NCBI RefSeq assembly: GCF_005116655.2
Contig: NZ_CP050698.1
Span: forward strand, 186,001-250,000
Reading direction: 5' to 3'
DNA from: Desulfosediminicola flagellatus
GTDB taxonomy: Bacteria > Desulfobacterota > Desulfobulbia > Desulfobulbales > Desulfocapsaceae
Length of the DNA stretch: 64,000 nucleotides
Below, piece by piece: positions 1 to 64,000 of this stretch. The first letter of the stretch is position 1. Each line of letters opens with the position of its first letter. The notes under the pieces are model-generated. The model had not been told where the DNA came from. It was given only the letters and a program-made list of their open reading frames with translations, and ran no database searches. Made by a program: the position numbers and the translations under genes.

Positions 1-1
1 T

Positions 2-121
2 GTTATCAGTTGGGTATTGTTTAAGGGTATTAACTCCACTATAGGTATGCGTATGGGTGAAGAGGCAGAGGTTGAAGGTATGGATTCAACAGAGCATTCA
101 GAAACTGCGTATAATAATTAA
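2..121 (+). CDS. amt: Ammonium transporter, C-terminal end (partial)
   Basis: Only the last 39 codons and the TAA stop (119-121) lie in the window. The end of the frame (GMRMGEEAEVEGMDSTEHSE) matches the cytoplasmic tail of Amt/MEP ammonium channels, where a G-[LM]-R-[VM]-x-x-E-x-E-x-x-G-[LM]-D-x-x-x-H-x-E pattern is usual. Amt moves ammonium across the inner membrane and is gated by PII (GlnB/GlnK) binding to this cytoplasmic face. The PII gene follows 178 bases downstream on the same strand, the classic amt-glnK/glnB arrangement. The family call rests on the tail motif and the neighbour. Confidence 0.8.
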   Translation, partial: VISWVLFKGINSTIGMRMGEEAEVEGMDSTEHSETAYNN

Positions 122-256
122 TCAATTCTGTCGGGTTACGTGGCGTCAACCGGTTGTTATCCGATTGAATGTAGGATAGTATGTCACTTGGTGTTGTTGG
201 TGTTCGGCTGATGTCGAGTGTGATTATCCTCCGTCGCGAAGATGGGAAATGATGTG

Positions 257-284
257 TTTGCCCTGATCGCAGGATCGGGGCAAA
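257..284 (+). promoter_or_regulatory. Hairpin in the glnB leader
   Basis: A 12-base-pair stem (TTTGCCCTGATC / GATCGGGGCAAA, one G-U wobble) with a GCAG loop ends 15 bases before the glnB start. It is not followed by a T tract, so it is not a standard terminator for amt. It may stabilise or separate the glnB transcript, or act as an attenuator. Confidence 0.4.
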
Positions 285-290
285 ATATAG

Positions 291-638
<348 letters not shown>

Positions 639-641
639 GAA

Positions 642-3230
642 ATGAGTGTGCAGCTTCGTGCGGACAGGGAGGCTCTGGAAAAACTCTGGGAGCAGGGTTT
701 GACGGGGCAGGAGCTTTTGAGGCATCATAGTAAGCTTGTTGATGAGTTTATTGTTGAGTGTTTTGAAAGCGCTGAGTTGGAAGGGGTCAGGGGGCAGGTC
801 GCTCTTCTGGCCCTTGGTGGTTATGGCAGAAAAGAACTGTTTCCGTTCTCCGATATTGATCTGATGATACTGTTTCATCCAGATATTGAAGATCGGGTAG
901 GGGAGGTTGTGGATGCCATTCTTTATCCTCTGTGGGACACTGGTCTTGAGGTTGGTCATGGTGTTCGCACTATTTCGCAATCAATGGATCATGCTGAGGA
1001 AGATTATTTTTTTCAGGTATCCATGCTTGATGCCCGGCTGATTTATGGTTCTCAGTCTCTCTTTGATGATCTGGTCGGAAAATATCGTGAAAAGTATATA
1101 AGCGGGCATCGTGAGGGTTTTGTCGAAGAGATGAAGCGGCATCGTGATCGTCGGCGTGAGCGGTACGGCAGTCACAGTTTTCTGCTTGAGCCTCATATAA
1201 AGGAAGGTAAGGGCGGCATGCGTGACATTCAGTCTATGTACTGGGTTGCACGTGTTGTGTTCGGACTTCGTGGCTTGCATGATTTCTCAGCGGCGGGCCT
1301 GATGCTCGAGGAGGAGCAGAGCGAATTTCTCGAGTCCTGGGATGCCTTGGTTCAACTGCGTAACAGGCTTCATTATTTCAGCCGCAGAAAAAATGACCAG
1401 CTCTATTTTGAACTTCAGGAAGAAGTGGCGGAGGCTCTTGGCTATGTTGTTGTTGATGGTGTGCTCGGGGTTGAGCAGTTCATGCGTGACACGTATGCGC
1501 ATATGGAGAATGTTGCGATAACGGTTGACCTCTTTTTTGACCATGTGGATGAGGTTCTGGGGCTGGTGCGTAGATCGGGTCCGGTCATTCAGGACCGTGA
1601 AGTCGAGAAGGGTATCGAGATTCGCAGGGGGCGGGTTCATCTGACTGCATTACCCCGACAGATTGCCGCCAAGCCGCAACTCATGATGCGGGCGTTCCTG
1701 GCGTTTGCCAGAAGTGGTGTTCCGTTGCATCATCGCACCCGCAAACTTATCTCGTCTTCTCTTGAGATGGTAAATGATAAGATGCGCACCTCGCCAAGAA
1801 TGTCCAAGGCGCTTGTAAATATCCTTGAGAGTGCAAAAGATGTGTTTGGTGTGCTCGAGGTGATGCTCGAAACAGGGTTGCTGTCAGCATATGTTCCTGA
1901 GTTTTGTAAAATCGAGACGCTCGCTCAGCACGATATATATCATATATATACTGTTGATCGTCATTCCCTTCAGGCTGTAGCTGAATTGCGGACGGTGATT
2001 GATGAAGAGCCGCAGGTCTACGCATTGGTCAAGATGCCGCAGATGCTATTTCTGGCCGCACTGTTGCACGATATAGGTAAAGGGTCTGGTCGCGATCATT
2101 CGGAAGAGGGTGCCGAAGTGGCTGCGAGAGTTGCGAGGCGGATGAGTTTTTCTGATGAAGAGGTTGAGAATCTGGCATTTTTAATAAAATATCATCTCTT
2201 TGTTCCTGAAAATGCACTGCGGCGTGATCTTAATGATGTGGCGTTTATCAAGCGATGTGCCGGAGAGATTGGTGATGTGAGCAGGCTGGCAATGCTCTAT
2301 CTGTTGAGTGTGGCTGATTCAAGAGCTACAGGGCCTTCGGCCTGGAGTGATTGGAAGGCGGCGCTTATGCAGGAGATGTTTTTTAAGGTCAGGTCATCTC
2401 TTGAAACGATGGAAGTGGTCCCCGGCGATAATACAATCCTCGGCGAACATGTAGAGCAGAATGTTGGTTGGCTGCGTGAGCAGGTGAGTGAGTTGCTGGC
2501 AGATGAGAAGGATGTGCGGATTGATCTTGCAAGTCTTCCAAATGATTATATTCTTACTTTTTCTCCTGAGACCGTAAAGCAACATATCTGTGTGCATAGG
2601 GATAACTACAGGTTGTTACGCCAAAAGTCTCTGGTTGTTGCTGAGGATCGTGATGACTACTGGTCGCTTCTTGTTATGTCACTCGATCGTCCCGGTTTGC
2701 TTGCTAAAATTTGCGGTGTACTGTCACTCCATAATCTGACTGTTGTCCGGGCTCGAATTTTTACCTGGGATGATGGTACAGTTGTCGATATTCTCGAAGT
2801 CAGACCTACTGATGGGCTGCGATTCGTGGAAAAAGAGTGGAAGGCGGTAAATGATGATTTGGATAAGGCGATCAGTCACAGGCTCGGACTTGGGCATCGA
2901 CTTTATCAGAAACTGACATCCACATATGGCAGGCGTACTGATTTGGTAAGTAAAGTTGAGCCGCGGGTTGTTATTGATAACAGCAGTTCTGATGAATTCT
3001 CGGTAATTGAGGTGTATTCGGGGGATTTGCCCGGGCTCCTGTATCATATTACCCAGACCCTTGCAGACTTTGGCATGAACATTCATAAGGCAATAATTGC
3101 TACGGAGGTTGAGCAGCTTATTGATATTTTTTATGTTCTGGACTCATCCGGTAAAAAGATAGTCGATCAGGACTTTCAGAAGGAGATAACTCAGGGCTTG
3201 CTTTACTCCCTTGGACGGTCGGAAAAATAG
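642..3230 (+). CDS. glnD: [Protein-PII] uridylyltransferase / uridylyl-removing enzyme
   Basis: This 862-residue protein has the complete GlnD architecture. The nucleotidyltransferase motif GGYGRKELFPFSDIDL is near residues 59-74, with the metal-binding Asp pair D71/D73. An HD phosphohydrolase motif (LLHDIGKGSGRDHSEEG) lies near residue 475. Two ACT domains close the protein, near 665-740 (LDRPGLLAKICGVLS) and 780-860 (GDLPGLLYHITQTLADFG). It uridylylates PII Tyr51 when glutamine is low and removes UMP when glutamine is high. The start is set by the ATG three bases after the glnB stop. An intrinsic terminator follows directly, so amt/glnB/glnD transcription ends here and glnA has its own leader. 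Confidence 0.95.
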   Translation: MSVQLRADREALEKLWEQGLTGQELLRHHSKLVDEFIVECFESAELEGVRGQVALLALGGYGRKELFPFSDIDLMILFHPDIEDRVGEVVDAILYPLWDTGLEVGHGVRTISQSMDHAEEDYFFQVSMLDARLIYGSQSLFDDLVGKYREKYISGHREGFVEEMKRHRDRRRERYGSHSFLLEPHIKEGKGGMRDIQSMYWVARVVFGLRGLHDFSAAGLMLEEEQSEFLESWDALVQLRNRLHYFSRRKNDQLYFELQEEVAEALGYVVVDGVLGVEQFMRDTYAHMENVAITVDLFFDHVDEVLGLVRRSGPVIQDREVEKGIEIRRGRVHLTALPRQIAAKPQLMMRAFLAFARSGVPLHHRTRKLISSSLEMVNDKMRTSPRMSKALVNILESAKDVFGVLEVMLETGLLSAYVPEFCKIETLAQHDIYHIYTVDRHSLQAVAELRTVIDEEPQVYALVKMPQMLFLAALLHDIGKGSGRDHSEEGAEVAARVARRMSFSDEEVENLAFLIKYHLFVPENALRRDLNDVAFIKRCAGEIGDVSRLAMLYLLSVADSRATGPSAWSDWKAALMQEMFFKVRSSLETMEVVPGDNTILGEHVEQNVGWLREQVSELLADEKDVRIDLASLPNDYILTFSPETVKQHICVHRDNYRLLRQKSLVVAEDRDDYWSLLVMSLDRPGLLAKICGVLSLHNLTVVRARIFTWDDGTVVDILEVRPTDGLRFVEKEWKAVNDDLDKAISHRLGLGHRLYQKLTSTYGRRTDLVSKVEPRVVIDNSSSDEFSVIEVYSGDLPGLLYHITQTLADFGMNIHKAIIATEVEQLIDIFYVLDSSGKKIVDQDFQKEITQGLLYSLGRSEK

Positions 3231-3239
3231 AATAATATG

Positions 3240-3269
3240 AACCCTCAGGCTAGTCTGAGGGTTTTTTTT
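3240..3269 (+). terminator. Intrinsic terminator after glnD
   Basis: An 8-bp stem (ACCCTCAG / CTGAGGGT) with a GCTAGT loop is followed by a run of eight T, starting 10 bases after the glnD stop. Confidence 0.9.
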
Positions 3270-3417
3270 GTGTATAAAAAATAACAATTGTGTAAGAAAA
3301 AAGCATTTTGCTCTTGCATAGTTTATCAGAAATGTTATTTTGTCACCATTCGATTGCAGTACAAAAAGATGATCAGTAGTGACGAAATTAACTCTAGTAG
3401 ACAAGGAGACTCCTGCA

Positions 3418-4746
3418 ATGACCAGGGAAGAAATTTTACAGATTATTGAAGACCAGAATATCCAGTATTTTCGCCTGCAGTTTGTTGATATTCTTGGTTT
3501 TATGAAGAACGTAGCTATTCCTAAAAGCCAGATTGGTAAGGCTCTTGATGGTAACATGATGTTTGATGGTTCTTCCATTGACGGATTTGTTCGAATCAAT
3601 GAATCAGATATGTATCTGAAGCCTGATTACAACACATTCACAGTTCTTCCTTGGAGAAACAAGGATGGTGTTGCTGCTGCCCGTATTATCTGTGACGTAT
3701 ACAAATCTGATGGTACCCCGTTTTCCGGTTGTCCACGTGTGAATCTCAAGCGCGTACTTGCTGAAGCAAAGAAGCTTGGTTACACCATGAACGTTGGAAC
3801 CGAGGCTGAGTTTTTCCTTTTCGAACGTGATGAAGACGGTCTGCCTACAACCATCACCAACGATACTGCCGGTTACTTCTCTCTTGATCCTGAAGATATG
3901 GCTAACGACTGTCGTCGTGAGATCATTGAGACTCTTGAGTCTATGGGTTTTGAGATTGAAGCATCTCACCATGAGGTTGCAGAAGGTCAGCACGAGATTA
4001 ACTTCAAATATGCTGATGCACTTGAAGCTGCTGACAATACCGTAACTTTCAAATGGGTTGTTAAGTCTGTTGCCGCTAAATACGGTCTGCACGCTACCTT
4101 TATGCCGAAGCCTATTTTCGGTATCAACGGTTCCGGAATGCACACCAACCAGTCTTTGTTCAATCTTGACGGTACCAATGCATTCTTTGACGAGACTGAT
4201 GGACTTCAGCTCTCCAAGACCGCTTATTCATACATCGCCGGTCTCTTGAAGAATGCTCGTGGTTTTGCCGCTGTAACCAATCCACTTGTTAACTCTTACA
4301 AGCGTCTTGTTCCTGGTTATGAGGCTCCGGTTTATGCTGCTTGGTCTGCATCTAACCGCTCTGCGCTTATTCGTATTCCTGCATCCCGCGGTATCTCAAC
4401 CCGTACTGAGCTCCGTTGTCCGGATCCAGCATGTAACCCATATCTTGCACTGGCAATGATGATTGTTTCAGGTCTCGATGGTGTTAAGAATGACTTGACT
4501 CCTCCTGCTGAAGTGAAGAAAGACATCTTCGAGATGAGCGCTGCAGAAATGGAAGCAGAAGGTATCAGCGTAATGCCTGGTAGTCTCAAAGAAGCTATCG
4601 AAGAGTTGAAAGTTAATCCTGTAGGTGAGGAAGCTCTTGGACCACATATCTTCCAGAAGTATATTGAAGCAAAAGAGACCGAGTGGGATAGCTATCGTAC
4701 TGCCGTAACTGACTGGGAACTCGAAGAGTACCTGACCATTTACTAA
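3418..4746 (+). CDS. glnA: Glutamine synthetase, type I-alpha
   Basis: The 442-residue product converts glutamate, ammonia and ATP to glutamine. Family motifs are [36 protein letters not shown] and [16 protein letters not shown], and it ends [10 protein letters not shown]. Length, the Arg in GFVRI and the C-terminal region mark it as GSI-alpha (the Bacillus/Thermotoga kind), without the longer GSI-beta insert. At the position of the GSI-beta adenylylation Tyr (NLYDLP) it reads DIFEMS, so Phe replaces Tyr. I chose the ATG at 3418 because AAGGAG lies nine bases upstream; an in-frame earlier start at 3379 has no ribosome-binding site. It follows glnD but has its own roughly 150-base leader and terminator. 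Confidence 0.95.
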
Positions 4747-4780
4747 CTCTCAACAGCTTTACCTTCTAGCCTGTTGTCAG

Positions 4781-4817
4781 ATCCCGTATGCCTTGCCAGA
4801 GGTATACGGGATTTTTT
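4781..4817 (+). terminator. Intrinsic terminator after glnA
   Basis: A 12-bp stem (ATCCCGTATGCC / GGTATACGGGAT, one wobble) with an 8-base loop is followed by a T run. Confidence 0.9.
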
Positions 4818-4891
4818 TGTTTGTGGTGCAGGGCTTGATCATTACTGTATGAGAAGGTATTAAGGGGGATATTCATATCGGGAGAGATGTT

Positions 4892-5365
4892 ATGCGTGGA
4901 AACAGGAAAAATGATAAAAAACGTTCAATGGCCACAATCATGCCGGGAGTGTTGCGTGATCGCGGCTGGGAAGCCAAGGTTGAATTGCACTCTATTTTTC
5001 CTAAGTGGAAACAGGTTGTTGACGAAACAACTGCAGAGCATACCGAGCCGCTTAAAATCGTCAAAGGTACGTTGTGGGTTGAGGTGGAAAACTCCGCCTG
5101 GTTGCAGCAGTTTCAATTTCAGAAAGTGTTGTTGATAAAAGCTATAAACTCACACTTGAAAAACGTCGAGATAAAAGATATTCGTTTTGTTCTTCCTCAG
5201 GATGAAAAAAGGGAAGAACCGGAAGAGCAAAAAGTTCAGTTTGTAGCGCCGCCTCCTGATCTGGTGAAAAAATTTGAAGAACAGGCGGCATTTATAGAAG
5301 ATGATGAAGCGCGTGAATCGCTTATCAGATTCTGGTATCTGGCAAAGGCGTGTGTCCGTAAATGA
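4892..5365 (+). CDS. DciA/DUF721-family protein
   Basis: This 157-residue protein belongs to the DUF721/DciA family. It has a basic N-terminus (RGNRKNDKKRS), then the family core VLRDRGWEAKVELHSIFPKW and a strand-rich segment LWVEVENSAWLQQFQFQK. DciA proteins are proposed ancestral loaders of the replicative helicase DnaB, in bacteria that lack DnaC/DnaI. The N-terminal half is the conserved part; the last 60 residues are charged and likely flexible. A GGGAGAG ribosome-binding site sits before ATG 4892. It is transcribed alone, downstream of the glnA terminator. The exact role in this organism is inferred from the family. Confidence 0.75.
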   Translation: MRGNRKNDKKRSMATIMPGVLRDRGWEAKVELHSIFPKWKQVVDETTAEHTEPLKIVKGTLWVEVENSAWLQQFQFQKVLLIKAINSHLKNVEIKDIRFVLPQDEKREEPEEQKVQFVAPPPDLVKKFEEQAAFIEDDEARESLIRFWYLAKACVRK

Positions 5366-5514
5366 TCTCTGCAATCCCCCCTGCCCAAAAAATGTCTTGA
5401 CCCTGCCGTGACACGCTGTATTTTCCATGAAGCACAATGAATAATTGGAAAAACAGCACATTAATAAACATATACTCACAATCGTCCGTATTGTGATCAG
5501 TCTTCGGTTTACCA

Positions 5515-7845
5515 ATGTTATATGACAATATTCTAGAGGTAATTGGCAATACCCCCCTTGTTCGTATTAATCGGCTACTTGACCAGTCGGGCGTAGAAAT
5601 TTACGGCAAGGTGGAGTCCAGGAATCCGGGTGGTTCGGTTAAAGAGCGAATTTCGCTCTCGATGATCGAAGCAGGCGAAGCTAGCGGTGAGCTGACAAAA
5701 GACAAAATAGTTCTTGAGGCTACCAGCGGAAACACAGGGATCGGTCTGGCAATGGTGTGCGCTGCTAAGGGTTACAGGTGTGTCCTTGTAATGCCTGAGT
5801 CTGCATCCATAGAACGTCGAAAGATTATGCAGGCATATGGTGCCGAGATTTTACTGACACCTGCCAAGAGGAGCACCGATGGCGCGATAGAAAAAAGTTA
5901 TGCCATGGCACGGGAGTTTCCTGACCGTTACTTTTTGACTGATCAGTTTAATAATGAAGCGAACTGGGGAGCACATTATACGAACAGTGCACCGGAAATA
6001 TGGGCGCAAACCGAAGGCAGGGTTACACATGTTGTAGCGACGCTCGGTACTTCCGGCACGGTCATGGGTCTGTGTAAATGGTTTAAGGAACATCAGCCGC
6101 ATGTCAAGGTTCTGGCGGTTGAGCCTCATCGTGGACATAAGATCCAGGGTCTGAAGAATATGAAGGAGTCATATCGGCCTGGGATTTTTAATAAAAACGA
6201 GCCGGATGTTATTCTTCCCATAGAAGATGAAGATGCGTTTACCATGGTTCGCAAACTTGCGCGCCACGAAGGGATTCTTGTCGGTATGTCGAGTGGTGCC
6301 GCAATGTCGGCCGCGATCGATTATGCCAAAAATATCGACAGTGGTTTGGTGGTGGTTATCCTCCCTGATGGTGGTGAACGTTATTTGTCGACACCACTTT
6401 TTACTCCGCCTAAAAAGGTTGAAGAGAAAGAGTCTCAACTTCGTTTTTTTAATACACTTAGCAAGAAAAAAGAGGTTTTTACTTCGTTAAAGGAAGGCAA
6501 GGTCACTCTCTATAGTTGTGGGCCGACTGCTTACGAACCTGCAAATTTATTGCTTTGCCGCCGTTTCGTATTCTCAGATCTTGTTACCCGATATCTTGAG
6601 GTTAAAGGGTATGAGGTTGATGCCTATATGAACTTCACGGATATTGATGATAATACCATCGCCGGCGCAGAGATTGCCGGGCTGCCGCTCAAAGAATTTA
6701 CTCAGGAATATATCGACGGTTTTATGGCCGATATTGAGGCGTTAGGGGCGAAGCGGGCTAAGGGGTATCCTAAGGCGAGTGATCATATTGATGATATGAT
6801 TGAAATCGCTCACGAATTACTTCACAAGGGATATGCTTACGAAAAGAACGGCTCTATCTATTTTGATATTTCGAAATTCAGTAATTACGGGAAGCTCTCG
6901 GGAATTGATCTGAGCAAAATTCAGCTGGGCAAAACTGTTGATCTTGACGATTATGAAAAAGATAATCCTCGTGATTTTACTCTCTTGAAACGTTCTACTC
7001 TTGCAGAACTTAAGAAAGGCATTTTCTTTGAGACGGACTGGGGCAACGTGCGTCCAAGTTGGCATGTTGAGTGTTCTGCCATGGCAATTCATAACCTGGG
7101 CGAAACCCTGGATATTCATACTGCCAGTCGAAACCTTATGTTCCCGCACCATGAAAATGAGATTGCGATTTCTGAGGCACTTACGGGTAAGTCGCTTGCC
7201 AAATATTGGCTGCATTCTGAAATGGTGCTGGTTGATGGTAAGAAGATGTCGCTTGAAAATGGCAATGTGGTCACTTTGCGCGATGCGATTGAACGTGGTT
7301 TTACCCCGCGTGAAGTGCGACTCATGTTACTCACCATCCATTATCGGAAGCCAATCGACTTCACCTATAAACGATTGGAAAGTGTCCGCACTGCGCTTCG
7401 CAGGATAGATGAGTTTACCTGCAAGTTGCTGTGTCTACCTCCGGGGAAACCGCATCCTGAGGTTGCTTCGTATGTTTCAGCTATGGAAGAGCAGTTTCAT
7501 GAGGCATTAGATGATGATCTGAACGTATCCAAGGCAATGGCGACAATCTACAACTTCATCAAGCGAACCAATCCCATCCTGCTTGTGAATAATCTTGATC
7601 GCGATCAGAAAGAATATATTCTTGAAAGCCTCAGAAAACTCGACGAAGTATTGCAGATTTTCAGGCTCAAAGGCTGCCCTCTTGCTCCGGATGTAAATGC
7701 CCTGATTCAGCGTCGCGAAAAGGCTCGGTTGCAAAAAGACTGGCAGGCTGCAGATGATGCACGGGAAGAATTAGCTAAGAAAGGCATCTCTGTAATTGAT
7801 ACGGATAGTGGTCCAGTCTGGAAAAGAATTCGCGGAATGGAATAA
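5515..7845 (+). CDS. Cysteine synthase / cysteinyl-tRNA synthetase-like fusion
   Basis: One 776-residue open frame joins two enzymes. Residues 1-310 are an O-acetylserine sulfhydrylase (CysK/CysM): GNTPLVRINRL, the PLP lysine K43 in NPGGSVKERIS, TSGNTGIGLAMV, TLGTSGTVMG and PDGGERYLST. Residues about 325-776 are class I CysRS-like: CGPTAY, NFTDIDDNTIAGAEIAG, WHVECSAMAIHNLG and FPHHENEIAISEALTG, keeping the zinc ligands Cys335, the Cys of WHVEC, and the His and Glu of HHENE. Both catalytic signatures are altered: HIGH reads NLLL (344-347) and KMSKS reads KMSLE (577-581). This argues against normal tRNA charging, so I do not assign cysS. It could be a paralogue coupling cysteine formation to another ligase-like or persulfide role. 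No good ribosome-binding site precedes the ATG, and an in-frame stop at 5494 rules out an earlier start. Confidence 0.85.
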   Translation: MLYDNILEVIGNTPLVRINRLLDQSGVEIYGKVESRNPGGSVKERISLSMIEAGEASGELTKDKIVLEATSGNTGIGLAMVCAAKGYRCVLVMPESASIERRKIMQAYGAEILLTPAKRSTDGAIEKSYAMAREFPDRYFLTDQFNNEANWGAHYTNSAPEIWAQTEGRVTHVVATLGTSGTVMGLCKWFKEHQPHVKVLAVEPHRGHKIQGLKNMKESYRPGIFNKNEPDVILPIEDEDAFTMVRKLARHEGILVGMSSGAAMSAAIDYAKNIDSGLVVVILPDGGERYLSTPLFTPPKKVEEKESQLRFFNTLSKKKEVFTSLKEGKVTLYSCGPTAYEPANLLLCRRFVFSDLVTRYLEVKGYEVDAYMNFTDIDDNTIAGAEIAGLPLKEFTQEYIDGFMADIEALGAKRAKGYPKASDHIDDMIEIAHELLHKGYAYEKNGSIYFDISKFSNYGKLSGIDLSKIQLGKTVDLDDYEKDNPRDFTLLKRSTLAELKKGIFFETDWGNVRPSWHVECSAMAIHNLGETLDIHTASRNLMFPHHENEIAISEALTGKSLAKYWLHSEMVLVDGKKMSLENGNVVTLRDAIERGFTPREVRLMLLTIHYRKPIDFTYKRLESVRTALRRIDEFTCKLLCLPPGKPHPEVASYVSAMEEQFHEALDDDLNVSKAMATIYNFIKRTNPILLVNNLDRDQKEYILESLRKLDEVLQIFRLKGCPLAPDVNALIQRREKARLQKDWQAADDAREELAKKGISVIDTDSGPVWKRIRGME

Positions 7846-7949
7846 TACGCAAAACACATAAAGAACCTGTTGCTTTTTGCTTCGGTTTGATTATAGTATC
7901 CGCCGTGCTTGTACTATCATAAAAAGTCGGCACCCATTTCTAACCCCAA

Positions 7950-8026
7950 GCGCTCTTAGCTCAGCTGGATAGAGCAACGGCCTTCTAAGCCGTAGGTCGC
8001 AGGTTCGAATCCTGCAGGGCGTACCA
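7950..8026 (+). tRNA. tRNA-Arg (anticodon TCT)
   Basis: A full cloverleaf can be drawn. The acceptor stem pairs GCGCTCT with AGGGCGT; the D arm is GCTC..GAGC; the anticodon stem ACGGC/GCCGT encloses loop CTTCTAA with anticodon TCT; the T arm is GCAGG-TTCGAAT-CCTGC. The CCA end is encoded. It marks the boundary between core genes and the IS-rich segment. Confidence 0.95.
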
Positions 8027-8033
8027 TATAAAT

Positions 8034-8068
8034 AAAGGGCTTCAGCGATTTTGCTGAGGCCCTTTATT
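8034..8068 (+). terminator. Terminator after tRNA-Arg
   Basis: A stem GGGCTTCAGC / GCTGAGGCCC with a GATTTT loop is flanked by AAA and followed by TTTATTCGTTT. It begins eight bases after the tRNA CCA. Confidence 0.8.
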
Positions 8069-8265
8069 CGTTTCTCTGGTCATCTTCCGGTACTTTGGGT
8101 TTTAAGTCTTGTCGTAATAGGGGATTCGGTAATTCATGATGGAAGGGGTGGGGCAAGCCCACTACGTCCACCAAGCCAACATTGAAAATTGATTTGATAG
8201 TGGCTTCATGGAAGGTGTGAGATCAAATCCGAAACATTCTAAATTATACGCCATAAAAGTCCTGC
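8069..8265. other. Gene-free stretch after tRNA-Arg
   Basis: I see no coding frame, integrase remnant or repeat of the tRNA 3' end here. It is the first part of the accessory segment. Confidence 0.5.
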
Positions 8266-8544
8266 TCATACAAAAGGTTTGCATAACTCAAGCCCAAATG
8301 CAACAACACCTGGCACTTTCATTTTAGCTAATGGAGTTTCCGGTTGCCCATAGTGAGTTACAGTTATTCTTTGACTTACATTATACATTGCGCTTCTTGG
8401 TAAATAAATTTCCTTTGATAACCCCGTCTGCTTCTCTTCTTCTGCACTTCTCTGTCTAACCTTTACCTTCTGTTCTGCGTCACACCAAATTTTTCTGCTA
8501 GTTGCTTTTTCTTGTGCATTCTTGATGTTTTCATCTTTTGATCC
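8266..8544 (-). pseudogene. Truncated coding remnant, unrecognised
   Basis: An open stretch of 93 codons runs between a stop at 8545-8547 and the stop at 8266-8268. It has no start near its beginning. Its translation looks like real protein: a charged helix-like part (QRSAEEEKQTGLSKEIYLP) then TVTHYGQPETPLAKMKVPG and VVAFGLELCKPFV. I do not recognise the family. It appears to be the 3' end of a gene whose front was lost, beside an IS3 insertion. It may be noise, but the composition argues for a decayed gene. Confidence 0.35.
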
Positions 8545-8693
8545 CTAATCTGTGACCCCATACTGACCAATATTGCCTAACTTATTGTTTACTCACGGTG
8601 TTGATTGAGTTAAAGTAGTCAGAAATCTATAGTGGGCTCCGGAAATGAGGCAGTGTGTTAAAGTAGAATGCACACTATTCATAAGGGGATTGC

Positions 8694-9038
8694 ATGAAAT
8701 GGAAAAACCATACAAAGAACTGTAAATCCAAGGTTGCTTTGGCCGCCATAAAAGGCCAAAAGACAACAAATGAACCTGCGTCAGAGTTTGGCATCCACGT
8801 CAGACAAATAAATCGCTGGAAGAAGGAAGTCATAGATGCGATCCCTGAAATTTTCGGGAGCAAGAAAGAGCAGGCAATTGAAGTAATGGAATCAGAAAGA
8901 GATCGACTCTACCAGCAAGTAGGCAGATTGCTGGTAGAAGTTGACTGGTTAAGAAAAACACAGATTTCTGAAAGGAGTATCACTGAGAAGTGGTCTTGCA
9001 TAAATCCTATGCGCAAGGAACTCAGTACTCAGAGATAA
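8694..9038 (+). CDS. IS3-family transposase OrfA
   Basis: The 114-residue product has the helix-turn-helix of IS3 OrfA proteins: SKVALAAIKGQKTTNEPASE, FGIHVRQINRWKKEVIDAIP and EIFGSKKE. A coiled-coil-like stretch follows (ERDRLYQQVGRLLVEVDWL). OrfA binds the terminal repeats and is normally joined to OrfB by a -1 frameshift. The C-terminus diverges from family expectation after WLRK, and OrfB is broken, so the element cannot move by itself. Confidence 0.8.
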   Translation: MKWKNHTKNCKSKVALAAIKGQKTTNEPASEFGIHVRQINRWKKEVIDAIPEIFGSKKEQAIEVMESERDRLYQQVGRLLVEVDWLRKTQISERSITEKWSCINPMRKELSTQR

Positions 9039-9061
9039 TGTGATCTGATCGAACTACCCGC

Positions 9062-9560
9062 TCAAGCTGCTATCGACCAAGCATTTACAGTATGGAATCT
9101 GATGATAACCAGGTTCTTATGAGCCTTATTGATAAGGAATACACTAAACACTCGTTTTACGGCATCGGGAAGATTCAGGACTACCTGCGGAAGCAAGGGC
9201 ATAAAGTGAATCGGAAGCGCATGCAGCTTCTGTGCGATAAATCGGAATACAATCTTTAGCACTAAAGTTAAACACCAGCAAACCGCATCCTGAGCACAAG
9301 GCCTATCCTTACCTGCTCCGTAATTTGGTAATCACATGTTTAATCAGATATGGTGTTCCGATATCAACGATATCCGGATCCCAGGCGGCTTCGTTTACCT
9401 GACAGCTGTGATGGATTGGTATAGTAGATTCGTTCTCTGAAGGTCTATTTTGAATTTCATAACAATGAGCGCCCTCATGCAGGACTCGGTAGAAAAACAC
9501 CGGCAGAGGTATATTGTGGATCCCCAGATCTACAGTTGGCAGCTTAAGGGCGCAGAGTGA
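9062..9560 (+). pseudogene. IS3-family transposase OrfB, broken
   Basis: Pieces of an IS3 integrase-type DDE transposase appear in different frames. The first is SLIDKEYTKHSFYGIGKIQD followed by LRKQGHKVNRKRMQLLCDK, then a stop. The second is PEHKAYPYLLRNL. The third is IRIPGGFVYLTAVMDWYSRF, then another stop. At least two frame changes and several stops separate them, and the C-terminal Asp/Glu part of the catalytic triad is largely gone. The piece order fits OrfB of the element begun by the OrfA at 8694. Confidence 0.75.
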
Positions 9561-9742
9561 GTCGAGTTAATCTGAAAGTGGCGATGACGGAGAGGCGTCT
9601 CCGGCGGGGCTCCGGCATACAGACCGCAAGAAATAACAGACTATTTTTTCTCTACCTTAAATTTGAGAAAGGTTGTCTTGACTATATGGTCCACTTCAAC
9701 TTTCGTGTTTCCTTAAAATACAACTAGGAGTCATTATCCAAA

Positions 9743-10933
9743 ATGAAAGGCTATATAACCACAAACGGTTGTCCTGAAAACAGAATTGATTGTGCAAAAA
9801 TTGAAGTTTTTCTAGTAAATAATGGATGGACAATAACTACTAACATTATTGAAGCAGATTTGATTATTTTTAATTCATGTGGACTAACCAAGGGGACCGA
9901 GGATCAATCTGTCAAAATCATTCAATTATTGAATAGAAAGAAAAGAAAAGATACAAAGCTCATTCTAACCGGCTGTCTTCATCATATAAATAGAGATCGG
10001 GTAGAAAAAAATTTTCAGGGTGATATTTTCGAATACAATGACTTAGACCGCCTTTCGGATTTATTAAAAATTCAAATCCCGTCAAAAGACCTTCCTGCCA
10101 ATTATTTGATTCCTGAAAGAGTAACTATGTTAGGCGTTGGAATGAAAGATTATCTATCAAAGCTATTGCATTTTAATATTTATAGCTTTCTAACCAAAGT
10201 GAATAGAAAGAAATATAAGCAAATTTGGGATTCAGTAAGCATTGTCCAGCCTAATACTTTTTATGTAAAAGTATGTTCAGGATGTTCCAAGTCGTGCTCT
10301 TACTGTGCAGTCAAGCTTTCAAGAGGTGCAACTAAAAGCAAACCCATTAATAAAATCAAGAATGAAGTTATTGCTGGGCTTGAGGCTGGATTCAAAGATT
10401 TCGCGCTCATCGGTACTGATCTCGGTTCATACGGTGTAGATCGCCAATGCGATTTGATAGAGTTACTAAGGGAATTAAATTCAATTGATGCTGATTTTCA
10501 TATCAAACTACGTAACGTTCATCCGAAGCTGTATATTGATAACTTACCACGCTTCTTAGACGTGTTAAAGCCTGGTAAAATAAATTTTATGACTTCGGCA
10601 GTACAATCAGGGAACAATCGTATTCTTAATGAAATGCATCGGGGATATAAAATTGAAGATTTCATATTTGCAATCAATTCTGTAAAATCTGCTTTCCCAA
10701 ATTTTGTGATTCGAACTCAAATAATGGTAGGGTTTCCAGGAGAAAGTGATGCAGAATTTCAGGATACGGTTCAGCTTCTCGACAAGGTCCAGTTCAATTT
10801 TATAGAAGTATACAATTATTCTCCACGCCCAGGAACATTGGCAGCGACTAAGCTCAATCAGATACCACACCTGAAAGCAAAAAAAAGAGAGTTCTTGTTA
10901 AAAAAGGTAGTTATGAAATCAATGTCAAGTTGA
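9743..10933 (+). CDS. Radical SAM methylthiotransferase-like protein without a TRAM domain
   Basis: The 396-residue protein has the MiaB/RimO/MtaB layout. The N-terminal UPF0004-type domain carries the three cluster cysteines Cys10, Cys46 (FNSCG) and Cys78 (LTGCL). A radical SAM domain follows with C181-x3-C185-x2-C188 in CSGCSKSCSYCAVKLSRG. The family motif TQIMVGFPGESDAEFQDT and the end FIEVYNYSPRPGT are present. Usual family members continue with a roughly 70-residue TRAM domain that grips tRNA or ribosomal protein; here the protein stops about 35 residues after SPRPGT. The substrate is unknown. Between residues 100 and 175 it has an insert rich in Lys, Tyr and Phe. TAGGAG precedes ATG 9743. 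The gene is AT-rich and lies between IS remnants, so transfer is likely. Confidence 0.8.
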   Translation: MKGYITTNGCPENRIDCAKIEVFLVNNGWTITTNIIEADLIIFNSCGLTKGTEDQSVKIIQLLNRKKRKDTKLILTGCLHHINRDRVEKNFQGDIFEYNDLDRLSDLLKIQIPSKDLPANYLIPERVTMLGVGMKDYLSKLLHFNIYSFLTKVNRKKYKQIWDSVSIVQPNTFYVKVCSGCSKSCSYCAVKLSRGATKSKPINKIKNEVIAGLEAGFKDFALIGTDLGSYGVDRQCDLIELLRELNSIDADFHIKLRNVHPKLYIDNLPRFLDVLKPGKINFMTSAVQSGNNRILNEMHRGYKIEDFIFAINSVKSAFPNFVIRTQIMVGFPGESDAEFQDTVQLLDKVQFNFIEVYNYSPRPGTLAATKLNQIPHLKAKKREFLLKKVVMKSMSS

Positions 10934-10966
10934 TTGTATAAATAATTCGGTTCATCCGACTAAAAC

Positions 10967-11308
10967 CTACTTTGTTTCATGAAGGGCATAGATTTTCAGC
11001 TTAAAGAAGTCCAAGTCCCGAAAGCCGTATGCTTGTTTTTGTTGTGTTTTTAATTTGTTGTTTGTTCTCTCAAGGAGCCCCGTGGAAATAGGGCGGTCGT
11101 AATATGCCAGGATTCCGTCGCGGTGCCCTTGCAGTATCACCGAAAAGGCTGTGAGCATATGGATGCCTAAACTTATTGCCCGCGATATCCCGTCGTCAAG
11201 GAAGGCAGATGCCTCTTCTTTGCTGGTTTGAAAGCATAGCTGGCGAAGGTCCTCTTTAAGGTAGTAGGCTGTAGCCAGAGATTTATTGAGAAGCAATGCA
11301 TTCCTCAA
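10967..11308 (-). pseudogene. ISL3-family transposase, C-terminal fragment
   Basis: The 113-residue frame matches the end of ISL3 transposases: ALLLNKSLATAYYLKEDLRQ, then GILAYYDRPISTGLLERTNN, KLKTQQKQAYGFRD and LDFFKLKIYALHETK. The catalytic Glu region (usually PISTGPLEGTNNKIK) reads TGLLERTNNKLK, so the key Glu remains, but the first 250 or so residues are absent. Upstream sequence on the same strand does not restore the frame. Confidence 0.8.
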
Positions 11309-11641
11309 TGCGCTGTTTTAGAAGTTGATAAAACATCTTGTTACGTACACATCAGGAAGAAGCTCAACTCCCTGGAAAGTCATCATAGATTAGTATTACC
11401 ATAGTACATTTACATAGAAATATGACTTGTTCTCTTAATGAAAATTGCATTGGATCACATGTTGTTACGTGCATCTTGTAAAAAATCACACAACTAAACA
11501 TCCACTTTGTGGTATTGAATATTCTTTGTCTGACACATGTAGATAGTTAGGATAGCCTGTGAATAATAGAAGACAAAACTGTTGAAAGATTGGGGTGAAA
11601 AGTCACAGAAGGAATCTGTAATATATATTTAGGAGGATGTG
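11309..11641. other. Leader region of the PEP-CTERM gene
   Basis: About 330 AT-rich bases without a coding frame. It ends in AGGAGG (11631-11636), the ribosome-binding site of the next gene. I found no convincing sigma-54 -24/-12 pair, although PEP-CTERM genes often have one. Confidence 0.4.
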
Positions 11642-12223
11642 ATGAAAAAGTTACTGATCACTTGGTGTATGGCAATTACGTTGGGCATGACTTTAACCAC
11701 TGACAATTCGCTGGCTACCACATTGTTGGTTGACGATGAAGGCATGCTCCTCGGAGCGACACATGTTTTAGTAGATGAACTTTTTTTTAACGTCACTTTC
11801 AATTATGGATCATTCCTTGATTTATATGTAGGGACAGGTGGTACAGTTAATGACCTATTCGATTTTGATTCATCAAGGCTCGCCGCACTAGCACTTCTAG
11901 ACCAGGTACTAATAGATGAGGGACAATATCTGTTTGATTCAAACCCAGGCCCTGGTCTTGCGGGCAGATACCATATATACACCCCGCAATTCTTGTATGA
12001 GGGAGATGGCGAATATGTATATGCCTGGATTACCAAAAACTCTCCAGCTACAGATGAAGAAGAATTCCCCGACCATATCTATGCTTATTGCACTATGGTC
12101 GACACCCCCAATACTTGGGCGGTTTGGGAGAAATCTCCACAAGTCCCTGAGCCCACAACCATTATCCTCTTCGCTAGCGGTTTATTTGGTCTTATCAGTA
12201 CAAGGTTGAGAAAGAAAAAATAG
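11642..12223 (+). CDS. PEP-CTERM sorting-domain protein
   Basis: The 193-residue secreted protein has an N-terminal signal peptide (MKKLLITWCMAITLGMTL, cleavage likely after NSLA). Its C-terminal sorting signal is VPEPTTIILFASGLFGLIS followed by TRLRKKK. That tripartite Val-Pro-Glu-Pro, hydrophobic helix, basic tail is recognised and cut by exosortase (EpsH/XrtA). The middle is acidic and aromatic with no domain I recognise. PEP-CTERM proteins occur in bacteria that make exopolysaccharide, in line with the locus at the other end of the window; no exosortase gene is in the window. ATG 11642 is preferred over GTG 11639 because AGGAGG is five bases before it. A GAAA-loop terminator follows. Confidence 0.9.
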   Translation: MKKLLITWCMAITLGMTLTTDNSLATTLLVDDEGMLLGATHVLVDELFFNVTFNYGSFLDLYVGTGGTVNDLFDFDSSRLAALALLDQVLIDEGQYLFDSNPGPGLAGRYHIYTPQFLYEGDGEYVYAWITKNSPATDEEEFPDHIYAYCTMVDTPNTWAVWEKSPQVPEPTTIILFASGLFGLISTRLRKKK

Positions 12224-12248
12224 TAATATTCCGTCAATCAGGAATACC

Positions 12249-12283
12249 AAGGCAGAGTCAGAAATGATTCTGCCTTTTCTTTT
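12249..12283 (+). terminator. Intrinsic terminator after the PEP-CTERM gene
   Basis: A 12-bp stem (AAGGCAGAGTCA / TGATTCTGCCTT, one wobble) is closed by a GAAA tetraloop and followed by TTCTTTT. Confidence 0.85.
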
Positions 12284-12368
12284 GATGGTCTCCAAAGTTG
12301 TTTCCAGTCGTACCGAGATAAATCCACAACCTTGTAAATCCCGTTAACCAGGAAGAAATGTAAGTGCC

Positions 12369-12440
12369 AATTAAACCACATCTTCACAGGATGACATACC
12401 AGGGTAAACATATAGCGATCCCCCACCGCTCGTCATTTTT
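12369..12440. repeat. Solo end of an IS66-type element
   Basis: The segment beginning near GTAAGTGCCAATTAAACC and TTCACAGGATGACAT resembles the left end of the IS66 element at 46879 (GTAAACGCCAATTAAA ... TTCACATGATTACAT). No transposase follows, so this is a leftover end. Its right part (ATGACATACC onward) also appears at 18505, in the flank of the second copy of the 5.4-kb repeat. Confidence 0.45.
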
Positions 12441-12559
12441 TATTGCTGAGATTTAGGGGTAATTAGATAGTTTGTTAACCTGAAATTCCTATAAAGATAA
12501 AGCCTTGACAGATTCTTAGTAATCCGCCCAATTCCCGAGCATAGATTTAAAATTTGACT

Positions 12560-12792
12560 TCAGGAATGGAATTACCTGAATGACAGTTGGATTACAAAGA
12601 CGAAAGTGAGATTGCCAAAGCGACATATACGCCGAGGAAACCGTCAGCTATTTCCTCCTGGAAAAAGGTAGGTATGCCTTAGGTGACGGCAGCAAGATAG
12701 AAGCGGGTTCTTCCAGCAGCTCTACGTCATTTGCACGGATTCTTTTAGAAGAAAAAACAATATTATGGCTCCAGTTGTTCTCAGCTGGGTAG
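12560..12792 (+). pseudogene. Remnant of a lectin-like repeat gene (copy A)
   Basis: Two adjacent frames together reproduce part of the repeat module of the 914-residue protein downstream: LDYKDESEIAK, then after a frameshift AEETVSYFLLEKGRYALGDG and SKIEAGSSSSSTSF. Compare EIVNYIVMEEGSYILDDGSQ and IEAGLFNASASSSSTS in the intact gene. The remnant ends at a stop (12790-12792). It shows that a further copy of this gene family once lay upstream. Confidence 0.7.
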
Positions 12793-13214
12793 TAGCATAG
12801 GAAGACGATCCCGTTGCTGTGGCCGGTTGGTTGAATAGTATACGTGTCGAACCTTTTGGCATGCATCTTGCTTTGGTTACGTGAGTATTTGTTAATACGT
12901 CGACTGAGAATTCAGGAAGGAAAGGAGATTCTTCAACCAACAGTTTCACTTTCCCAACATACAAACACGTGCATAGAGATAACCAGCATAACAAAAGGGT
13001 ATTCGTCTTCTCCCTCTCCGAAACTTTTCCCATTGTTGCATGGTATTAAGTTTGGGCAGAACGAGTAGGCGGAGTTCAATTGTGATCAATTCGTAAATAA
13101 TTCCAAAACGAGTAGGAGCAATCCTCCAAAAAACAACAACAAGGTACAGTGATTAACCGTTGGTTTTCGTTGTTTTTCACGAAGCCAACAATTTTGAGTA
13201 AGGATTTTTCTCTT
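12793..13214. other. Long 5' region upstream of the riboswitch
   Basis: About 420 bases with no coding frame I can support, probably containing the promoter of the riboswitch-controlled transcript. The same sequence lies at 18901-19322. Small frames on both strands show no protein-like features. Confidence 0.4.
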
Positions 13215-13320
13215 GGGAAATTTCCCGATAATGGCAAAGCGATTCCCGAAAGGGCGTGACGCAAAACCACCGGCCTACGTTTCTCGACAGAGAAATACGG
13301 TAGCGGGGTCACCGAAAGAG
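13215..13320 (+). promoter_or_regulatory. c-di-GMP-I (GEMM-I) riboswitch, copy 1
   Basis: The conserved GEMM-I core is present in order: GGCAAAG at 13233, a short stem closed by a GAAA tetraloop, GACGCAAAACCACCGGCCTA from 13258, a long P3-like hairpin (ACGTTTCTC GACA GAGAAATACG), and GGTAGCGGGGTCACCG at 13299-13314. The base equivalent to G20 of the Vc2 aptamer is G, which predicts c-di-GMP rather than cGAMP recognition. The ribosome-binding site AGAGG (13317-13321) follows three bases after the core and ATG 13328 six bases after that, so ligand folding most likely controls translation of the adjoining repeat protein. Confidence 0.88.
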
Positions 13321-13327
13321 GTAACCC

Positions 13328-16072
13328 ATGGCAGTATTCAAGACGACCCAACCCGTTATTATTTCCATTTTGCTGTTCTTTTCATCAAGCATTGCGGCAC
13401 ATGCTGCTAGCGCAACTTTCCGCTGGACACCAAACAATGAACTCGTTTCCGGTTATAAAATTCATTACGGCACAAGCAGTCGAAATTACACTTCAGTATT
13501 TAACGTCAATCCTCCGGCAGTAGTCAATGGTATGATCGAGGCAACGGTGCCAGGACTACTGGAGGGCAAAACATACTATTTTGCGGCAACAGCATACTCG
13601 GCAATCGAAGAGAGCGGCTATTCCACGGAAATCGTGCACACCGTGCCTGGCACGGCTACTCCCCAGCCCCCCGTCGCCGGTAATGTTTCACTGCAGGGGA
13701 AAGAGGATACACCTCTATCCGGGCAGCTGAACGCCAACGACCCGGATGGTGACGCTCTGGTATTCGCGGTTGTTGCGCAACCGGGCCATGGAACGGTAAC
13801 GGTAAAAGGTGATACCGGTTCATTTACCTATATCCCTGCGCTCAATTACTTTGGTTCCGACACATTTTCCTATAAAGTCAGCAATAGCGTCGGTGCATCA
13901 AATCTTGCAACCGTAACCATCAATGTGAGCCAGGTGAACGATGCCCCGTTAGCAAGCAGCACAAGCATCTCCCTTAATGAAAACGCTTCGTACTCCGGGC
14001 AGCTCACGGCAAAAGATGTTGAAGGCAGCAGCCTCACATACGTTTTGGTCGCTCAGGCTGGAAACGGTACAGTTAATCTTAGCACCAGCGGCTTTTTTAA
14101 CTACATACCACAACAGAATTACTCCGGTTCCGACTCATTTACCTTCAAGGTCAGTGACGGCAGCAGTACTTCAAATACAGCCCAGGTGAACATAGCCGTA
14201 CAGCATGTTAATAAGGCCCCTATCACCGAGAGCAGCAGCTTTACCGTTGACCAGGGTGTTCCATACAGCGGGCAACTTGTTGCAACTGATGAGGATGGAG
14301 ATAAAGTAAGTTTTGCCACAGTTACAGCTCCTGAAAAAGGTACTCTTCTCCTTGCTGGCAATGGTTCCTTTACATATACCCCGTACAACAATACTTCAGG
14401 GCCAGACCATTTTACATTTCTGGCAACAGACGGAAATATTGCATCCAACCAGGGAACTGTAAATATCCTCATCAATGAGGCGGCCAATAATGATCTTGCC
14501 TTCGAATTAGGTGAACTACTGGTTACATCAGATTGGCAACATGTCGATTTCGATGCTAAATATATGTCGCCATCGGTGATCGCCAAATCAACAACTACGA
14601 ACGATCCTGAGTCAGGTGTAGTGTCTATCCGCAACCTAACCAGTACAGGATTCGACATCCGGATCCGCGAGTGGGACTACTTAGATGGTCTCCATCCAGC
14701 GGAGATGGTCTCCTATATCGTAATGGAACGAGGTCACCATCAGCTGGCTGATAATGTTTATGCTGTCGCCGAATGTACCGCTTTATCAGGTCTTAACACC
14801 TTCAAGACGATAAAATTTGCCAATTCTTTATCAAGCCAACCGGTAGTTTTGTCATCGATTGTGAGCGAAAACGATACCAACACAGCAACCCTCAGGATGA
14901 AAGGAATAACTCCCCAGGGCTTTTCTGTCACCATGCAGGAGCAGGAGAAAAACGATGGGAAGCATGCTACAGAAACAGTGTGTTACATTGCTATGGAAAA
15001 GTGGTCCGGCGAGGTAGATGGTCTGATGATTGAGGCAGGAACAACCGAAAAAATCCTCACCGATAAGGCCTCGACAATTTCTTTCGAACAGCAATTTTCC
15101 GCCATGCCCTTCGTTTTGGCTGATATGCAGAGTGCCAATGGTATGGATACTGCGATTGTCAGCATGAGTGATATTTCCGTCACCGACACCAGGATGACAA
15201 TTGTTGAAGAACAATCAGCAAATAATGAGGTGTATCATATTGCTGAAATTGGAGGATACTTTGCTATCGCTCCCGTCAAACCGGAAGAAGATTCTCCTGT
15301 TGAAATGGGTGAAACATCAGTGGGGAGTGCTCCTGTGTGGGTAAGTTTCACAAAACACTACAAACAGCCTGTCATTATTGCCAATACTGTCACAAAAAAT
15401 GACACATCCCCGAATGTTGTCCGTATCAGCAATATTACTGAAGACGGTTTCAATATTCAGTTACAGGAATATGATTATCAGGATAACATCCACGGCGTGG
15501 AGATAGTGAATTACATTGTTATGGAAGAGGGAAGTTATATCTTAGACGATGGGTCTCAGATTGAAGCCGGGCTGTTTAACGCAAGCGCTTCATCATCCTC
15601 AACCTCTCTGATTAGTGCATTTTCCGTCAAACCAGTCATTCTAACAAGCATCAATAGTAAAAATGGTAGTGATGCTGTTATTGGGCGTGTTCAGAACATC
15701 ACTTCAAGTGGTTTTGATTACAAACTACAGGAACAGGAAGTGAACAGCCAAGATCATGGTATGGAAACTGTCGCCTACCTGGCGTGGACTCCTGGTTCAG
15801 GCGTAACGAACGGGATCCGCTTTCAGGCGGGAACTACAAGTGACAGCGTTACCCATGCGAACTATAGCATCAACTTTGATCAACAGTTCGATGATCTGCC
15901 ATTCCATTTCGCAGCAATGCAGACAACTGATGGATATGACACTTCAGCCCTGAAAATTGCCCAGGCAGGAATCGATAGCATGGCGATTATGGTTGAAGAG
16001 GAAACTTCAAAAGATTCAGAAATATATCACACTGCAGAAGTTGGTGGCTTTCTTATCATTAAGCCGGAGTAA
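13328..16072 (+). CDS. Secreted Fn3/cadherin-like/lectin-like repeat protein, copy 1
   Basis: The 914-residue protein starts with a signal peptide (IISILLFFSSSIAAHAAS, cleavage near 27). A fibronectin type III domain (about 28-108) and three cadherin-like 'tandem-95' repeats (about 112-385; NYFGSDTFSYKVS, NYSGSDSFTFKVSDG, NTSGPDHFTFLATDG) follow. Then come six modules of roughly 60-90 residues arranged as two triads (about 388-650 and 655-914), each with a pattern F-x3-F-x3-PVV...NIT-x2-GF...E-x-V-x-YIVMExG. The modules recall H-type lectin domains, but that is inference. It is probably an extracellular matrix or adhesion protein. A c-di-GMP riboswitch abuts its ribosome-binding site, and the beta-helix gene follows 420 bases downstream. 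An identical gene lies at 19436. No PEP-CTERM or other anchor is seen at the C-terminus. Confidence 0.85.
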   Translation: MAVFKTTQPVIISILLFFSSSIAAHAASATFRWTPNNELVSGYKIHYGTSSRNYTSVFNVNPPAVVNGMIEATVPGLLEGKTYYFAATAYSAIEESGYSTEIVHTVPGTATPQPPVAGNVSLQGKEDTPLSGQLNANDPDGDALVFAVVAQPGHGTVTVKGDTGSFTYIPALNYFGSDTFSYKVSNSVGASNLATVTINVSQVNDAPLASSTSISLNENASYSGQLTAKDVEGSSLTYVLVAQAGNGTVNLSTSGFFNYIPQQNYSGSDSFTFKVSDGSSTSNTAQVNIAVQHVNKAPITESSSFTVDQGVPYSGQLVATDEDGDKVSFATVTAPEKGTLLLAGNGSFTYTPYNNTSGPDHFTFLATDGNIASNQGTVNILINEAANNDLAFELGELLVTSDWQHVDFDAKYMSPSVIAKSTTTNDPESGVVSIRNLTSTGFDIRIREWDYLDGLHPAEMVSYIVMERGHHQLADNVYAVAECTALSGLNTFKTIKFANSLSSQPVVLSSIVSENDTNTATLRMKGITPQGFSVTMQEQEKNDGKHATETVCYIAMEKWSGEVDGLMIEAGTTEKILTDKASTISFEQQFSAMPFVLADMQSANGMDTAIVSMSDISVTDTRMTIVEEQSANNEVYHIAEIGGYFAIAPVKPEEDSPVEMGETSVGSAPVWVSFTKHYKQPVIIANTVTKNDTSPNVVRISNITEDGFNIQLQEYDYQDNIHGVEIVNYIVMEEGSYILDDGSQIEAGLFNASASSSSTSLISAFSVKPVILTSINSKNGSDAVIGRVQNITSSGFDYKLQEQEVNSQDHGMETVAYLAWTPGSGVTNGIRFQAGTTSDSVTHANYSINFDQQFDDLPFHFAAMQTTDGYDTSALKIAQAGIDSMAIMVEEETSKDSEIYHTAEVGGFLIIKPE

Positions 16073-16127
16073 GCTCTATCTAAATGAAATGGTCGAGTAG
16101 ATAAAGGTAATTTTTGGCTCTTCATGA

Positions 16128-16168
16128 GTGAATAGTATGACTCTTATACTTATAGTCATACTATTCAC
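16128..16168 (+). terminator. Long hairpin after the repeat protein (copy 1)
   Basis: A perfect 15-bp inverted repeat (GTGAATAGTATGACT / AGTCATACTATTCAC) with an 11-base AT-rich loop lies 55 bases after the stop. It lacks a T run, so its role as a terminator or mRNA stabiliser is inferred. The same hairpin is at 22236-22276. Confidence 0.5.
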
Positions 16169-16209
16169 GAACTGGAAAGTTGAGTTAAGAAATACAATAC
16201 GACAACAAT

Positions 16210-16302
16210 ATGAAACCTCAAACAAGTAAAGGTATTTCGGTAGTTGGTGAAGCCTGCATTACTGGTTCGCATTTATGTGAACGTTTATTGAAGGAATTGT
16301 AG
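16210..16302 (+). pseudogene. Scrap of an NAD-dependent epimerase/dehydratase (copy 1)
   Basis: A 30-residue frame reads ISVVGEACITGSHLCERLLK, which matches the start of sugar-nucleotide epimerases (usually VTGGAGFIGSHLCERLL), but the glycine-rich NAD loop is spoiled. The rest of the gene is missing. A further protein-like stretch without function I can name follows to 16459. The second copy is at 22318-22410. Confidence 0.5.
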
Positions 16303-16492
16303 CGAAATACTGAATTTCACAGGTGATAGATAGTATCCAGTTGTTGCAGCCGGCTACAATAGTGCGGTTTTAGAAAGTGATTATTCAACTTTTGCAGAAT
16401 TGTTAGTCACTGAGCTTTGCGATGAGATACACCCGATTACAAGAAGTATTGCTTCGAATTAGATCCTTTGGGATCTGCAAAGGAGAACAAAA

Positions 16493-17989
16493 ATGTCTTT
16501 AAAAAGTATTAAACAGATGAAAAAAACAAAATATATAATTGGTGCATATCTAACTATTTTTTGCCTTGCACCATATTCCATAGCCCATGCTAAAATAAAC
16601 GCCCCGATAAACTTCCAGCTAGGGGACGACGTCTCCATCCCACTCACCTGTAAACGCACTTATTATGTTTCCAACAGTGGCAATGATACTGCTAATGGTT
16701 TAACCACTGCAGCTGCGTGGGCAACTGTAGGCAAAGTAAACAAGACTTCTTTTTCGCCTGGGGACTGTGTATTGTTCAATCGTGGTGGCACTTGGAGACA
16801 GCAGTTATTAATACCGAGCAGCGGATCAGCTAGTGGTGGAAGTATCACGTTTGGGGCATATGGAACAGGAAATAAACCAGTTTTTGATGGTACTGGGGTT
16901 AATCTCGCTAAGTATCATGGTTTAATTAGAGGGACAAATAAAAACTACATCATTATAGACAATATCAGAGTACAAAATTCTGGGATTGGTAAGGCAGCAG
17001 AAAATTCAGGTATAGGTTTCTATGGTGGCACAAATATAATAGTTCAACATTCCGAAGTAAACAAAACTGAGTCATCCGGAATCAGAATGAATACCAGCTC
17101 TAATGTTGGTGTATTTTACAATGATGTTTCAATGACCAATTGTAGTAGCGCCAGCGAACAAATCTCTCTGTCTGCTGTAAACGGGTTTGAGGTCGCGTAT
17201 AATGATTCATATACTAACTGCAATCCGTCTTATCATCCTCCAGGCGGTGCTGGCATAGATTCTAAGCAAGGTTCCAAAAATGGTGCAATTCACCATAATA
17301 ACGTAAGGGATATAGCTGGTGGTTCCAACGGTATATACGTCGATGCTTACAACCAAGACACATATAATATTCAAGTGTATAACAACCATGTTCAAGATAT
17401 AGGTGCGGGTGGAATATCTATAGGTGCAGAAGCCGGAGGTGCTTTACATAATGTTACGGTGCATCATAACATTGTTGAGAAGGCTGGAAGAGGAGGAATA
17501 GTATTTCATAATGCGGGGACGACTGGTAAGAATGTTTATGATATATTCGTCTATAATAACACGTTGTATCTTAATGGGACAAGCGGCACCAAGTACTTTG
17601 GGGGAGTAAGAATATTTGATACCCTACTGACAGGCGTAACATTCAAAAACAATATTCTCTCTCATGGTTATAATTTTCAAATCGGTGTAGATTATATTAG
17701 TCCTTCAGTAGTAACTTTGGACAACAATGTAATTTACGGAGTAAATGTTGATTCCGGTGGATTTTCTCATTTGAACGGTAAAAATACGATTTTTAGTGAT
17801 CCGTTATACACTGCTCCCGGAAGTAACGACTTTCATTTACGGGCTGGTTCACCGGCAAAAGATGCCTGTGATAATTCCGTGTGGCAGGGGATTCCAAATA
17901 TAAAGGACTATGACGGTGTGCCTATAACAGACGGGAGCGGAAAAATTGTTGCCCCTGGCGGAATAGTCAACTGTGGCGCTTATGAATAG
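16493..17989 (+). CDS. Secreted right-handed parallel beta-helix protein, copy 1
   Basis: The 498-residue product has a signal peptide (after a short basic start MSLKSIKQMKKTK, hydrophobic core IIGAYLTIFCLAPYSIAHA). It then shows the pectate-lyase-like layout: TYYVSNSGNDTANGLT, RGGTWRQQLLIPSSGS and successive NN-rich coils such as IHHNNVRDIAG, VYNNHVQDIGAGGIS, VHHNIVEKAGRGGIVFHN and VYNNTLYLNG. The tail GSPAKDACDNS ... GGIVNCGAYE is common in such beta-helix proteins. It may bind or cleave an acidic polysaccharide; no catalytic residues can be assigned. GCAAAGGAGA precedes ATG 16493; a second in-frame Met (residue 9) is possible. It follows the riboswitch-controlled gene and probably belongs to the same functional unit. 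An identical copy is at 22601. Confidence 0.8.
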   Translation: MSLKSIKQMKKTKYIIGAYLTIFCLAPYSIAHAKINAPINFQLGDDVSIPLTCKRTYYVSNSGNDTANGLTTAAAWATVGKVNKTSFSPGDCVLFNRGGTWRQQLLIPSSGSASGGSITFGAYGTGNKPVFDGTGVNLAKYHGLIRGTNKNYIIIDNIRVQNSGIGKAAENSGIGFYGGTNIIVQHSEVNKTESSGIRMNTSSNVGVFYNDVSMTNCSSASEQISLSAVNGFEVAYNDSYTNCNPSYHPPGGAGIDSKQGSKNGAIHHNNVRDIAGGSNGIYVDAYNQDTYNIQVYNNHVQDIGAGGISIGAEAGGALHNVTVHHNIVEKAGRGGIVFHNAGTTGKNVYDIFVYNNTLYLNGTSGTKYFGGVRIFDTLLTGVTFKNNILSHGYNFQIGVDYISPSVVTLDNNVIYGVNVDSGGFSHLNGKNTIFSDPLYTAPGSNDFHLRAGSPAKDACDNSVWQGIPNIKDYDGVPITDGSGKIVAPGGIVNCGAYE

Positions 17990-18103
17990 CAGTGGGAACT
18001 CTGGTTTTTACTGTCCGATTTTTTGTTTCTGAGAAGTGGTCCCATACTTTAAACCACACGTTTTAGCGGTTTTTAGTTGTGAAGCATAGGGGACCTGGGT
18101 TAC

Positions 18104-18147
18104 GCCCCTTCAGCCCCTTTTTCTCGCGAAAAAGGGGCTGAAGGGGC
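18104..18147. terminator. 19-bp perfect hairpin inside the IS3 remnant
   Basis: Perfect arms (GCCCCTTCAGCCCCTTTTT and its complement) surround CTCGCG. It sits between the IS end and the transposase stop, in the same relative place as the palindrome at 25397-25430 in the other IS3 remnant. A barrier to transcription across the element is a reasonable guess. Confidence 0.5.
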
Positions 18148-18155
18148 GCTCTGGT

Positions 18156-18490
18156 TCAAATTGCGATGATCGCCTCCTTTCTGTAAACCTCTTCTGGAGT
18201 CGCTCCTAAAAGGGTTTGATGATGCTGGTTATTATAAAGATTGATATAGGTTGCAATCCCTTTTTCTAGTTCGTTCGGGTTTTCACAGGACTGCAGGTAA
18301 ATATCTTCGTATTTTATACTCCGCAAGAATCTTTCGACGACGACATTAACAAGCCACTTTCCTTTACCATCCCTATGCTGATTCGATCCCCAACTGCCTT
18401 TAAAACAGAACTCCATTTTTCAGAGGTGAAATGACAACCCTGATCGGTATTCCCGAAATCTTCATTGTCCGCTGTAAACAATTGACGTAG
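18156..18490 (-). pseudogene. IS3 OrfB transposase, C-terminal part, frameshifted
   Basis: Two frames give NTDQGCHFTSEKWSSVLK and, after a shift, DGKGKWLVNVVVERFLRSIK, then YEDIYLQSCENPNELEKG and YNNQHHQTLLGATPEEVYRK. This is the DDE integrase core end of IS3 OrfB, including the catalytic Glu of the VVVERF segment. The N-terminal half is missing. Confidence 0.85.
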
Positions 18491-18667
18491 AGCCTGGGAG
18501 CATGATGACATACCAAGGTTATCATATAGCGATCCCCCAGTCATTTTCTATCGCTGAGCTTTAGGAGGAATATGATAGTTAATTAACCTGAAATTCCAAT
18601 AAAGATAAAACCTTGGTAGATGCTTAGTAATCCGCCCAATTCCCAGGCATGGATTTGAAATTCGACT

Positions 18668-18900
18668 TTATGAAGGGAATTACCTGGATGACAGTTGGAT
18701 TACAAAGACGAAAGCGAGATTGCCAAAGCGACATATACGCCGAGGAAACCGTCAGCTATTTCCTCCTGGAAAAAGGTAGGTATGCCTTAGGTGACGGCAG
18801 CAAGATAGAAGCGGGTTCTTCCAGCAGCTCTACGTCATTTGCACGGATTCTTTTAGAAGAAAAAACAATATTATGGCTCCAGTTGTTCTCAGCTGGGTAG
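18668..18900 (+). pseudogene. Remnant of a lectin-like repeat gene (copy B)
   Basis: This is the counterpart of the remnant at 12560-12792, with the same frameshift and the same AEETVSYFLLEKGRYALGDG segment. Up to 18715 it differs at many bases from the other copy; from 18716 on it is identical. It confirms that the flanking remnant was duplicated earlier than the last homogenisation of the main unit. Confidence 0.7.
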
Positions 18901-19322
18901 TAGCATAGGAAGACGATCCCGTTGCTGTGGCCGGTTGGTTGAATAGTATACGTGTCGAACCTTTTGGCATGCATCTTGCTTTGGTTACGTGAGTATTTGT
19001 TAATACGTCGACTGAGAATTCAGGAAGGAAAGGAGATTCTTCAACCAACAGTTTCACTTTCCCAACATACAAACACGTGCATAGAGATAACCAGCATAAC
19101 AAAAGGGTATTCGTCTTCTCCCTCTCCGAAACTTTTCCCATTGTTGCATGGTATTAAGTTTGGGCAGAACGAGTAGGCGGAGTTCAATTGTGATCAATTC
19201 GTAAATAATTCCAAAACGAGTAGGAGCAATCCTCCAAAAAACAACAACAAGGTACAGTGATTAACCGTTGGTTTTCGTTGTTTTTCACGAAGCCAACAAT
19301 TTTGAGTAAGGATTTTTCTCTT

Positions 19323-19428
19323 GGGAAATTTCCCGATAATGGCAAAGCGATTCCCGAAAGGGCGTGACGCAAAACCACCGGCCTACGTTTCTCGACAGAG
19401 AAATACGGTAGCGGGGTCACCGAAAGAG
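19323..19428 (+). promoter_or_regulatory. c-di-GMP-I (GEMM-I) riboswitch, copy 2
   Basis: Base-for-base copy of the riboswitch at 13215-13320, with GGCAAAG, GAAA tetraloop, GACGCAAA, CCGGCCTA and GGTAGCGGGGTCACCG. The AGAGG ribosome-binding site and ATG 19436 follow at the same spacing. Confidence 0.88.
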
Positions 19429-19435
19429 GTAACCC

Positions 19436-22180
19436 ATGGCAGTATTCAAGACGACCCAACCCGTTATTATTTCCATTTTGCTGTTCTTTTCATCAAGCAT
19501 TGCGGCACATGCTGCTAGCGCAACTTTCCGCTGGACACCAAACAATGAACTCGTTTCCGGTTATAAAATTCATTACGGCACAAGCAGTCGAAATTACACT
19601 TCAGTATTTAACGTCAATCCTCCGGCAGTAGTCAATGGTATGATCGAGGCAACGGTGCCAGGACTACTGGAGGGCAAAACATACTATTTTGCGGCAACAG
19701 CATACTCGGCAATCGAAGAGAGCGGCTATTCCACGGAAATCGTGCACACCGTGCCTGGCACGGCTACTCCCCAGCCCCCCGTCGCCGGTAATGTTTCACT
19801 GCAGGGGAAAGAGGATACACCTCTATCCGGGCAGCTGAACGCCAACGACCCGGATGGTGACGCTCTGGTATTCGCGGTTGTTGCGCAACCGGGCCATGGA
19901 ACGGTAACGGTAAAAGGTGATACCGGTTCATTTACCTATATCCCTGCGCTCAATTACTTTGGTTCCGACACATTTTCCTATAAAGTCAGCAATAGCGTCG
20001 GTGCATCAAATCTTGCAACCGTAACCATCAATGTGAGCCAGGTGAACGATGCCCCGTTAGCAAGCAGCACAAGCATCTCCCTTAATGAAAACGCTTCGTA
20101 CTCCGGGCAGCTCACGGCAAAAGATGTTGAAGGCAGCAGCCTCACATACGTTTTGGTCGCTCAGGCTGGAAACGGTACAGTTAATCTTAGCACCAGCGGC
20201 TTTTTTAACTACATACCACAACAGAATTACTCCGGTTCCGACTCATTTACCTTCAAGGTCAGTGACGGCAGCAGTACTTCAAATACAGCCCAGGTGAACA
20301 TAGCCGTACAGCATGTTAATAAGGCCCCTATCACCGAGAGCAGCAGCTTTACCGTTGACCAGGGTGTTCCATACAGCGGGCAACTTGTTGCAACTGATGA
20401 GGATGGAGATAAAGTAAGTTTTGCCACAGTTACAGCTCCTGAAAAAGGTACTCTTCTCCTTGCTGGCAATGGTTCCTTTACATATACCCCGTACAACAAT
20501 ACTTCAGGGCCAGACCATTTTACATTTCTGGCAACAGACGGAAATATTGCATCCAACCAGGGAACTGTAAATATCCTCATCAATGAGGCGGCCAATAATG
20601 ATCTTGCCTTCGAATTAGGTGAACTACTGGTTACATCAGATTGGCAACATGTCGATTTCGATGCTAAATATATGTCGCCATCGGTGATCGCCAAATCAAC
20701 AACTACGAACGATCCTGAGTCAGGTGTAGTGTCTATCCGCAACCTAACCAGTACAGGATTCGACATCCGGATCCGCGAGTGGGACTACTTAGATGGTCTC
20801 CATCCAGCGGAGATGGTCTCCTATATCGTAATGGAACGAGGTCACCATCAGCTGGCTGATAATGTTTATGCTGTCGCCGAATGTACCGCTTTATCAGGTC
20901 TTAACACCTTCAAGACGATAAAATTTGCCAATTCTTTATCAAGCCAACCGGTAGTTTTGTCATCGATTGTGAGCGAAAACGATACCAACACAGCAACCCT
21001 CAGGATGAAAGGAATAACTCCCCAGGGCTTTTCTGTCACCATGCAGGAGCAGGAGAAAAACGATGGGAAGCATGCTACAGAAACAGTGTGTTACATTGCT
21101 ATGGAAAAGTGGTCCGGCGAGGTAGATGGTCTGATGATTGAGGCAGGAACAACCGAAAAAATCCTCACCGATAAGGCCTCGACAATTTCTTTCGAACAGC
21201 AATTTTCCGCCATGCCCTTCGTTTTGGCTGATATGCAGAGTGCCAATGGTATGGATACTGCGATTGTCAGCATGAGTGATATTTCCGTCACCGACACCAG
21301 GATGACAATTGTTGAAGAACAATCAGCAAATAATGAGGTGTATCATATTGCTGAAATTGGAGGATACTTTGCTATCGCTCCCGTCAAACCGGAAGAAGAT
21401 TCTCCTGTTGAAATGGGTGAAACATCAGTGGGGAGTGCTCCTGTGTGGGTAAGTTTCACAAAACACTACAAACAGCCTGTCATTATTGCCAATACTGTCA
21501 CAAAAAATGACACATCCCCGAATGTTGTCCGTATCAGCAATATTACTGAAGACGGTTTCAATATTCAGTTACAGGAATATGATTATCAGGATAACATCCA
21601 CGGCGTGGAGATAGTGAATTACATTGTTATGGAAGAGGGAAGTTATATCTTAGACGATGGGTCTCAGATTGAAGCCGGGCTGTTTAACGCAAGCGCTTCA
21701 TCATCCTCAACCTCTCTGATTAGTGCATTTTCCGTCAAACCAGTCATTCTAACAAGCATCAATAGTAAAAATGGTAGTGATGCTGTTATTGGGCGTGTTC
21801 AGAACATCACTTCAAGTGGTTTTGATTACAAACTACAGGAACAGGAAGTGAACAGCCAAGATCATGGTATGGAAACTGTCGCCTACCTGGCGTGGACTCC
21901 TGGTTCAGGCGTAACGAACGGGATCCGCTTTCAGGCGGGAACTACAAGTGACAGCGTTACCCATGCGAACTATAGCATCAACTTTGATCAACAGTTCGAT
22001 GATCTGCCATTCCATTTCGCAGCAATGCAGACAACTGATGGATATGACACTTCAGCCCTGAAAATTGCCCAGGCAGGAATCGATAGCATGGCGATTATGG
22101 TTGAAGAGGAAACTTCAAAAGATTCAGAAATATATCACACTGCAGAAGTTGGTGGCTTTCTTATCATTAAGCCGGAGTAA
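19436..22180 (+). CDS. Secreted Fn3/cadherin-like/lectin-like repeat protein, copy 2
   Basis: The 914-residue product is identical to that encoded at 13328-16072: signal peptide, Fn3 domain, three cadherin-like repeats and six lectin-like modules in two triads. Having two identical copies, each with its own riboswitch, would double the dose of a c-di-GMP-controlled matrix protein. The lack of any difference means the copies are young or kept alike by gene conversion, or that the assembly repeated the unit. Confidence 0.83.
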   Translation: MAVFKTTQPVIISILLFFSSSIAAHAASATFRWTPNNELVSGYKIHYGTSSRNYTSVFNVNPPAVVNGMIEATVPGLLEGKTYYFAATAYSAIEESGYSTEIVHTVPGTATPQPPVAGNVSLQGKEDTPLSGQLNANDPDGDALVFAVVAQPGHGTVTVKGDTGSFTYIPALNYFGSDTFSYKVSNSVGASNLATVTINVSQVNDAPLASSTSISLNENASYSGQLTAKDVEGSSLTYVLVAQAGNGTVNLSTSGFFNYIPQQNYSGSDSFTFKVSDGSSTSNTAQVNIAVQHVNKAPITESSSFTVDQGVPYSGQLVATDEDGDKVSFATVTAPEKGTLLLAGNGSFTYTPYNNTSGPDHFTFLATDGNIASNQGTVNILINEAANNDLAFELGELLVTSDWQHVDFDAKYMSPSVIAKSTTTNDPESGVVSIRNLTSTGFDIRIREWDYLDGLHPAEMVSYIVMERGHHQLADNVYAVAECTALSGLNTFKTIKFANSLSSQPVVLSSIVSENDTNTATLRMKGITPQGFSVTMQEQEKNDGKHATETVCYIAMEKWSGEVDGLMIEAGTTEKILTDKASTISFEQQFSAMPFVLADMQSANGMDTAIVSMSDISVTDTRMTIVEEQSANNEVYHIAEIGGYFAIAPVKPEEDSPVEMGETSVGSAPVWVSFTKHYKQPVIIANTVTKNDTSPNVVRISNITEDGFNIQLQEYDYQDNIHGVEIVNYIVMEEGSYILDDGSQIEAGLFNASASSSSTSLISAFSVKPVILTSINSKNGSDAVIGRVQNITSSGFDYKLQEQEVNSQDHGMETVAYLAWTPGSGVTNGIRFQAGTTSDSVTHANYSINFDQQFDDLPFHFAAMQTTDGYDTSALKIAQAGIDSMAIMVEEETSKDSEIYHTAEVGGFLIIKPE

Positions 22181-22235
22181 GCTCTATCTAAATGAAATGG
22201 TCGAGTAGATAAAGGTAATTTTTGGCTCTTCATGA

Positions 22236-22276
22236 GTGAATAGTATGACTCTTATACTTATAGTCATACTATTCAC
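22236..22276 (+). terminator. Long hairpin after the repeat protein (copy 2)
   Basis: Identical to the 15-bp inverted repeat at 16128-16168; no T run follows. Confidence 0.5.
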
Positions 22277-22317
22277 GAACTGGAAAGTTGAGTTAAGAAA
22301 TACAATACGACAACAAT

Positions 22318-22410
22318 ATGAAACCTCAAACAAGTAAAGGTATTTCGGTAGTTGGTGAAGCCTGCATTACTGGTTCGCATTTATGTGAACGTTTATTGAA
22401 GGAATTGTAG
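22318..22410 (+). pseudogene. Scrap of an NAD-dependent epimerase/dehydratase (copy 2)
   Basis: Identical to the 30-residue fragment at 16210-16302 (ITGSHLCERLLK). Confidence 0.5.
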
Positions 22411-22600
22411 CGAAATACTGAATTTCACAGGTGATAGATAGTATCCAGTTGTTGCAGCCGGCTACAATAGTGCGGTTTTAGAAAGTGATTATTCAACTTT
22501 TGCAGAATTGTTAGTCACTGAGCTTTGCGATGAGATACACCCGATTACAAGAAGTATTGCTTCGAATTAGATCCTTTGGGATCTGCAAAGGAGAACAAAA

Positions 22601-24097
22601 ATGTCTTTAAAAAGTATTAAACAGATGAAAAAAACAAAATATATAATTGGTGCATATCTAACTATTTTTTGCCTTGCACCATATTCCATAGCCCATGCTA
22701 AAATAAACGCCCCGATAAACTTCCAGCTAGGGGACGACGTCTCCATCCCACTCACCTGTAAACGCACTTATTATGTTTCCAACAGTGGCAATGATACTGC
22801 TAATGGTTTAACCACTGCAGCTGCGTGGGCAACTGTAGGCAAAGTAAACAAGACTTCTTTTTCGCCTGGGGACTGTGTATTGTTCAATCGTGGTGGCACT
22901 TGGAGACAGCAGTTATTAATACCGAGCAGCGGATCAGCTAGTGGTGGAAGTATCACGTTTGGGGCATATGGAACAGGAAATAAACCAGTTTTTGATGGTA
23001 CTGGGGTTAATCTCGCTAAGTATCATGGTTTAATTAGAGGGACAAATAAAAACTACATCATTATAGACAATATCAGAGTACAAAATTCTGGGATTGGTAA
23101 GGCAGCAGAAAATTCAGGTATAGGTTTCTATGGTGGCACAAATATAATAGTTCAACATTCCGAAGTAAACAAAACTGAGTCATCCGGAATCAGAATGAAT
23201 ACCAGCTCTAATGTTGGTGTATTTTACAATGATGTTTCAATGACCAATTGTAGTAGCGCCAGCGAACAAATCTCTCTGTCTGCTGTAAACGGGTTTGAGG
23301 TCGCGTATAATGATTCATATACTAACTGCAATCCGTCTTATCATCCTCCAGGCGGTGCTGGCATAGATTCTAAGCAAGGTTCCAAAAATGGTGCAATTCA
23401 CCATAATAACGTAAGGGATATAGCTGGTGGTTCCAACGGTATATACGTCGATGCTTACAACCAAGACACATATAATATTCAAGTGTATAACAACCATGTT
23501 CAAGATATAGGTGCGGGTGGAATATCTATAGGTGCAGAAGCCGGAGGTGCTTTACATAATGTTACGGTGCATCATAACATTGTTGAGAAGGCTGGAAGAG
23601 GAGGAATAGTATTTCATAATGCGGGGACGACTGGTAAGAATGTTTATGATATATTCGTCTATAATAACACGTTGTATCTTAATGGGACAAGCGGCACCAA
23701 GTACTTTGGGGGAGTAAGAATATTTGATACCCTACTGACAGGCGTAACATTCAAAAACAATATTCTCTCTCATGGTTATAATTTTCAAATCGGTGTAGAT
23801 TATATTAGTCCTTCAGTAGTAACTTTGGACAACAATGTAATTTACGGAGTAAATGTTGATTCCGGTGGATTTTCTCATTTGAACGGTAAAAATACGATTT
23901 TTAGTGATCCGTTATACACTGCTCCCGGAAGTAACGACTTTCATTTACGGGCTGGTTCACCGGCAAAAGATGCCTGTGATAATTCCGTGTGGCAGGGGAT
24001 TCCAAATATAAAGGACTATGACGGTGTGCCTATAACAGACGGGAGCGGAAAAATTGTTGCCCCTGGCGGAATAGTCAACTGTGGCGCTTATGAATAG
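22601..24097 (+). CDS. Secreted right-handed parallel beta-helix protein, copy 2
   Basis: The 498-residue product is identical to the one encoded at 16493-17989, with the same signal peptide, NN-rich beta-helix coils and GAYE ending. It is the last gene of the second copy of the repeat; 40 bases past its stop lies the IS-end scar. Confidence 0.8.
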   Translation: MSLKSIKQMKKTKYIIGAYLTIFCLAPYSIAHAKINAPINFQLGDDVSIPLTCKRTYYVSNSGNDTANGLTTAAAWATVGKVNKTSFSPGDCVLFNRGGTWRQQLLIPSSGSASGGSITFGAYGTGNKPVFDGTGVNLAKYHGLIRGTNKNYIIIDNIRVQNSGIGKAAENSGIGFYGGTNIIVQHSEVNKTESSGIRMNTSSNVGVFYNDVSMTNCSSASEQISLSAVNGFEVAYNDSYTNCNPSYHPPGGAGIDSKQGSKNGAIHHNNVRDIAGGSNGIYVDAYNQDTYNIQVYNNHVQDIGAGGISIGAEAGGALHNVTVHHNIVEKAGRGGIVFHNAGTTGKNVYDIFVYNNTLYLNGTSGTKYFGGVRIFDTLLTGVTFKNNILSHGYNFQIGVDYISPSVVTLDNNVIYGVNVDSGGFSHLNGKNTIFSDPLYTAPGSNDFHLRAGSPAKDACDNSVWQGIPNIKDYDGVPITDGSGKIVAPGGIVNCGAYE

Positions 24098-24238
24098 CAG
24101 TGGGAACTCTGGTTTTTACTGTCCGATTTTTTGTTTCTGAGAAGTGGTCCCGTGCAAGCTGATTCAGTCTTCCATCTCTTCCATAGTGCTATATAGGGAA
24201 AAGATCATAAAAAAAAAGCATACTTGGCATGGAAATCT

Positions 24239-24273
24239 AATGCTGGCACCTTGTTAACCAAGGTGCCAGCATT
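24239..24273. terminator. 15-bp perfect hairpin between convergent genes
   Basis: AATGCTGGCACCTTG and its exact complement flank a TTAAC loop. It lies between the + strand beta-helix gene and the - strand methyltransferase gene, so it could serve as a shared terminator. Confidence 0.55.
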
Positions 24274-24357
24274 AGAAAGAGCTTGGAGAAAAAGCTCCCC
24301 GGAGTGCAGAAAAAATGACTAGAGGTCATGGCAAAAACGGCGTAAACATCATTAAAA

Positions 24358-25140
24358 TCAACCATGAGACTCTGCAACATTGCGATTTGGCCGCTTTTCC
24401 TGACCCGGGAGGTCGCCTCCATCTTTCTGGACGATATAGGTGAGATTGTTATACCGCCAAGGGAGGTTTCCGAGCGAAATCAAAGATGCCGTTGCGACGA
24501 AAAGGCGCATGAGTCTTGACGCCAGGCCCGGCCACTCCAGGTAATACCCTTGGCCATACTCCTCCATGAGGAGGCAGTCATTGTCTTGGCAGAACTCATG
24601 CATCCCTCGCCGCGACACGACGGGCTCATGATAGGTCGGATAGGGACCGAACCCCGGCCTTCCTGCCTGGCGAAACCCCTTAACATGCCGGGCAAACATG
24701 ACGTGAACGAAGAATGGCATAGTTCGGGTGAAATACCCGTAAACGGAATCGCGGTCCGGTATCCGCACGATAAGGATTCCAGATGGCTTCAACCACTTAT
24801 GGAAATTGTCAAGTACCTTTCGGGCGTCCACCACATGCTCTAGAACGAACGAGTTATAAATGACATCGAATGTCCCCTCTTCAAACTCCACCGTACGCAG
24901 ATCGCCGACAATGACCTCATCGAGATCCCCGATTTGCGTCTTTCTGATCTCCAATGCCTTTTCGTTGGTATCTACCCCGACAAGGCTGTACTCGATTCCC
25001 GCAAGCTCAAGCGGCCAATTTCGGCCACACCCCGCCTCCAGGATACGTAACGGCGCGGCGTTCGCCGCCCGCATCCTGATATGGGTCTCCAGTAACTCGC
25101 GCTCCTGAACCCGGCTTTCGAATAGTTTCACTTGCTTCAT
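24358..25140 (-). CDS. Class I SAM-dependent methyltransferase
   Basis: The 260-residue protein has motif I LRILEAGCGRNWPLEL, the acidic end of strand 2 (SLVGVDTNEKAL), VIVGDLRTVEF, the Methyltransf_11-type motif FDVIYNSFVLEHV and the post-motif LKPSGILIVRIPD. The substrate is unknown; such genes in polysaccharide loci often methylate sugars. I chose the Met at 25140 because GGAGGT lies five bases before it. The frame stays open back to 25263, but that part (YARQVVGRYVEHYNEL) looks like the tail of an IS3 OrfB rather than methyltransferase. The gene seems more GC-rich than its neighbours, hinting at a separate origin. Confidence 0.8.
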   Translation of the reverse strand: MKQVKLFESRVQERELLETHIRMRAANAAPLRILEAGCGRNWPLELAGIEYSLVGVDTNEKALEIRKTQIGDLDEVIVGDLRTVEFEEGTFDVIYNSFVLEHVVDARKVLDNFHKWLKPSGILIVRIPDRDSVYGYFTRTMPFFVHVMFARHVKGFRQAGRPGFGPYPTYHEPVVSRRGMHEFCQDNDCLLMEEYGQGYYLEWPGLASRLMRLFVATASLISLGNLPWRYNNLTYIVQKDGGDLPGQEKRPNRNVAESHG

Positions 25141-25263
25141 CCGATACCTCCGTTGGTATATTGACCGTGCTTTCTTTCCACTCTGTCCGATAGGGCAGAG
25201 TTCGTTGTAATGTTCAACGTATCTCCCCACCACCTGCCGGGCGTATTCAAGTGGCGATTCCAT
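25141..25263 (-). pseudogene. IS3 OrfB C-terminal scrap fused in frame to the methyltransferase
   Basis: The 41 codons upstream of the methyltransferase start read YARQVVGRYVEHYNEL and IGQSGKKARSIYQRR. This matches the end of IS3 OrfB proteins (typically VxxYVxHYNxxRLHSAIGY...). It has no ribosome-binding site of its own. Confidence 0.5.
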
Positions 25264-25372
25264 TAATTAGCTGTTTCAGTTTCATGTCTTCTTAGTCACT
25301 GCTGTCTCATAAATATTTGAATAAATACTAATAAATTAAGGCTCAGAGAGCTACTTGTGTTAAAATGTTCCA

Positions 25373-25940
25373 AAAGAAGTGGTCCCGTCTTTAGGGCCAC
25401 CGCCTTCTCCCAGCTGGGAGAAGGCGGTGGAGGTTTTTACGCGGCTTTTTTTAGCTCTTTGTAGTACACCTCATCGGGTGTCTGATCGCCAAAACGTTCG
25501 TGCGGTCTTCTGGTATTATACCGTTTTCTATAAGCTCGGATCCCTTCCCCGAGTTCCCGAGGGTTTTCATACGATTTCAGATAAATAACCTCGTATTTTA
25601 TCGACATCCCAAAGCGCTAGATGATCACGTTATCGATCCATCGCCCTTTGCCATCCATACTGATGGCTATTCCATTCTCTTTGAGCAGGGTTGTCCATCT
25701 CGCTGAGGTAAATTGACAAGCTTGATCTGTATTAAAAAATCTGGTTTTGTGTTTCTCAGTAATGCTCGTTTCAGGCAGCGTATACAGAGTTTTGTGTCGA
25801 GTGTGGTTGAAATTTCCTAATCTACTATTCTTCTAGAATACCAATAAATTATGGCGAACAGATACATAAACCCACGTTTCATTGGGATGTAGGTGATATC
25901 CGCTGCTCATAGCAGGCTAGGAGCAGTTCACTTATTCCCT
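25373..25940 (-). mobile_element. IS3-family element remnant
   Basis: It begins with the IS end AAGTGGTCCCG, then a 34-bp perfect palindrome (25397-25430, CCACCGCCTTCTCCCAG and its complement), then OrfB on the - strand. The far end is not recognisable. It is a relative of the remnant at 18031. Confidence 0.75.
25437..25915 (-). pseudogene. IS3 OrfB transposase with internal stops
   Basis: Reading the - strand gives ADITYIPMKRGFMYLFAII, YWYSRRIVD, a stop, STTLDTKLCIRCLKRAL, NTDQACQFTSARWTTLL, KENGIAISMDGKGRWIDN and VII, then an amber stop where Glu of the catalytic VE-R-F segment should be, then SIKYEVIYLKSYENPREL and RPHERFGDQTPDEVYYKEL. The order matches the OrfB integrase core. It is inactive through at least two stops. 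Confidence 0.85.
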
Positions 25941-26156
25941 ACTGACAGCCATAATGTCTAAGTTACTGTATTTTTGTTGACGATCAAATTGCCAAATATG
26001 CTTATGAATGGTCAGGCAGGCAATTTGGAGCACGGAAAACCAGTAGCTTACTTAAATGGAATAGAGTTGAAGTGCTTTTCACTGTTGTCACCTAATAAGT
26101 AGTGCGTATAATGTATTTAATTTGCAAGATAATATGGCAAAAGTGGATTTGCCAGG
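25941..26156. other. Gene-free spacer downstream of the flippase gene
   Basis: About 200 AT-rich bases between the IS3 remnant and the end of wzx. I see no terminator or coding frame in it. Confidence 0.4.
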
Positions 26157-27659
26157 CTACAACGCAATCTTAGTTTTCATCTTTCGAATAATTGTTTTTG
26201 ATAATTCATTATCAGCAGGATTTAATCCAAAAAAATACAATAATAGAAGATACAGAATGGAGAAAAAACATGAAGCAATAATTGCCCCTGTAATCGTTGA
26301 ATCACCTATCCAATTTCTAAGATACCATGTGGTAAGAACAGACACGAATGCAAGGAGCATTGGCGGCACAACCCATCTGTCAAACGGGAAAAAATGATAG
26401 AGTTTACAAACGATGGTCAGTCTGACAATATTTACAGTTAATATTGCAATAACAGTAGCAATCGCAGCACCAATAATACCATATTCTGGTATTAATATAT
26501 AGTTAAGACAGGCATTAATAAAAAGCCCTAGCAATGACACAGGCAGCTCTGCCTGATAATTCTTTGTCATGGATAATGCAAAACCTACTGAAGAAAACAG
26601 GGCAACTATTAATTGTCCTCCGGCTAGTAGAATGATAGTTGCAGTCGGCAGAGTAAATGCTTTGCCGAAAATCAGGAGTAAGTCTTTACCCCAAACAGCA
26701 AAAACCAAAAAAAGAGGAAAGGAACTTATCACCATCCAACGGGAGTGCTGCTGCATTGCATTGGCCATGCCTCCATAGTCATTGTCTGCAGCCAGTGCGG
26801 CAATAGTAGTTCCTAGCAAGCTATTGAAAGCGCCATTAAAAAGAATAATTACTGGAACTGCTATTTTGATGATTGCATAATTTCCGACCTCTTCAGAACC
26901 GTTAAAGTATCCGATCATAAAACCATCCATTTTGTCCATCAACAGGTTTACTGAACCAGTTATTGCTATGACAAATGAATAACTCCAGAAATTACGGATA
27001 TTAATCTTAGGAAGATGTTTTGGTGAAAAAAGGTTGTTCAGCAACCAATTTCTCGAATCATACAGTAAATAGCCGACTGCCAATAAGTACGAGAGCAATG
27101 TTCCCCAGATAACTACTCTCAGGTCCATAGAAAATATAAACAGGCATACAATCAACAACAACCTGGTAGAGGGCTGGCCAATATTTATTACAATCGAGCT
27201 TTTCTGAACTTTAAAATAGGCTCTATAGCAAGCATTAAGGAGGTCAAGAAAAGTTAAAAGAGGGACCAGCAGAACCATGACCCTGAATGTTGAAGAAAAA
27301 CGTTCATCTGGAAAAACATTGGTAGCAAGATAATTTCCTCCCCAAACCCATGCGAATAACATCAGGAGCAAGGATATGGTACCCGAGATATAAAATGCAT
27401 GAACGATATAGCTTGATTGTAGGAGAGAGTTTCCTTTGCTCTCACGAATCTTTCTGATAATCCCAATCGGAAAGCCAGATCTGCAGAACATTGAACCAGT
27501 CAAGCACAGGTCTCGACACAGAACAAAAAGACCATAACCTGCCGGACCAATGGCTGGTGCGATAACCACTCCCGACAGAAAAGCCAGTGCTCGGCCAACG
27601 ATACTGCTGACACTTACAATTGCACCGGCTTTAAGCACATCTTTTGCGTTTGGCTGCAT
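26157..27659 (-). CDS. Polysaccharide flippase (Wzx family), intact copy
   Basis: The 500-residue membrane protein has 12-14 hydrophobic segments and the N-terminal family motif of MOP/Wzx exporters (VSSIVGRALAFLSGVVIAPA, IGPAGYGLFVLCRDLC). The C-terminal half repeats the pattern (GGQLIVALFSSVGFALSMTK, YILIPEYGIIGAAIATVIA). It would flip undecaprenyl-diphosphate-linked repeat units to the periplasm. A second, broken copy at 31417-32141 is closely related. In that copy an upstream ATG overlaps the polymerase stop; here that codon is ATA, so the Met at 27659 is taken. It is the last gene of the - strand duplicated cassette. Confidence 0.9.
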   Translation of the reverse strand: MQPNAKDVLKAGAIVSVSSIVGRALAFLSGVVIAPAIGPAGYGLFVLCRDLCLTGSMFCRSGFPIGIIRKIRESKGNSLLQSSYIVHAFYISGTISLLLMLFAWVWGGNYLATNVFPDERFSSTFRVMVLLVPLLTFLDLLNACYRAYFKVQKSSIVINIGQPSTRLLLIVCLFIFSMDLRVVIWGTLLSYLLAVGYLLYDSRNWLLNNLFSPKHLPKINIRNFWSYSFVIAITGSVNLLMDKMDGFMIGYFNGSEEVGNYAIIKIAVPVIILFNGAFNSLLGTTIAALAADNDYGGMANAMQQHSRWMVISSFPLFLVFAVWGKDLLLIFGKAFTLPTATIILLAGGQLIVALFSSVGFALSMTKNYQAELPVSLLGLFINACLNYILIPEYGIIGAAIATVIAILTVNIVRLTIVCKLYHFFPFDRWVVPPMLLAFVSVLTTWYLRNWIGDSTITGAIIASCFFSILYLLLLYFFGLNPADNELSKTIIRKMKTKIAL

Positions 27660-27672
27660 AGAACTAACCGTG

Positions 27673-27780
27673 TCACTCGTTATGGTTATTTAACCTAAAG
27701 GTGTTTTTTGTAGGTAACATTAACAATGTGTACATAATTGCGAATATCATCAGATTTTTGTTGTCTGTAACGGTAAAGTC
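27673..27780 (-). pseudogene. 3' scrap of a Wzy polymerase gene
   Basis: The last 35 codons read FTVTDNKNLMIFAIMYTLL and end RLNNHNE. They match the end of the intact polymerase at 32131 (TVTDNKNLMIFVIMYALLSY ... LNTHDE). Everything upstream has been replaced by a PKD fragment, with the junction near 27780. Confidence 0.85.
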
Positions 27781-27906
27781 CAATACAGAGGAAACGATTG
27801 AACCATCCGCATCGTCTGATCCAGAAGCATTAAAGTTCACTGCCAGTGGAACTTCACCAAATGCTGGATCGGCCGTAAAGCTTGCCACTGGCTGGGCGCT
27901 AGAGCC
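27781..27906 (-). pseudogene. PKD-domain scrap downstream of a nonsense stop
   Basis: In frame with the giant protein gene just upstream, after its TGA stop, the sequence continues VASFTADPAFGEVPLAVNF, NASGSDDADGSIVSS and then breaks into the polymerase scrap. It is the lost continuation of that gene. Confidence 0.8.
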
Positions 27907-30900
27907 TCAGGGAAGCTGAGTAGGGAGCTGATCTACAGGACATCGATCTCCTTCGATAAATACCTGATCGGCAGCATCCCCGCTGTTCGCTTGAACGTCA
28001 AAATAGACAGTGGCCCCAGCTGGAAACTCGAAATCAAGCCCGTCGAAATAGGGCCGCGACATTTGTATTGCAAAAGTAATCACCTGAGAAGTTGTGGTGT
28101 CCAGAATATCATTTGGCTCAAAGTTGACAGGGGTTACACTACTAAGCGGTATATCTGAAACTATCCTGCCAGTATACTTTTGCCACCCACTGAACCCAGC
28201 AACAGCCCTCAAGTGCCAAACATTCCCTTCTTTCCACAGAAAAACTCCATCCTCTGTTGCTGGATCATAATTCGGCGCTCTATCTCCATACTGATAACAA
28301 GTAGTCGACGTTCCCACAGTGATACTCTGGCTGGTCGTATCGGTGAAACCATAGTCGTCGGTAACGGTGAGGCTAACGTCGTAGATGCCAGTTGCGTTGT
28401 ATGTATGGCTTGTTGTTACGCCGCTGCCTTTACCATCGCCATAGTCCCACTCATAGGATACGATCGAACCATCAGCATCCGGGTCGTATGACAGAGATCC
28501 GTCAAAGCTCACGTATAGCGGAATCGTCCCAAAAGTTGGATCGGCCGTAAAGCCAGCCACTGGAGCTGTGTTAGAGTCTGAGGAAAGTTGAGTAGGAAGC
28601 TGAGCTACAGGACATCGATCTCCTCCGATAAATACCTGATCGGCAGCATTCCCACTAGTCGCTTGTACATCAAAATAGACAGTGGCCCCAGCTGGAAACT
28701 CGAAATCAAGCCCGTCGAAATAGGGCCGTGACATTTGTATCGCAAAAGTAATCACCTGAGAATTTGTGGTGTCCAGAATATCAGTTGCCTCAAAGTTGAC
28801 AGGGGTTACACTATTAAGTGGTATATCTGAAACTATCCTGCCAATATACTTTTGCCACCCACTGAATCCTGCAACAGCTCTCAAGTGCCAAACATTTCCT
28901 TCTTTCCAAAGAAAAATCCCATCTTCTGTTACTGGATCATAATTCGGCTCACCATATGGATAACAAGTATTCGACGCAGCTTTCACAGTGACGATCACGG
29001 TTGCGGTATCAGTGAAACCGTGATCGTCATCAATTGTATAGGTAAAGGTATCCGTACCTGAAAAACCTCCAAGTGGGGTGTAGTCGATAAAGTCATCATC
29101 TGGGTTATTAGGTGAACCGTTGTCATTGATAGTGGCTATACCGCCCTGGTCGGTTGGGCTCTGTACTGCAGTAATGGTCATTGTATCATTGTTTGGATCG
29201 TAGTCGTTAGTCAGGACCTCCACAGTGATTGCGGTATCTATATCCGTCCTTGCACTATCATTCACCGCCAGTGGCGGCTGAGGGTCACCCGAAGATTCCA
29301 CTACCTGGATGATTTTATCTGCTTCAAGATTTTCTATTACCTGAACAGTCCCACTTGGCCATTGTACTTCCAAGCTCTGGATGGTTGAATTTTGCCCAAG
29401 GCCGAAGTGGATGCGCGTATGATTTTGTGAAAATTTGTGCATACCACCACCTTGCTCACGCAATTGAGTCTTCCCTCCGGCGGTCACTAACACGCGAGCG
29501 CCAATACCGTCTCGATTGGAAGTCGTGCCGACTAAGTCGATTTCAATCCAGTGATTACTGTTTCCGTTATTTTTAAAGAGCTGGATAGGCCCCAAATGAT
29601 CAAAAGGAGATGGATACATACCATTAGTGACGAACAAGTCCAGAAAACCGTCACGGTTATAGTCCGCAGAGACTACATGGTCCCCTGCTCCCAGCAAGGA
29701 CCCTGCCGCTCCTCCAGCTTCTGCGACTTCAGTAAATACACCTGTTCCGTCATTCTCAAAGAGAATATTCGGTGTATTCATGACTCTTAAAGAATTCACC
29801 ACATAAATGTCCATGTCCATATCATTATCAAAGTCACCCGCAACAACACTTCTTCCTGGTAAATGCTTATTGATTCCGTTTTGTTGTAATGAACTTTGTT
29901 CCAGCTTGGCTCCGTTATGAATATAGAGGCTATCTATAGCAGCTGGAAACATATTAATATTCAACGGATTGAATTCGGTTATTGGACCGTCAGATTCGAC
30001 GATAAAACGGCACAAAAACGTATTGTTAAGAGATTGTGAAGATACAATTTCCCATTCATTCAAATCCGCGTCAAAACCGATATAAACACCGACATCAACG
30101 CCAGGTTCATGGGGGTAAATGCCAGAAACTCTGGGGTCGTCAGGGTCTAGCTCTACATAGAGCGGGATTCTTGGCCAAAATCCCCATATTCGCGGATCAT
30201 CTGGAGAAATGTAGGATGGAAATGTTTCAGGAGAGAGCCCCGAAGAACCAATATAGAAGGGCTGGTCTGAAGAAACAAAAGGTATTGAAAACAATATTGT
30301 TATTTTACCAGAGGATTTGAATGTTATTCCCTTTTCACACCCACAGCCTTGTTCTGGAATATTCGCTGCCAGTTTAGTGGATGTTACTTGTGCGGCTTGT
30401 TCTTCTCCTCCGCTTCTTGCTAAATAAAGATCTGAGCGAAGGTCACCGTTGAAATCCGCGAAAGCTGCGTCAGCACCCCATCCAGTAGCAGCTGGGAATA
30501 TTGTATTCCGATGCTCAGTGAAAGGAATAGTCGCAGTGCTATACAAAGATGTAGGAAACGGTTCTTGATCATTATAAGATATAATATCTAATACCCCATC
30601 GCCAGTAAGATCGGACAATATGCTATAGACAGCATAATGATTTTCAAACCCAACAAGGGAATTTGCATTTTCAAAAAATCCGGTTTCTTTATTCTGTTTA
30701 AATAAGGCGGCAGACGCTTCTGCTTCAGTACCGATCCCATTTATATAAACATCTAAAAGTCCATCATTGTCGAAGTCCAGCCACAATGGCATACGCCCAC
30801 GATTTTCAAGATATGAGACGCCGTATTCTTCGGCACTTTCGTAAAGGATTCCGCCATCATTTACAAAAAAAAGGTTGTCCTCGAACATGGTACCACCATT

Positions 30901-31317
30901 GACCAGCACATCCTGGTCTCCATCATTATCAAAATCTGCCCAACCAGCACCATGCATATCAATATATGGCGATGGCATTGTATCCCAAATTTTATCAGAA
31001 ATCTGTTCAAATGTTCCATCTCCCATATTAAGGTAGAGGCTCGGCTCTTTCGACTGATGATTGGTAACCCAAATATCTGGCCAACCATCCCCATTATAGT
31101 CTGTCCATTGTGTACCCCAAGTGGGGCCGGTATAGGTTAGGCCTGCTTCTTCTGTAGTTTCAGTAAATCTTATCTCAGCTCGAGCGTTATTAGGTATGTA
31201 CACTGATGCTATGAATATAAAAAAAACTGTGAGAAATGAATTGCTATTACAAACACAGTTCTTAGAAAATAAGGACAATAATATATCGAGCCGAAAAAAA
31301 TTTATGTTTGATAACAT
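27907..31317 (-). CDS. FG-GAP/ASPIC-UnbV giant surface protein 1 (truncated by a stop)
   Basis: The 1136-residue product has a long signal peptide (hydrophobic part FLTVFFIFIASVYIPNNARA). An FG-GAP/VCBS beta-propeller-like region follows (about 55-560) with many Ca-binding D-x-D-x-D/N-G loops (DYNGDGWPDIWV, DFDNDGDQDVLV). Then come an ASPIC/UnbV domain (HWIEIDLVGTTSNRDGIGA), a cadherin-like repeat (FSGTDTFTYTIDDDHGFTD), a roughly 125-residue Cys-bounded module, a PKD domain, and a second Cys-bounded module. It stops at LPTQLP; a Ser codon TCA in the paralogues is TGA here, and PKD sequence continues beyond. I take ATG 31317 by alignment with paralogues; an ATG at 31338 also opens the frame. 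Between them is a run of eleven G on the coding strand, just upstream of the start, which serves as the ribosome-binding region. Confidence 0.85.
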   Translation of the reverse strand: MLSNINFFRLDILLSLFSKNCVCNSNSFLTVFFIFIASVYIPNNARAEIRFTETTEEAGLTYTGPTWGTQWTDYNGDGWPDIWVTNHQSKEPSLYLNMGDGTFEQISDKIWDTMPSPYIDMHGAGWADFDNDGDQDVLVNGGTMFEDNLFFVNDGGILYESAEEYGVSYLENRGRMPLWLDFDNDGLLDVYINGIGTEAEASAALFKQNKETGFFENANSLVGFENHYAVYSILSDLTGDGVLDIISYNDQEPFPTSLYSTATIPFTEHRNTIFPAATGWGADAAFADFNGDLRSDLYLARSGGEEQAAQVTSTKLAANIPEQGCGCEKGITFKSSGKITILFSIPFVSSDQPFYIGSSGLSPETFPSYISPDDPRIWGFWPRIPLYVELDPDDPRVSGIYPHEPGVDVGVYIGFDADLNEWEIVSSQSLNNTFLCRFIVESDGPITEFNPLNINMFPAAIDSLYIHNGAKLEQSSLQQNGINKHLPGRSVVAGDFDNDMDMDIYVVNSLRVMNTPNILFENDGTGVFTEVAEAGGAAGSLLGAGDHVVSADYNRDGFLDLFVTNGMYPSPFDHLGPIQLFKNNGNSNHWIEIDLVGTTSNRDGIGARVLVTAGGKTQLREQGGGMHKFSQNHTRIHFGLGQNSTIQSLEVQWPSGTVQVIENLEADKIIQVVESSGDPQPPLAVNDSARTDIDTAITVEVLTNDYDPNNDTMTITAVQSPTDQGGIATINDNGSPNNPDDDFIDYTPLGGFSGTDTFTYTIDDDHGFTDTATVIVTVKAASNTCYPYGEPNYDPVTEDGIFLWKEGNVWHLRAVAGFSGWQKYIGRIVSDIPLNSVTPVNFEATDILDTTNSQVITFAIQMSRPYFDGLDFEFPAGATVYFDVQATSGNAADQVFIGGDRCPVAQLPTQLSSDSNTAPVAGFTADPTFGTIPLYVSFDGSLSYDPDADGSIVSYEWDYGDGKGSGVTTSHTYNATGIYDVSLTVTDDYGFTDTTSQSITVGTSTTCYQYGDRAPNYDPATEDGVFLWKEGNVWHLRAVAGFSGWQKYTGRIVSDIPLSSVTPVNFEPNDILDTTTSQVITFAIQMSRPYFDGLDFEFPAGATVYFDVQANSGDAADQVFIEGDRCPVDQLPTQLP

Positions 31318-31338
31318 CGTCTTCCCCCCCCCCCTCAT
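31318..31338 (-). promoter_or_regulatory. G11 homopolymer at the start of giant protein gene 1
   Basis: Eleven G (C on the + strand) lie six bases before ATG 31317 and just after an alternative ATG at 31338. The paralogue at 33856-40869 has only six G in the same place, and the third has GGAGATAGAG. Slippage in the run would change ribosome-binding-site spacing, or the frame of the longer start. Confidence 0.6.
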
Positions 31339-31416
31339 TTATAGAATTAACTAGTAAAATTTATGTTTATTGATCATCCGATATAAGCGTATTTTTTCTC
31401 ATGTAGTGCAAATACT

Positions 31417-32141
31417 CATGATATTGCTATGACAAATGAATATTTTCACAAACTACAGATATTGGTTCTAGGAAGATGTTTTGGTAAAAAAAAGGTTGTT
31501 CTGTAATCATTTTCTGGAAAAAATACAGTAAATAGGTAGCTGTCAATAGATACGAGAGTAATGTTCGCCATATAACTACCTTCAAGTCGACTGAGAATGT
31601 AAACACGGATACAATAAACACCAACCTGATGGATAGATAATATTTATGGCAACCGAACATTGTGAACTTTAATATAGGCTCTATAGCAACCATTAAGGAT
31701 CTCAAGAAAAGTTAAAAGTGGCACTAGCAGAACCCTGATCCGGAAAGCTGCAGAAAAACGTTCATCCTGGTAAATGTTTGTTGCGAGGTAATTTTCTCTC
31801 CAAAACCATACGAACAGGATCAGAAGCAAGGATATGGCACCTGAAATATAAAATGCATGAAAGATATAGCTTGATTGCAGAAGAGGTTTTCCTTCGTTCT
31901 CACGAATCTTTCTGATAACCCCAATAGGAAAGCCAGATCGACAAAGCATTGAACCTGTCTGGCATAAGTCTCGGCACAGAACAAAAAGACTATAAGCAGT
32001 CCGACCAATGGCTGGTGCGATAATCACTCCCGATAGGAAAGCCAGAATTTTGCCAACGAGACTGCTAACACTTACAACTGCATAAGCTTCAAGCACTTCC
32101 TTTGCTTTTGGCTGCATAGAACTTCCGAGATTACTCGTCAT
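31417..32141 (-). pseudogene. Wzx flippase, broken copy
   Basis: The first 165 codons (MQPKAKEVLEAYAVVSVSSL, VGKILAFLSGVIIAPAIG) closely match the intact flippase, up to NGCYRAYIKV. A frameshift near 31650-31700 moves the match to another frame (LFIFSMDLRVVIWGTLLSYL versus FTFSVDLKVVIWRTLLSYLL). It ends near SFVIAI, so the C-terminal half, about 270 residues, is deleted. Its start ATG overlaps the polymerase stop (ATGACGAGTAA). Confidence 0.9.
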
Positions 32142-33630
32142 GGGTATTCAAAATAAAGTTGTTTTTTTGCAAATAACTTAACAATGCGTACATAATTACG
32201 AATATCATCAGGTTTTTGTTGTCTGTAACAGTAAAGAGCGTAACAAATCCAAAAGAAAAGGCAACTAAAGCAAAGCTTGCCGATATAGCAATATTGGTCG
32301 ATACTGTTTGCTCTGATGCAAAAAAGGACTTAGCGGCCTTACGCACAATCCCTAGTGAAAAAAGGAACAGGCCAACCAGGCTGAAGAGGCCGGTTTCATA
32401 GAGTATTTTGAGATATCCACTTTCCGGCTGGTCAGGAACATATCTACCTTCAGCCTTATCATTTCGCCGCTCAGGGTCGGCCCGCATTATTAACTCCTGA
32501 TAATTACCAGGTCCAACGCCTGCGACCAAGTTTCCGTAATTCTGAAACGCCAACCAGCTTTCATGCCAGATGTTAACCCTGATGTTAGAAGATTGACTTA
32601 TCTCGGTCATCCTAGTTCCAGCGGAAGACTTAAGGATCATGGTAGTTAAGGCGTTTTGAAAAACAAGGAGCATAAGAAGAAAGAGTGGAAGAAGGAAAAA
32701 CAGGAATGTGCTTTTTAGTTTATTGTTATTATTGAATAAAATTATTGAAAGAGTAGGTAGTAGGAGCCCGATGATTATCCCATTTTTTGATGCGGTCAAT
32801 AATAGTGCACCATAAGAAACAGGCAAACTCGCACTGACTAAACGACTGACGGTTTTTCCTAATGGGACATTCCTGCAGAGTAATAGTATGAAAAAGGTTA
32901 TACCAACAGCCAGAAACTGCGCTGCTTTTTGTGGATCCTGAAAAAAACCTGCACAGCGTGTAAATTTCTTTAATGCATTTAAGTTCTTTTCTTCCCCCGA
33001 CAGATTAATACCGGTAATGAATTCAAAAAAAATGGCTAAGGAAATAAAAATCAGGGCTAAAGCAAGATATTTCACAATATCACGAAATGCATTTTTCTCT
33101 GACAGGAAATCATATATAACAATAAAGAATAGATAGTCCAATATCAATACTTTGAAAAAAAACTCAATTGAATTAAGTGAGTCAAAACCCAAAAAAACAG
33201 GTGGCAAAGCAGAGAGCAAGAAAAGAAAAGCAAGTTTGTCCGGAATAAGATTTATTGCATCTTTCTTCAATAATACGCGAATGAGCAAGACTAAAAAGCA
33301 GATAATAAGCAGCACTGTGAAAACGCTAAGATCAAATCGTTTTGGAGGCAGAGTAATGTTTATAATAGGAATCAAACTCAAAATGGCTAATCTGGTTGAA
33401 AAAAAGATGTCAGGCCTTGAGAGCAAATATAATCCGGAGCATGCAGCAAGTAACAAAGCACCCAATTTTACATATGAAAATGTGGAAAAATTATTCAACA
33501 AATTTATAAGATAAAGATTGCCAAAGGCCAATGTAACTGCAAAAAACAGGAATACAAGGAGTTCCTTGCTTGATTTTCGAGTAAAAGGGGCAGATGCCTT
33601 TCCTTTGAGAAGCAGGTAATTATTCTTCAT
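32131..33630 (-). CDS. O-antigen polymerase/ligase family protein (Wzy)
   Basis: The 499-residue integral membrane protein has about 11-12 hydrophobic segments and a large periplasmic loop carrying the Wzy_C signature: SNIRVNIWHESWLAFQNYG, GVGPGNYQELIMR and QPESGYLKILYETGLFSLVG. It would join repeat units at the periplasmic face in the Wzx/Wzy pathway. It overlaps the broken wzx by 11 bases (ATGACGAGTAA). A 3' scrap of a second copy lies at 27673. Ligase (WaaL) activity cannot be excluded from sequence. Confidence 0.85.
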   Translation of the reverse strand: MKNNYLLLKGKASAPFTRKSSKELLVFLFFAVTLAFGNLYLINLLNNFSTFSYVKLGALLLAACSGLYLLSRPDIFFSTRLAILSLIPIINITLPPKRFDLSVFTVLLIICFLVLLIRVLLKKDAINLIPDKLAFLFLLSALPPVFLGFDSLNSIEFFFKVLILDYLFFIVIYDFLSEKNAFRDIVKYLALALIFISLAIFFEFITGINLSGEEKNLNALKKFTRCAGFFQDPQKAAQFLAVGITFFILLLCRNVPLGKTVSRLVSASLPVSYGALLLTASKNGIIIGLLLPTLSIILFNNNNKLKSTFLFFLLPLFLLMLLVFQNALTTMILKSSAGTRMTEISQSSNIRVNIWHESWLAFQNYGNLVAGVGPGNYQELIMRADPERRNDKAEGRYVPDQPESGYLKILYETGLFSLVGLFLFSLGIVRKAAKSFFASEQTVSTNIAISASFALVAFSFGFVTLFTVTDNKNLMIFVIMYALLSYLQKNNFILNTHDE

Positions 33631-33855
33631 AATTCAAACCGTTTTTAACGAAAGTCTAGCACTACACTTCCACAGATTATTAAAGGGAGAGGGAATAAAC
33701 TAGCCTCGCAAGAGCTATGTATTAGTAACTTTCATATTAATAGTTAACGAGACTAGATCATTCAACTCATGACGTATCACTTATTGTTGGAATTTAGTTT
33801 TGTTCGACTATTTTCCACTGCGTCATTTCTATTTTACGTCTCCCGTGTTTTGTTG
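33631..33855. other. Spacer between giant protein gene 2 and wzy
   Basis: About 225 AT-rich bases with no coding frame or clear terminator. Confidence 0.4.
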
Positions 33856-36800
33856 TTATTCAACCGTGATGGTCTGGTTTGCTGTATTGGTGTCATCATC
33901 ATTGTCGGTAACCGTGAGGATAACGGTGTAGGTGCCATCTTCGGTATAGGTATGGTTTGTTTCGCTCCCGCTTGTACCATCGCCATAGTCCCAGGCATAC
34001 GAGACGATTAAACCGTCTTCATCGGTTGAACCGGAAGCATCAAAGTTCACCTCCAGCGGGTACACACCGGAAACTGGATCGGCCGTGAAAATGGCCACTG
34101 GCGCAATGTTTTCAGGCTCTGCTACCGTAACGGTCTGGGTGGCCATGCTGCTGGCGCCATCTTCATCGGTAACAGTGAGGATAACGGTGTAGCTGCCATC
34201 TTCGGTATAGGTATGGTTTGTTTCGCTCCCGCTTGTACCATCGCCATAGTCCCAGGCATACGAGACGATTGAACCGTCCTCATCAGTTGAACCGGAAGCA
34301 TCAAAGTTCACCTCCAGCGGGTACACACCGGAAACTGGATCGGCCGTGAAAATGGCCACTGGCGCAATGTTTTCAGGCTCTGCCACCGTAACGGTCTGGG
34401 TGGCCATGCTGCTGGCGCCATCTTCATCGGTAACCGTAAGGATAACGGTGTAGGTGCCATCTTCGGTATAGGTATGGTTTGTTTCGCTCCCGCTTGTACC
34501 ATCGCCATAGTCCCAGGCATACGAGACGATTGAACCGTCCTCATCGGTTGAACCGGAAGCATCAAAGTTCACCTCCAGCGGGTACACACCGGAAACTGGA
34601 TCGGCCGTGAAAATGGCCACTGGCGCAATGTTTTCAGGCTCTGCCACCGTAACGGTCTGGGTGGCCATGCTGCTGGCGCCATCTTCATCGGTAACCGTAA
34701 GGATAACGGTGTAGGTGCCATCTTCGGTATAGGTATGGTTTGTTTCGCTCCCGCTTGTACCATCGCCATAGTCCCAGGCATACGAGACGATTGAACCGTC
34801 CTCATCGGTTGAACCGGAAGCATCAAAGTTCACCTCCAGCGGGTACACACCGGAAACTGGATCGGCCGTGAAAATGGCCACTGGCGCAATGTTTTCAGGC
34901 TCTGCCACCGTAACGGTCTGGGTGGCCATGCTGCTGGCGCCATCTTCATCGGTAACCGTAAGGATAACGGTGTAGGTGCCATCTTCGGTATAGGTATGGT
35001 TTGTTTCGCTCCCGCTTGTACCATCGCCATAGTCCCAGGCATACGAGACGATTGAACCGTCCTCATCGGTTGAACCGGAAGCATCAAAGTTCACCTCCAG
35101 CGGGTACACACCGGAAACTGGATCGGCCGTGAAAATGGCCACTGGCGCAATGTTTTCAGGCTCTGCCACCGTAACGGTCTGGGTGGCCATGCTGCTGACG
35201 CCATCTTCATCGGTAACCGTAAGGATAACGGTGTAGGTGCCATCTTCGGTATAGGTATGGTTTGTTTCGCTCCCGCTTGTACCATCGCCATAGTCCCAGG
35301 CATACGAGACGATTGAACCGTCCTCATCGGTTGAACCGGAAGCATCAAAGTTCACCTCCAGCGGGTACACACCGGAAACTGGATCGGCCGTGAAAATGGC
35401 CACTGGCGCAATGTTTTCAGGCTCTGTCACCGTAATGGTCTGGGTGGCCATTCTACTGGCGCCATCTTCATCGGTAACAGTGAGGATAACAGTGTAGCTG
35501 CCATCTTCGGTATAGGTATGGTTTGTTTCGATCCCGCTTGTACCATCGCCATAGTCCCAGGTATACAATACGATTAGACCGTCCTCATCGGTTGAACCGG
35601 AAGCATCAAAGTTCACCTCCAGCGGGTACACACCGGAAACTGGATCGGCCGTGAAAATGGCAATTGGTGCAATATTTTCAGGCTCTACCACCGTAATGGT
35701 CTGGGTGGCCGTGCTGCTGGCACCATCTTCATCGGTAACAGTGAGGATAACGGTGTAGCTGCCATCTTCGGTATAGGTATGGGTTGTTTCGATCCCGCTT
35801 GTACCATCGCCATAGTCCCATGTATACGAGACGATTGAACCGTCCTCATCATCGCCATAGTCCCATACATACGAGACGATTGAACCGTCCTCATCGGTTG
35901 AGCCAGAAGCATCAAAGGATACAGTCAGCGAGGCCTCGCCCGCTATCGGATCGGCCGTGAAGCTTGCAGTTGGGGCTGTGTTAGAGTCTATGGAAAGCTG
36001 GTAGGGGAGCTGAGCTACAGGACATCGATTTCCACCGATGAATACGAGATCTGCAGCAACCCCACTGTTTGTTTGAACATCAAAATAAACAGTGGCCCCA
36101 GCAGGAAACTCGAAATCAATCCCGTCGAAATAGGGCCGCGACATAGTCATATCAAATGTAATCACTTGAGAATTGGAGGTATCCAGAATATCACTTGCCT
36201 CAAGGTTGACAGGAGTTACTCTGCTAAACTCCATATTTGAAACTATATTGCCGGTAAACCTTTGCCACCCACTGAGTCCTGCTACAGCCCTCAAGTGCCA
36301 AACATTTCCTTCCTGCCACAGAAAAATCCCATCCTCTGTTGCTGGATCATAATTAGGTTCTCCATAAGGATTACACGTACTCGAAGTTCCAACAGTGATT
36401 ATCTGGCTGGTCGTATCGGAGAAACCATCGTCGTCGGTAACAGTTAGGCTAACGTTGTAGATGCCAGGTGCGTTGTACGTATGGCTTGTTGCTGCGCCAC
36501 TACCAGTACCATCGTCATAATCCCATTCATAGGATACAATCGAACCATCCCCATCAGGGTCATACGACATAGAAGCATTGAAGGTCACTTCCAGCGGGGC
36601 ATTACCTAAAGTTGGATCGGCAGTGAAAATAGCCACTGGGGCTGTGTTAGAGTCTAAGGAAAGCTGATAGGGGAGTTGATCTACCGGACATTGATTTTCA
36701 CCGATGAATACGAGATCGGCAGCAACCCCGCTGCTTGCTTGAAAATCAAAAGAGACAGTGGCACCAACTGGAAACTCGAAATCAATCCCGTCGAAATAGG

Positions 36801-39800
36801 GTCGCGACATAGTCATATCAAATGTAATCACTTGAGAATTGGAGGTATCCAGAATATCACTTGCCTCAAGGTTGACAGGAGTTACCCTGCTAAACTCCAT
36901 ATTTGAAACTATGTTGCCGGTAAACCTTTGCCACCCACTGAGTCCTGCTACAGCTCTCAAGTGCCAAACATTTCCTTCCTGCCACAGAAAAATCCCATCC
37001 TCTGTTGCTGGATCATAATTAGGTTCTCCATAAGGATTACACGTACTCGAAGTTCCAACAGTGATAATCTGGCTGGTTGTATCGGAGAAACCATCGTCGT
37101 CGGTAACAGTTAGGCTAACGTCGTAGATGCCAGGTTCGTTGTAAGTATGGCTTGTTGTTACGCCGCTGCCTGTACCATCGTCATAGTCCCACTCATAGGA
37201 TACGATTGAACCACCATCTGGGTCGTATGACGTAGAAGCATCAAAGGTCACGTATAGTGAGACCTCCCCCGAAGTTGGATCGGCCGTGAAGGCAGCCACT
37301 GGTGCTGTGTTTTGTGGGTCTTCCACAGTGATAATCTGGCTGGTCGTATTGGTGACACCATAGTCGTCGGTAACAGTGAGGCTAACGGTGTAAGTGCCAG
37401 GTTCGTTGTATGTATGGCTTGTTGTTACGCCGCTGCCTGTACCATCGTCAAAGTCCCACTCATAGGATACGATTGAACCATCCGCATCCGGGTCATACGA
37501 CGTAGAAGCATCAAAGGTCACGTATAGTGAGACCTCCCCCGAAGTTGGATCGGCAGTGAAAATAGCCACTGGCGCTGTGTTTTGTGGGTCTTCCACAGTG
37601 ATAATCTGGCTGGTCGTATCGGTGACACCATAGTCGTCGGTAACAGTGAGGCTAACGGTGTAAGTGCCAGGTTCGTTGTATGTATGGCTTGTTGTTACGC
37701 CGCTGCCTGTACCATCGTCATAGTCCCACTCATAGGATACGATTGAACCATCCGCATCCGGGTCATACGACATAGAAGCATTGAAGGTCACTTCCAGCGG
37801 AGCATTACCTATAGTTGGATCGGCAGTGAAAATAGCCACTGGCGCTGTGTTTTGTCGGTCTTCCACAGTGATAGTCTGGCTGATCGTATCGATGACACCA
37901 TAGTCGTCGGTAACAGCGAGGCTAACGGTGTATATGCCAGTTGCGTTGTATGTATGGCTCGTTGTTACGCCGCTGCCTGTACCATCGTCATAGTCCCACT
38001 CATAGGATACGATTGAACCATCCGCATCCGGGTCATATGACATAGAAGCATCAAAGGTCACGTATAGCGGGACCTCACCCGAAGTTGGATCGGCCGTGAA
38101 GGCAGCCACTGGCGCTGTGTTAGAGCCTAAGGAAAGTTGATAGGGAAGCTGAGCTACAGGACATTGATCTCCACCAATAAATACGAGATCGGCAGCATTC
38201 CCATAATTCGCTTGAACATCAAAAGAAACAGTGGCACCAGCTGGAAACTCGAAATCAAGGCCGTCGAAATAAGGTCGCGACATATTCATGTCAAATGTAA
38301 TCAACTGAGAATTTGAGGTGTCCAGAATATCATTTGCTTCAAAGCTGACAGGGGTTACCGTGTTAAACGGCATATCTGAAACAATGCTTCCAGTATACCT
38401 TTGCCACCCACTGAGCCCCGCTATAGCCCTCAAGTGCCAAACATTTCCTTCTTGCCACAGAAAAATCCCATCCTCTGTTGCTGGATCATAATTCGGTATT
38501 CCATACGGATTACAAGTAGTCGACGTTCCCACAGTGACGGTCACGGTTGCGCTATCAGTGAAACCATTACCGTCATCAATTGTATAGGTAAAGGTGTCCG
38601 TACCTGAAAAACCTCCCGGTGGGGTGTAGTCGATAAAGTCATCGTTTGGATCAGACGGCGAGGCGTTATCATTGATAGTGGCAATGCCGCTTTGGTCAGT
38701 TAGGCTCTGTACTGCAATAATGGTCAGCGTGTCACCATTTGGATCGTAGTCATTACTCAGGACACTCACAGTCGTCGCAGTATCCGTATCCGTTGTGGCG
38801 CTATCACCAACTGCCACTGGCGGTTGAGGGCCTCCTGAAGATTCTACAACCTGAATGATTTTATCAGCTGCTAGATTTTCTAATACCTGAACAATCCCAC
38901 TAGGCCACTGTACTTCCAGGCTCTGGATGGTTGAATTCTGCCCAAGGCCGAAGTGGATGCGCGTATGATTTTGTGAATCCCTGTGCATACCACCACCTTG
39001 CTCACGCAACTGAGTCTTCCCCCCTGCGGTGACTAGCACGCGAGCGCCAATACCGTCTCTATTGGAAGTCGTGCCGACTAAGTCGATTTCAATCCAGTGA
39101 TTGTTGTTTCCGTTATTTTTAAATAACTGAATAGGCCCTAAATGATCAAAAGGCGGCGGATATCTTCCATTGGTGACGAACAGGTCAAGAAAACCATCGC
39201 GGTTATAGTCCGCAGTGACTACATGATCCCCCAGTCCCAGCGTGGTCCCTGCCGCTCCTCCCGCATCAGGAACTTCAATAAAATCGCCTGCTCCGGTATT
39301 TTCATAGAGAGAATTGGGTGTATTCTGAACAAACATCGAATTAACTACATAAATATCCACATCCATATCATTGTCAAAATCACCAGTAACAACACTTCTC
39401 CCAGGTAGATTCTTAACGATTCCACTTTGTGATGTTCTCTTTTCCAGCTGAACTCCATTATGAATATAGAGACTGTCTACAGCCGGTTGAAACATATTAA
39501 TATTTAAAAGAGTCAAATCAGATATTGGACTGCCATCGGTTTCGGCGATGAATCTGCACTCAAAGTCTTCGTCAAAAGGGACTGAAGAAACAATTTTCCA
39601 TTCATTCAAAACCTCATCAAAGCCGATAAATACGCCATAATCTACTCCCGGTTCATAGGGAAACATGCCAGACGCCTTGGGGTTATCAGGGTCTAGCTCT
39701 AAATAAACCGGAACTCTAGGCCAATAGCCCCATATTCTCGGGTCATCTGGAGCGATGTAGCCCTCAAATTCTTCAGCGGGGTACCCTGATGAACCAATGA

Positions 39801-40869
39801 ATATGGGATGGTCTAGATATTTTTGCCTTAATGAAAACAGAAGTGTCAGAATGCCATTGGTCTTGAATGTAACTCCTCTCTCACATCCACATTCATCTGT
39901 TATGAAAGACGCTGCCAATTTGGTGGATGTTACTTGTGCTACTTGATTTCCCCCACCGGGTCTTGCCAAATAAAGGTCTGGAAGAAGGTCGTTGTTGAAA
40001 TCTGAGAAGGCGGCGTCAGTACCAAATCCAATGTCAAGTGGGAATATTTCATCACGATGATCCGTGAAAGGAATGGTTGCCATGCTCCACAGATGGTTGG
40101 GAAATCCAGGGAGACTGGTGTCATCATCATAATGTATCAGATCCAATATTCCATCGCCCGTAAGGTCAGACATCATGGAGTAGGCAGTGTTATGAGGCTC
40201 CATGCCTACTAGAGAAGTTACATTTTCAAATATAGCTCCATTTTGTTGGAATAAGCCTGAATAGCCTACTCCACCCATTGAGAACCCATTGACATAAATA
40301 TCCAAAAGCCCATCATTGTCGAAATCAAGCCACAACGGCATACGTCCTCGATTTTCAATATATGAGATGCCATATTCATCAGATCTTTCGGAAAGCGCTC
40401 CGTTATCGTTTACATAAAAATGGTTGTATTGGGTATAGGTACCGGCACTGATATAAACATCCTGGTCTCCATCGTTGTCAAAATCTGCCCAGCCAGCGCC
40501 ATGTGTGTCAAGAGGAAATGGCATTTGATCCCAAATAGTATCAGGAAGCTGTTCAAATGTTCCGTCCTGCATATTCTGGTAGAGATTAGGAACTTTCGCC
40601 TCATGATTAGTAACAAATATATCAGGCCAACCATCCCCGTTATAGTCTGTCCATTGTGTACCCCAGGTAGGTCCGGTATAGGTTAAACCTGCTTCTTGCG
40701 TGGTTTCAGTAAAGCTTATCTCAGCATCCGCAGAAGTAGTCAGGGATGCTGATACCATGCATGTAAAGAAAAATATAAAAAATGAGTTGCGGTTACAAAA
40801 GAAATTTTCATGAAATATAAGTAAAAATATACCTAATTTCATTTTTAGATACTTCAAATAGTCTGTCAC
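33856..40869 (-). CDS. FG-GAP/ASPIC-UnbV/PKD giant surface protein 2
   Basis: The 2337-residue product is the largest in the window. Order: signal peptide (NSFFIFFFTCMVSASLTTSA), FG-GAP region (about 50-560), ASPIC/UnbV (about 570-660), cadherin-like repeat (about 665-765), Cys-bounded module, four PKD, Cys-bounded module, one PKD, Cys-bounded module, and eight PKD to the end. PKD units show SIVSYEWDYDDGTGSG and TVILTVTDEDGASS type motifs. The last eight PKD are near-identical 261-bp DNA repeats. It is exported and probably acts in Ca-dependent surface adhesion or matrix building, by inference from domains. I take GTG 40869 because GGGGGG lies five bases before it and it aligns with the starts of the paralogues; ATG 40887 is also open. 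No C-terminal anchor is seen. Confidence 0.87.
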   Translation of the reverse strand: MTDYLKYLKMKLGIFLLIFHENFFCNRNSFFIFFFTCMVSASLTTSADAEISFTETTQEAGLTYTGPTWGTQWTDYNGDGWPDIFVTNHEAKVPNLYQNMQDGTFEQLPDTIWDQMPFPLDTHGAGWADFDNDGDQDVYISAGTYTQYNHFYVNDNGALSERSDEYGISYIENRGRMPLWLDFDNDGLLDIYVNGFSMGGVGYSGLFQQNGAIFENVTSLVGMEPHNTAYSMMSDLTGDGILDLIHYDDDTSLPGFPNHLWSMATIPFTDHRDEIFPLDIGFGTDAAFSDFNNDLLPDLYLARPGGGNQVAQVTSTKLAASFITDECGCERGVTFKTNGILTLLFSLRQKYLDHPIFIGSSGYPAEEFEGYIAPDDPRIWGYWPRVPVYLELDPDNPKASGMFPYEPGVDYGVFIGFDEVLNEWKIVSSVPFDEDFECRFIAETDGSPISDLTLLNINMFQPAVDSLYIHNGVQLEKRTSQSGIVKNLPGRSVVTGDFDNDMDVDIYVVNSMFVQNTPNSLYENTGAGDFIEVPDAGGAAGTTLGLGDHVVTADYNRDGFLDLFVTNGRYPPPFDHLGPIQLFKNNGNNNHWIEIDLVGTTSNRDGIGARVLVTAGGKTQLREQGGGMHRDSQNHTRIHFGLGQNSTIQSLEVQWPSGIVQVLENLAADKIIQVVESSGGPQPPVAVGDSATTDTDTATTVSVLSNDYDPNGDTLTIIAVQSLTDQSGIATINDNASPSDPNDDFIDYTPPGGFSGTDTFTYTIDDGNGFTDSATVTVTVGTSTTCNPYGIPNYDPATEDGIFLWQEGNVWHLRAIAGLSGWQRYTGSIVSDMPFNTVTPVSFEANDILDTSNSQLITFDMNMSRPYFDGLDFEFPAGATVSFDVQANYGNAADLVFIGGDQCPVAQLPYQLSLGSNTAPVAAFTADPTSGEVPLYVTFDASMSYDPDADGSIVSYEWDYDDGTGSGVTTSHTYNATGIYTVSLAVTDDYGVIDTISQTITVEDRQNTAPVAIFTADPTIGNAPLEVTFNASMSYDPDADGSIVSYEWDYDDGTGSGVTTSHTYNEPGTYTVSLTVTDDYGVTDTTSQIITVEDPQNTAPVAIFTADPTSGEVSLYVTFDASTSYDPDADGSIVSYEWDFDDGTGSGVTTSHTYNEPGTYTVSLTVTDDYGVTNTTSQIITVEDPQNTAPVAAFTADPTSGEVSLYVTFDASTSYDPDGGSIVSYEWDYDDGTGSGVTTSHTYNEPGIYDVSLTVTDDDGFSDTTSQIITVGTSSTCNPYGEPNYDPATEDGIFLWQEGNVWHLRAVAGLSGWQRFTGNIVSNMEFSRVTPVNLEASDILDTSNSQVITFDMTMSRPYFDGIDFEFPVGATVSFDFQASSGVAADLVFIGENQCPVDQLPYQLSLDSNTAPVAIFTADPTLGNAPLEVTFNASMSYDPDGDGSIVSYEWDYDDGTGSGAATSHTYNAPGIYNVSLTVTDDDGFSDTTSQIITVGTSSTCNPYGEPNYDPATEDGIFLWQEGNVWHLRAVAGLSGWQRFTGNIVSNMEFSRVTPVNLEASDILDTSNSQVITFDMTMSRPYFDGIDFEFPAGATVYFDVQTNSGVAADLVFIGGNRCPVAQLPYQLSIDSNTAPTASFTADPIAGEASLTVSFDASGSTDEDGSIVSYVWDYGDDEDGSIVSYTWDYGDGTSGIETTHTYTEDGSYTVILTVTDEDGASSTATQTITVVEPENIAPIAIFTADPVSGVYPLEVNFDASGSTDEDGLIVLYTWDYGDGTSGIETNHTYTEDGSYTVILTVTDEDGASRMATQTITVTEPENIAPVAIFTADPVSGVYPLEVNFDASGSTDEDGSIVSYAWDYGDGTSGSETNHTYTEDGTYTVILTVTDEDGVSSMATQTVTVAEPENIAPVAIFTADPVSGVYPLEVNFDASGSTDEDGSIVSYAWDYGDGTSGSETNHTYTEDGTYTVILTVTDEDGASSMATQTVTVAEPENIAPVAIFTADPVSGVYPLEVNFDASGSTDEDGSIVSYAWDYGDGTSGSETNHTYTEDGTYTVILTVTDEDGASSMATQTVTVAEPENIAPVAIFTADPVSGVYPLEVNFDASGSTDEDGSIVSYAWDYGDGTSGSETNHTYTEDGTYTVILTVTDEDGASSMATQTVTVAEPENIAPVAIFTADPVSGVYPLEVNFDASGSTDEDGSIVSYAWDYGDGTSGSETNHTYTEDGSYTVILTVTDEDGASSMATQTVTVAEPENIAPVAIFTADPVSGVYPLEVNFDASGSTDEDGLIVSYAWDYGDGTSGSETNHTYTEDGTYTVILTVTDNDDDTNTANQTITVE
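33860..35964 (-). repeat. Tandem array of eight 261-bp PKD repeats
   Basis: Eight consecutive units of about 87 codons (IAPVAIFTADPVSGVYPLEV ... YTVILTVTDEDGASSMA) follow each other. The middle units (about 34100-35400) are almost identical in DNA, while the outer ones differ more, as expected from unequal crossing-over inside the array. The first unit in translation order carries an internal 45-bp duplication (35811-35903; DEDGSIVSYxWDYGD twice). Confidence 0.92.
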
Positions 40870-41123
40870 AATTTCCCCCCTTCTCAATAAATGTTATCAA
40901 AGAATAACAAGTAAGACTCCTGGCTCACTAGAACTATACAAATCATGAGAATTGAATTTGTTCTGCATATGATCTTGAAACTTTGCTGGCGCAGTTAATA
41001 GAGAGATAAAAAAACCAATAAGAATATTTTTGAGCATAAAGCTAACCTTGATAAATGTTGTTCGGCTAATATGTTGCCATATGACGAATTACAGTAGGGC
41101 ACTGCATTGTTTTACAGTGACCA
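40870..41123. other. Spacer upstream of giant protein gene 2
   Basis: About 250 bases without a gene. It may hold the promoter of gene 2 on the - strand; I cannot point to clear -35/-10 boxes. Confidence 0.35.
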
Positions 41124-41151
41124 TCACGGTTGAGGATCAACCGTGATGGTC
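41119..41151 (-). terminator. Perfect 15-bp hairpin over the stop of giant protein gene 3
   Basis: GACCATCACGGTTGA and its exact complement surround a GGA loop, and the TGA stop lies in one arm. One arm is normal PKD coding sequence (the ITV end); the other is its inverted copy, so the stop was created by an inverted duplication. It lacks a strong T run. Confidence 0.55.
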
Positions 41152-44100
41152 TGGTTTGCTGTATTGGTGGCACCATCATCGTCGGTGACCGTGAGGGTAA
41201 CGGTGTAGCTGCCGGCTGTGTTGTAGGTATGGCTGGCGGTTACGCCGCTATCCGTGCCATCGCCATAGTCCCATTCATACGATTCGATTGTACCGTCGTC
41301 ATCGGTTGAGCCGGAAGCATCAAAGGATACAGTCAGCGGTGCCTCACCCGCTGTAGTATCGGCCGTGAAGCTTGCAATAGGCGCAATGTTTTGCGCATCA
41401 ACCGTGATGGTCAGGTTGGCCGTATTGGTGGCATCATCATCGTCGGTGACCGTGAGGGTAACGGTGTAGCTGCCGGCTGTGTTGTAGGTATGGCTGGCGG
41501 TTACGCCGCTATCCGTGCCATCACCATAGTCCCATTCATACGATTCGATTGTACCGTCGTCATCGGTTGAGCCGGAAGCATCAAAGGATACAGTCAGGGG
41601 GGCCTCGCCAGCTGTACTATCGGCTGTGAAGCTTGCAGCTGGCGCAGTGTTAGAGTCTAAGGAAAGCTGATAGGGGAGCTGATCTACAGGACATTGATTT
41701 CCACCAATGAATACGAGATCGGCAGCAACCCCACTGTTTGCTTGAATATCAAAATAAACAGTGGCCCCGGCTGGAAACTCGAAATCAAGCCCATCGAAAT
41801 AAGGCCGCGACATAGTCATCTCAAATGTAATCGCCTGAGAATTGGAGGTGTCAAGAATGTCGTTTGTCTCGAAGTTGAAAGGGGATACGCTACTAAACTG
41901 CATATCTGAAACTATGCTGCCAGTATATTTTTTCCACTCACTGAGCCCTGCTGCAGCTCTCAAGTGCCAAATATTTCCTTCTTGCCATAGGAAAATTCCA
42001 TCCTCTGTTGCTGGATCATAATTCGGTTCTCCATAAGGATTACACGTACTCGAAGTTCCAACAGTGATTGTCTGGTAGGTCATATCGGTGAAGCCATAGT
42101 CGTCGGTAACCGTGAGGCTAACGTCGTAGATGCCAGGTGCATTGTACGTATGGCTCGTTGCTGCGCCGCTATCCGTGCCATCGCCATAATCCCATTCATA
42201 GGATACGATCGAACCATCCGCATCCGGGTCATACGACATAGAAGCATTGAAGGTCACTTCCAGCGGGGCATTACCTAAAATTGGATCGGCAGTGAAAATA
42301 GCTACTGGCGCTGTGTTAGAGTCTAAGGGAAGATGATAGGGGAGCTGATTTACAGGGCATTGATTTCCACCGATGAATACGAGATCGGCAGTAATCCCGC
42401 TGTTCGCTTGAACATCAAAATAGACAGTGGCACCAGCTGGAAACTCGAAATCAAGCCCATCGAAATAAGGCTGTGACATAGTCATCTCAAATGTAATCAC
42501 CTGTGAATTGGAGGTGTCCAGAGTGTCATTTGACTCAAAGCTGAATGGAGTTACCCTGCTAAACTCCACTTCTGAAACTATACTACCAGTATACCTTTGC
42601 GACCCACTGAGTCCTGCAATGGCCCTCAAGTGCCAAATGGTTCCTTCTTTCCACAGAAAAATCCCATCCTCTGATGCTGGATCATAATTCGGTATTTCAT
42701 AAGGATTACACGTACTCGAAGTTCCAACAGTGATTGTCTGGTAGGTCATGTCGGTGAAGCCATAGTCGTCGGTAACCGTGAGGCTAACGTCGTAGATGCC
42801 AGGTGCATTGTAAGTATGGCTTGTTGCTGCACCACTGCCCGTACCATCGCCATAATCCCATTCATAGGATACGATCGAACCATCCGCATCCGGGTCATAC
42901 GACATAGAAGCATTAAATGTCACTTCCAGCGGTGCATCACCCAAAGTTGGATCGGCAGTGAAAATAGCCACTGGTGCAGTGTTAGAGTCTAAGAAAAGCT
43001 GATAGGGGAGTTGAGCTACAGGACATCGATTTCCACCGATGAATACGAGATCGGCAGCATTCCCACTGTTTGATTGAACACCAAAATAGACAGTGGCACC
43101 AGCTGGAAACTCGAAATCAAGCCCGTCGAACCAAGGCTGCGATATAGTCATCTCAAATGTAATCATCTGAGAATTGGAGGCGTCCAGAATATCACTTGCC
43201 TCAAAGTTTACAGGAGTTACATTTATAAATCCCATATCTGAAATTATGCTGCCAGTATACCTTTGCGACCCACTGAGCCCTGCTGTAGCCCTCAAGTGCC
43301 AAACATTTCCTTCTTTCCACAGAAAAATCCCATCCTCTGTTGCTGGATCATAATTCGGTACTCCATACGGATTACAAGTAGTCGACGTTCCCACTATCGT
43401 GACGGTCTGGTTGGTCGTGGTAGTAGACCAAGCGTTGTCGGTAACGGTGAGGATAACGGTGTAGATGCCAGGTGCGTTGTATGTATGGGTAGTTGTCAAG
43501 CCGCTACCTGTACCATCGCCATAGTCCCACTCATAGGATACGATTGAACCATTCGGATCTGGGTCATACGACATAGAAGCATTAAATGTCACTTCCAGCG
43601 GGGCATCACCCAAAGATGGATCGGCAGTGAAGATAGCCACTGGCGATGTGTTAGAGTCTGAGGGAAGTTGATAGGAAAGCTGATCTACTGGACATCTATC
43701 TCCACCAATAAATACAAGATCGATTGCATTTCCACTGTTCGATTGAACATCAAAATAGACAGTGGCACCAGCTGGAAACTCGAAATCAAGTCCGTCAAAA
43801 TAAGGCTGCGACATAGCCATCTCAAATGTAATCATCTGAGAATTGGAGGTGTTCAGAATATCACTTGCCTCAAGGCTGACAGGAGTTACACTGCTAAATT
43901 CCATATCAGAAACTATGCTGCCAGTATACTTTCTTTGTAATGCACTGGATCCTGCTGCAGCCCTCAAGTGCCAAACATTTCCTTCTTTCCAAAGAAAAAT
44001 CCCATCTTCTGTTACAGGATCATAATTCGGCTCACCATACGGATAACAAGTATTCGACGCAGCTTTCACAGTGACGATCACGGTTGCGGTATCAGTGAAA

Positions 44101-46403
44101 CCGTTGCCGTCATCAATTGTATAGGTAAAGGTGTCTGTACCTGAAAAACCTCCAGGTGGGCTGTAGTCGATAAAGTCATCACCTGGATAATCCGGCGAAC
44201 CGTTATCATTGATAGTGGCTATACCGCCCTGGTCGGTTGGGCTCTGTACAGCAGTAATGGTGAGTGTGTCATAGTTTGGATCGTAGTCGTTAACCAGGAC
44301 CTCCACAGTCATTGCGGTATCCATATCCGTCCTGGCACTATCATTCACAGCCAGTGGCGGCTGAGGGTCACCTGAAGATTCAATTACCTGGATGATTTTA
44401 TCTGCTTCAAGATTTTCTATTACCTGAACAGTCCCACTTGGCCATTGTACTTCCAAGCTCTGGATGGTTGAATTTTGCCCAAGGCCGAAGTGGATGCGCG
44501 TATGATTTTGTGAAAACTTGTGTATACCACCACCTTGTTCACGCAATTGAGTCTTCCCCCCGGCGGTCACTAGCACACGAGCGCCAATACCGTCTCTATT
44601 GGAAGTCGTGCCGACTAAGTCGATTTCAATCCAGTGATTGCTATTTCCGTTATTTTTAAAGAGCTGGATAGGCCCCAAATGATCAAAAGGAGATGGATAC
44701 ATACCATTAGTGACGAACAAGTCCAGAAAACCGTCACGGTTATAGTCCGCGGAGACAACACTGTCTCCGGCGCCCAGCAAGGTCCCCTCCGCCCCTCCTG
44801 CGCCAGGGACTTCAGTAAAATGACCTGTTCCGTCATTCTCAAAGAAAATATTCGGCGTATTCATGACTCTTGAAGAATTCACCACATAAATATCCAGGTC
44901 CATATCATTGTCAAAGTCACCAGCCACAACACTTCTTCCTGGTAAATGTTTATTGATCCCATTTTCTTCTGATGACCATTGTTCCAGCTTGACTCCATTA
45001 TGTATATATAAGCTATCTATCGCAGCCGGAAACATATTAAGATTCAGAGGGGTTAATTCAGTTATTGTGCTGTCGGATTCGACGATAAATTTGCACCAAA
45101 ACGATTCAACAAGAGATTGTGAAGATACAATTTGCCATTCACTCAAATCTGCATCAAAACCTATATAAACACCAACATCGACGCCCGGTTCATGGGGGGG
45201 AATGCCAGAGACTCTGGGATCGTTAGGGTCTAGCTCTAAATAGAGAGGAATTCGTGGCGAAAATCCCCATATTCGCGGATCATCTGGAGAAATGTAGGAT
45301 GGAAATGCTTCAGGTGAGAGCCCCGAAGAACCAATAAAGAAAGGGTGGCCTGCAGATTCGATCGGTATTGAGAACAAAATTGTCACATTACCATCGGATT
45401 TGAATGTTATTCCTTTCTCACACCCACAGGTCTTCCCAACAATATTCGCTGCCAGTTTAGTGGATGTTACCTGTTCGGCTTCTTCTTCATCTCCGCTTCT
45501 TGCCAAATAAAGGTCCGGGAGAAGGTCACCATTGAAATCCGCGAAAGCTGCGTCAGCTATTAATCCAGTATCAGTTGGGAATAATTGCCATCTCGGATAC
45601 ACAGTAAAAGGAATGGTCGTCATGCTATACACAGACGTTGGAAACCATCCACCATCATAACTTATAAGATCCAAAACGCCATCGCCAGTAAGATCGGACA
45701 ATATGCTAAAGAGAGCACCTTGATCCGAAATCCCAACCACGGAATTTACATTTTCAAAAAAACCGGTTTCTTCATTTTGTTTAAATAAGCGGGCACACCC
45801 TTCTGCACCAGAAGCGAACCCATTCATATAAGCATCCAAAAGGCCATCATTGTCGAAGTCCAGCCACAATGTTCCACGCCCACGATTTCTAGGAAATGAG
45901 ACGCCGTATTCTTCGGCTCTTTCGTAAAGGATTCCATTATCATTTACATAAAATTGGCTGCTCACATAATCGCCACCATCATTGACCAGCACATCCTGAT
46001 CTCCATCGTTATCAAAATCTGCCCAGCCAGCGCCATGTGTGTCATGGTGTGGCCATGGAGTTAGATCCCAAATGCTATCAGAAATCTGTTCAAATGTTCC
46101 ATCCCACATATTAAGATATAGGCTTGGCTCTTTCGACTCGTGATTGGTAACCCAAATGTCTGGCCAACCATCCCCATTATAGTCTGTCCATTGTGCACCC
46201 CATGTGGGGCCTGTATAGGTTAGGCCTGCTTCTTGTGTGGTTTCAGTAAAGCTTATTTCAGCTCTAGCAAGAGTGGTTAGAGCTGAAATTATGAACACAA
46301 AAATAACTATGAGAAATGGATTACGATTATAATCAGAATATTTAAGAAATAAGGGAAAAGATGTATTGACGATTTTTTTAAGACAATTCAAGTTTGGAAG
46401 CAT
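41124..46403 (-). CDS. FG-GAP/ASPIC-UnbV/PKD giant surface protein 3
   Basis: The 1759-residue product follows the same plan as its two paralogues. It has a signal peptide (FLIVIFVFIISALTTLARA), an FG-GAP region with DYNGDGWPDIWV-type Ca loops, ASPIC/UnbV (HWIEIDLVGTTSNRDGIGA) and a cadherin-like repeat (GGFSGTDTFTYTIDDGNGFT). Then come four Cys-bounded modules, each followed by a PKD domain, and a final extra PKD. It ends TITVDPQP at a stop inside a perfect hairpin. ATG 46403 is chosen over 46466 because GGAGATAGAG lies just upstream and the N-termini of the paralogues align there. It is the first gene of the duplicated - strand cassette. Confidence 0.87.
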   Translation of the reverse strand: MLPNLNCLKKIVNTSFPLFLKYSDYNRNPFLIVIFVFIISALTTLARAEISFTETTQEAGLTYTGPTWGAQWTDYNGDGWPDIWVTNHESKEPSLYLNMWDGTFEQISDSIWDLTPWPHHDTHGAGWADFDNDGDQDVLVNDGGDYVSSQFYVNDNGILYERAEEYGVSFPRNRGRGTLWLDFDNDGLLDAYMNGFASGAEGCARLFKQNEETGFFENVNSVVGISDQGALFSILSDLTGDGVLDLISYDGGWFPTSVYSMTTIPFTVYPRWQLFPTDTGLIADAAFADFNGDLLPDLYLARSGDEEEAEQVTSTKLAANIVGKTCGCEKGITFKSDGNVTILFSIPIESAGHPFFIGSSGLSPEAFPSYISPDDPRIWGFSPRIPLYLELDPNDPRVSGIPPHEPGVDVGVYIGFDADLSEWQIVSSQSLVESFWCKFIVESDSTITELTPLNLNMFPAAIDSLYIHNGVKLEQWSSEENGINKHLPGRSVVAGDFDNDMDLDIYVVNSSRVMNTPNIFFENDGTGHFTEVPGAGGAEGTLLGAGDSVVSADYNRDGFLDLFVTNGMYPSPFDHLGPIQLFKNNGNSNHWIEIDLVGTTSNRDGIGARVLVTAGGKTQLREQGGGIHKFSQNHTRIHFGLGQNSTIQSLEVQWPSGTVQVIENLEADKIIQVIESSGDPQPPLAVNDSARTDMDTAMTVEVLVNDYDPNYDTLTITAVQSPTDQGGIATINDNGSPDYPGDDFIDYSPPGGFSGTDTFTYTIDDGNGFTDTATVIVTVKAASNTCYPYGEPNYDPVTEDGIFLWKEGNVWHLRAAAGSSALQRKYTGSIVSDMEFSSVTPVSLEASDILNTSNSQMITFEMAMSQPYFDGLDFEFPAGATVYFDVQSNSGNAIDLVFIGGDRCPVDQLSYQLPSDSNTSPVAIFTADPSLGDAPLEVTFNASMSYDPDPNGSIVSYEWDYGDGTGSGLTTTHTYNAPGIYTVILTVTDNAWSTTTTNQTVTIVGTSTTCNPYGVPNYDPATEDGIFLWKEGNVWHLRATAGLSGSQRYTGSIISDMGFINVTPVNFEASDILDASNSQMITFEMTISQPWFDGLDFEFPAGATVYFGVQSNSGNAADLVFIGGNRCPVAQLPYQLFLDSNTAPVAIFTADPTLGDAPLEVTFNASMSYDPDADGSIVSYEWDYGDGTGSGAATSHTYNAPGIYDVSLTVTDDYGFTDMTYQTITVGTSSTCNPYEIPNYDPASEDGIFLWKEGTIWHLRAIAGLSGSQRYTGSIVSEVEFSRVTPFSFESNDTLDTSNSQVITFEMTMSQPYFDGLDFEFPAGATVYFDVQANSGITADLVFIGGNQCPVNQLPYHLPLDSNTAPVAIFTADPILGNAPLEVTFNASMSYDPDADGSIVSYEWDYGDGTDSGAATSHTYNAPGIYDVSLTVTDDYGFTDMTYQTITVGTSSTCNPYGEPNYDPATEDGIFLWQEGNIWHLRAAAGLSEWKKYTGSIVSDMQFSSVSPFNFETNDILDTSNSQAITFEMTMSRPYFDGLDFEFPAGATVYFDIQANSGVAADLVFIGGNQCPVDQLPYQLSLDSNTAPAASFTADSTAGEAPLTVSFDASGSTDDDGTIESYEWDYGDGTDSGVTASHTYNTAGSYTVTLTVTDDDDATNTANLTITVDAQNIAPIASFTADTTAGEAPLTVSFDASGSTDDDGTIESYEWDYGDGTDSGVTASHTYNTAGSYTVTLTVTDDDGATNTANQTITVDPQP

Positions 46404-46639
46404 CGCTCTATCTCCATTAATGCTTTGAGCAAATTGCCAGTAAGGTTTGTTGTTATGGTTCATCAAATCGTAACGCTAATCTTGAAGAACCGTAAAAAAA
46501 AACTATTTCAGCGATCGCGAAAGTCCAACGATTTGAAACAGAAATTCGAAAAACTACACAGAATTATCCTGCATCTGTGTAGAGTAAAGTACATGTATGC
46601 CAAAATAAAAAAGGACAGTATTTTCTTTTATTTCATACT

Positions 46640-46844
46640 CTCCGAGGCCCATTCTCTTCCTGGAAATCACTGCATAATTCTTGGGGCAGGAAAAGGCTAT
46701 GGCGCCATGGCTTTTGTTGCGGCCCTTCTTCGATTAAAGATAACCCCGCAGGTAGCCCAAAAGAAGCATTTTGCAATTGATGGTCGAACAACTAGACAAC
46801 TAGACAAGCAGAACAAACGCCTGACTGGAAAATGCATCATATAG
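46640..46844 (+). pseudogene. IS5-like transposase scrap
   Basis: The frame reads CIILGAGKGYGAMAFVAALL, RLKITPQVAQKKHFAIDG and RTTRQ. This matches the IS5-family segment usually written LGADKGYDxxxFVAxLR, VTPHVAQN and SAIDGRTTRH, near the catalytic Asp. Nothing else of the element is visible. Confidence 0.7.
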
Positions 46845-46933
46845 CACGTTGATTTATTCTGCTACCATTATTTGTTATGTAAACGCCAATTAAATCTCAC
46901 CTTCACATGATTACATGAATATGCTTCAGTATA

Positions 46934-47298
46934 TTGAGAATATACAAGGAACTATATATTACAATCAAGCAAGCAGGTAGCAGAAGCGATAAACAACAAA
47001 AATGGGCGCAACATGGTCGTGACTGTAAAGAGTGTGGTTTAAGTCAGGAAGACTATTGTGAATCACATGCTATTCCCCTCCAGAGTTTTGGGTATTGGAA
47101 ACGCAAACTCAAAAAGTTACCTATAACTCAACTCTGCTTTTATCCACTTTCCATCCCAGCAGAATTAAATCAGACTCTGGCAAGAGTCGTTCTGGATTAC
47201 ACCTATTTCTGAATTATGATAGATTTTGTGTAGAGATCAATAATGATTTTTCTGCAGGATTACTGAAAGAACTGGTTATAGTATTGGAACAGGTATAA
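46934..47298 (+). pseudogene. IS66 TnpA (accessory protein), frameshifted
   Basis: The first frame has KWAQHGRDCKECGLSQEDYC and ESHAIPLQSFGYWKRKLKKL. After a shift the other frame gives RSGLHLFLNYDRFCVEINND and FSAGLLKELVIVLEQV. Together they are a nearly complete IS66 TnpA. Confidence 0.8.
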
Positions 47299-47309
47299 TA
47301 CACGGTTCT

Positions 47310-47446
47310 TCCGTCAAAGCACGTGTATATCTTTCCCTTGGCACAACTGATATGCGAAAATTAATCAATGGCTTGATTTGTAGCAAGCTCACACACGATT
47401 ATCCTGCGATACAATTTCTTGACCAGGCACCTGATGTGTTAGGGTA
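47310..47446 (+). pseudogene. IS66 TnpB, N-terminal fragment
   Basis: The frame reads ARVYLSLGTTDMRKLINGLI, then LTHDYPAIQFLDQAPDVLG and a stop. The N-terminal signature VYLxxGxTDMRKxINGL is typical of IS66 TnpB; the rest (about 70 residues) is missing or altered. Confidence 0.75.
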
Positions 47447-47485
47447 AATGTTTATTTTTTACCTTGAAATATTGCAGTGTTTGTT

Positions 47486-48725
47486 CATGTCTAAAGTGAG
47501 TAAAAAACTTCCAGATGATTCCGAATAGCTAAAAAAGATTCTTCTCGAAACGCACCGAAAATACGAGAAAGAAAACGAACTGCTACGGGAGCAGATCCGT
47601 CTTCTTCAAACCCAGATGTTTGGCAAGAAAAGTGAAAAAGGTATCAAAATAGGACCGCCACCAAAACAAATCATCCAAAAATCCATTACTACCGCAGGAC
47701 TACTTGTCTACATCCTCAATGAAAAATTCTGTGATGTCTTGCCATTCTGTTAGCTAGAACGCTAATTTGACAGAGTTTTGGCAAAATATCCAGGGCAAAT
47801 ATGTGTAACTGGGCCATGAAGACAGCCGCTACTTGTCAGCCGATTCTTTCTTTGTTGCAACGGGAGATTCACTTTGGACCGCTGATAAATATAGATGAAA
47901 CAACAGTGAAGGTGCTGCATGAACCTAATCGGGCAGTATCCACCAAATCCTATATGTGGGTGTGTCGCGGAGGTGCGCCTGATCATCCCGCCTTGCTATA
48001 TCATTATGCGCCAAGCAGGTCCGGTAAAGAGGCGAGAACCCTTGTAGCTGGGTACAGCAGTGTTGTGCAGACAGATGGTTATGCTGGTTATGATTATATT
48101 GATCACTCTACAGAAATACAGCACGGTGCATGACTTGTACACGCAAGACGTAAGTTTACAGATGCTATGGAAGCACTGGAAAAATCGAAAAAGCAGGGAG
48201 TGTGGATGTTGCTCTGAATTATATCCGACCAATATATGTAGTGAATTAGAAGCAAAAAGGAAGGAGATTTCAGATGATCAACGGTTGATTTTACGCCAGG
48301 AAAAAGCAAAACCGATCTTTGATGTATTGTATAAATGGTTCAGTAAAAAAATCACTTCATGTGACGCCAAAGAGCCTGCTATGTAGGGCGGTCAATTATA
48401 CTTTCAGCCAATGGGAGCGTCTTCTGGTTTATCTCAAACACCCGACGATGACTCCTGACAATAATGTGGCCTAGAATGCTATTCGCCCGTTTGTGATTGG
48501 TAGGAAAAACTGTCTCTTCGCAGGAACACCGAATGGAGCAAAAGCCAGTGCAGATATTTACAGCCTAATTGAAACTGCCAAAACCAATAATATTGAGCCC
48601 TACAAATACCTACGTTACCTATTCGAAAATATTTCTTTTGCTGTATGCGAAAAGTAGTTCAAGTCACTGCTCCCAATGAATCTTAAGCTAGAGCAGTCGG
48701 TACTGCCTGAAAGTCCGATTGGGGT
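47486..48725 (+). pseudogene. IS66 TnpC transposase, multiply broken
   Basis: Pieces in several frames: ENELLREQIRLLQTQMFGKK (N-terminal coiled coil), PPPKQIIQKSITTAGLL, MCNWAMKTAATCQPILSLLQ, FGPLINIDETTVKVLHEP, YAPSRSGKEARTLVAGY, LKHPTMTPDNNVA-like sequence with a stop, FVIGRKNCLFAGTPNGAKAS, ADIYSLIETAKTNNIEPYKY and LRYLFENI. This spans a whole IS66 DDE transposase in the right order, with at least five disabling changes. Confidence 0.85.
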
Positions 48726-48795
48726 TTAATAAGCGCTTACTTTGTAATGGTGCAAGTGCAATTAATGAATATGGCGAGCCACGGTGAACGCTTAC

Positions 48796-48982
48796 TTCTC
48801 ACCAAGAAGAAGTGTATAGCAATGATGTTCCAGTTGTCTCGGGTCCGATTGCTATAAAATCTGGTTTCATTGCTGTGTTTATCATAGTTCATCCTAATGT
48901 TAGAAGTTACAACAAAATTTTATGATGAGCACAAGACATTTTTTTAGAGTGGTGTGCTGCTAGATACTTTGATGCTTTATGG
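48796..48982. other. Spacer between the IS66 remnant and the polysaccharide locus
   Basis: No coding frame or hairpin of note; downstream end of the - strand glycosyltransferase gene. Confidence 0.4.
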
Positions 48983-50185
48983 TCAAGTTGCCAGCAGATT
49001 AGAGTATATCCTCAGTAATTGTTGATTATGCTCAACCAGGGAATACTCCTTTTCCAGCTTTTCTCTCGCCGCCCTGCCCATTTGGAAAAGAAGCGTTGAA
49101 TTTTCTAAAAGAGCGGTCATTGCTTCCGTGAGTTTATGAACATTTCCCATTTCAAATAGAAAACCTGTCTTTCCATCTTCAACCTGTTCCGGAATGCCTC
49201 CTATCCTGCTACCGATAACAGGCTTGCCAAAGGCCATGGATTCAAGCACCGCCATGGAGCAGTTCTCGTACCATTCTGAGGGCATAACCACAAAGGCGGC
49301 ATTGGCAATTACATCATGCAAGGACTGACCACTCTGATAGCCAAGAAATTCAACTGTAGGATAATCTTTTCGCAGTTCTCCTTCCAACGGGCCGGTTCCA
49401 ACAATTTTTAACGGCAACTCTGCAGCAAGGTGCTTATGGGCCTGTAGCAACGTTGTTATGCCTTTTTCTTTTGATAGCCTGCCAAAATAGAGTGCGTATC
49501 CTTGATCAGAAAAATTTGCCTGATACTTGTCTGTATCTATACCATTGTGCAGTATCTGAATCTTGTCAGTGGCAATGCGTTTGGCTGTCACATCTGCTAG
49601 AAAGCCACTGGGCGCAAGAAAAAGATCAACCCCGTCGTAGCTCCTCTTCCATTTATGCCAATAAGCCTCAATTGAAAACAGCAATCCTTGCAGACGTGAC
49701 TCCTGGCAGTTTGAAATAAAAGGGTTCCAAAAATATTTTCCTTGGCACGCATCACATATTTCACCAGCTTTCAATGCAAGATAACTGGGACAGATCAATT
49801 TGTAGTCGTGTAAGGTTACAATAACTTTCACTCCATGCTTTTTTAAAACAGGAACGATAGAAGGGGTGAGTTGGTGGTAAATATTGTGTAGATGAGCAAT
49901 ATCAGGTTTTTCCTGAACAATTAACCGTTCAAGTTTACCAACCGCCTCCGCAGAATGAATAAAAGAAATTGCCTGTTGAATCTTTTCTTTCAAGCTGACT
50001 CTTTGCTGAAAATCAATTTTATTAATGAAAAAATCAGAATATGGGGAAGTAAGATTTCTCTCATCCTGCATAGAAAAGTCGATAACACGGTGACCGCTTG
50101 CAAGGAGGAATTCACGCTCCTGAAAAAAAACAGTTTCAGATCCGCCATTTAGGTGGAAAAATTTATTAACAAGAAGAATTTTCAT
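48983..50185 (-). CDS. Glycosyltransferase family 4
   Basis: The 400-residue protein has the GT-B fold signals of GT4. The N-terminus is MKILLVNKFFHLNGGSETVF (glycine-rich acceptor loop), the linker is LHNGIDTDKYQ, and the donor domain shows GRLSKEKGITTLLQAH and the E-x7-E motif EWYENCSMAVLE with GKPVIGSRIGGIPEQVEDG. A cysteine group (CPSYLALK, ICDACQGK, ISNCQES) in the N-terminal half resembles a zinc-binding insert seen in a subset of GT4 enzymes. It would add a sugar from a nucleotide donor to the growing lipid-linked repeat unit at the cytoplasmic face. It is the last gene of the - strand locus. Confidence 0.9.
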   Translation of the reverse strand: MKILLVNKFFHLNGGSETVFFQEREFLLASGHRVIDFSMQDERNLTSPYSDFFINKIDFQQRVSLKEKIQQAISFIHSAEAVGKLERLIVQEKPDIAHLHNIYHQLTPSIVPVLKKHGVKVIVTLHDYKLICPSYLALKAGEICDACQGKYFWNPFISNCQESRLQGLLFSIEAYWHKWKRSYDGVDLFLAPSGFLADVTAKRIATDKIQILHNGIDTDKYQANFSDQGYALYFGRLSKEKGITTLLQAHKHLAAELPLKIVGTGPLEGELRKDYPTVEFLGYQSGQSLHDVIANAAFVVMPSEWYENCSMAVLESMAFGKPVIGSRIGGIPEQVEDGKTGFLFEMGNVHKLTEAMTALLENSTLLFQMGRAAREKLEKEYSLVEHNQQLLRIYSNLLAT

Positions 50186-50230
50186 TCATTAATTGGGATT
50201 TTTGGGAGGAATATAAATAATTACACTTTA

Positions 50231-51250
50231 TCAATGGTTGAAAGGGATTAATTTTTTTGAGATATAAGAGATTGGTTTCCTTACACGGTTCATGTTTAAA
50301 AGAAAGGCCATCGCTAAATGCAGCGGGAAGTAGCTGGAATAATAAAACAAAGGAAAAACTCCTGTTTGAGCATGAACAAGCTGATAGCCTTCTTCCTCTG
50401 CTAACTTTCCATTGATCCTTTCAGAAAAAAATATTTCTGTATCAGATAACCTCTTACGCCAATGATTCATTACCTCACGGCGTATACCTCTTTTGCCTTC
50501 ATCCGTTTCGTTTGAAGACATAGCTACATCTACATCTAACATGCCGTTTTCAATATCAACTTCTATAAAATTACAGAGTTCTTGTAATACAGATTCAGAT
50601 TCTTCTAATAACTGTTCGAACTTTACAGTATAAATGGTATTAGGAGGTAAGTCACTTTTTGCTTGTTTCCCTGCTTCAATCCCTTTTTTCCAAAGGACTG
50701 ATGTGGTGATAGGGTGGTAATTAAAAAATGTTCTTACAACTTCACTGATAGGTTGTCCCATTTTTTTTGCAGCTTTCCACTTGTTTTTTTGAGAAAGAAG
50801 TACTGCTCTAGGATCACGAACAATATTGATGAATTTTGCGTTCGGGAATAATTCCAAAATATCTTCAGTATTAAAAACATGAGATGGTGTTTGATCGCCG
50901 CAAATAGTTTTGCCATTTTTTTCTGCTGCATATTTAAAAAAATAGGCAAGTAAGGAGGGAAATGTTTTACATTCTGCACAACGAGTGTAGATCTCTTTAG
51001 CTTCATCAGAGTAGTTATGATACTCATTCCGATAATTAATTCCTCTGTTTTCTACTGTCAGGAGTAAATTAAGTAAATGTATTTTTTCCTGTTGTTTAAG
51101 CTGAGAAAAATATTTGCGTTGCTTCTCATATGAAGCCCAAAAGTGAGTTTCTTTTAATATATGTATCTGAGTATGTTTGCTTAAAATTCGTGCTAATAGT
51201 GTGGTGCCACTTCTGGAGTTACCAACTATAAAAATTGGAGAAAAAGTCAT
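50231..51250 (-). CDS. Sulfotransferase (Sulfotransfer_3-like)
   Basis: The 339-residue protein begins MTFSPIFIVGNSRSGTTLLA, the 5'-phosphosulfate-binding loop of PAPS-dependent sulfotransferases. The 3'-phosphate-binding motif FINIVRDPRAVLLSQ follows near residue 140. YTVKFEQLLEESESVLQELC and NHWRKRLSDTEIFF are also typical of the family. It would move sulfate from PAPS to a hydroxyl group, here most likely on the polysaccharide or its lipid-linked unit. It lies between a glycosyltransferase and a second, different sulfotransferase, all on the same strand. Confidence 0.88.
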   Translation of the reverse strand: MTFSPIFIVGNSRSGTTLLARILSKHTQIHILKETHFWASYEKQRKYFSQLKQQEKIHLLNLLLTVENRGINYRNEYHNYSDEAKEIYTRCAECKTFPSLLAYFFKYAAEKNGKTICGDQTPSHVFNTEDILELFPNAKFINIVRDPRAVLLSQKNKWKAAKKMGQPISEVVRTFFNYHPITTSVLWKKGIEAGKQAKSDLPPNTIYTVKFEQLLEESESVLQELCNFIEVDIENGMLDVDVAMSSNETDEGKRGIRREVMNHWRKRLSDTEIFFSERINGKLAEEEGYQLVHAQTGVFPLFYYSSYFPLHLAMAFLLNMNRVRKPISYISKKLIPFNH

Positions 51251-51345
51251 ATAATCACTTGGTTTTTTGTTTGTGCACTTGGTCGACTGTGTGTGACCAT
51301 AAAGAGCGAAGAATTTTGCAGCGCACTTTGCCTGCTTGAAATTAG

Positions 51346-52020
51346 TTATGAATCAAATGAATATCCAAAAAGTTGAATTTCTTCTCTATAGACCCTGCTG
51401 ATAAGGTCTTTAGTTTTAGAGTCATAAGCGTCCTGGTAATTATTGGTATTCCCTTTAAGTTCATGCGGTAATTCAATAGATTCAATTTCCATCAGGTCAC
51501 ATGCTTTTTCAAAATCGTTAGCCAAATTCTCAAATCGGCCAATATAATCAAGGGGGATATCTCCATTAAAGTTTTTTATCCAAAAAGTTTGAGGTCTCAA
51601 ACATTTTTTGTACATAAAAAGTTTTAGGAAATCATAGTAACTTATATTTTTGGAGATTTTCATTTTTTCCAAATGAGACTCATCTCTCATTACATTTTTA
51701 TACCATGAATAAGCTCGTGCCCACGGATTACGAACAATAGTAAATTTAAAATAATTTTCGTATTGCTCTCTGGATACAGTATATCTGTTACGTGGATTTG
51801 GTGAAGGTTTAATTTGACTCCAATATCGTTTTGCAAATTCCTTACTATTTTCTTTCGATGCAAAACATTTTGGATTAATAGGTTCTAGCATTCTGATACT
51901 TCTATGATCCTGTTTCTTGTCTCCAGAATAATCTTCGAAATGTCCAAATGATTTTTCAATACTCGTACCTGCACATTTGGGAATGTGTATGAATATACAT
52001 TTATGTCTATGTGAAATCAT
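51346..52020 (-). CDS. Sulfotransferase family 2 protein
   Basis: The 224-residue protein starts MISHRHKCIFIHIPKCAGTS, the PAPS-binding signature of the Sulfotransfer_2 family (carbohydrate sulfotransferases such as chondroitin and HNK-1 types). The 3'-phosphate motif FTIVRNPWARAYSWYKN lies near residue 100, and the C-terminal part FWIKNFNGDIPLDYIGRFEN is characteristic. I chose ATG 52020, preceded by AAAGGA, over the longer frame to 52071, whose extra 17 residues look unrelated. It is a second sulfotransferase type in the same locus. Confidence 0.87.
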   Translation of the reverse strand: MISHRHKCIFIHIPKCAGTSIEKSFGHFEDYSGDKKQDHRSIRMLEPINPKCFASKENSKEFAKRYWSQIKPSPNPRNRYTVSREQYENYFKFTIVRNPWARAYSWYKNVMRDESHLEKMKISKNISYYDFLKLFMYKKCLRPQTFWIKNFNGDIPLDYIGRFENLANDFEKACDLMEIESIELPHELKGNTNNYQDAYDSKTKDLISRVYREEIQLFGYSFDS

Positions 52021-52230
52021 ATTACTATCCTTTCCACCTTTTGTTCCCGTACGGCTCATTAGTTTTGACAATCGAACAGGACATTGGTGGGATGAGCCTC
52101 ATGTTATCGGAAGGCCTCAGGTTAAGCCCAATCGGAGCGTTTACATAGGAAAAGCCCCCGTGAAATTTTCCGTTCTTCCTCAAATTATAACAGTTTCCAT
52201 TGTTCAGAATGGAAGGGTTAAGGAAACTCA

Positions 52231-53370
52231 TCAATTAAAAAATTGAAGAAATTGTGCTTCATAACTACTCTTCATTGTTTGTATTGTGAAATTATCCAAC
52301 AGGAAATCTCTTGCATTGTTCCCCATCTCCTTGGCTTTATCCCGGTTTGTTCCGAGCCATATCAGGTGGTCGGCTAGATCATTTGTCTGACCAAAGGTGT
52401 ATAGAAATCCGGTTTCGCCATCTTTTACCTGTTCATCGGCACCACCACTTATTGCCATGACAAGTGGTTTCGCCATAGCCATGGTCTCTAAAGCAGCCAT
52501 AGAAAAAGCCTCGGAAAGTGAGGTGATAGCCATGCAATCACAAATGTCTATATAGGGCCGGATGTCTTGCTCGAAACCAGTGAAGAACACATTATCCAAA
52601 AGACCAAGTTGACTGGCAGCTTCTTCAATGTTTTTTCGTTCTGGCCCGTCTCCCACTAACAACCCTTTGATTTGCACACCAGCTTTTTTCACCAGGGCTA
52701 ATCCTTTCAGAAAATCGATATGGTGTTTAACAGGATTCATTCTGGCGCAGATACCTACTATAAAGTCATCTGTAGAATAATGAAAAGATTCTCGCAAACG
52801 GTTTCTCTCTAGTGAGGTGAACCGATCAGGAGTGAATAGCGAGGCATTAATACCGTTGTAGATTACTGTTGAGATAGACTTATTAATGCCAATGTTCAAA
52901 TACCAGTATTGAGCCTGATTGTGACAGACAAAAATCACTTTGTCGGCATTGTTTACACATGCCCTATAAATATATTTCTTCACTTGTACCCACAGATTAG
53001 GCAGATGAAGATTGTGGTGAATAACACTGATAATTCTTGCTGAAGAATTTTTAGATATAAGTCTATACAGGGATGCATAAAGTAAAGGGTATTCCTCTAC
53101 ACATACAACAAGTTGCACGCCATGAGTTAGAATTATTTGCTTAAGTTTTTTCAGGACGGTGAAATCTAACTTTCCTTTTCTTTGAAAGCATTCACAGAGA
53201 AATAGATCTTTTGTTTCGAGGCTTGGTTTTAAATGATCGTTTTGGTCAAGGTATACCAATCCGACAGAAAATTTTTCCCTGTTCAATAGATTGAGCAGAT
53301 GGATAGTCTGACGTTCAGCCCCACCTACCTTTAAGGAATTCATAAAAAAAAGGACTTTTACAGGTTGCAT
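52231..53370 (-). CDS. Glycosyltransferase family 4
   Basis: The 379-residue enzyme opens VKVLFFMNSLKVGGAERQTI, the usual acceptor-domain loop. It has VIYNGINASLFTPDRF at the hinge, and in the donor domain IVGICARMNPVKHHIDFLKG, LVGDGPERKNIEE and the E-x7-E motif EAFSMAALETMAMAKPLVMA with GGADEQVKDGETGFLY. It acts on nucleotide-sugar donors in the cytosol. It lies 160 bases upstream of the family-2 sulfotransferase. Confidence 0.9.
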   Translation of the reverse strand: MQPVKVLFFMNSLKVGGAERQTIHLLNLLNREKFSVGLVYLDQNDHLKPSLETKDLFLCECFQRKGKLDFTVLKKLKQIILTHGVQLVVCVEEYPLLYASLYRLISKNSSARIISVIHHNLHLPNLWVQVKKYIYRACVNNADKVIFVCHNQAQYWYLNIGINKSISTVIYNGINASLFTPDRFTSLERNRLRESFHYSTDDFIVGICARMNPVKHHIDFLKGLALVKKAGVQIKGLLVGDGPERKNIEEAASQLGLLDNVFFTGFEQDIRPYIDICDCMAITSLSEAFSMAALETMAMAKPLVMAISGGADEQVKDGETGFLYTFGQTNDLADHLIWLGTNRDKAKEMGNNARDFLLDNFTIQTMKSSYEAQFLQFFN

Positions 53371-53510
53371 AGTTGTTTACCCGTGAAATATTTGTGTGGA
53401 TGATATCTGTGAAAGCATGATTAGTCCGAGCAAATTATGAAGTTCTTAATGCCGCGTACAAGACCTGTCTGTTGCCTATGCAAGAATAACACTTAAAGGG
53501 GGATATACAG

Positions 53511-54728
53511 TTATTGACTGTTTCCATAGTTACTTTTTTTCCCCTTTTGCTCAGCAAGTAATTCAGAATAGATTATCACATTTTTATCGGCAACATTCTT
53601 CCAGTTACATTCTACCTTTTTCATTTCCTCAATATTCGATTTAGTTTCCTGCTGTGTTTCTTGGTTATCAAGTATTGAGCAAATTGATTTTGAAAGTTGC
53701 TGATGGTCACCTGGAGGAACAATGAAGCCGGTCTTTTCCTGCCAGATATATTCCGGTAAACCTCCGGTGTTGGTCACGACAACTGGTTTCCCAAAGCCAT
53801 AAGCGGTTAATACTACTCCACTCTGCGACGCATCAATATAAGGGCAGGCAACGATGGTTGCCTGTTGAAACAGTTTTGCAAGCAGGTCATTATCAATGTA
53901 GGTATCAAACACTTCAAATTTACCTCCATTAGTAAGGGGTGGCAAAATCGGCAGGGTATAGCCAGAGATAGGTCGGCCGGCAATGACAATACGAACATCC
54001 TTAACCTGTTGCGCAATAATGGGCGCAGCCTGCACCAGCACTTCAACACCTTTGTAGGGGGATAGTCTACCGAAAAACAAGACTGTTCGTCCATCATCCT
54101 GTAAAGGTGTTTTGATCCACTTACTAAATATATTATACGCGGCCAACGAATTATGGACGACCCTCTTACTACTTATTCTCGGATATCTAGTGAGAAAAGT
54201 CTCTTGCATAGCAGTGCTATGAAGCAGGAAGCGGTGCACAAATGGATATGATACTTTGCGGGCTAATTCTTTACGCCAGTTTTCTTCTCCAGTATGGCGG
54301 ATTGGGTCATGGACGGAGGCAACAAGAGGTATTTTCCTAAGTCTCGATATTCCCCATGCTGTTCTGGGAACTATACCGTCAAAATGGATGACATCCGGAT
54401 CTATTGTACGGCAAAAATTCATTGCCTCAAGGTTGACTCTCCATGTTGTAGGATGGAAACTCTTGGGACAATTATGTACGACGAGTGTAATGCTGGCACA
54501 TTCAGCTAGGTAGGAAACAAAAAGTTTTGGGAAGTTATGTTTTAAAAACGTTCTCCCGTCAATTACACCTGTTTGCAGCTTTTGATCACCTATATCAAAA
54601 ATAGAACTTTGCCTGCTTTCCGGCGCTATTTCGACAACAAGGTGTAATTCAACTTGCTTGGCTAATTCAGCAGCATATTCCGTGGCAAGGTCTAAATAAC
54701 ATGGCCTAGTGTAATAAATTACCCTCAT
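53511..54728 (-). CDS. Glycosyltransferase family 4
   Basis: The 405-residue product starts MRVIYYTRPCYLDLATEYAA. The donor domain shows VLFFGRLSPYKGVEVLVQAA and VIAGRPISGYTLPILPP, and an E-x7-E variant is centred on PYIDASQSGVVLTAYGFGKP, where the first Glu is replaced by Asp. A frame from TTG 54782 adds 18 residues but would overlap the end of the decayed sulfotransferase; I take ATG 54728. Donor and acceptor cannot be read from sequence. Confidence 0.82.
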   Translation of the reverse strand: MRVIYYTRPCYLDLATEYAAELAKQVELHLVVEIAPESRQSSIFDIGDQKLQTGVIDGRTFLKHNFPKLFVSYLAECASITLVVHNCPKSFHPTTWRVNLEAMNFCRTIDPDVIHFDGIVPRTAWGISRLRKIPLVASVHDPIRHTGEENWRKELARKVSYPFVHRFLLHSTAMQETFLTRYPRISSKRVVHNSLAAYNIFSKWIKTPLQDDGRTVLFFGRLSPYKGVEVLVQAAPIIAQQVKDVRIVIAGRPISGYTLPILPPLTNGGKFEVFDTYIDNDLLAKLFQQATIVACPYIDASQSGVVLTAYGFGKPVVVTNTGGLPEYIWQEKTGFIVPPGDHQQLSKSICSILDNQETQQETKSNIEEMKKVECNWKNVADKNVIIYSELLAEQKGKKSNYGNSQ

Positions 54729-54778
54729 ACTGGTCTCATTTTCAAGATAGTCAACATGTGTTACCCCATGAGGCAGTG

Positions 54779-55552
54779 TCAATTTGCATAGTGTTTTTTT
54801 GTCCAGTTAAGGTACTTAAATATCATTTGACCCGCAAATTCAATCAATTTCTCTCTCTGTAGCGATACGAAATTAGGGCGCACAGGGCTGTATCCTGATT
54901 CCTGCAACCGCATTTTAAAGCAACTTGATATCAGCATTCTTTCCCACCAGGTAACCCTACTCTTCCAATTGCCGGAGTATAATTTTTAGTAATTAGTTTT
55001 AGCGGGATCTCAGAAGCAAAACCTGCTCTATTTTATGATTAGTTGTATTATGGGATAAAAAAGGTACGTCCCATGTTAAATTGAAAAATGAACAGACTTT
55101 TGTAATTCTTCTCGATGATTTGAAATAATATCTTCATAAAAAAATCAAGGTATCTATTCGCAGGAATATCTTTTGTAATTCTTTTTCTTTTTTTGATAGT
55201 GTCATGCCAATGTCTTAAACGACGATAAAATCCTTGTTTTCGCTATATGTCACGAAGTGAAGCGGCAACATCTCTTCCGTCTCTAATAAGTTGGATCAGT
55301 TTGCAGAAGGAAATAACAGGTATAGTTATAATGAAGAAGAAATGACCTGCACAATTCCATAATCTTATTTTGAGAAATTCCCTAAGGGGATAGATGGCAC
55401 CAGTAACCCCCCAAAAAAATAAAATACTTAAAGTTACTCAATAAAAGGTCGCATTCAAGTATCATGCGTAACAATGTTGTTCCAGAGCGCGGTACTCCAA
55501 TGATAAAAACGTCATTATCATTGTGTGTAATTGAGTTATTGCTCTTTGACAT
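54779..55552 (-). pseudogene. Sulfotransferase, decayed
   Basis: This gap between two glycosyltransferases is filled by a broken sulfotransferase. It starts MSKSNNSITHNDNDVF and IIGVPRSGTTLLRMILECD (the PAPS loop). Then, in other frames, it reads LIQLIRDGRDVAASLRDI (3'-phosphate motif) with a stop, RKQGFYRRLRHWHDT, and at the end WKSRVTWWERMLISSCFKM and LQESGYSPVRPNFVSLQREK up to the stop at 54779. At least three frame changes or stops disable it. Its end overlaps the TTG of the next gene's longer frame. Confidence 0.82.
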
Positions 55553-55771
55553 AATTATTTTTCACCTTGAAAAAAAATACAGGCACATCATCGTAATTTG
55601 ATGGTCTCTTAGAAATATCTTCAAAGCAGTAGCAGGCCAAATAGATGTTGGTTGCGCGATACGTTGAGATTTTTCTCAATGTGAGTGTAATTCTCCAACT
55701 GGACAGTACTGAATACAAGTACGTATAACCAAAACTTTTCTTTATAACACAATCGTTGCGATCGAAAACTA

Positions 55772-56887
55772 TCAAATAGCCGTGTGATTTAGAGGAATTT
55801 TATTATAAACAGAAACGGTCTGTTTGGCGATCTTCAGCCAGTTGTATCTTTCGTGAATTTGCAGTTCATAACTTTCCTGTTCTTTTTCCGAAAGTCCTTT
55901 CTCAAGCAATAGCTCTATTTTTTCCTGGAGTTCCTCTATATCTCCGCATCTAAAAAAACGTTCCGGAGAAAGGGAAACTTCCTTATTAGCCGGAATATCG
56001 GAGACAAGAACGGGCAACCTATAACCCATGGCTTCAAGTAGGGCTATGGGTAAACCTTCATGGTAAGAAGGCATGACAAACAATTCGGCATGAGAATATA
56101 CCTGATTAAGCCCTTCTCCAGTGACATAGCCAGTGAGAATAATCCGGTCATCACCAGCAGCCATTCTCTTTATCTTTCTGCTGTATTCTGTCTCGTGGTC
56201 GGCATCGCCGGCAATGACAAGTTGACAACTTCTCCTGACATACTTAAAGGCCTTTATTAGATCAAGAAGCCCCTTTTCAGGCACAAAACGGGCTACAGCC
56301 AAAATATAGTTGCCTGGAATGATACTCTGCTGCGTAAGGAAATAGGTGTTTATGCTTTTTTCCGGAACAGAAACTCCATTATACACAAGATTTTGCTCCC
56401 GCTTACAACGCCGGGTAATGATTTCGCTTATTACCTGAGAAATCACGATAACTTCGTTAGCAAATTTCCCACCAAGATACTCCCCAAGCCGTAATATGGT
56501 CTTGGCCACCATGCCCCATTTCTGGCGATCATAATCAGGGCCATGATTGGTGACAACCACTTTCAGCCCCAAAAGCCGGGCAAAAGGAACCAAGAGTCCC
56601 GGTCCAACTGCATGGATATGGACAATATCAACATTTAATAACCTAGCTCTGGTAATGGCAAGAAAGGTGTGAACAAGTGCCTCCAGGTGTTTTTGGGAAG
56701 GAGTAAAGATATGCTCGAGAGAGACCCCAGACCATTCCTGCTCTTTCACAGTTACATAGGGTGTCCGGGTCGCCACTATCACCTCGTGGCCCATGGCAGC
56801 AATGAGAGGATATAGTTCCTGACAGTGCTTTTCAACACCTCCAGGGATGTTCGGAATTCCTCGCGTGCCAGTGACAAAAATTTTCAT
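55772..56887 (-). CDS. Glycosyltransferase family 4
   Basis: The 371-residue enzyme begins MKIFVTGTRGIPNIPGGVEK, a start shared by rhamnosyl/mannosyl-type GT4 enzymes of surface polysaccharide loci. It has VVTNHGPDYDRQKWGM, LVYNGVSVPEKS at the hinge, ILAVARFVPEKGLLDLIKAF, and the E-x7-E motif SYHEGLPIALLEAMGYRLPV. Only 12 bases separate it from the radical SAM gene upstream, so the two are co-transcribed. Confidence 0.9.
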   Translation of the reverse strand: MKIFVTGTRGIPNIPGGVEKHCQELYPLIAAMGHEVIVATRTPYVTVKEQEWSGVSLEHIFTPSQKHLEALVHTFLAITRARLLNVDIVHIHAVGPGLLVPFARLLGLKVVVTNHGPDYDRQKWGMVAKTILRLGEYLGGKFANEVIVISQVISEIITRRCKREQNLVYNGVSVPEKSINTYFLTQQSIIPGNYILAVARFVPEKGLLDLIKAFKYVRRSCQLVIAGDADHETEYSRKIKRMAAGDDRIILTGYVTGEGLNQVYSHAELFVMPSYHEGLPIALLEAMGYRLPVLVSDIPANKEVSLSPERFFRCGDIEELQEKIELLLEKGLSEKEQESYELQIHERYNWLKIAKQTVSVYNKIPLNHTAI

Positions 56888-56899
56888 GAAGAAACAATC

Positions 56900-57904
56900 C
56901 TATTGTTTCGGCCCGATAGGGTCGAGACAGACATTCTCGTCTTTATTTTTCATGACCTTCAATTTATTTATCGCCACCCATTTTAAGGGTACGAAAATCC
57001 TTTTCTTCATGGCAGGAGCTGCAGAACCGATCATCCAGCAGTGCTTGTTGCAGCTTTTTACCATTTGCCGGACTTTTTCAGCCTGGACACTCTTCCAGAT
57101 GGTATCAAAATCCTGTTCATGCAGATTACCCATAATCATCGGATAGTCAGAACCGTTGCAGGGTAAAACATTACCTCCAGGGTCCACAAAGAACATATCT
57201 GTCCCTACCTCGCAGGGAAGGGCCCGATTTTGCCCTCGTGCTTTTCTCGCCAAACCCATATTGAAATATGCCCGGAACCAGTTTTTTGGTTTATTGGTTT
57301 TCAGCAGTTCTGAAGCGATATTCTCGAAAGATTTCGCAACATTATTCTGATCTTTATACTGGTTGTCGATTGTATGGAAATAAAACGAATTATGAGTGGT
57401 TGCTGTGGCGAACTCCATCCCCATCGCATTAGCTAATCGGTATAATTCGATCATGTCATCGACATTGCGATCCGAAACCGTCATTCCAAAACCGATATCC
57501 TTGATTCCCATTCCGTGTAATGTTGTCAGGGTACGTAATCCATTATCAAAGCCATTCTTAATTCCCCGAAGTTCGTCATTGGCTGCTGATAGTCCTTCGA
57601 TAGATACACGAATACCTATTTTGTTTCCAAACTTTTCAAATAGGGAGGTTATACGTTCTGTGAAGTATCCATTAGAACTGATAACCAACCGTTTGGTCTT
57701 AGTGAGAGCTTTGTTGACAATCTTCTCTATGTCTTCGCGTAAAAATGGTTCTCCGCCGGTAATATTTATAAAGTCCAGATCTGTTGGAAGTTTGTCCACC
57801 AGTTCGGGTGAATATTCTTCATTTTTCTTGCTCGGATATTTCCAAGTATTGCACATGTAACACTTAGCGTTACATCGGTAGGTGATGATAAGGCAAGCCT
57901 CCAT
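56900..57904 (-). CDS. Radical SAM/SPASM protein
   Basis: The 334-residue protein has the SAM cluster motif C-x3-C-x2-C in ITYRCNAKCYMCNTW (residues about 7-21), the GGEPFL motif (FINITGGEPFLREDIE) and VSIEGLSAANDELRG. A C-terminal SPASM-like region with further cysteines follows (PCEVGTDMFF, GNVLPCNGSDYPM, CNKHCW). SPASM enzymes modify peptides, proteins or small molecules through extra Fe-S clusters. No precursor-peptide gene is visible next to it; its place between sugar genes suggests a sugar or nucleotide-sugar reaction, which is inference. Start ATG 57904 opens MEACLIITYRCN. Confidence 0.85.
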   Translation of the reverse strand: MEACLIITYRCNAKCYMCNTWKYPSKKNEEYSPELVDKLPTDLDFINITGGEPFLREDIEKIVNKALTKTKRLVISSNGYFTERITSLFEKFGNKIGIRVSIEGLSAANDELRGIKNGFDNGLRTLTTLHGMGIKDIGFGMTVSDRNVDDMIELYRLANAMGMEFATATTHNSFYFHTIDNQYKDQNNVAKSFENIASELLKTNKPKNWFRAYFNMGLARKARGQNRALPCEVGTDMFFVDPGGNVLPCNGSDYPMIMGNLHEQDFDTIWKSVQAEKVRQMVKSCNKHCWMIGSAAPAMKKRIFVPLKWVAINKLKVMKNKDENVCLDPIGPKQ

Positions 57905-58483
57905 AATAACGTTCCTTTTTACAACATATTCGTCAGATGTTACTAAATTGTTCTGATGTAGACGGAATAATTATTTAAATAATGAAAATAACTTGAGGTT
58001 TCAAATTACCACCCTAACGGTTGTTTGTTTTTTGTATTGTGACTGAAGGTTTAAAGTTCGCATACTGCTACTTAGAGATGCTTCAAGAGTGTGTTGGGGT
58101 CTATTATTCTTGAGATATTTCAATTTGTCAAGCGACATTCTCAACTTTTCATCATTAAAGCCTGTTGCAATAAAAAAGGTTGCAAGGAATTTATATTTTT
58201 TTTAACGGAGGGAAAATGACATTTAAAATAGATTTGTTTAACCATCATTAAATGTAAAGCAAACGGTCTCGTAGAAATATTGATTTTCTTGAGTTGGCAA
58301 AACAAAAACTTTAAAAAAATGAAACAATATAATTGTTCTTAAGGCGAGATTGTTGAGGAAACTATCCAAGGCGTTCGATGGTTAAACTGTGGGGGAGTTT
58401 GTATAGCTTTCGGATGCATCTAGAAAACTATGCATCTTATCACAACAACTTAATTCGTAGTTTCAAATAGATGACGTATTTAG
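57905..58483. other. Gap between the sugar transferase and the radical SAM gene
   Basis: About 580 AT-rich bases. On the - strand an open stretch at 58001-58201 (67 codons, no ATG near its front) reads GFNDEKLRMSLDKLKYLKNN and RPQHTLEASLSSSMRTLNLQ; it looks protein-like and may be a gene scrap, but I do not recognise it. The rest shows no gene or clear terminator. Confidence 0.4.
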
Positions 58484-59920
58484 CTATCTTCCTTCAGCAA
58501 GGAAAACAACCTTGCAGGTTTTTAATAATATTCTGAAATCGTTCCAGAAGTTCCAATTGTCAATATACGCAAGGTCCAGGCGCATCCATTCTTCAAATGA
58601 TGTTTCATTTCGTTTGGATTGAGTTTGCCAGGTGCAGGTGATGCCTGGCTTCATGGAGAGGCGGCGACAATGCCAGGTGTCATACTCATTAACTTCAGAT
58701 GGTATCGGCGGGCGCGGGCCTACTATACTCATTTCCCCACGAAGAACATTGAAAAGTTGGGGGAGTTCGTCTAGCCCGGTCTTGCGAAGAAATTTTCCAA
58801 TATGGGGGATGATTCTTGGGTCATTATTAATCTTGAAGACCGGCCCATCCGCTTCGTTCAAATCTCTTAACTGATCGAGTTTATTTTCTGCACCTTCCTC
58901 CATGGTACGAAATTTATAAACATGGAAGCGTCTTCCATTGAGGCCACAGCGCTCCTGAGTGAACAAAACTGGACCTGGATCTAAAATTTTGATCATTGCA
59001 GCGATTATCAGCATCAAGGGACCTAATAAAATTAGGCCAATTGAGGCACTGCAATAATCAAAAACATGTTTGAAAAACAGTTTTAATTTGTTGGGTGGAG
59101 TTGTATGCAGGGCCATGGTGGGAATTCCAACGAATTCCTCAAAATGGATGCTGGCCACAGCAGGACGATACATAAGATGATGCAGTTGCCAGTCAGGGAT
59201 AATGCGAACAGAAACACCCATTTCCTCAGCAAGCGAAATATATCTTTCGCCGTTAAGGATTTTGGAAAGAGGCATAGCAAAGATAATTTCATCGATAATC
59301 GTCATTCTTAGGAAAGTCTCAAGGTTTTTAATGTGATCCAATACCTTGACACCTTGCGCAACCTCTGTGCCAATGAGGCCATCCTCTATTTCAATACATC
59401 CATGGATAGTCAGGCCTTGTTCATTGTCTGCCAATATCTTGCCGATGACCTCCTTGGCCCTTTCTTTTGCACCTACGACGATGACATAACGGGTATGATT
59501 AGGTCTGCCAATACTTCTGAATCTTGCGGTGTAAATAATGACCTTACTCAAGGACAATAAGAAGACATTAATACATATAAAAAGGCAAAGCTCCAGTCGG
59601 CTTAAGTCATTAATTCTAAGGAAATAAAGGGCAACGATAAGCATGATTAATGCTGCCAGAATAGCCTTAATAGTCTTCCTGATAGAGACTCCGAGGGAAT
59701 GACTTAAATCATATACACCCCAGAAACTAAAGGATAGATACCAGCACACTACCACAAGGAGAGTTATGAAGAAATAATTATAGTCTTTGGCATGATCAGA
59801 GCAAATGGCAAGGGTACATGATGCCATGAGGGAATGGGCTGCCAAGAAAGACAGGGTAGACAAACAAATATCAATTTGTTTATGCACTCTATCAAAAAAT
59901 GATGTTTTCCACTTTGTCAT
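58484..59920 (-). CDS. Polyprenyl-phosphate sugar-1-phosphate transferase (initiating EPS enzyme)
   Basis: The 478-residue protein has four N-terminal transmembrane segments (about 17-130), a CoA_binding_3-like cytoplasmic domain (YVIVVGAKERAKEVIGKILA) and a fifth segment (IGLILLGPLMLIIAAMIK). The C-terminal bacterial sugar transferase domain carries FTQERCGLNGRRFHVYKFRT, RKTGLDELPQLFNVLRGEMS, VGPRPPIP and KPGITCTWQ. This WcaJ/WbaP-type enzyme loads the first sugar phosphate onto undecaprenyl phosphate. AGGAG lies 12 bases before the ATG. The upstream 1.4 kb holds a MITE-like structure and a dead transposase, so this gene may have its own promoter apart from the Wzz kinase. Confidence 0.92.
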   Translation of the reverse strand: MTKWKTSFFDRVHKQIDICLSTLSFLAAHSLMASCTLAICSDHAKDYNYFFITLLVVVCWYLSFSFWGVYDLSHSLGVSIRKTIKAILAALIMLIVALYFLRINDLSRLELCLFICINVFLLSLSKVIIYTARFRSIGRPNHTRYVIVVGAKERAKEVIGKILADNEQGLTIHGCIEIEDGLIGTEVAQGVKVLDHIKNLETFLRMTIIDEIIFAMPLSKILNGERYISLAEEMGVSVRIIPDWQLHHLMYRPAVASIHFEEFVGIPTMALHTTPPNKLKLFFKHVFDYCSASIGLILLGPLMLIIAAMIKILDPGPVLFTQERCGLNGRRFHVYKFRTMEEGAENKLDQLRDLNEADGPVFKINNDPRIIPHIGKFLRKTGLDELPQLFNVLRGEMSIVGPRPPIPSEVNEYDTWHCRRLSMKPGITCTWQTQSKRNETSFEEWMRLDLAYIDNWNFWNDFRILLKTCKVVFLAEGR

Positions 59921-59989
59921 AATGATTGTTATCTCCTAACTCAATTTTTCGAGTTGATTTAACATTCTGAATTGACAATCATATATTTT

Positions 59990-60168
59990 TCTGATTACCA
60001 CTAAAGCTCAGCTTGGCCCAAATCCTGCTTGGGCTGACGAGCTGATCGATCTGGCCTCAATTTGCAATACAACCTGAAGCCGTCAGGATTTTGGTTGTAT
60101 TGGGAGCCAAAAAACAGCTCGTCTAAAAGGTGTTTATGCCAGCGTGTTGAGGATTAGTGGTAATCAGA
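59990..60168. repeat. MITE-like element with nested inverted repeats
   Basis: Perfect 15-bp terminal inverted repeats TCTGATTACCACTAA (59990-60004) and TTAGTGGTAATCAGA (60154-60168) enclose about 150 bases. Inside are GACGAGCTG / CAGCTCGTC (60036-60044, 60115-60123), a CCCAA/TTGGG hairpin (near 60018), and CAATACAACC / GGTTGTATTG (60065-60074, 60093-60102). No coding frame is present. It could be a non-autonomous mobile element or a structured leader for the sugar transferase. Confidence 0.6.
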
Positions 60169-60199
60169 TATACTTTTTCAAATGTTTTAATTGTTTAAA

Positions 60200-61040
60200 T
60201 GAACTCAACTGCCGTAGTCATGATTGCATCAATTCTCGCAATTTCAATAGCTTCAGCGTACTCAACAGATGAGCGGGCCTTGATGAGTGCAAGCGCCAAT
60301 AATCTCTGCTGTGCATCCATCAAAGGAACCGAGTGGTCTTATTGTTGGTCAGGCAGGGAGTGGTTTTCACTCATAGTTCTCTGATCATCATTGCGCCTTT
60401 TATCAACCGCCAGGAATACATATGGTGTACCATGACGATAGTAGTATGACCAATCAATCTCATTTGTGGCGATGGTGAAGCAAAAACAATCTTTATTTGC
60501 TGTTGCTGCCTGGTCTCTACTGCCACACTGGCCAGAATACGTGCCTTGGCGGACATTTTCTGATTCGGGTATACACTCTTCTTAAAGTTATCCATTGAAC
60601 CTATGCCAGTAAGATACCTTAGGCATATTTTATCAAGACCTTTCCTTGATTTCCCTGCAACCTTTTTTCTTGCCTTTACAGACGAGCAGAGAGCTAAATT
60701 CAGAGGCAGAATATTTGCTCCATCAGGCCGCTATGATCAAAATCTTAAAAATCTTTAGAGTTGTGCAGATGTTGTGATCAAAGATCCAGACCAAAAGTTC
60801 GACAACCTTCGAACGACCTTGATCGTACGTTCTGTCATCAAATATCAGTACCTTCTACCTCGTTTTACTGGTGTGAGCAGAGAAAAGAAGTTGTAAACCT
60901 GAACAGCCACTGACAATATGAAACGAAGCAGATTGTGGTAATGATTTTTTCATAATATCATAAGCTGCTTTCTTCTTGAACGGAAATCCGATCTTGTTGA
61001 GAATATCTCGGTAAAAAGTGTTCCCCTTAAAGGGAAGCAA
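60200..61040 (-). pseudogene. IS4-like transposase, decayed
   Basis: Fragments on the - strand in several frames fit an IS4-type DDE transposase in order: FKGNTFYRDILNKIGFPFKK, then NILPLNLALCSSVKARKKV with KGLDKICLRYLTG (compare DGNSFLPLDFALLSS and NIDKRSxGYKRR in the family), SAKARILASVAVETRQQQ, and GHTTIVMVHHMYSWRL (compare AHTTIVF-RYIMLA). Stops and shifts occur throughout. The family call is from memory of motifs and is moderate. Confidence 0.5.
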
Positions 61041-61385
61041 AGAGATATGACACTCTTAGGTGAACGAAGAGTGTCTACGATGCAGCTAATTTTGTTTTTG
61101 TTGCTCCTGATGTTGTTTAGTTATATCCATTATCGCGCTTATTTCTTGGTAATATAGATTTTTTGAGAAAAAAACAATATTACCAAGAAGTGAAGCATGT
61201 TTCGGCGATTGTTGTATTATTGCAATCATTTGAATGTGATTTTGGTAACTTTGTTCGCAACTCGCAAAGTTGAATACAAAGAATAAAATAGATTCTTACG
61301 TATTCCTTTGTAAATGCATAAATCTGTACCAAATTCATACAAGTCTAACGCCCAAAAGGTGGTTTTTTTTGCATATGCACAAATT
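61041..61385. other. Gap between the Wzz kinase gene and the dead transposase
   Basis: About 345 AT-rich bases. It holds a 9-bp inverted repeat GACACTCTT / AAGAGTGTC (61049-61075), which may be an IS end or a terminator for the kinase gene. No gene is seen. Confidence 0.4.
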
Positions 61386-63533
61386 TTAATAACCGTAATA
61401 ATGTTGGTATTCCGATTTATTCATATCAATTGCATTTATCACAATCCCAAGGACTGGAGTTTGAATATCCTTATATAATTTCAAGCCTCTTTGTAAGCTA
61501 TCATAGCTAGTTTTACCGGCCCTGGAGACAACAATAGTTTCATCTACAACCTTACTTAACAATAGGCTATCTGGGATTCCTAATATTGGCGCAGAGTCAA
61601 TAATGATAAAATCGAATTCTTTTTCAAGTGACAAAATCATGTCCTGCAATCGATTGGAGCTGAAAAGCTCTGATGGGTTGAGCGGATTTGGCCCGGATGG
61701 CATGACATACAAAGAGGAATCATCAATCTTGTGAATTAACCCTTCGTTTTCGCTACCCGCAAGATAGGAACTTAAACCTTTTGAATTTGGCAAATCATAG
61801 ATTGTATGGAGTGACGGTCTCCGCAAATCCGCATCAATAAGTAGCACTTTGTTTGCTATCATGGAAATCGTTTTCGCCAGGTTCAATGCCGTTGTTGTTT
61901 TTCCTTCATCTGGCATCATGCTTGAAATTAAAATCTTCTTCGGTGGTTTATCCGGTGAAGATAGCATTATAGAAGTTCTCAATGATCTAAAACTTTCTGC
62001 AAAAGCAGACTTAGAATTACTACCGGTAGCAATTTCAATATAGCCTCCATTTTTTAAAGGCTCTACGACACCTAGCACACCTACTCCTGTCCTGCCCTCA
62101 ACCTCGCCCGGACCCTTTACTGTATTGTCAACATATTCTAGAAAGAGGGCAACGCCTACCCCGCCAAATAGACCCAAGATAACGCCAAGGAGCATGTTCC
62201 TCTTCTTGTGTGGTGACACAGGAAATTCTGGCATTCCTGCCTGCTCGGTAACCCACACATTCACCTGCTGAGTATATTCAGTGACACCCTGTTCTTTAAT
62301 GTGTAAGCTCAAAGCATCGTAGAGAGAACTGTTCATGTCTACTTCTCGTTTGAGAATACCGTATTGGATAAATTTTTCATTCAGGTCAAGAATCTCATTC
62401 TTGGTTTGATCGAGTAATTTTCTGATATTCAACTCATTATTCCGTGCCAGCTCATATTCATTGTTAATACTCTGAATACTTTTTCTTATTTCCAGCTCCT
62501 TTTTTTGCTCCAAAATCTTTAAATCAGCCCGTGCCTTGATCATGACGGGATGCTTTTCACCGTACTCATGGGAGAGTTCAGTTATGTTTTGCTCTGACTT
62601 CAAGATCTGATTTCGTAGCGACTGCAACAGCTTATTTTCTGAGAGACCAGGAATAGTATCAGTATTTTCATTGGTATCTCTCATTCCTGCAATCTGGCTA
62701 CGTAAGGTTTCCAGTTCAATCCTTTTGGTCTCTGCAGCTGTCATCCTAACATTAAGGTCAGCAAGTTTCTGGGGGAAAATCGCTACATGGTTCTCTACTG
62801 TGATTATGTCATGCTTCTTGATGAAAGCCTGAAGGGCTTTTTCGGATTCGAATAGTCTGGTCCTTTCAGTGTCTGCTTTTTTGGTCATCCACTCGATGGC
62901 ATAGCCGGAAGAGTTGAGCTTAATAGCCATGATCTCTTCCATGTATGCTTGGGCAATGGTATTAGCGATGAGCCTTGCAAACTCTGGATTTTCAGACCTA
63001 TAACGTATATTCAACAGTCCGCTTTCCGCAACCTGCGAAACAACGATATTCTCTTTTATGATGGTAGCAAAAATGTCTGTCTTTGATTTTTTCCAGCTCT
63101 CACCTTTAGAATCAGTTGCCTCATCAGCAGAAACAGATGACGGCGATAGATCGGCAATAAATGATTTTATAGAAGCAACCGTAGCCCTCACAATAGAAGG
63201 TTTATTGCTCTCTGCAGGGAAATACGTTTCATAGTTGGTATCCAGCGCCAGAATTTCAACTACCTTTTTGATGACATTATGACTCCTGATTATCTGGCTC
63301 TGAGTTTCAAAAAAGTGAGGATCATACCGATTTCCAGAAGACTTCCCGGTCAGCAGTGTAGGATCGCTTCTCTCCACCAATATCTGAGTGGATGCCTCAT
63401 AGATAGGGGTGGCAGAAAAAGTGCCGATAACCACAACGATAAAGGTGATAAGAAAAAAGGTCGCTATAATAAATTGTCTTTTTTGTATGACCCTTAGAAA
63501 ATCACGTAAATGTAGTCTCTGTTCTTCTATCAT
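61386..63533 (-). CDS. Polysaccharide co-polymerase / tyrosine autokinase (Wzz + BY-kinase)
   Basis: The 715-residue inner-membrane protein has an N-terminal Wzz domain: a transmembrane segment near 20-38 (FIIATFFLITFIVVVIG) and PIYEASTQILVERSDP. A long coiled-coil periplasmic part (about 200-400) and a second transmembrane segment (MLLGVILGLFGGVGVALFLE) follow. The C-terminal BY-kinase has Walker A SSMMPDEGKTTTALNLA (about 540), Walker A' KVLLIDADLRRPSLH, Walker B FDFIIIDSAPILG and a Tyr-rich tail SEYQHYYGY for autophosphorylation. It controls polymer length and export together with Wza. The stop of the Wza fragment upstream overlaps its ATG, so they are one operon. Confidence 0.93.
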   Translation of the reverse strand: MIEEQRLHLRDFLRVIQKRQFIIATFFLITFIVVVIGTFSATPIYEASTQILVERSDPTLLTGKSSGNRYDPHFFETQSQIIRSHNVIKKVVEILALDTNYETYFPAESNKPSIVRATVASIKSFIADLSPSSVSADEATDSKGESWKKSKTDIFATIIKENIVVSQVAESGLLNIRYRSENPEFARLIANTIAQAYMEEIMAIKLNSSGYAIEWMTKKADTERTRLFESEKALQAFIKKHDIITVENHVAIFPQKLADLNVRMTAAETKRIELETLRSQIAGMRDTNENTDTIPGLSENKLLQSLRNQILKSEQNITELSHEYGEKHPVMIKARADLKILEQKKELEIRKSIQSINNEYELARNNELNIRKLLDQTKNEILDLNEKFIQYGILKREVDMNSSLYDALSLHIKEQGVTEYTQQVNVWVTEQAGMPEFPVSPHKKRNMLLGVILGLFGGVGVALFLEYVDNTVKGPGEVEGRTGVGVLGVVEPLKNGGYIEIATGSNSKSAFAESFRSLRTSIMLSSPDKPPKKILISSMMPDEGKTTTALNLAKTISMIANKVLLIDADLRRPSLHTIYDLPNSKGLSSYLAGSENEGLIHKIDDSSLYVMPSGPNPLNPSELFSSNRLQDMILSLEKEFDFIIIDSAPILGIPDSLLLSKVVDETIVVSRAGKTSYDSLQRGLKLYKDIQTPVLGIVINAIDMNKSEYQHYYGY

Positions 63534-63835
63534 TAGAATATACTCTCCGGAACTAGGATAACGTCTTCTTGCAGTATCGGTGCATTCATTTCAATTTTAT
63601 CAAAAAACTGCTCACGGCCATTTGATTTGCGAATGATTCTTGCAATGTTTTTTGAGGCATGGCCAGAAAAACCTCCGGCTTTTGTAGTCGTTTTTCTAAC
63701 TGTCAAATTTTCTTCAAGCTTATACGCATCCGGTTTGTTGACTTCTCCTGATACATAAAATACCACAGCTTCGGCAGTATGGATATTATCGCTATCCAGC
63801 GTCTCGATATTATGCGAGGTTTAAACTCTTTTCTT
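63533..63835 (-). pseudogene. Wza-type polysaccharide export protein, C-terminal fragment
   Basis: An open stretch of about 100 codons reads NIETLDSDNIHTAEAVVFYV, SGEVNKPDAYKLEENLTVRK, AGGFSGHASKN and MNAPILQEDVILVPESIF. This is an SLBB domain and C-terminal part of a Wza-like outer-membrane export protein. Its front (the poly-export domain) is missing and a stop lies just upstream of the stretch; a GTG at 63766 could start a 77-residue product. Its end closely resembles that of the gene upstream (63913), so it seems to be a tandem partial duplicate. Confidence 0.7.
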
Positions 63836-63912
63836 TCAGCTGATTCATGCCAATAGTCAAGACGTTTGGTTATTCCTATGCATTTGGTCCTTGTTTCCTC
63901 TAAATCATAGTT

Positions 63913-64000
63913 TTATCTCCAGCCTCTATACGGAACGAGGATAATGTCTTCTTGCAGTACAGGTTCATTCATTTCGATTTTCTCCAAAACCAGCTCACGG
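63913..64000 (-). CDS. Wza-type polysaccharide export protein, C-terminal end (partial)
   Basis: Only the final 28 codons lie in the window: RELVLEKIEMNEPVLQEDI, then ILVPYRGWR and a TAA stop at 63913. It matches the end of the neighbouring fragment (KIEMNAPILQEDVILVPESIF) and the usual end of Wza-like SLBB proteins. It is presumably the full-length outer-membrane export channel, feeding the polymer made by the genes downstream. Confidence 0.65.
   Translation of the reverse strand, partial: RELVLEKIEMNEPVLQEDIILVPYRGWR

Follow-up and report, generated by a model that had tools for sequence, protein, structure and literature searches.

A c-di-GMP-I riboswitch directly upstream of a likely secreted, predicted matrix-protein gene occurs in two exact copies in Desulfosediminicola flagellatus

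The window analysed here, a 64,000-nucleotide stretch of the Desulfosediminicola flagellatus genome, contains two copies of a c-di-GMP-I (GEMM-I) riboswitch, each lying directly 5′ of a gene whose product is likely secreted and is predicted to be a matrix protein, and the leader sequence suggests that the ligand probably frees the ribosome-binding site (RBS) and so turns translation on. The elements concerned are the following:

13223..13316, + strand: c-di-GMP-I (GEMM-I) riboswitch aptamer, copy 1 (RF01051, 62.5 bits; position 20 is G13233)
19331..19424, + strand: c-di-GMP-I riboswitch aptamer, copy 2 (RF01051, 62.5 bits; G20 is 19341)
13317..13321, + strand: RBS AGAGG, from the sequence, with a 6-nt spacer to the ATG at 13328
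13215..13226, + strand: predicted 5′ hairpin GGGA-AAUU-UCCC; its 3′ strand overlaps the aptamer's predicted P1 strand
13306..13327, + strand: predicted RBS-hiding hairpin, GGGU/ACCC plus ACC/GGU, which uses the 3′ strand of the aptamer's P3
13328..16072, + strand: 914-aa protein, copy 1, with a signal peptide (by eye), fn3, three Big_9/cadherin-like stretches and an H_lectin region
19436..22180, + strand: 914-aa protein, copy 2, identical (open reading frame; exact repeat)

A first-pass annotation of this DNA had recognized a GEMM-I aptamer from its core blocks, which are present in the sequence, and the covariance-model search that it had named as a check (cmscan, Rfam 15) upheld the class, with a match to RF01051 (c-di-GMP-I) at 13223-13316 on the + strand (62.5 bits, E 7.5e-10); both copies score above the gathering score of 35 bits. 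P2 carries a GAAA tetraloop (CCC-GAAA-GGG, 13245-13254). The AGAGG directly abuts the last model position, 13316, and 11 nt lie between the aptamer end and the ATG; the RBS had been placed three bases past the core, and GAGG starts four bases after the G of the ACCG that closes that core. The position numbering was inferred by mapping the Vc2 ligand contacts given in the available text of PMC7288161 (G19, G21, C46 and A47) onto the Rfam alignment, with G13234-C13262 taken as G21-C46. The selectivity position 20 would then be G (G13233), as previously read, and position 47 would be A (A13263).

Because position 20 is a G, c-di-GMP is the likely ligand of the window switch. Among the 37 GGDEF matches in the genome, 36 are above the Pfam cut-off, and across 30 loci all 25 signatures that could be read have the form GHxxGD (five loci yielded none), so that synthesis of c-di-GMP is likely and no cyclase of the Hypr (cGAMP) type is seen among these. 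Sensing of 3′,3′-cGAMP instead would be in keeping with the available accounts of Geobacter, in which Fn3-protein genes follow GEMM riboswitches (PMC2996986, PMC13194489) and many GEMM-I riboswitches prefer cGAMP (PMC6456294), and with the A20 found in Fn3-headed cassettes of three genomes of the order (G170, G244 and G245); however, it is very unlikely, given the G20 of the window, the reported shift of a GEMM-Ib riboswitch to c-di-GMP by A20G (excerpt of PMC6456294) and the complete lack of Hypr-type signatures among the 25.

In the proposed mechanism, the P3-closing strand CGGGGUC and the adjacent ligand-contact ACC would fold, without ligand, onto the RBS and spacer GGUAACCC, and the small 5′ hairpin GGGANAUUUCCC would capture the other strand of P1. 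With ligand, P1 (UUU..CG / CGAAA) and P3 would form, both hairpins would melt, and AGAGG would become accessible 6 nt before the ATG. A translational ON switch is predicted from these two flanking hairpins, one of which masks the RBS with the P3 strand of the aptamer. The RBS hairpin has a folding energy of -10.7 kcal/mol (13305-13330); 0.5% of 1000 shuffles, in which the 15 nt that follow the aptamer strand were permuted, reached this value. The leader as a whole is barely more stable than its shuffles (z -1.18, 24/200 at least as good; for a 46-nt piece, z -1.81, 11/200 at least as good). The free fold (-36.8 kcal/mol) lies below the aptamer-forced fold (-33.3 kcal/mol), a gap that a tightly bound ligand could close.

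The reverse arrangement, a translational OFF switch in which the ligand closes the RBS, is unlikely. Vc2 is termed a translational OFF switch in the accessible part of PMC9262584, and a 3-bp ACC/GGU hairpin stays on the RBS when the aptamer is forced; nevertheless, the nucleotides that pair with the RBS are those of P3 and of the inferred ligand contacts, which cannot play both roles at once, and the available text of PMC4744006 describes positive regulation by Vc1, located before the adhesin gene gbpA.

The junction of switch and gene also occurs outside the window. A search of 257 genomes of the order (taken to be Desulfobulbales) found a 31-nt pattern from P3 to the ATG, with at most three mismatches, in four, including that of the window, and its backward reading in none; in all four, 11 nt separate the aptamer end from the ATG. 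The cassette protein shares 66% identity with that of the window in Desulfopila sp. IMCC35006, 50% in the best segment in G033 and 35-52% in segments in G170. The three same-genus genomes examined gave no match to the junction. Across the four orthologous leaders, GGGANAUUUCCCGA is identical except for the loop base N, and both GGGANAUUUCCCGA and CCGAAAGAG are kept, with different sequence farther upstream. The energy of the RBS hairpin was reached by 0.5, 0.3 and 3.5% of 1000 shuffles in G000, G170 and MO_192.B14, respectively; in IMCC35006 the hairpin is weak (27.6%) because the site there is GAGAC. Counted over the four leaders, its eight positions pair in 4, 4, 4, 2, 1, 3, 3 and 4; one of them is unpaired in two leaders and another in three, including the window, and no compensatory change on both sides was found among the four.

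The protein behind the switch matches fn3, Big_9/cadherin-like and H_lectin families above the Pfam cut-offs, the last (PF09458) with 54.0 bits against a cut-off of 24, in line with the Fn3/cadherin-like/H-lectin-like secreted protein of 914 residues first described; with its signal peptide (by eye), it is likely secreted and is predicted to be a matrix protein with a lectin-type domain. An AlphaFold2 model (mean pLDDT 77.7) was searched as a whole with Foldseek, and among the best 50 of 1896 matches the solved structures were mostly cadherin- or Ig-type chains. No H-type lectin fold appeared in these 50 and no lectin among five PDB sequence matches of the protein, so that sugar binding is a prediction from the Pfam match. 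High c-di-GMP, as in the sessile state, would increase secretion of the protein, which would likely bind the polysaccharide of its own cell or of a neighbour.

A second gene follows on the same strand in each copy:

16493..17989, + strand: right-handed beta-helix protein, 498 aa, copy 1 (PF13229, 36.0 bits; cut-off 25.9)
22601..24097, + strand: beta-helix protein, 498 aa, copy 2, identical
16128..16168, no strand: intergenic perfect 15-bp inverted repeat, with no T-run

Translational control had been proposed from the start, and this part is supported: no terminator-like site was found on the + strand between the aptamer and the ATG, and an RBS hairpin is predicted. Mainly transcriptional control, through Rho or a terminator that escaped notice, of one transcript with both the lectin-type and the beta-helix gene would suit two genes that share a strand and were duplicated together, but is quite improbable in view of this lack of a terminator-like site, of the inverted repeat and 420 bp that separate the genes, and of the missing beta-helix neighbour in those two of the other cassette genomes that could be searched. 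The beta-helix gene has an RBS of its own (by eye). In IMCC35006 the cassette is followed by a PrsT-type TPR gene on the opposite strand, no beta-helix relative was found in a 15-kb stretch of G170, and in MO_192.B14 the contig stops inside the cassette gene, so that no neighbour is visible. A conserved partnership of the beta-helix gene with the switch was thus rejected. The first-pass interpretation is supported for GEMM-I, G20, translational control and a likely secreted protein, and its compact module with a beta-helix partner is not supported in the form proposed. A beta-helix relative does adjoin a paralogous lectin-type locus that lacks the switch in the window's genome, and G002 has a weak one (27% identity) some 2.5 kb away from a lectin-type gene, which indicates that the two families meet, though not as conserved switch partners.

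The switch, the lectin-type gene and the beta-helix gene are all doubled by an exact tandem duplication, which the first-pass annotation does not mention:

12608..18043, + strand: duplication copy 1, 5436 bp, no mismatch with copy 2 (offset 6108)
18716..24151, + strand: duplication copy 2, identical to copy 1 over 5436 bp
12571..12732, + strand: decayed H-lectin-type gene fragment upstream of copy 1 (C1:198571-198732; 2 TGA), matching residues 703-756 of the 914-aa protein
18694-18840: like fragment upstream of copy 2 (C1:204694-204840)
18156..18419, − strand: insertion-sequence transposase remnant (rve_3) between the copies
25437..25616, − strand: insertion-sequence transposase remnant (rve_3) downstream of copy 2

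The absence of any difference over 5436 bp could point to an assembly artefact with one real copy; this is quite unlikely, since the contig is a single one of 6.75 Mb, the left flanks of the two copies differ (12387-12606 vs 18501-18714, just 85% identical), their right flanks are unlike beyond 18043 and 24151, and diverged tandem cassettes occur in IMCC35006 (79%), G233 (85%) and G043 (leaders, 91%). Two exact copies under one signal would double the dose of the protein.

By its sequence, the window switch is a new example of the already known GEMM-Fn3 control. According to the excerpts available, a GEMM-regulated fibronectin-type-III gene is present in three copies in Geobacter bemidjiensis (Gbem_1796/1798/1799; PMC2996986), and a GEMM lies upstream of KN400_1971 in G. 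sulfurreducens (PMC13194489). The window shares with these a GEMM immediately 5′ of a gene that encodes a signal peptide (by eye) and fn3, for a protein that is possibly at the cell surface, and the expansion to several copies, a likeness of arrangement; it differs from them, as far as those excerpts describe them, in its G20, its Big_9 and H-lectin-type parts, its exact copies and its order. Vc1 of Vibrio cholerae is likewise a class I c-di-GMP riboswitch, which controls positively an adhesin for N-acetylglucosamine surfaces, but there the leader exceeds 200 nt and holds the motif in its first 111 nt (accessible text of PMC4744006), whereas the window aptamer ends close to the ATG and would, by prediction, mask the RBS with a strand of its own. 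The Geobacter GEMM-Ib riboswitches, which have the same GEMM-I fold class and precede polysaccharide, pilus and cytochrome genes, are described in the excerpt of PMC6456294 as cGAMP-selective with A20 (Gmet_0970) and with a terminator at pgcA, unlike the window switch with its G20 and no terminator-like site.

The related c-di-GMP-I-GGC class (RF03167), with five copies in the window's genome, belongs to the same Rfam clan and is likely related in signalling, but at position 21 the G is replaced by a C that pairs with G; fn3 does not occur among the 25 families listed, of 29, for 19 proteins downstream of such switches. In an Rfam scan of 20 loci with P0001 relatives, RF01051 was found only in L088, L089 and L030, the last two on the same contig, and RF03167 in L069; six longer stretches (L136-L141) contained no GEMM. 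The c-di-GMP-I-GGC type was rejected as a normal alternative switch, the example in G034 being about 2 kb upstream of a lectin-type gene, with its own terminator-like sequence (by eye) and a transposase-like frame between. A switch at the diverged third lectin/fn3/beta-helix locus of the window's genome (C1:252442-255995) was also rejected, as no GEMM was found up to E 1 in a 20-kb stretch.

Desulfobulbales are mostly sulfate-reducing bacteria. No paper on a c-di-GMP riboswitch in Desulfobulb- taxa was found in a search of an open-licence library; if the proposed control is correct, c-di-GMP would be linked in this group to a matrix protein directly, without a protein regulator. Since an earlier set of 57 leaders drew partly on a model built from four Fn3 cassettes, switches of the order were recounted on a list chosen by Rfam alone. 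From 55 listed hits of at least 84 nt, picked by hand, three of GGC type were removed (G078:C66, G245:C161 and G111:C10), and the remaining 52, which exclude G000, IMCC35006 and MO_192.B14, gave 49 classifiable switches after removal of two at contig ends and one followed by a second aptamer. Among the matches listed, an Fn3-like head lies downstream in 28 of these 49, the 'EYG' family in 7, and another target or none in 14. A switch with an Fn3-headed protein is therefore the commonest arrangement among the switches classified in the order, within the matches listed, and would offer a countable c-di-GMP output in uncultured genomes. The Fn3-type cassette has been copied in tandem several times in the order.

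Position 20, scored by eye in 59 leaders other than that of the window, is G in 48, A in 10 (L210, L220, L118, L229, L128, L129, L132, L133 and L239, the last twice) and ambiguous in one (L246). A20, as in cGAMP sensors, stands in the cassettes of G170, G244 and G245, and that of G170 has the same junction and 5′ hairpin as the window. In G170, 34 GGDEF matches were found and 30 loci examined; the 26 readable signatures (two identical) are all GHxxGD and none is of the Hypr type, which weakens the cGAMP reading for that genome (four loci gave no signature). It may tentatively be proposed, as a possible if doubtful reading, that a portable Desulfobulbales cassette of switch and Fn3-headed matrix protein has spread by tandem copying and has had its signal swapped naturally, most copies being G20/c-di-GMP and those of three genomes A20/cGAMP. 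On this reading, the dose of the surface protein and the identity of its signal would each evolve apart from the protein itself, and natural G20/A20 pairs on like genes would make ligand exchange directly testable. By eye, among the 14 switches scored with another target or none, G101a appears Fn3-like, and G043:C22 and G084a look similar to the EYG family; the figure of 28/49 given here is that of the script.

The c-di-GMP-I riboswitch proposed in the first-pass annotation was recovered by cmscan as a match to RF01051 (gathering score, 35 bits), and a second match of equal score lies downstream in the window:

13223–13316, + strand: c-di-GMP-I aptamer, copy 1 (RF01051, 62.5 bits)
19331–19424, + strand: c-di-GMP-I aptamer, copy 2 (RF01051, 62.5 bits)

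The second match is present because positions 12608–18043 and 18716–24151 are identical, comprising 5436 bp without a single difference, and each copy contains one aptamer, one gene for a 914-aa protein and one gene for a 498-aa protein. The lack of differences over this length places the divergence of the copies below 0.00055 per site (95%) and argues that the twin unit is the product of a recent duplication or homogenisation. The left flanks outside the exact part (12387–12606 versus 18501–18714) are just 85% alike, a decayed H-lectin-type gene fragment is located at the left edge of both copies, and rve_3-matching transposase remnants were found between the copies and past copy 2 (one each). 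Next to the IS remnant between the copies is an inverted repeat (18103–18148) whose 21-bp arms match perfectly around a loop of 4 nt. The genome assembly is a single 6.75 Mb contig (completeness 97.0%, contamination 6.9%, the tool's figures).

The base at position 20 distinguishes c-di-GMP-type (G) from cGAMP-type (A) switches of this class. Passages of PMC7288161 include G19, G21, C46 and A47 among the ligand contacts of Vc2; when these were mapped onto the Rfam alignment, with G13234–C13262 taken as G21–C46, position 20 fell on 13233, the first G of GGCAAA, in line with the G assigned in the first-pass annotation. A passage of PMC6456294 reports that A20G made a cGAMP-selective GEMM-Ib switch respond to c-di-GMP. 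Eight RF01051 matches occur in the genome; a rescan covered seven of these, the eighth being the second copy of the unit, and gave the GGC type (RF03167) as the best fit for five and RF01051 for two. Among the rescanned loci, the only other switch with RF01051 as its best fit (L008, G000 C1:4212073–4212164) precedes a small protein named by eye as STN/secretin-N-like. The genome has 37 GGDEF matches; signatures were readable for 25 in 30 loci, and all 25 were GHxxGD, the place at which D-to-S is the mark of Hypr cyclases.

The junction between switch and gene was searched for in 257 genomes of the order using a 31-nt pattern extending from P3 to the ATG with at most 3 mismatches. It was identified in four: twice in the genome of the window and also in G170, G088 and G033, of which G088 is taken as Desulfopila sp. 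IMCC35006 (L088) and G033 as Desulfocapsaceae MAG MO_192.B14 (L089); the reversed pattern was found in 0 of the 257. G088 and G033 are both assigned by the tool to the family of the window's genome, and NCBI taxonomy places Desulfopila in the Desulfocapsaceae, Desulfobulbales. Every junction is overlapped by an RF01051 match, the aptamer end is 11 nt from the ATG in each junction genome, and the downstream proteins are related. IMCC35006 harbors an additional decayed leader upstream (L088, about 7882–8000), which precedes an fn3 fragment of 119 aa that begins with TTG; the decayed and intact copies share about 79% DNA identity.

The four leaders have in common GGGANAUUUCCCGA 5′ of the aptamer core and CCGAAAGAG 3′ of the core. 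In the predicted fold, the P3 3′ strand CGGGGUC has an alternative partner in GGUAACCC, which comprises the spacer and the ribosome-binding site (RBS), and the switch is thus probably a translational ON switch, in which the ligand would free the RBS. In the window, the P3–RBS hairpin has an energy of −10.7 kcal/mol, which was reached by 0.5% of 1000 shuffles; the corresponding proportions are 0.3% for G170, 3.5% for MO_192.B14 and 27.6% for IMCC35006, in which the RBS is altered, yet the spacer AACCC is retained. The whole leader folds just slightly better than shuffles, the four leaders include no two-sided compensation in the RBS hairpin, and pair counts from four leaders only, with two weak hairpin positions, would not by themselves prove an ON switch. 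No terminator-like site was identified on the + strand between the aptamer and the ATG.

A sequence model of the leader matched 47 of the 257 genomes. Downstream frames were read for 57 RF01051-type leaders, and behind 52 of them a frame of 90 aa or more starts within 320 nt; in the N-terminal 220 residues of these 52 proteins, Pfam fn3 was identified in 22 cases and Big_9 in 16. In the Rfam-only list, among the matches listed, 49 switches could be classified; 28 of them precede a protein that carries an Fn3-like head close to its start, behind an apparent signal peptide, and a family with an EYG-type motif is the second recurrent target (7/49). The members of the latter (L250, L251, L274, L061, L063, L066 and L127) are likely secreted proteins of about 300–355 aa with EYG..I(Y/F) near the start. 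For the GGC-type comparison set (26 loci, 19 downstream proteins of at least 90 aa), 29 Pfam families were matched, and fn3 is absent from the 25 of these that were listed. Tandem cassettes were found on G043 C41 (three leaders, the first 91% identical to the second and third over 101 nt) and G233 C45 (two leaders, 85% over 881 nt). At L135, a c-di-GMP-I-GGC switch (8499–8572) with a terminator-like sequence lies about 2 kb 5′ of a lectin-type gene, from which a transposase-like frame separates it.

Position 20 was also read by eye from 59 leader strings other than the window's: 48 have G20, 10 have A20 and one is ambiguous. Three of the 10 A20 leaders, in G170, G244 and G245, precede Fn3-headed proteins and have the base found in cGAMP-type switches:

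G170 C4:299927–300048 (L118): RF01051-type A20 leader before an Fn3-headed gene
G245 C137 (L210): RF01051-type A20 leader before an Fn3-headed gene
G244 C163 (L220): RF01051-type A20 leader before an Fn3-headed gene

In G170, no Hypr signature was found in the 26 readable of 30 GGDEF loci.

A GEMM switch before an Fn3-type gene is an already known kind of arrangement. A fibronectin-type-III gene under GEMM control, expanded to three copies, is described in Geobacter bemidjiensis (PMC2996986); in evolved strains of G. sulfurreducens, the GEMM upstream of the FNIII protein gene KN400_1971 was mutated (PMC13194489); and Vc1, a class I c-di-GMP switch, stands before gbpA and regulates this adhesin positively (PMC4744006). 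No counterpart was met elsewhere to the twin unit with its exact copies, to a target of H-lectin type or to the spread of G20 and A20 on like genes, nor to the predicted hiding of the RBS by the P3 strand together with a 5′ hairpin. The open-licence literature on GEMM or c-di-GMP riboswitches with lectin, fibronectin type III, adhesin/duplication, exopolysaccharide/matrix protein or Desulfobulb- contained no such case in this order in its titles, abstract starts and passages of PMC2996986, PMC13194489 and PMC11224092.

The 914-aa protein has a signal peptide, judged by eye, and fn3, Big_9/cadherin-like and H_lectin matches, all over the Pfam cut-offs. Its AlphaFold2 model (ten input sequences; mean pLDDT 77.7, pTM 0.38) consists almost wholly of strands, and the best Foldseek matches are mainly cadherin- and Ig-type chains. 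H-type lectin is absent from the best 50 of 1896 Foldseek matches and lectin from the five PDB sequence matches; therefore, the putative lectin activity rests on the Pfam match. A Pfam search identifies the 498-aa product as a right-handed beta-helix protein. Exopolysaccharide genes are also present within the window, including:

58484–59917: polyprenyl glycosylphosphotransferase (over the NCBIfam cut-off)
61386–63530: tyrosine-autokinase-domain protein (domain match above its cut-off)

A third, diverged lectin/fn3/beta-helix locus (L029, 3440–6995) lies just outside the window, in the neighbourhood of a gene for EPS export, and no GEMM was found at this locus. At 33856–40887, the window encodes a 2343-aa protein with FG-GAP and UnbV_ASPIC parts followed by a long PKD array (14 PKD_4 stretches), and the DNA of the window shows a 261-bp repeat offset.
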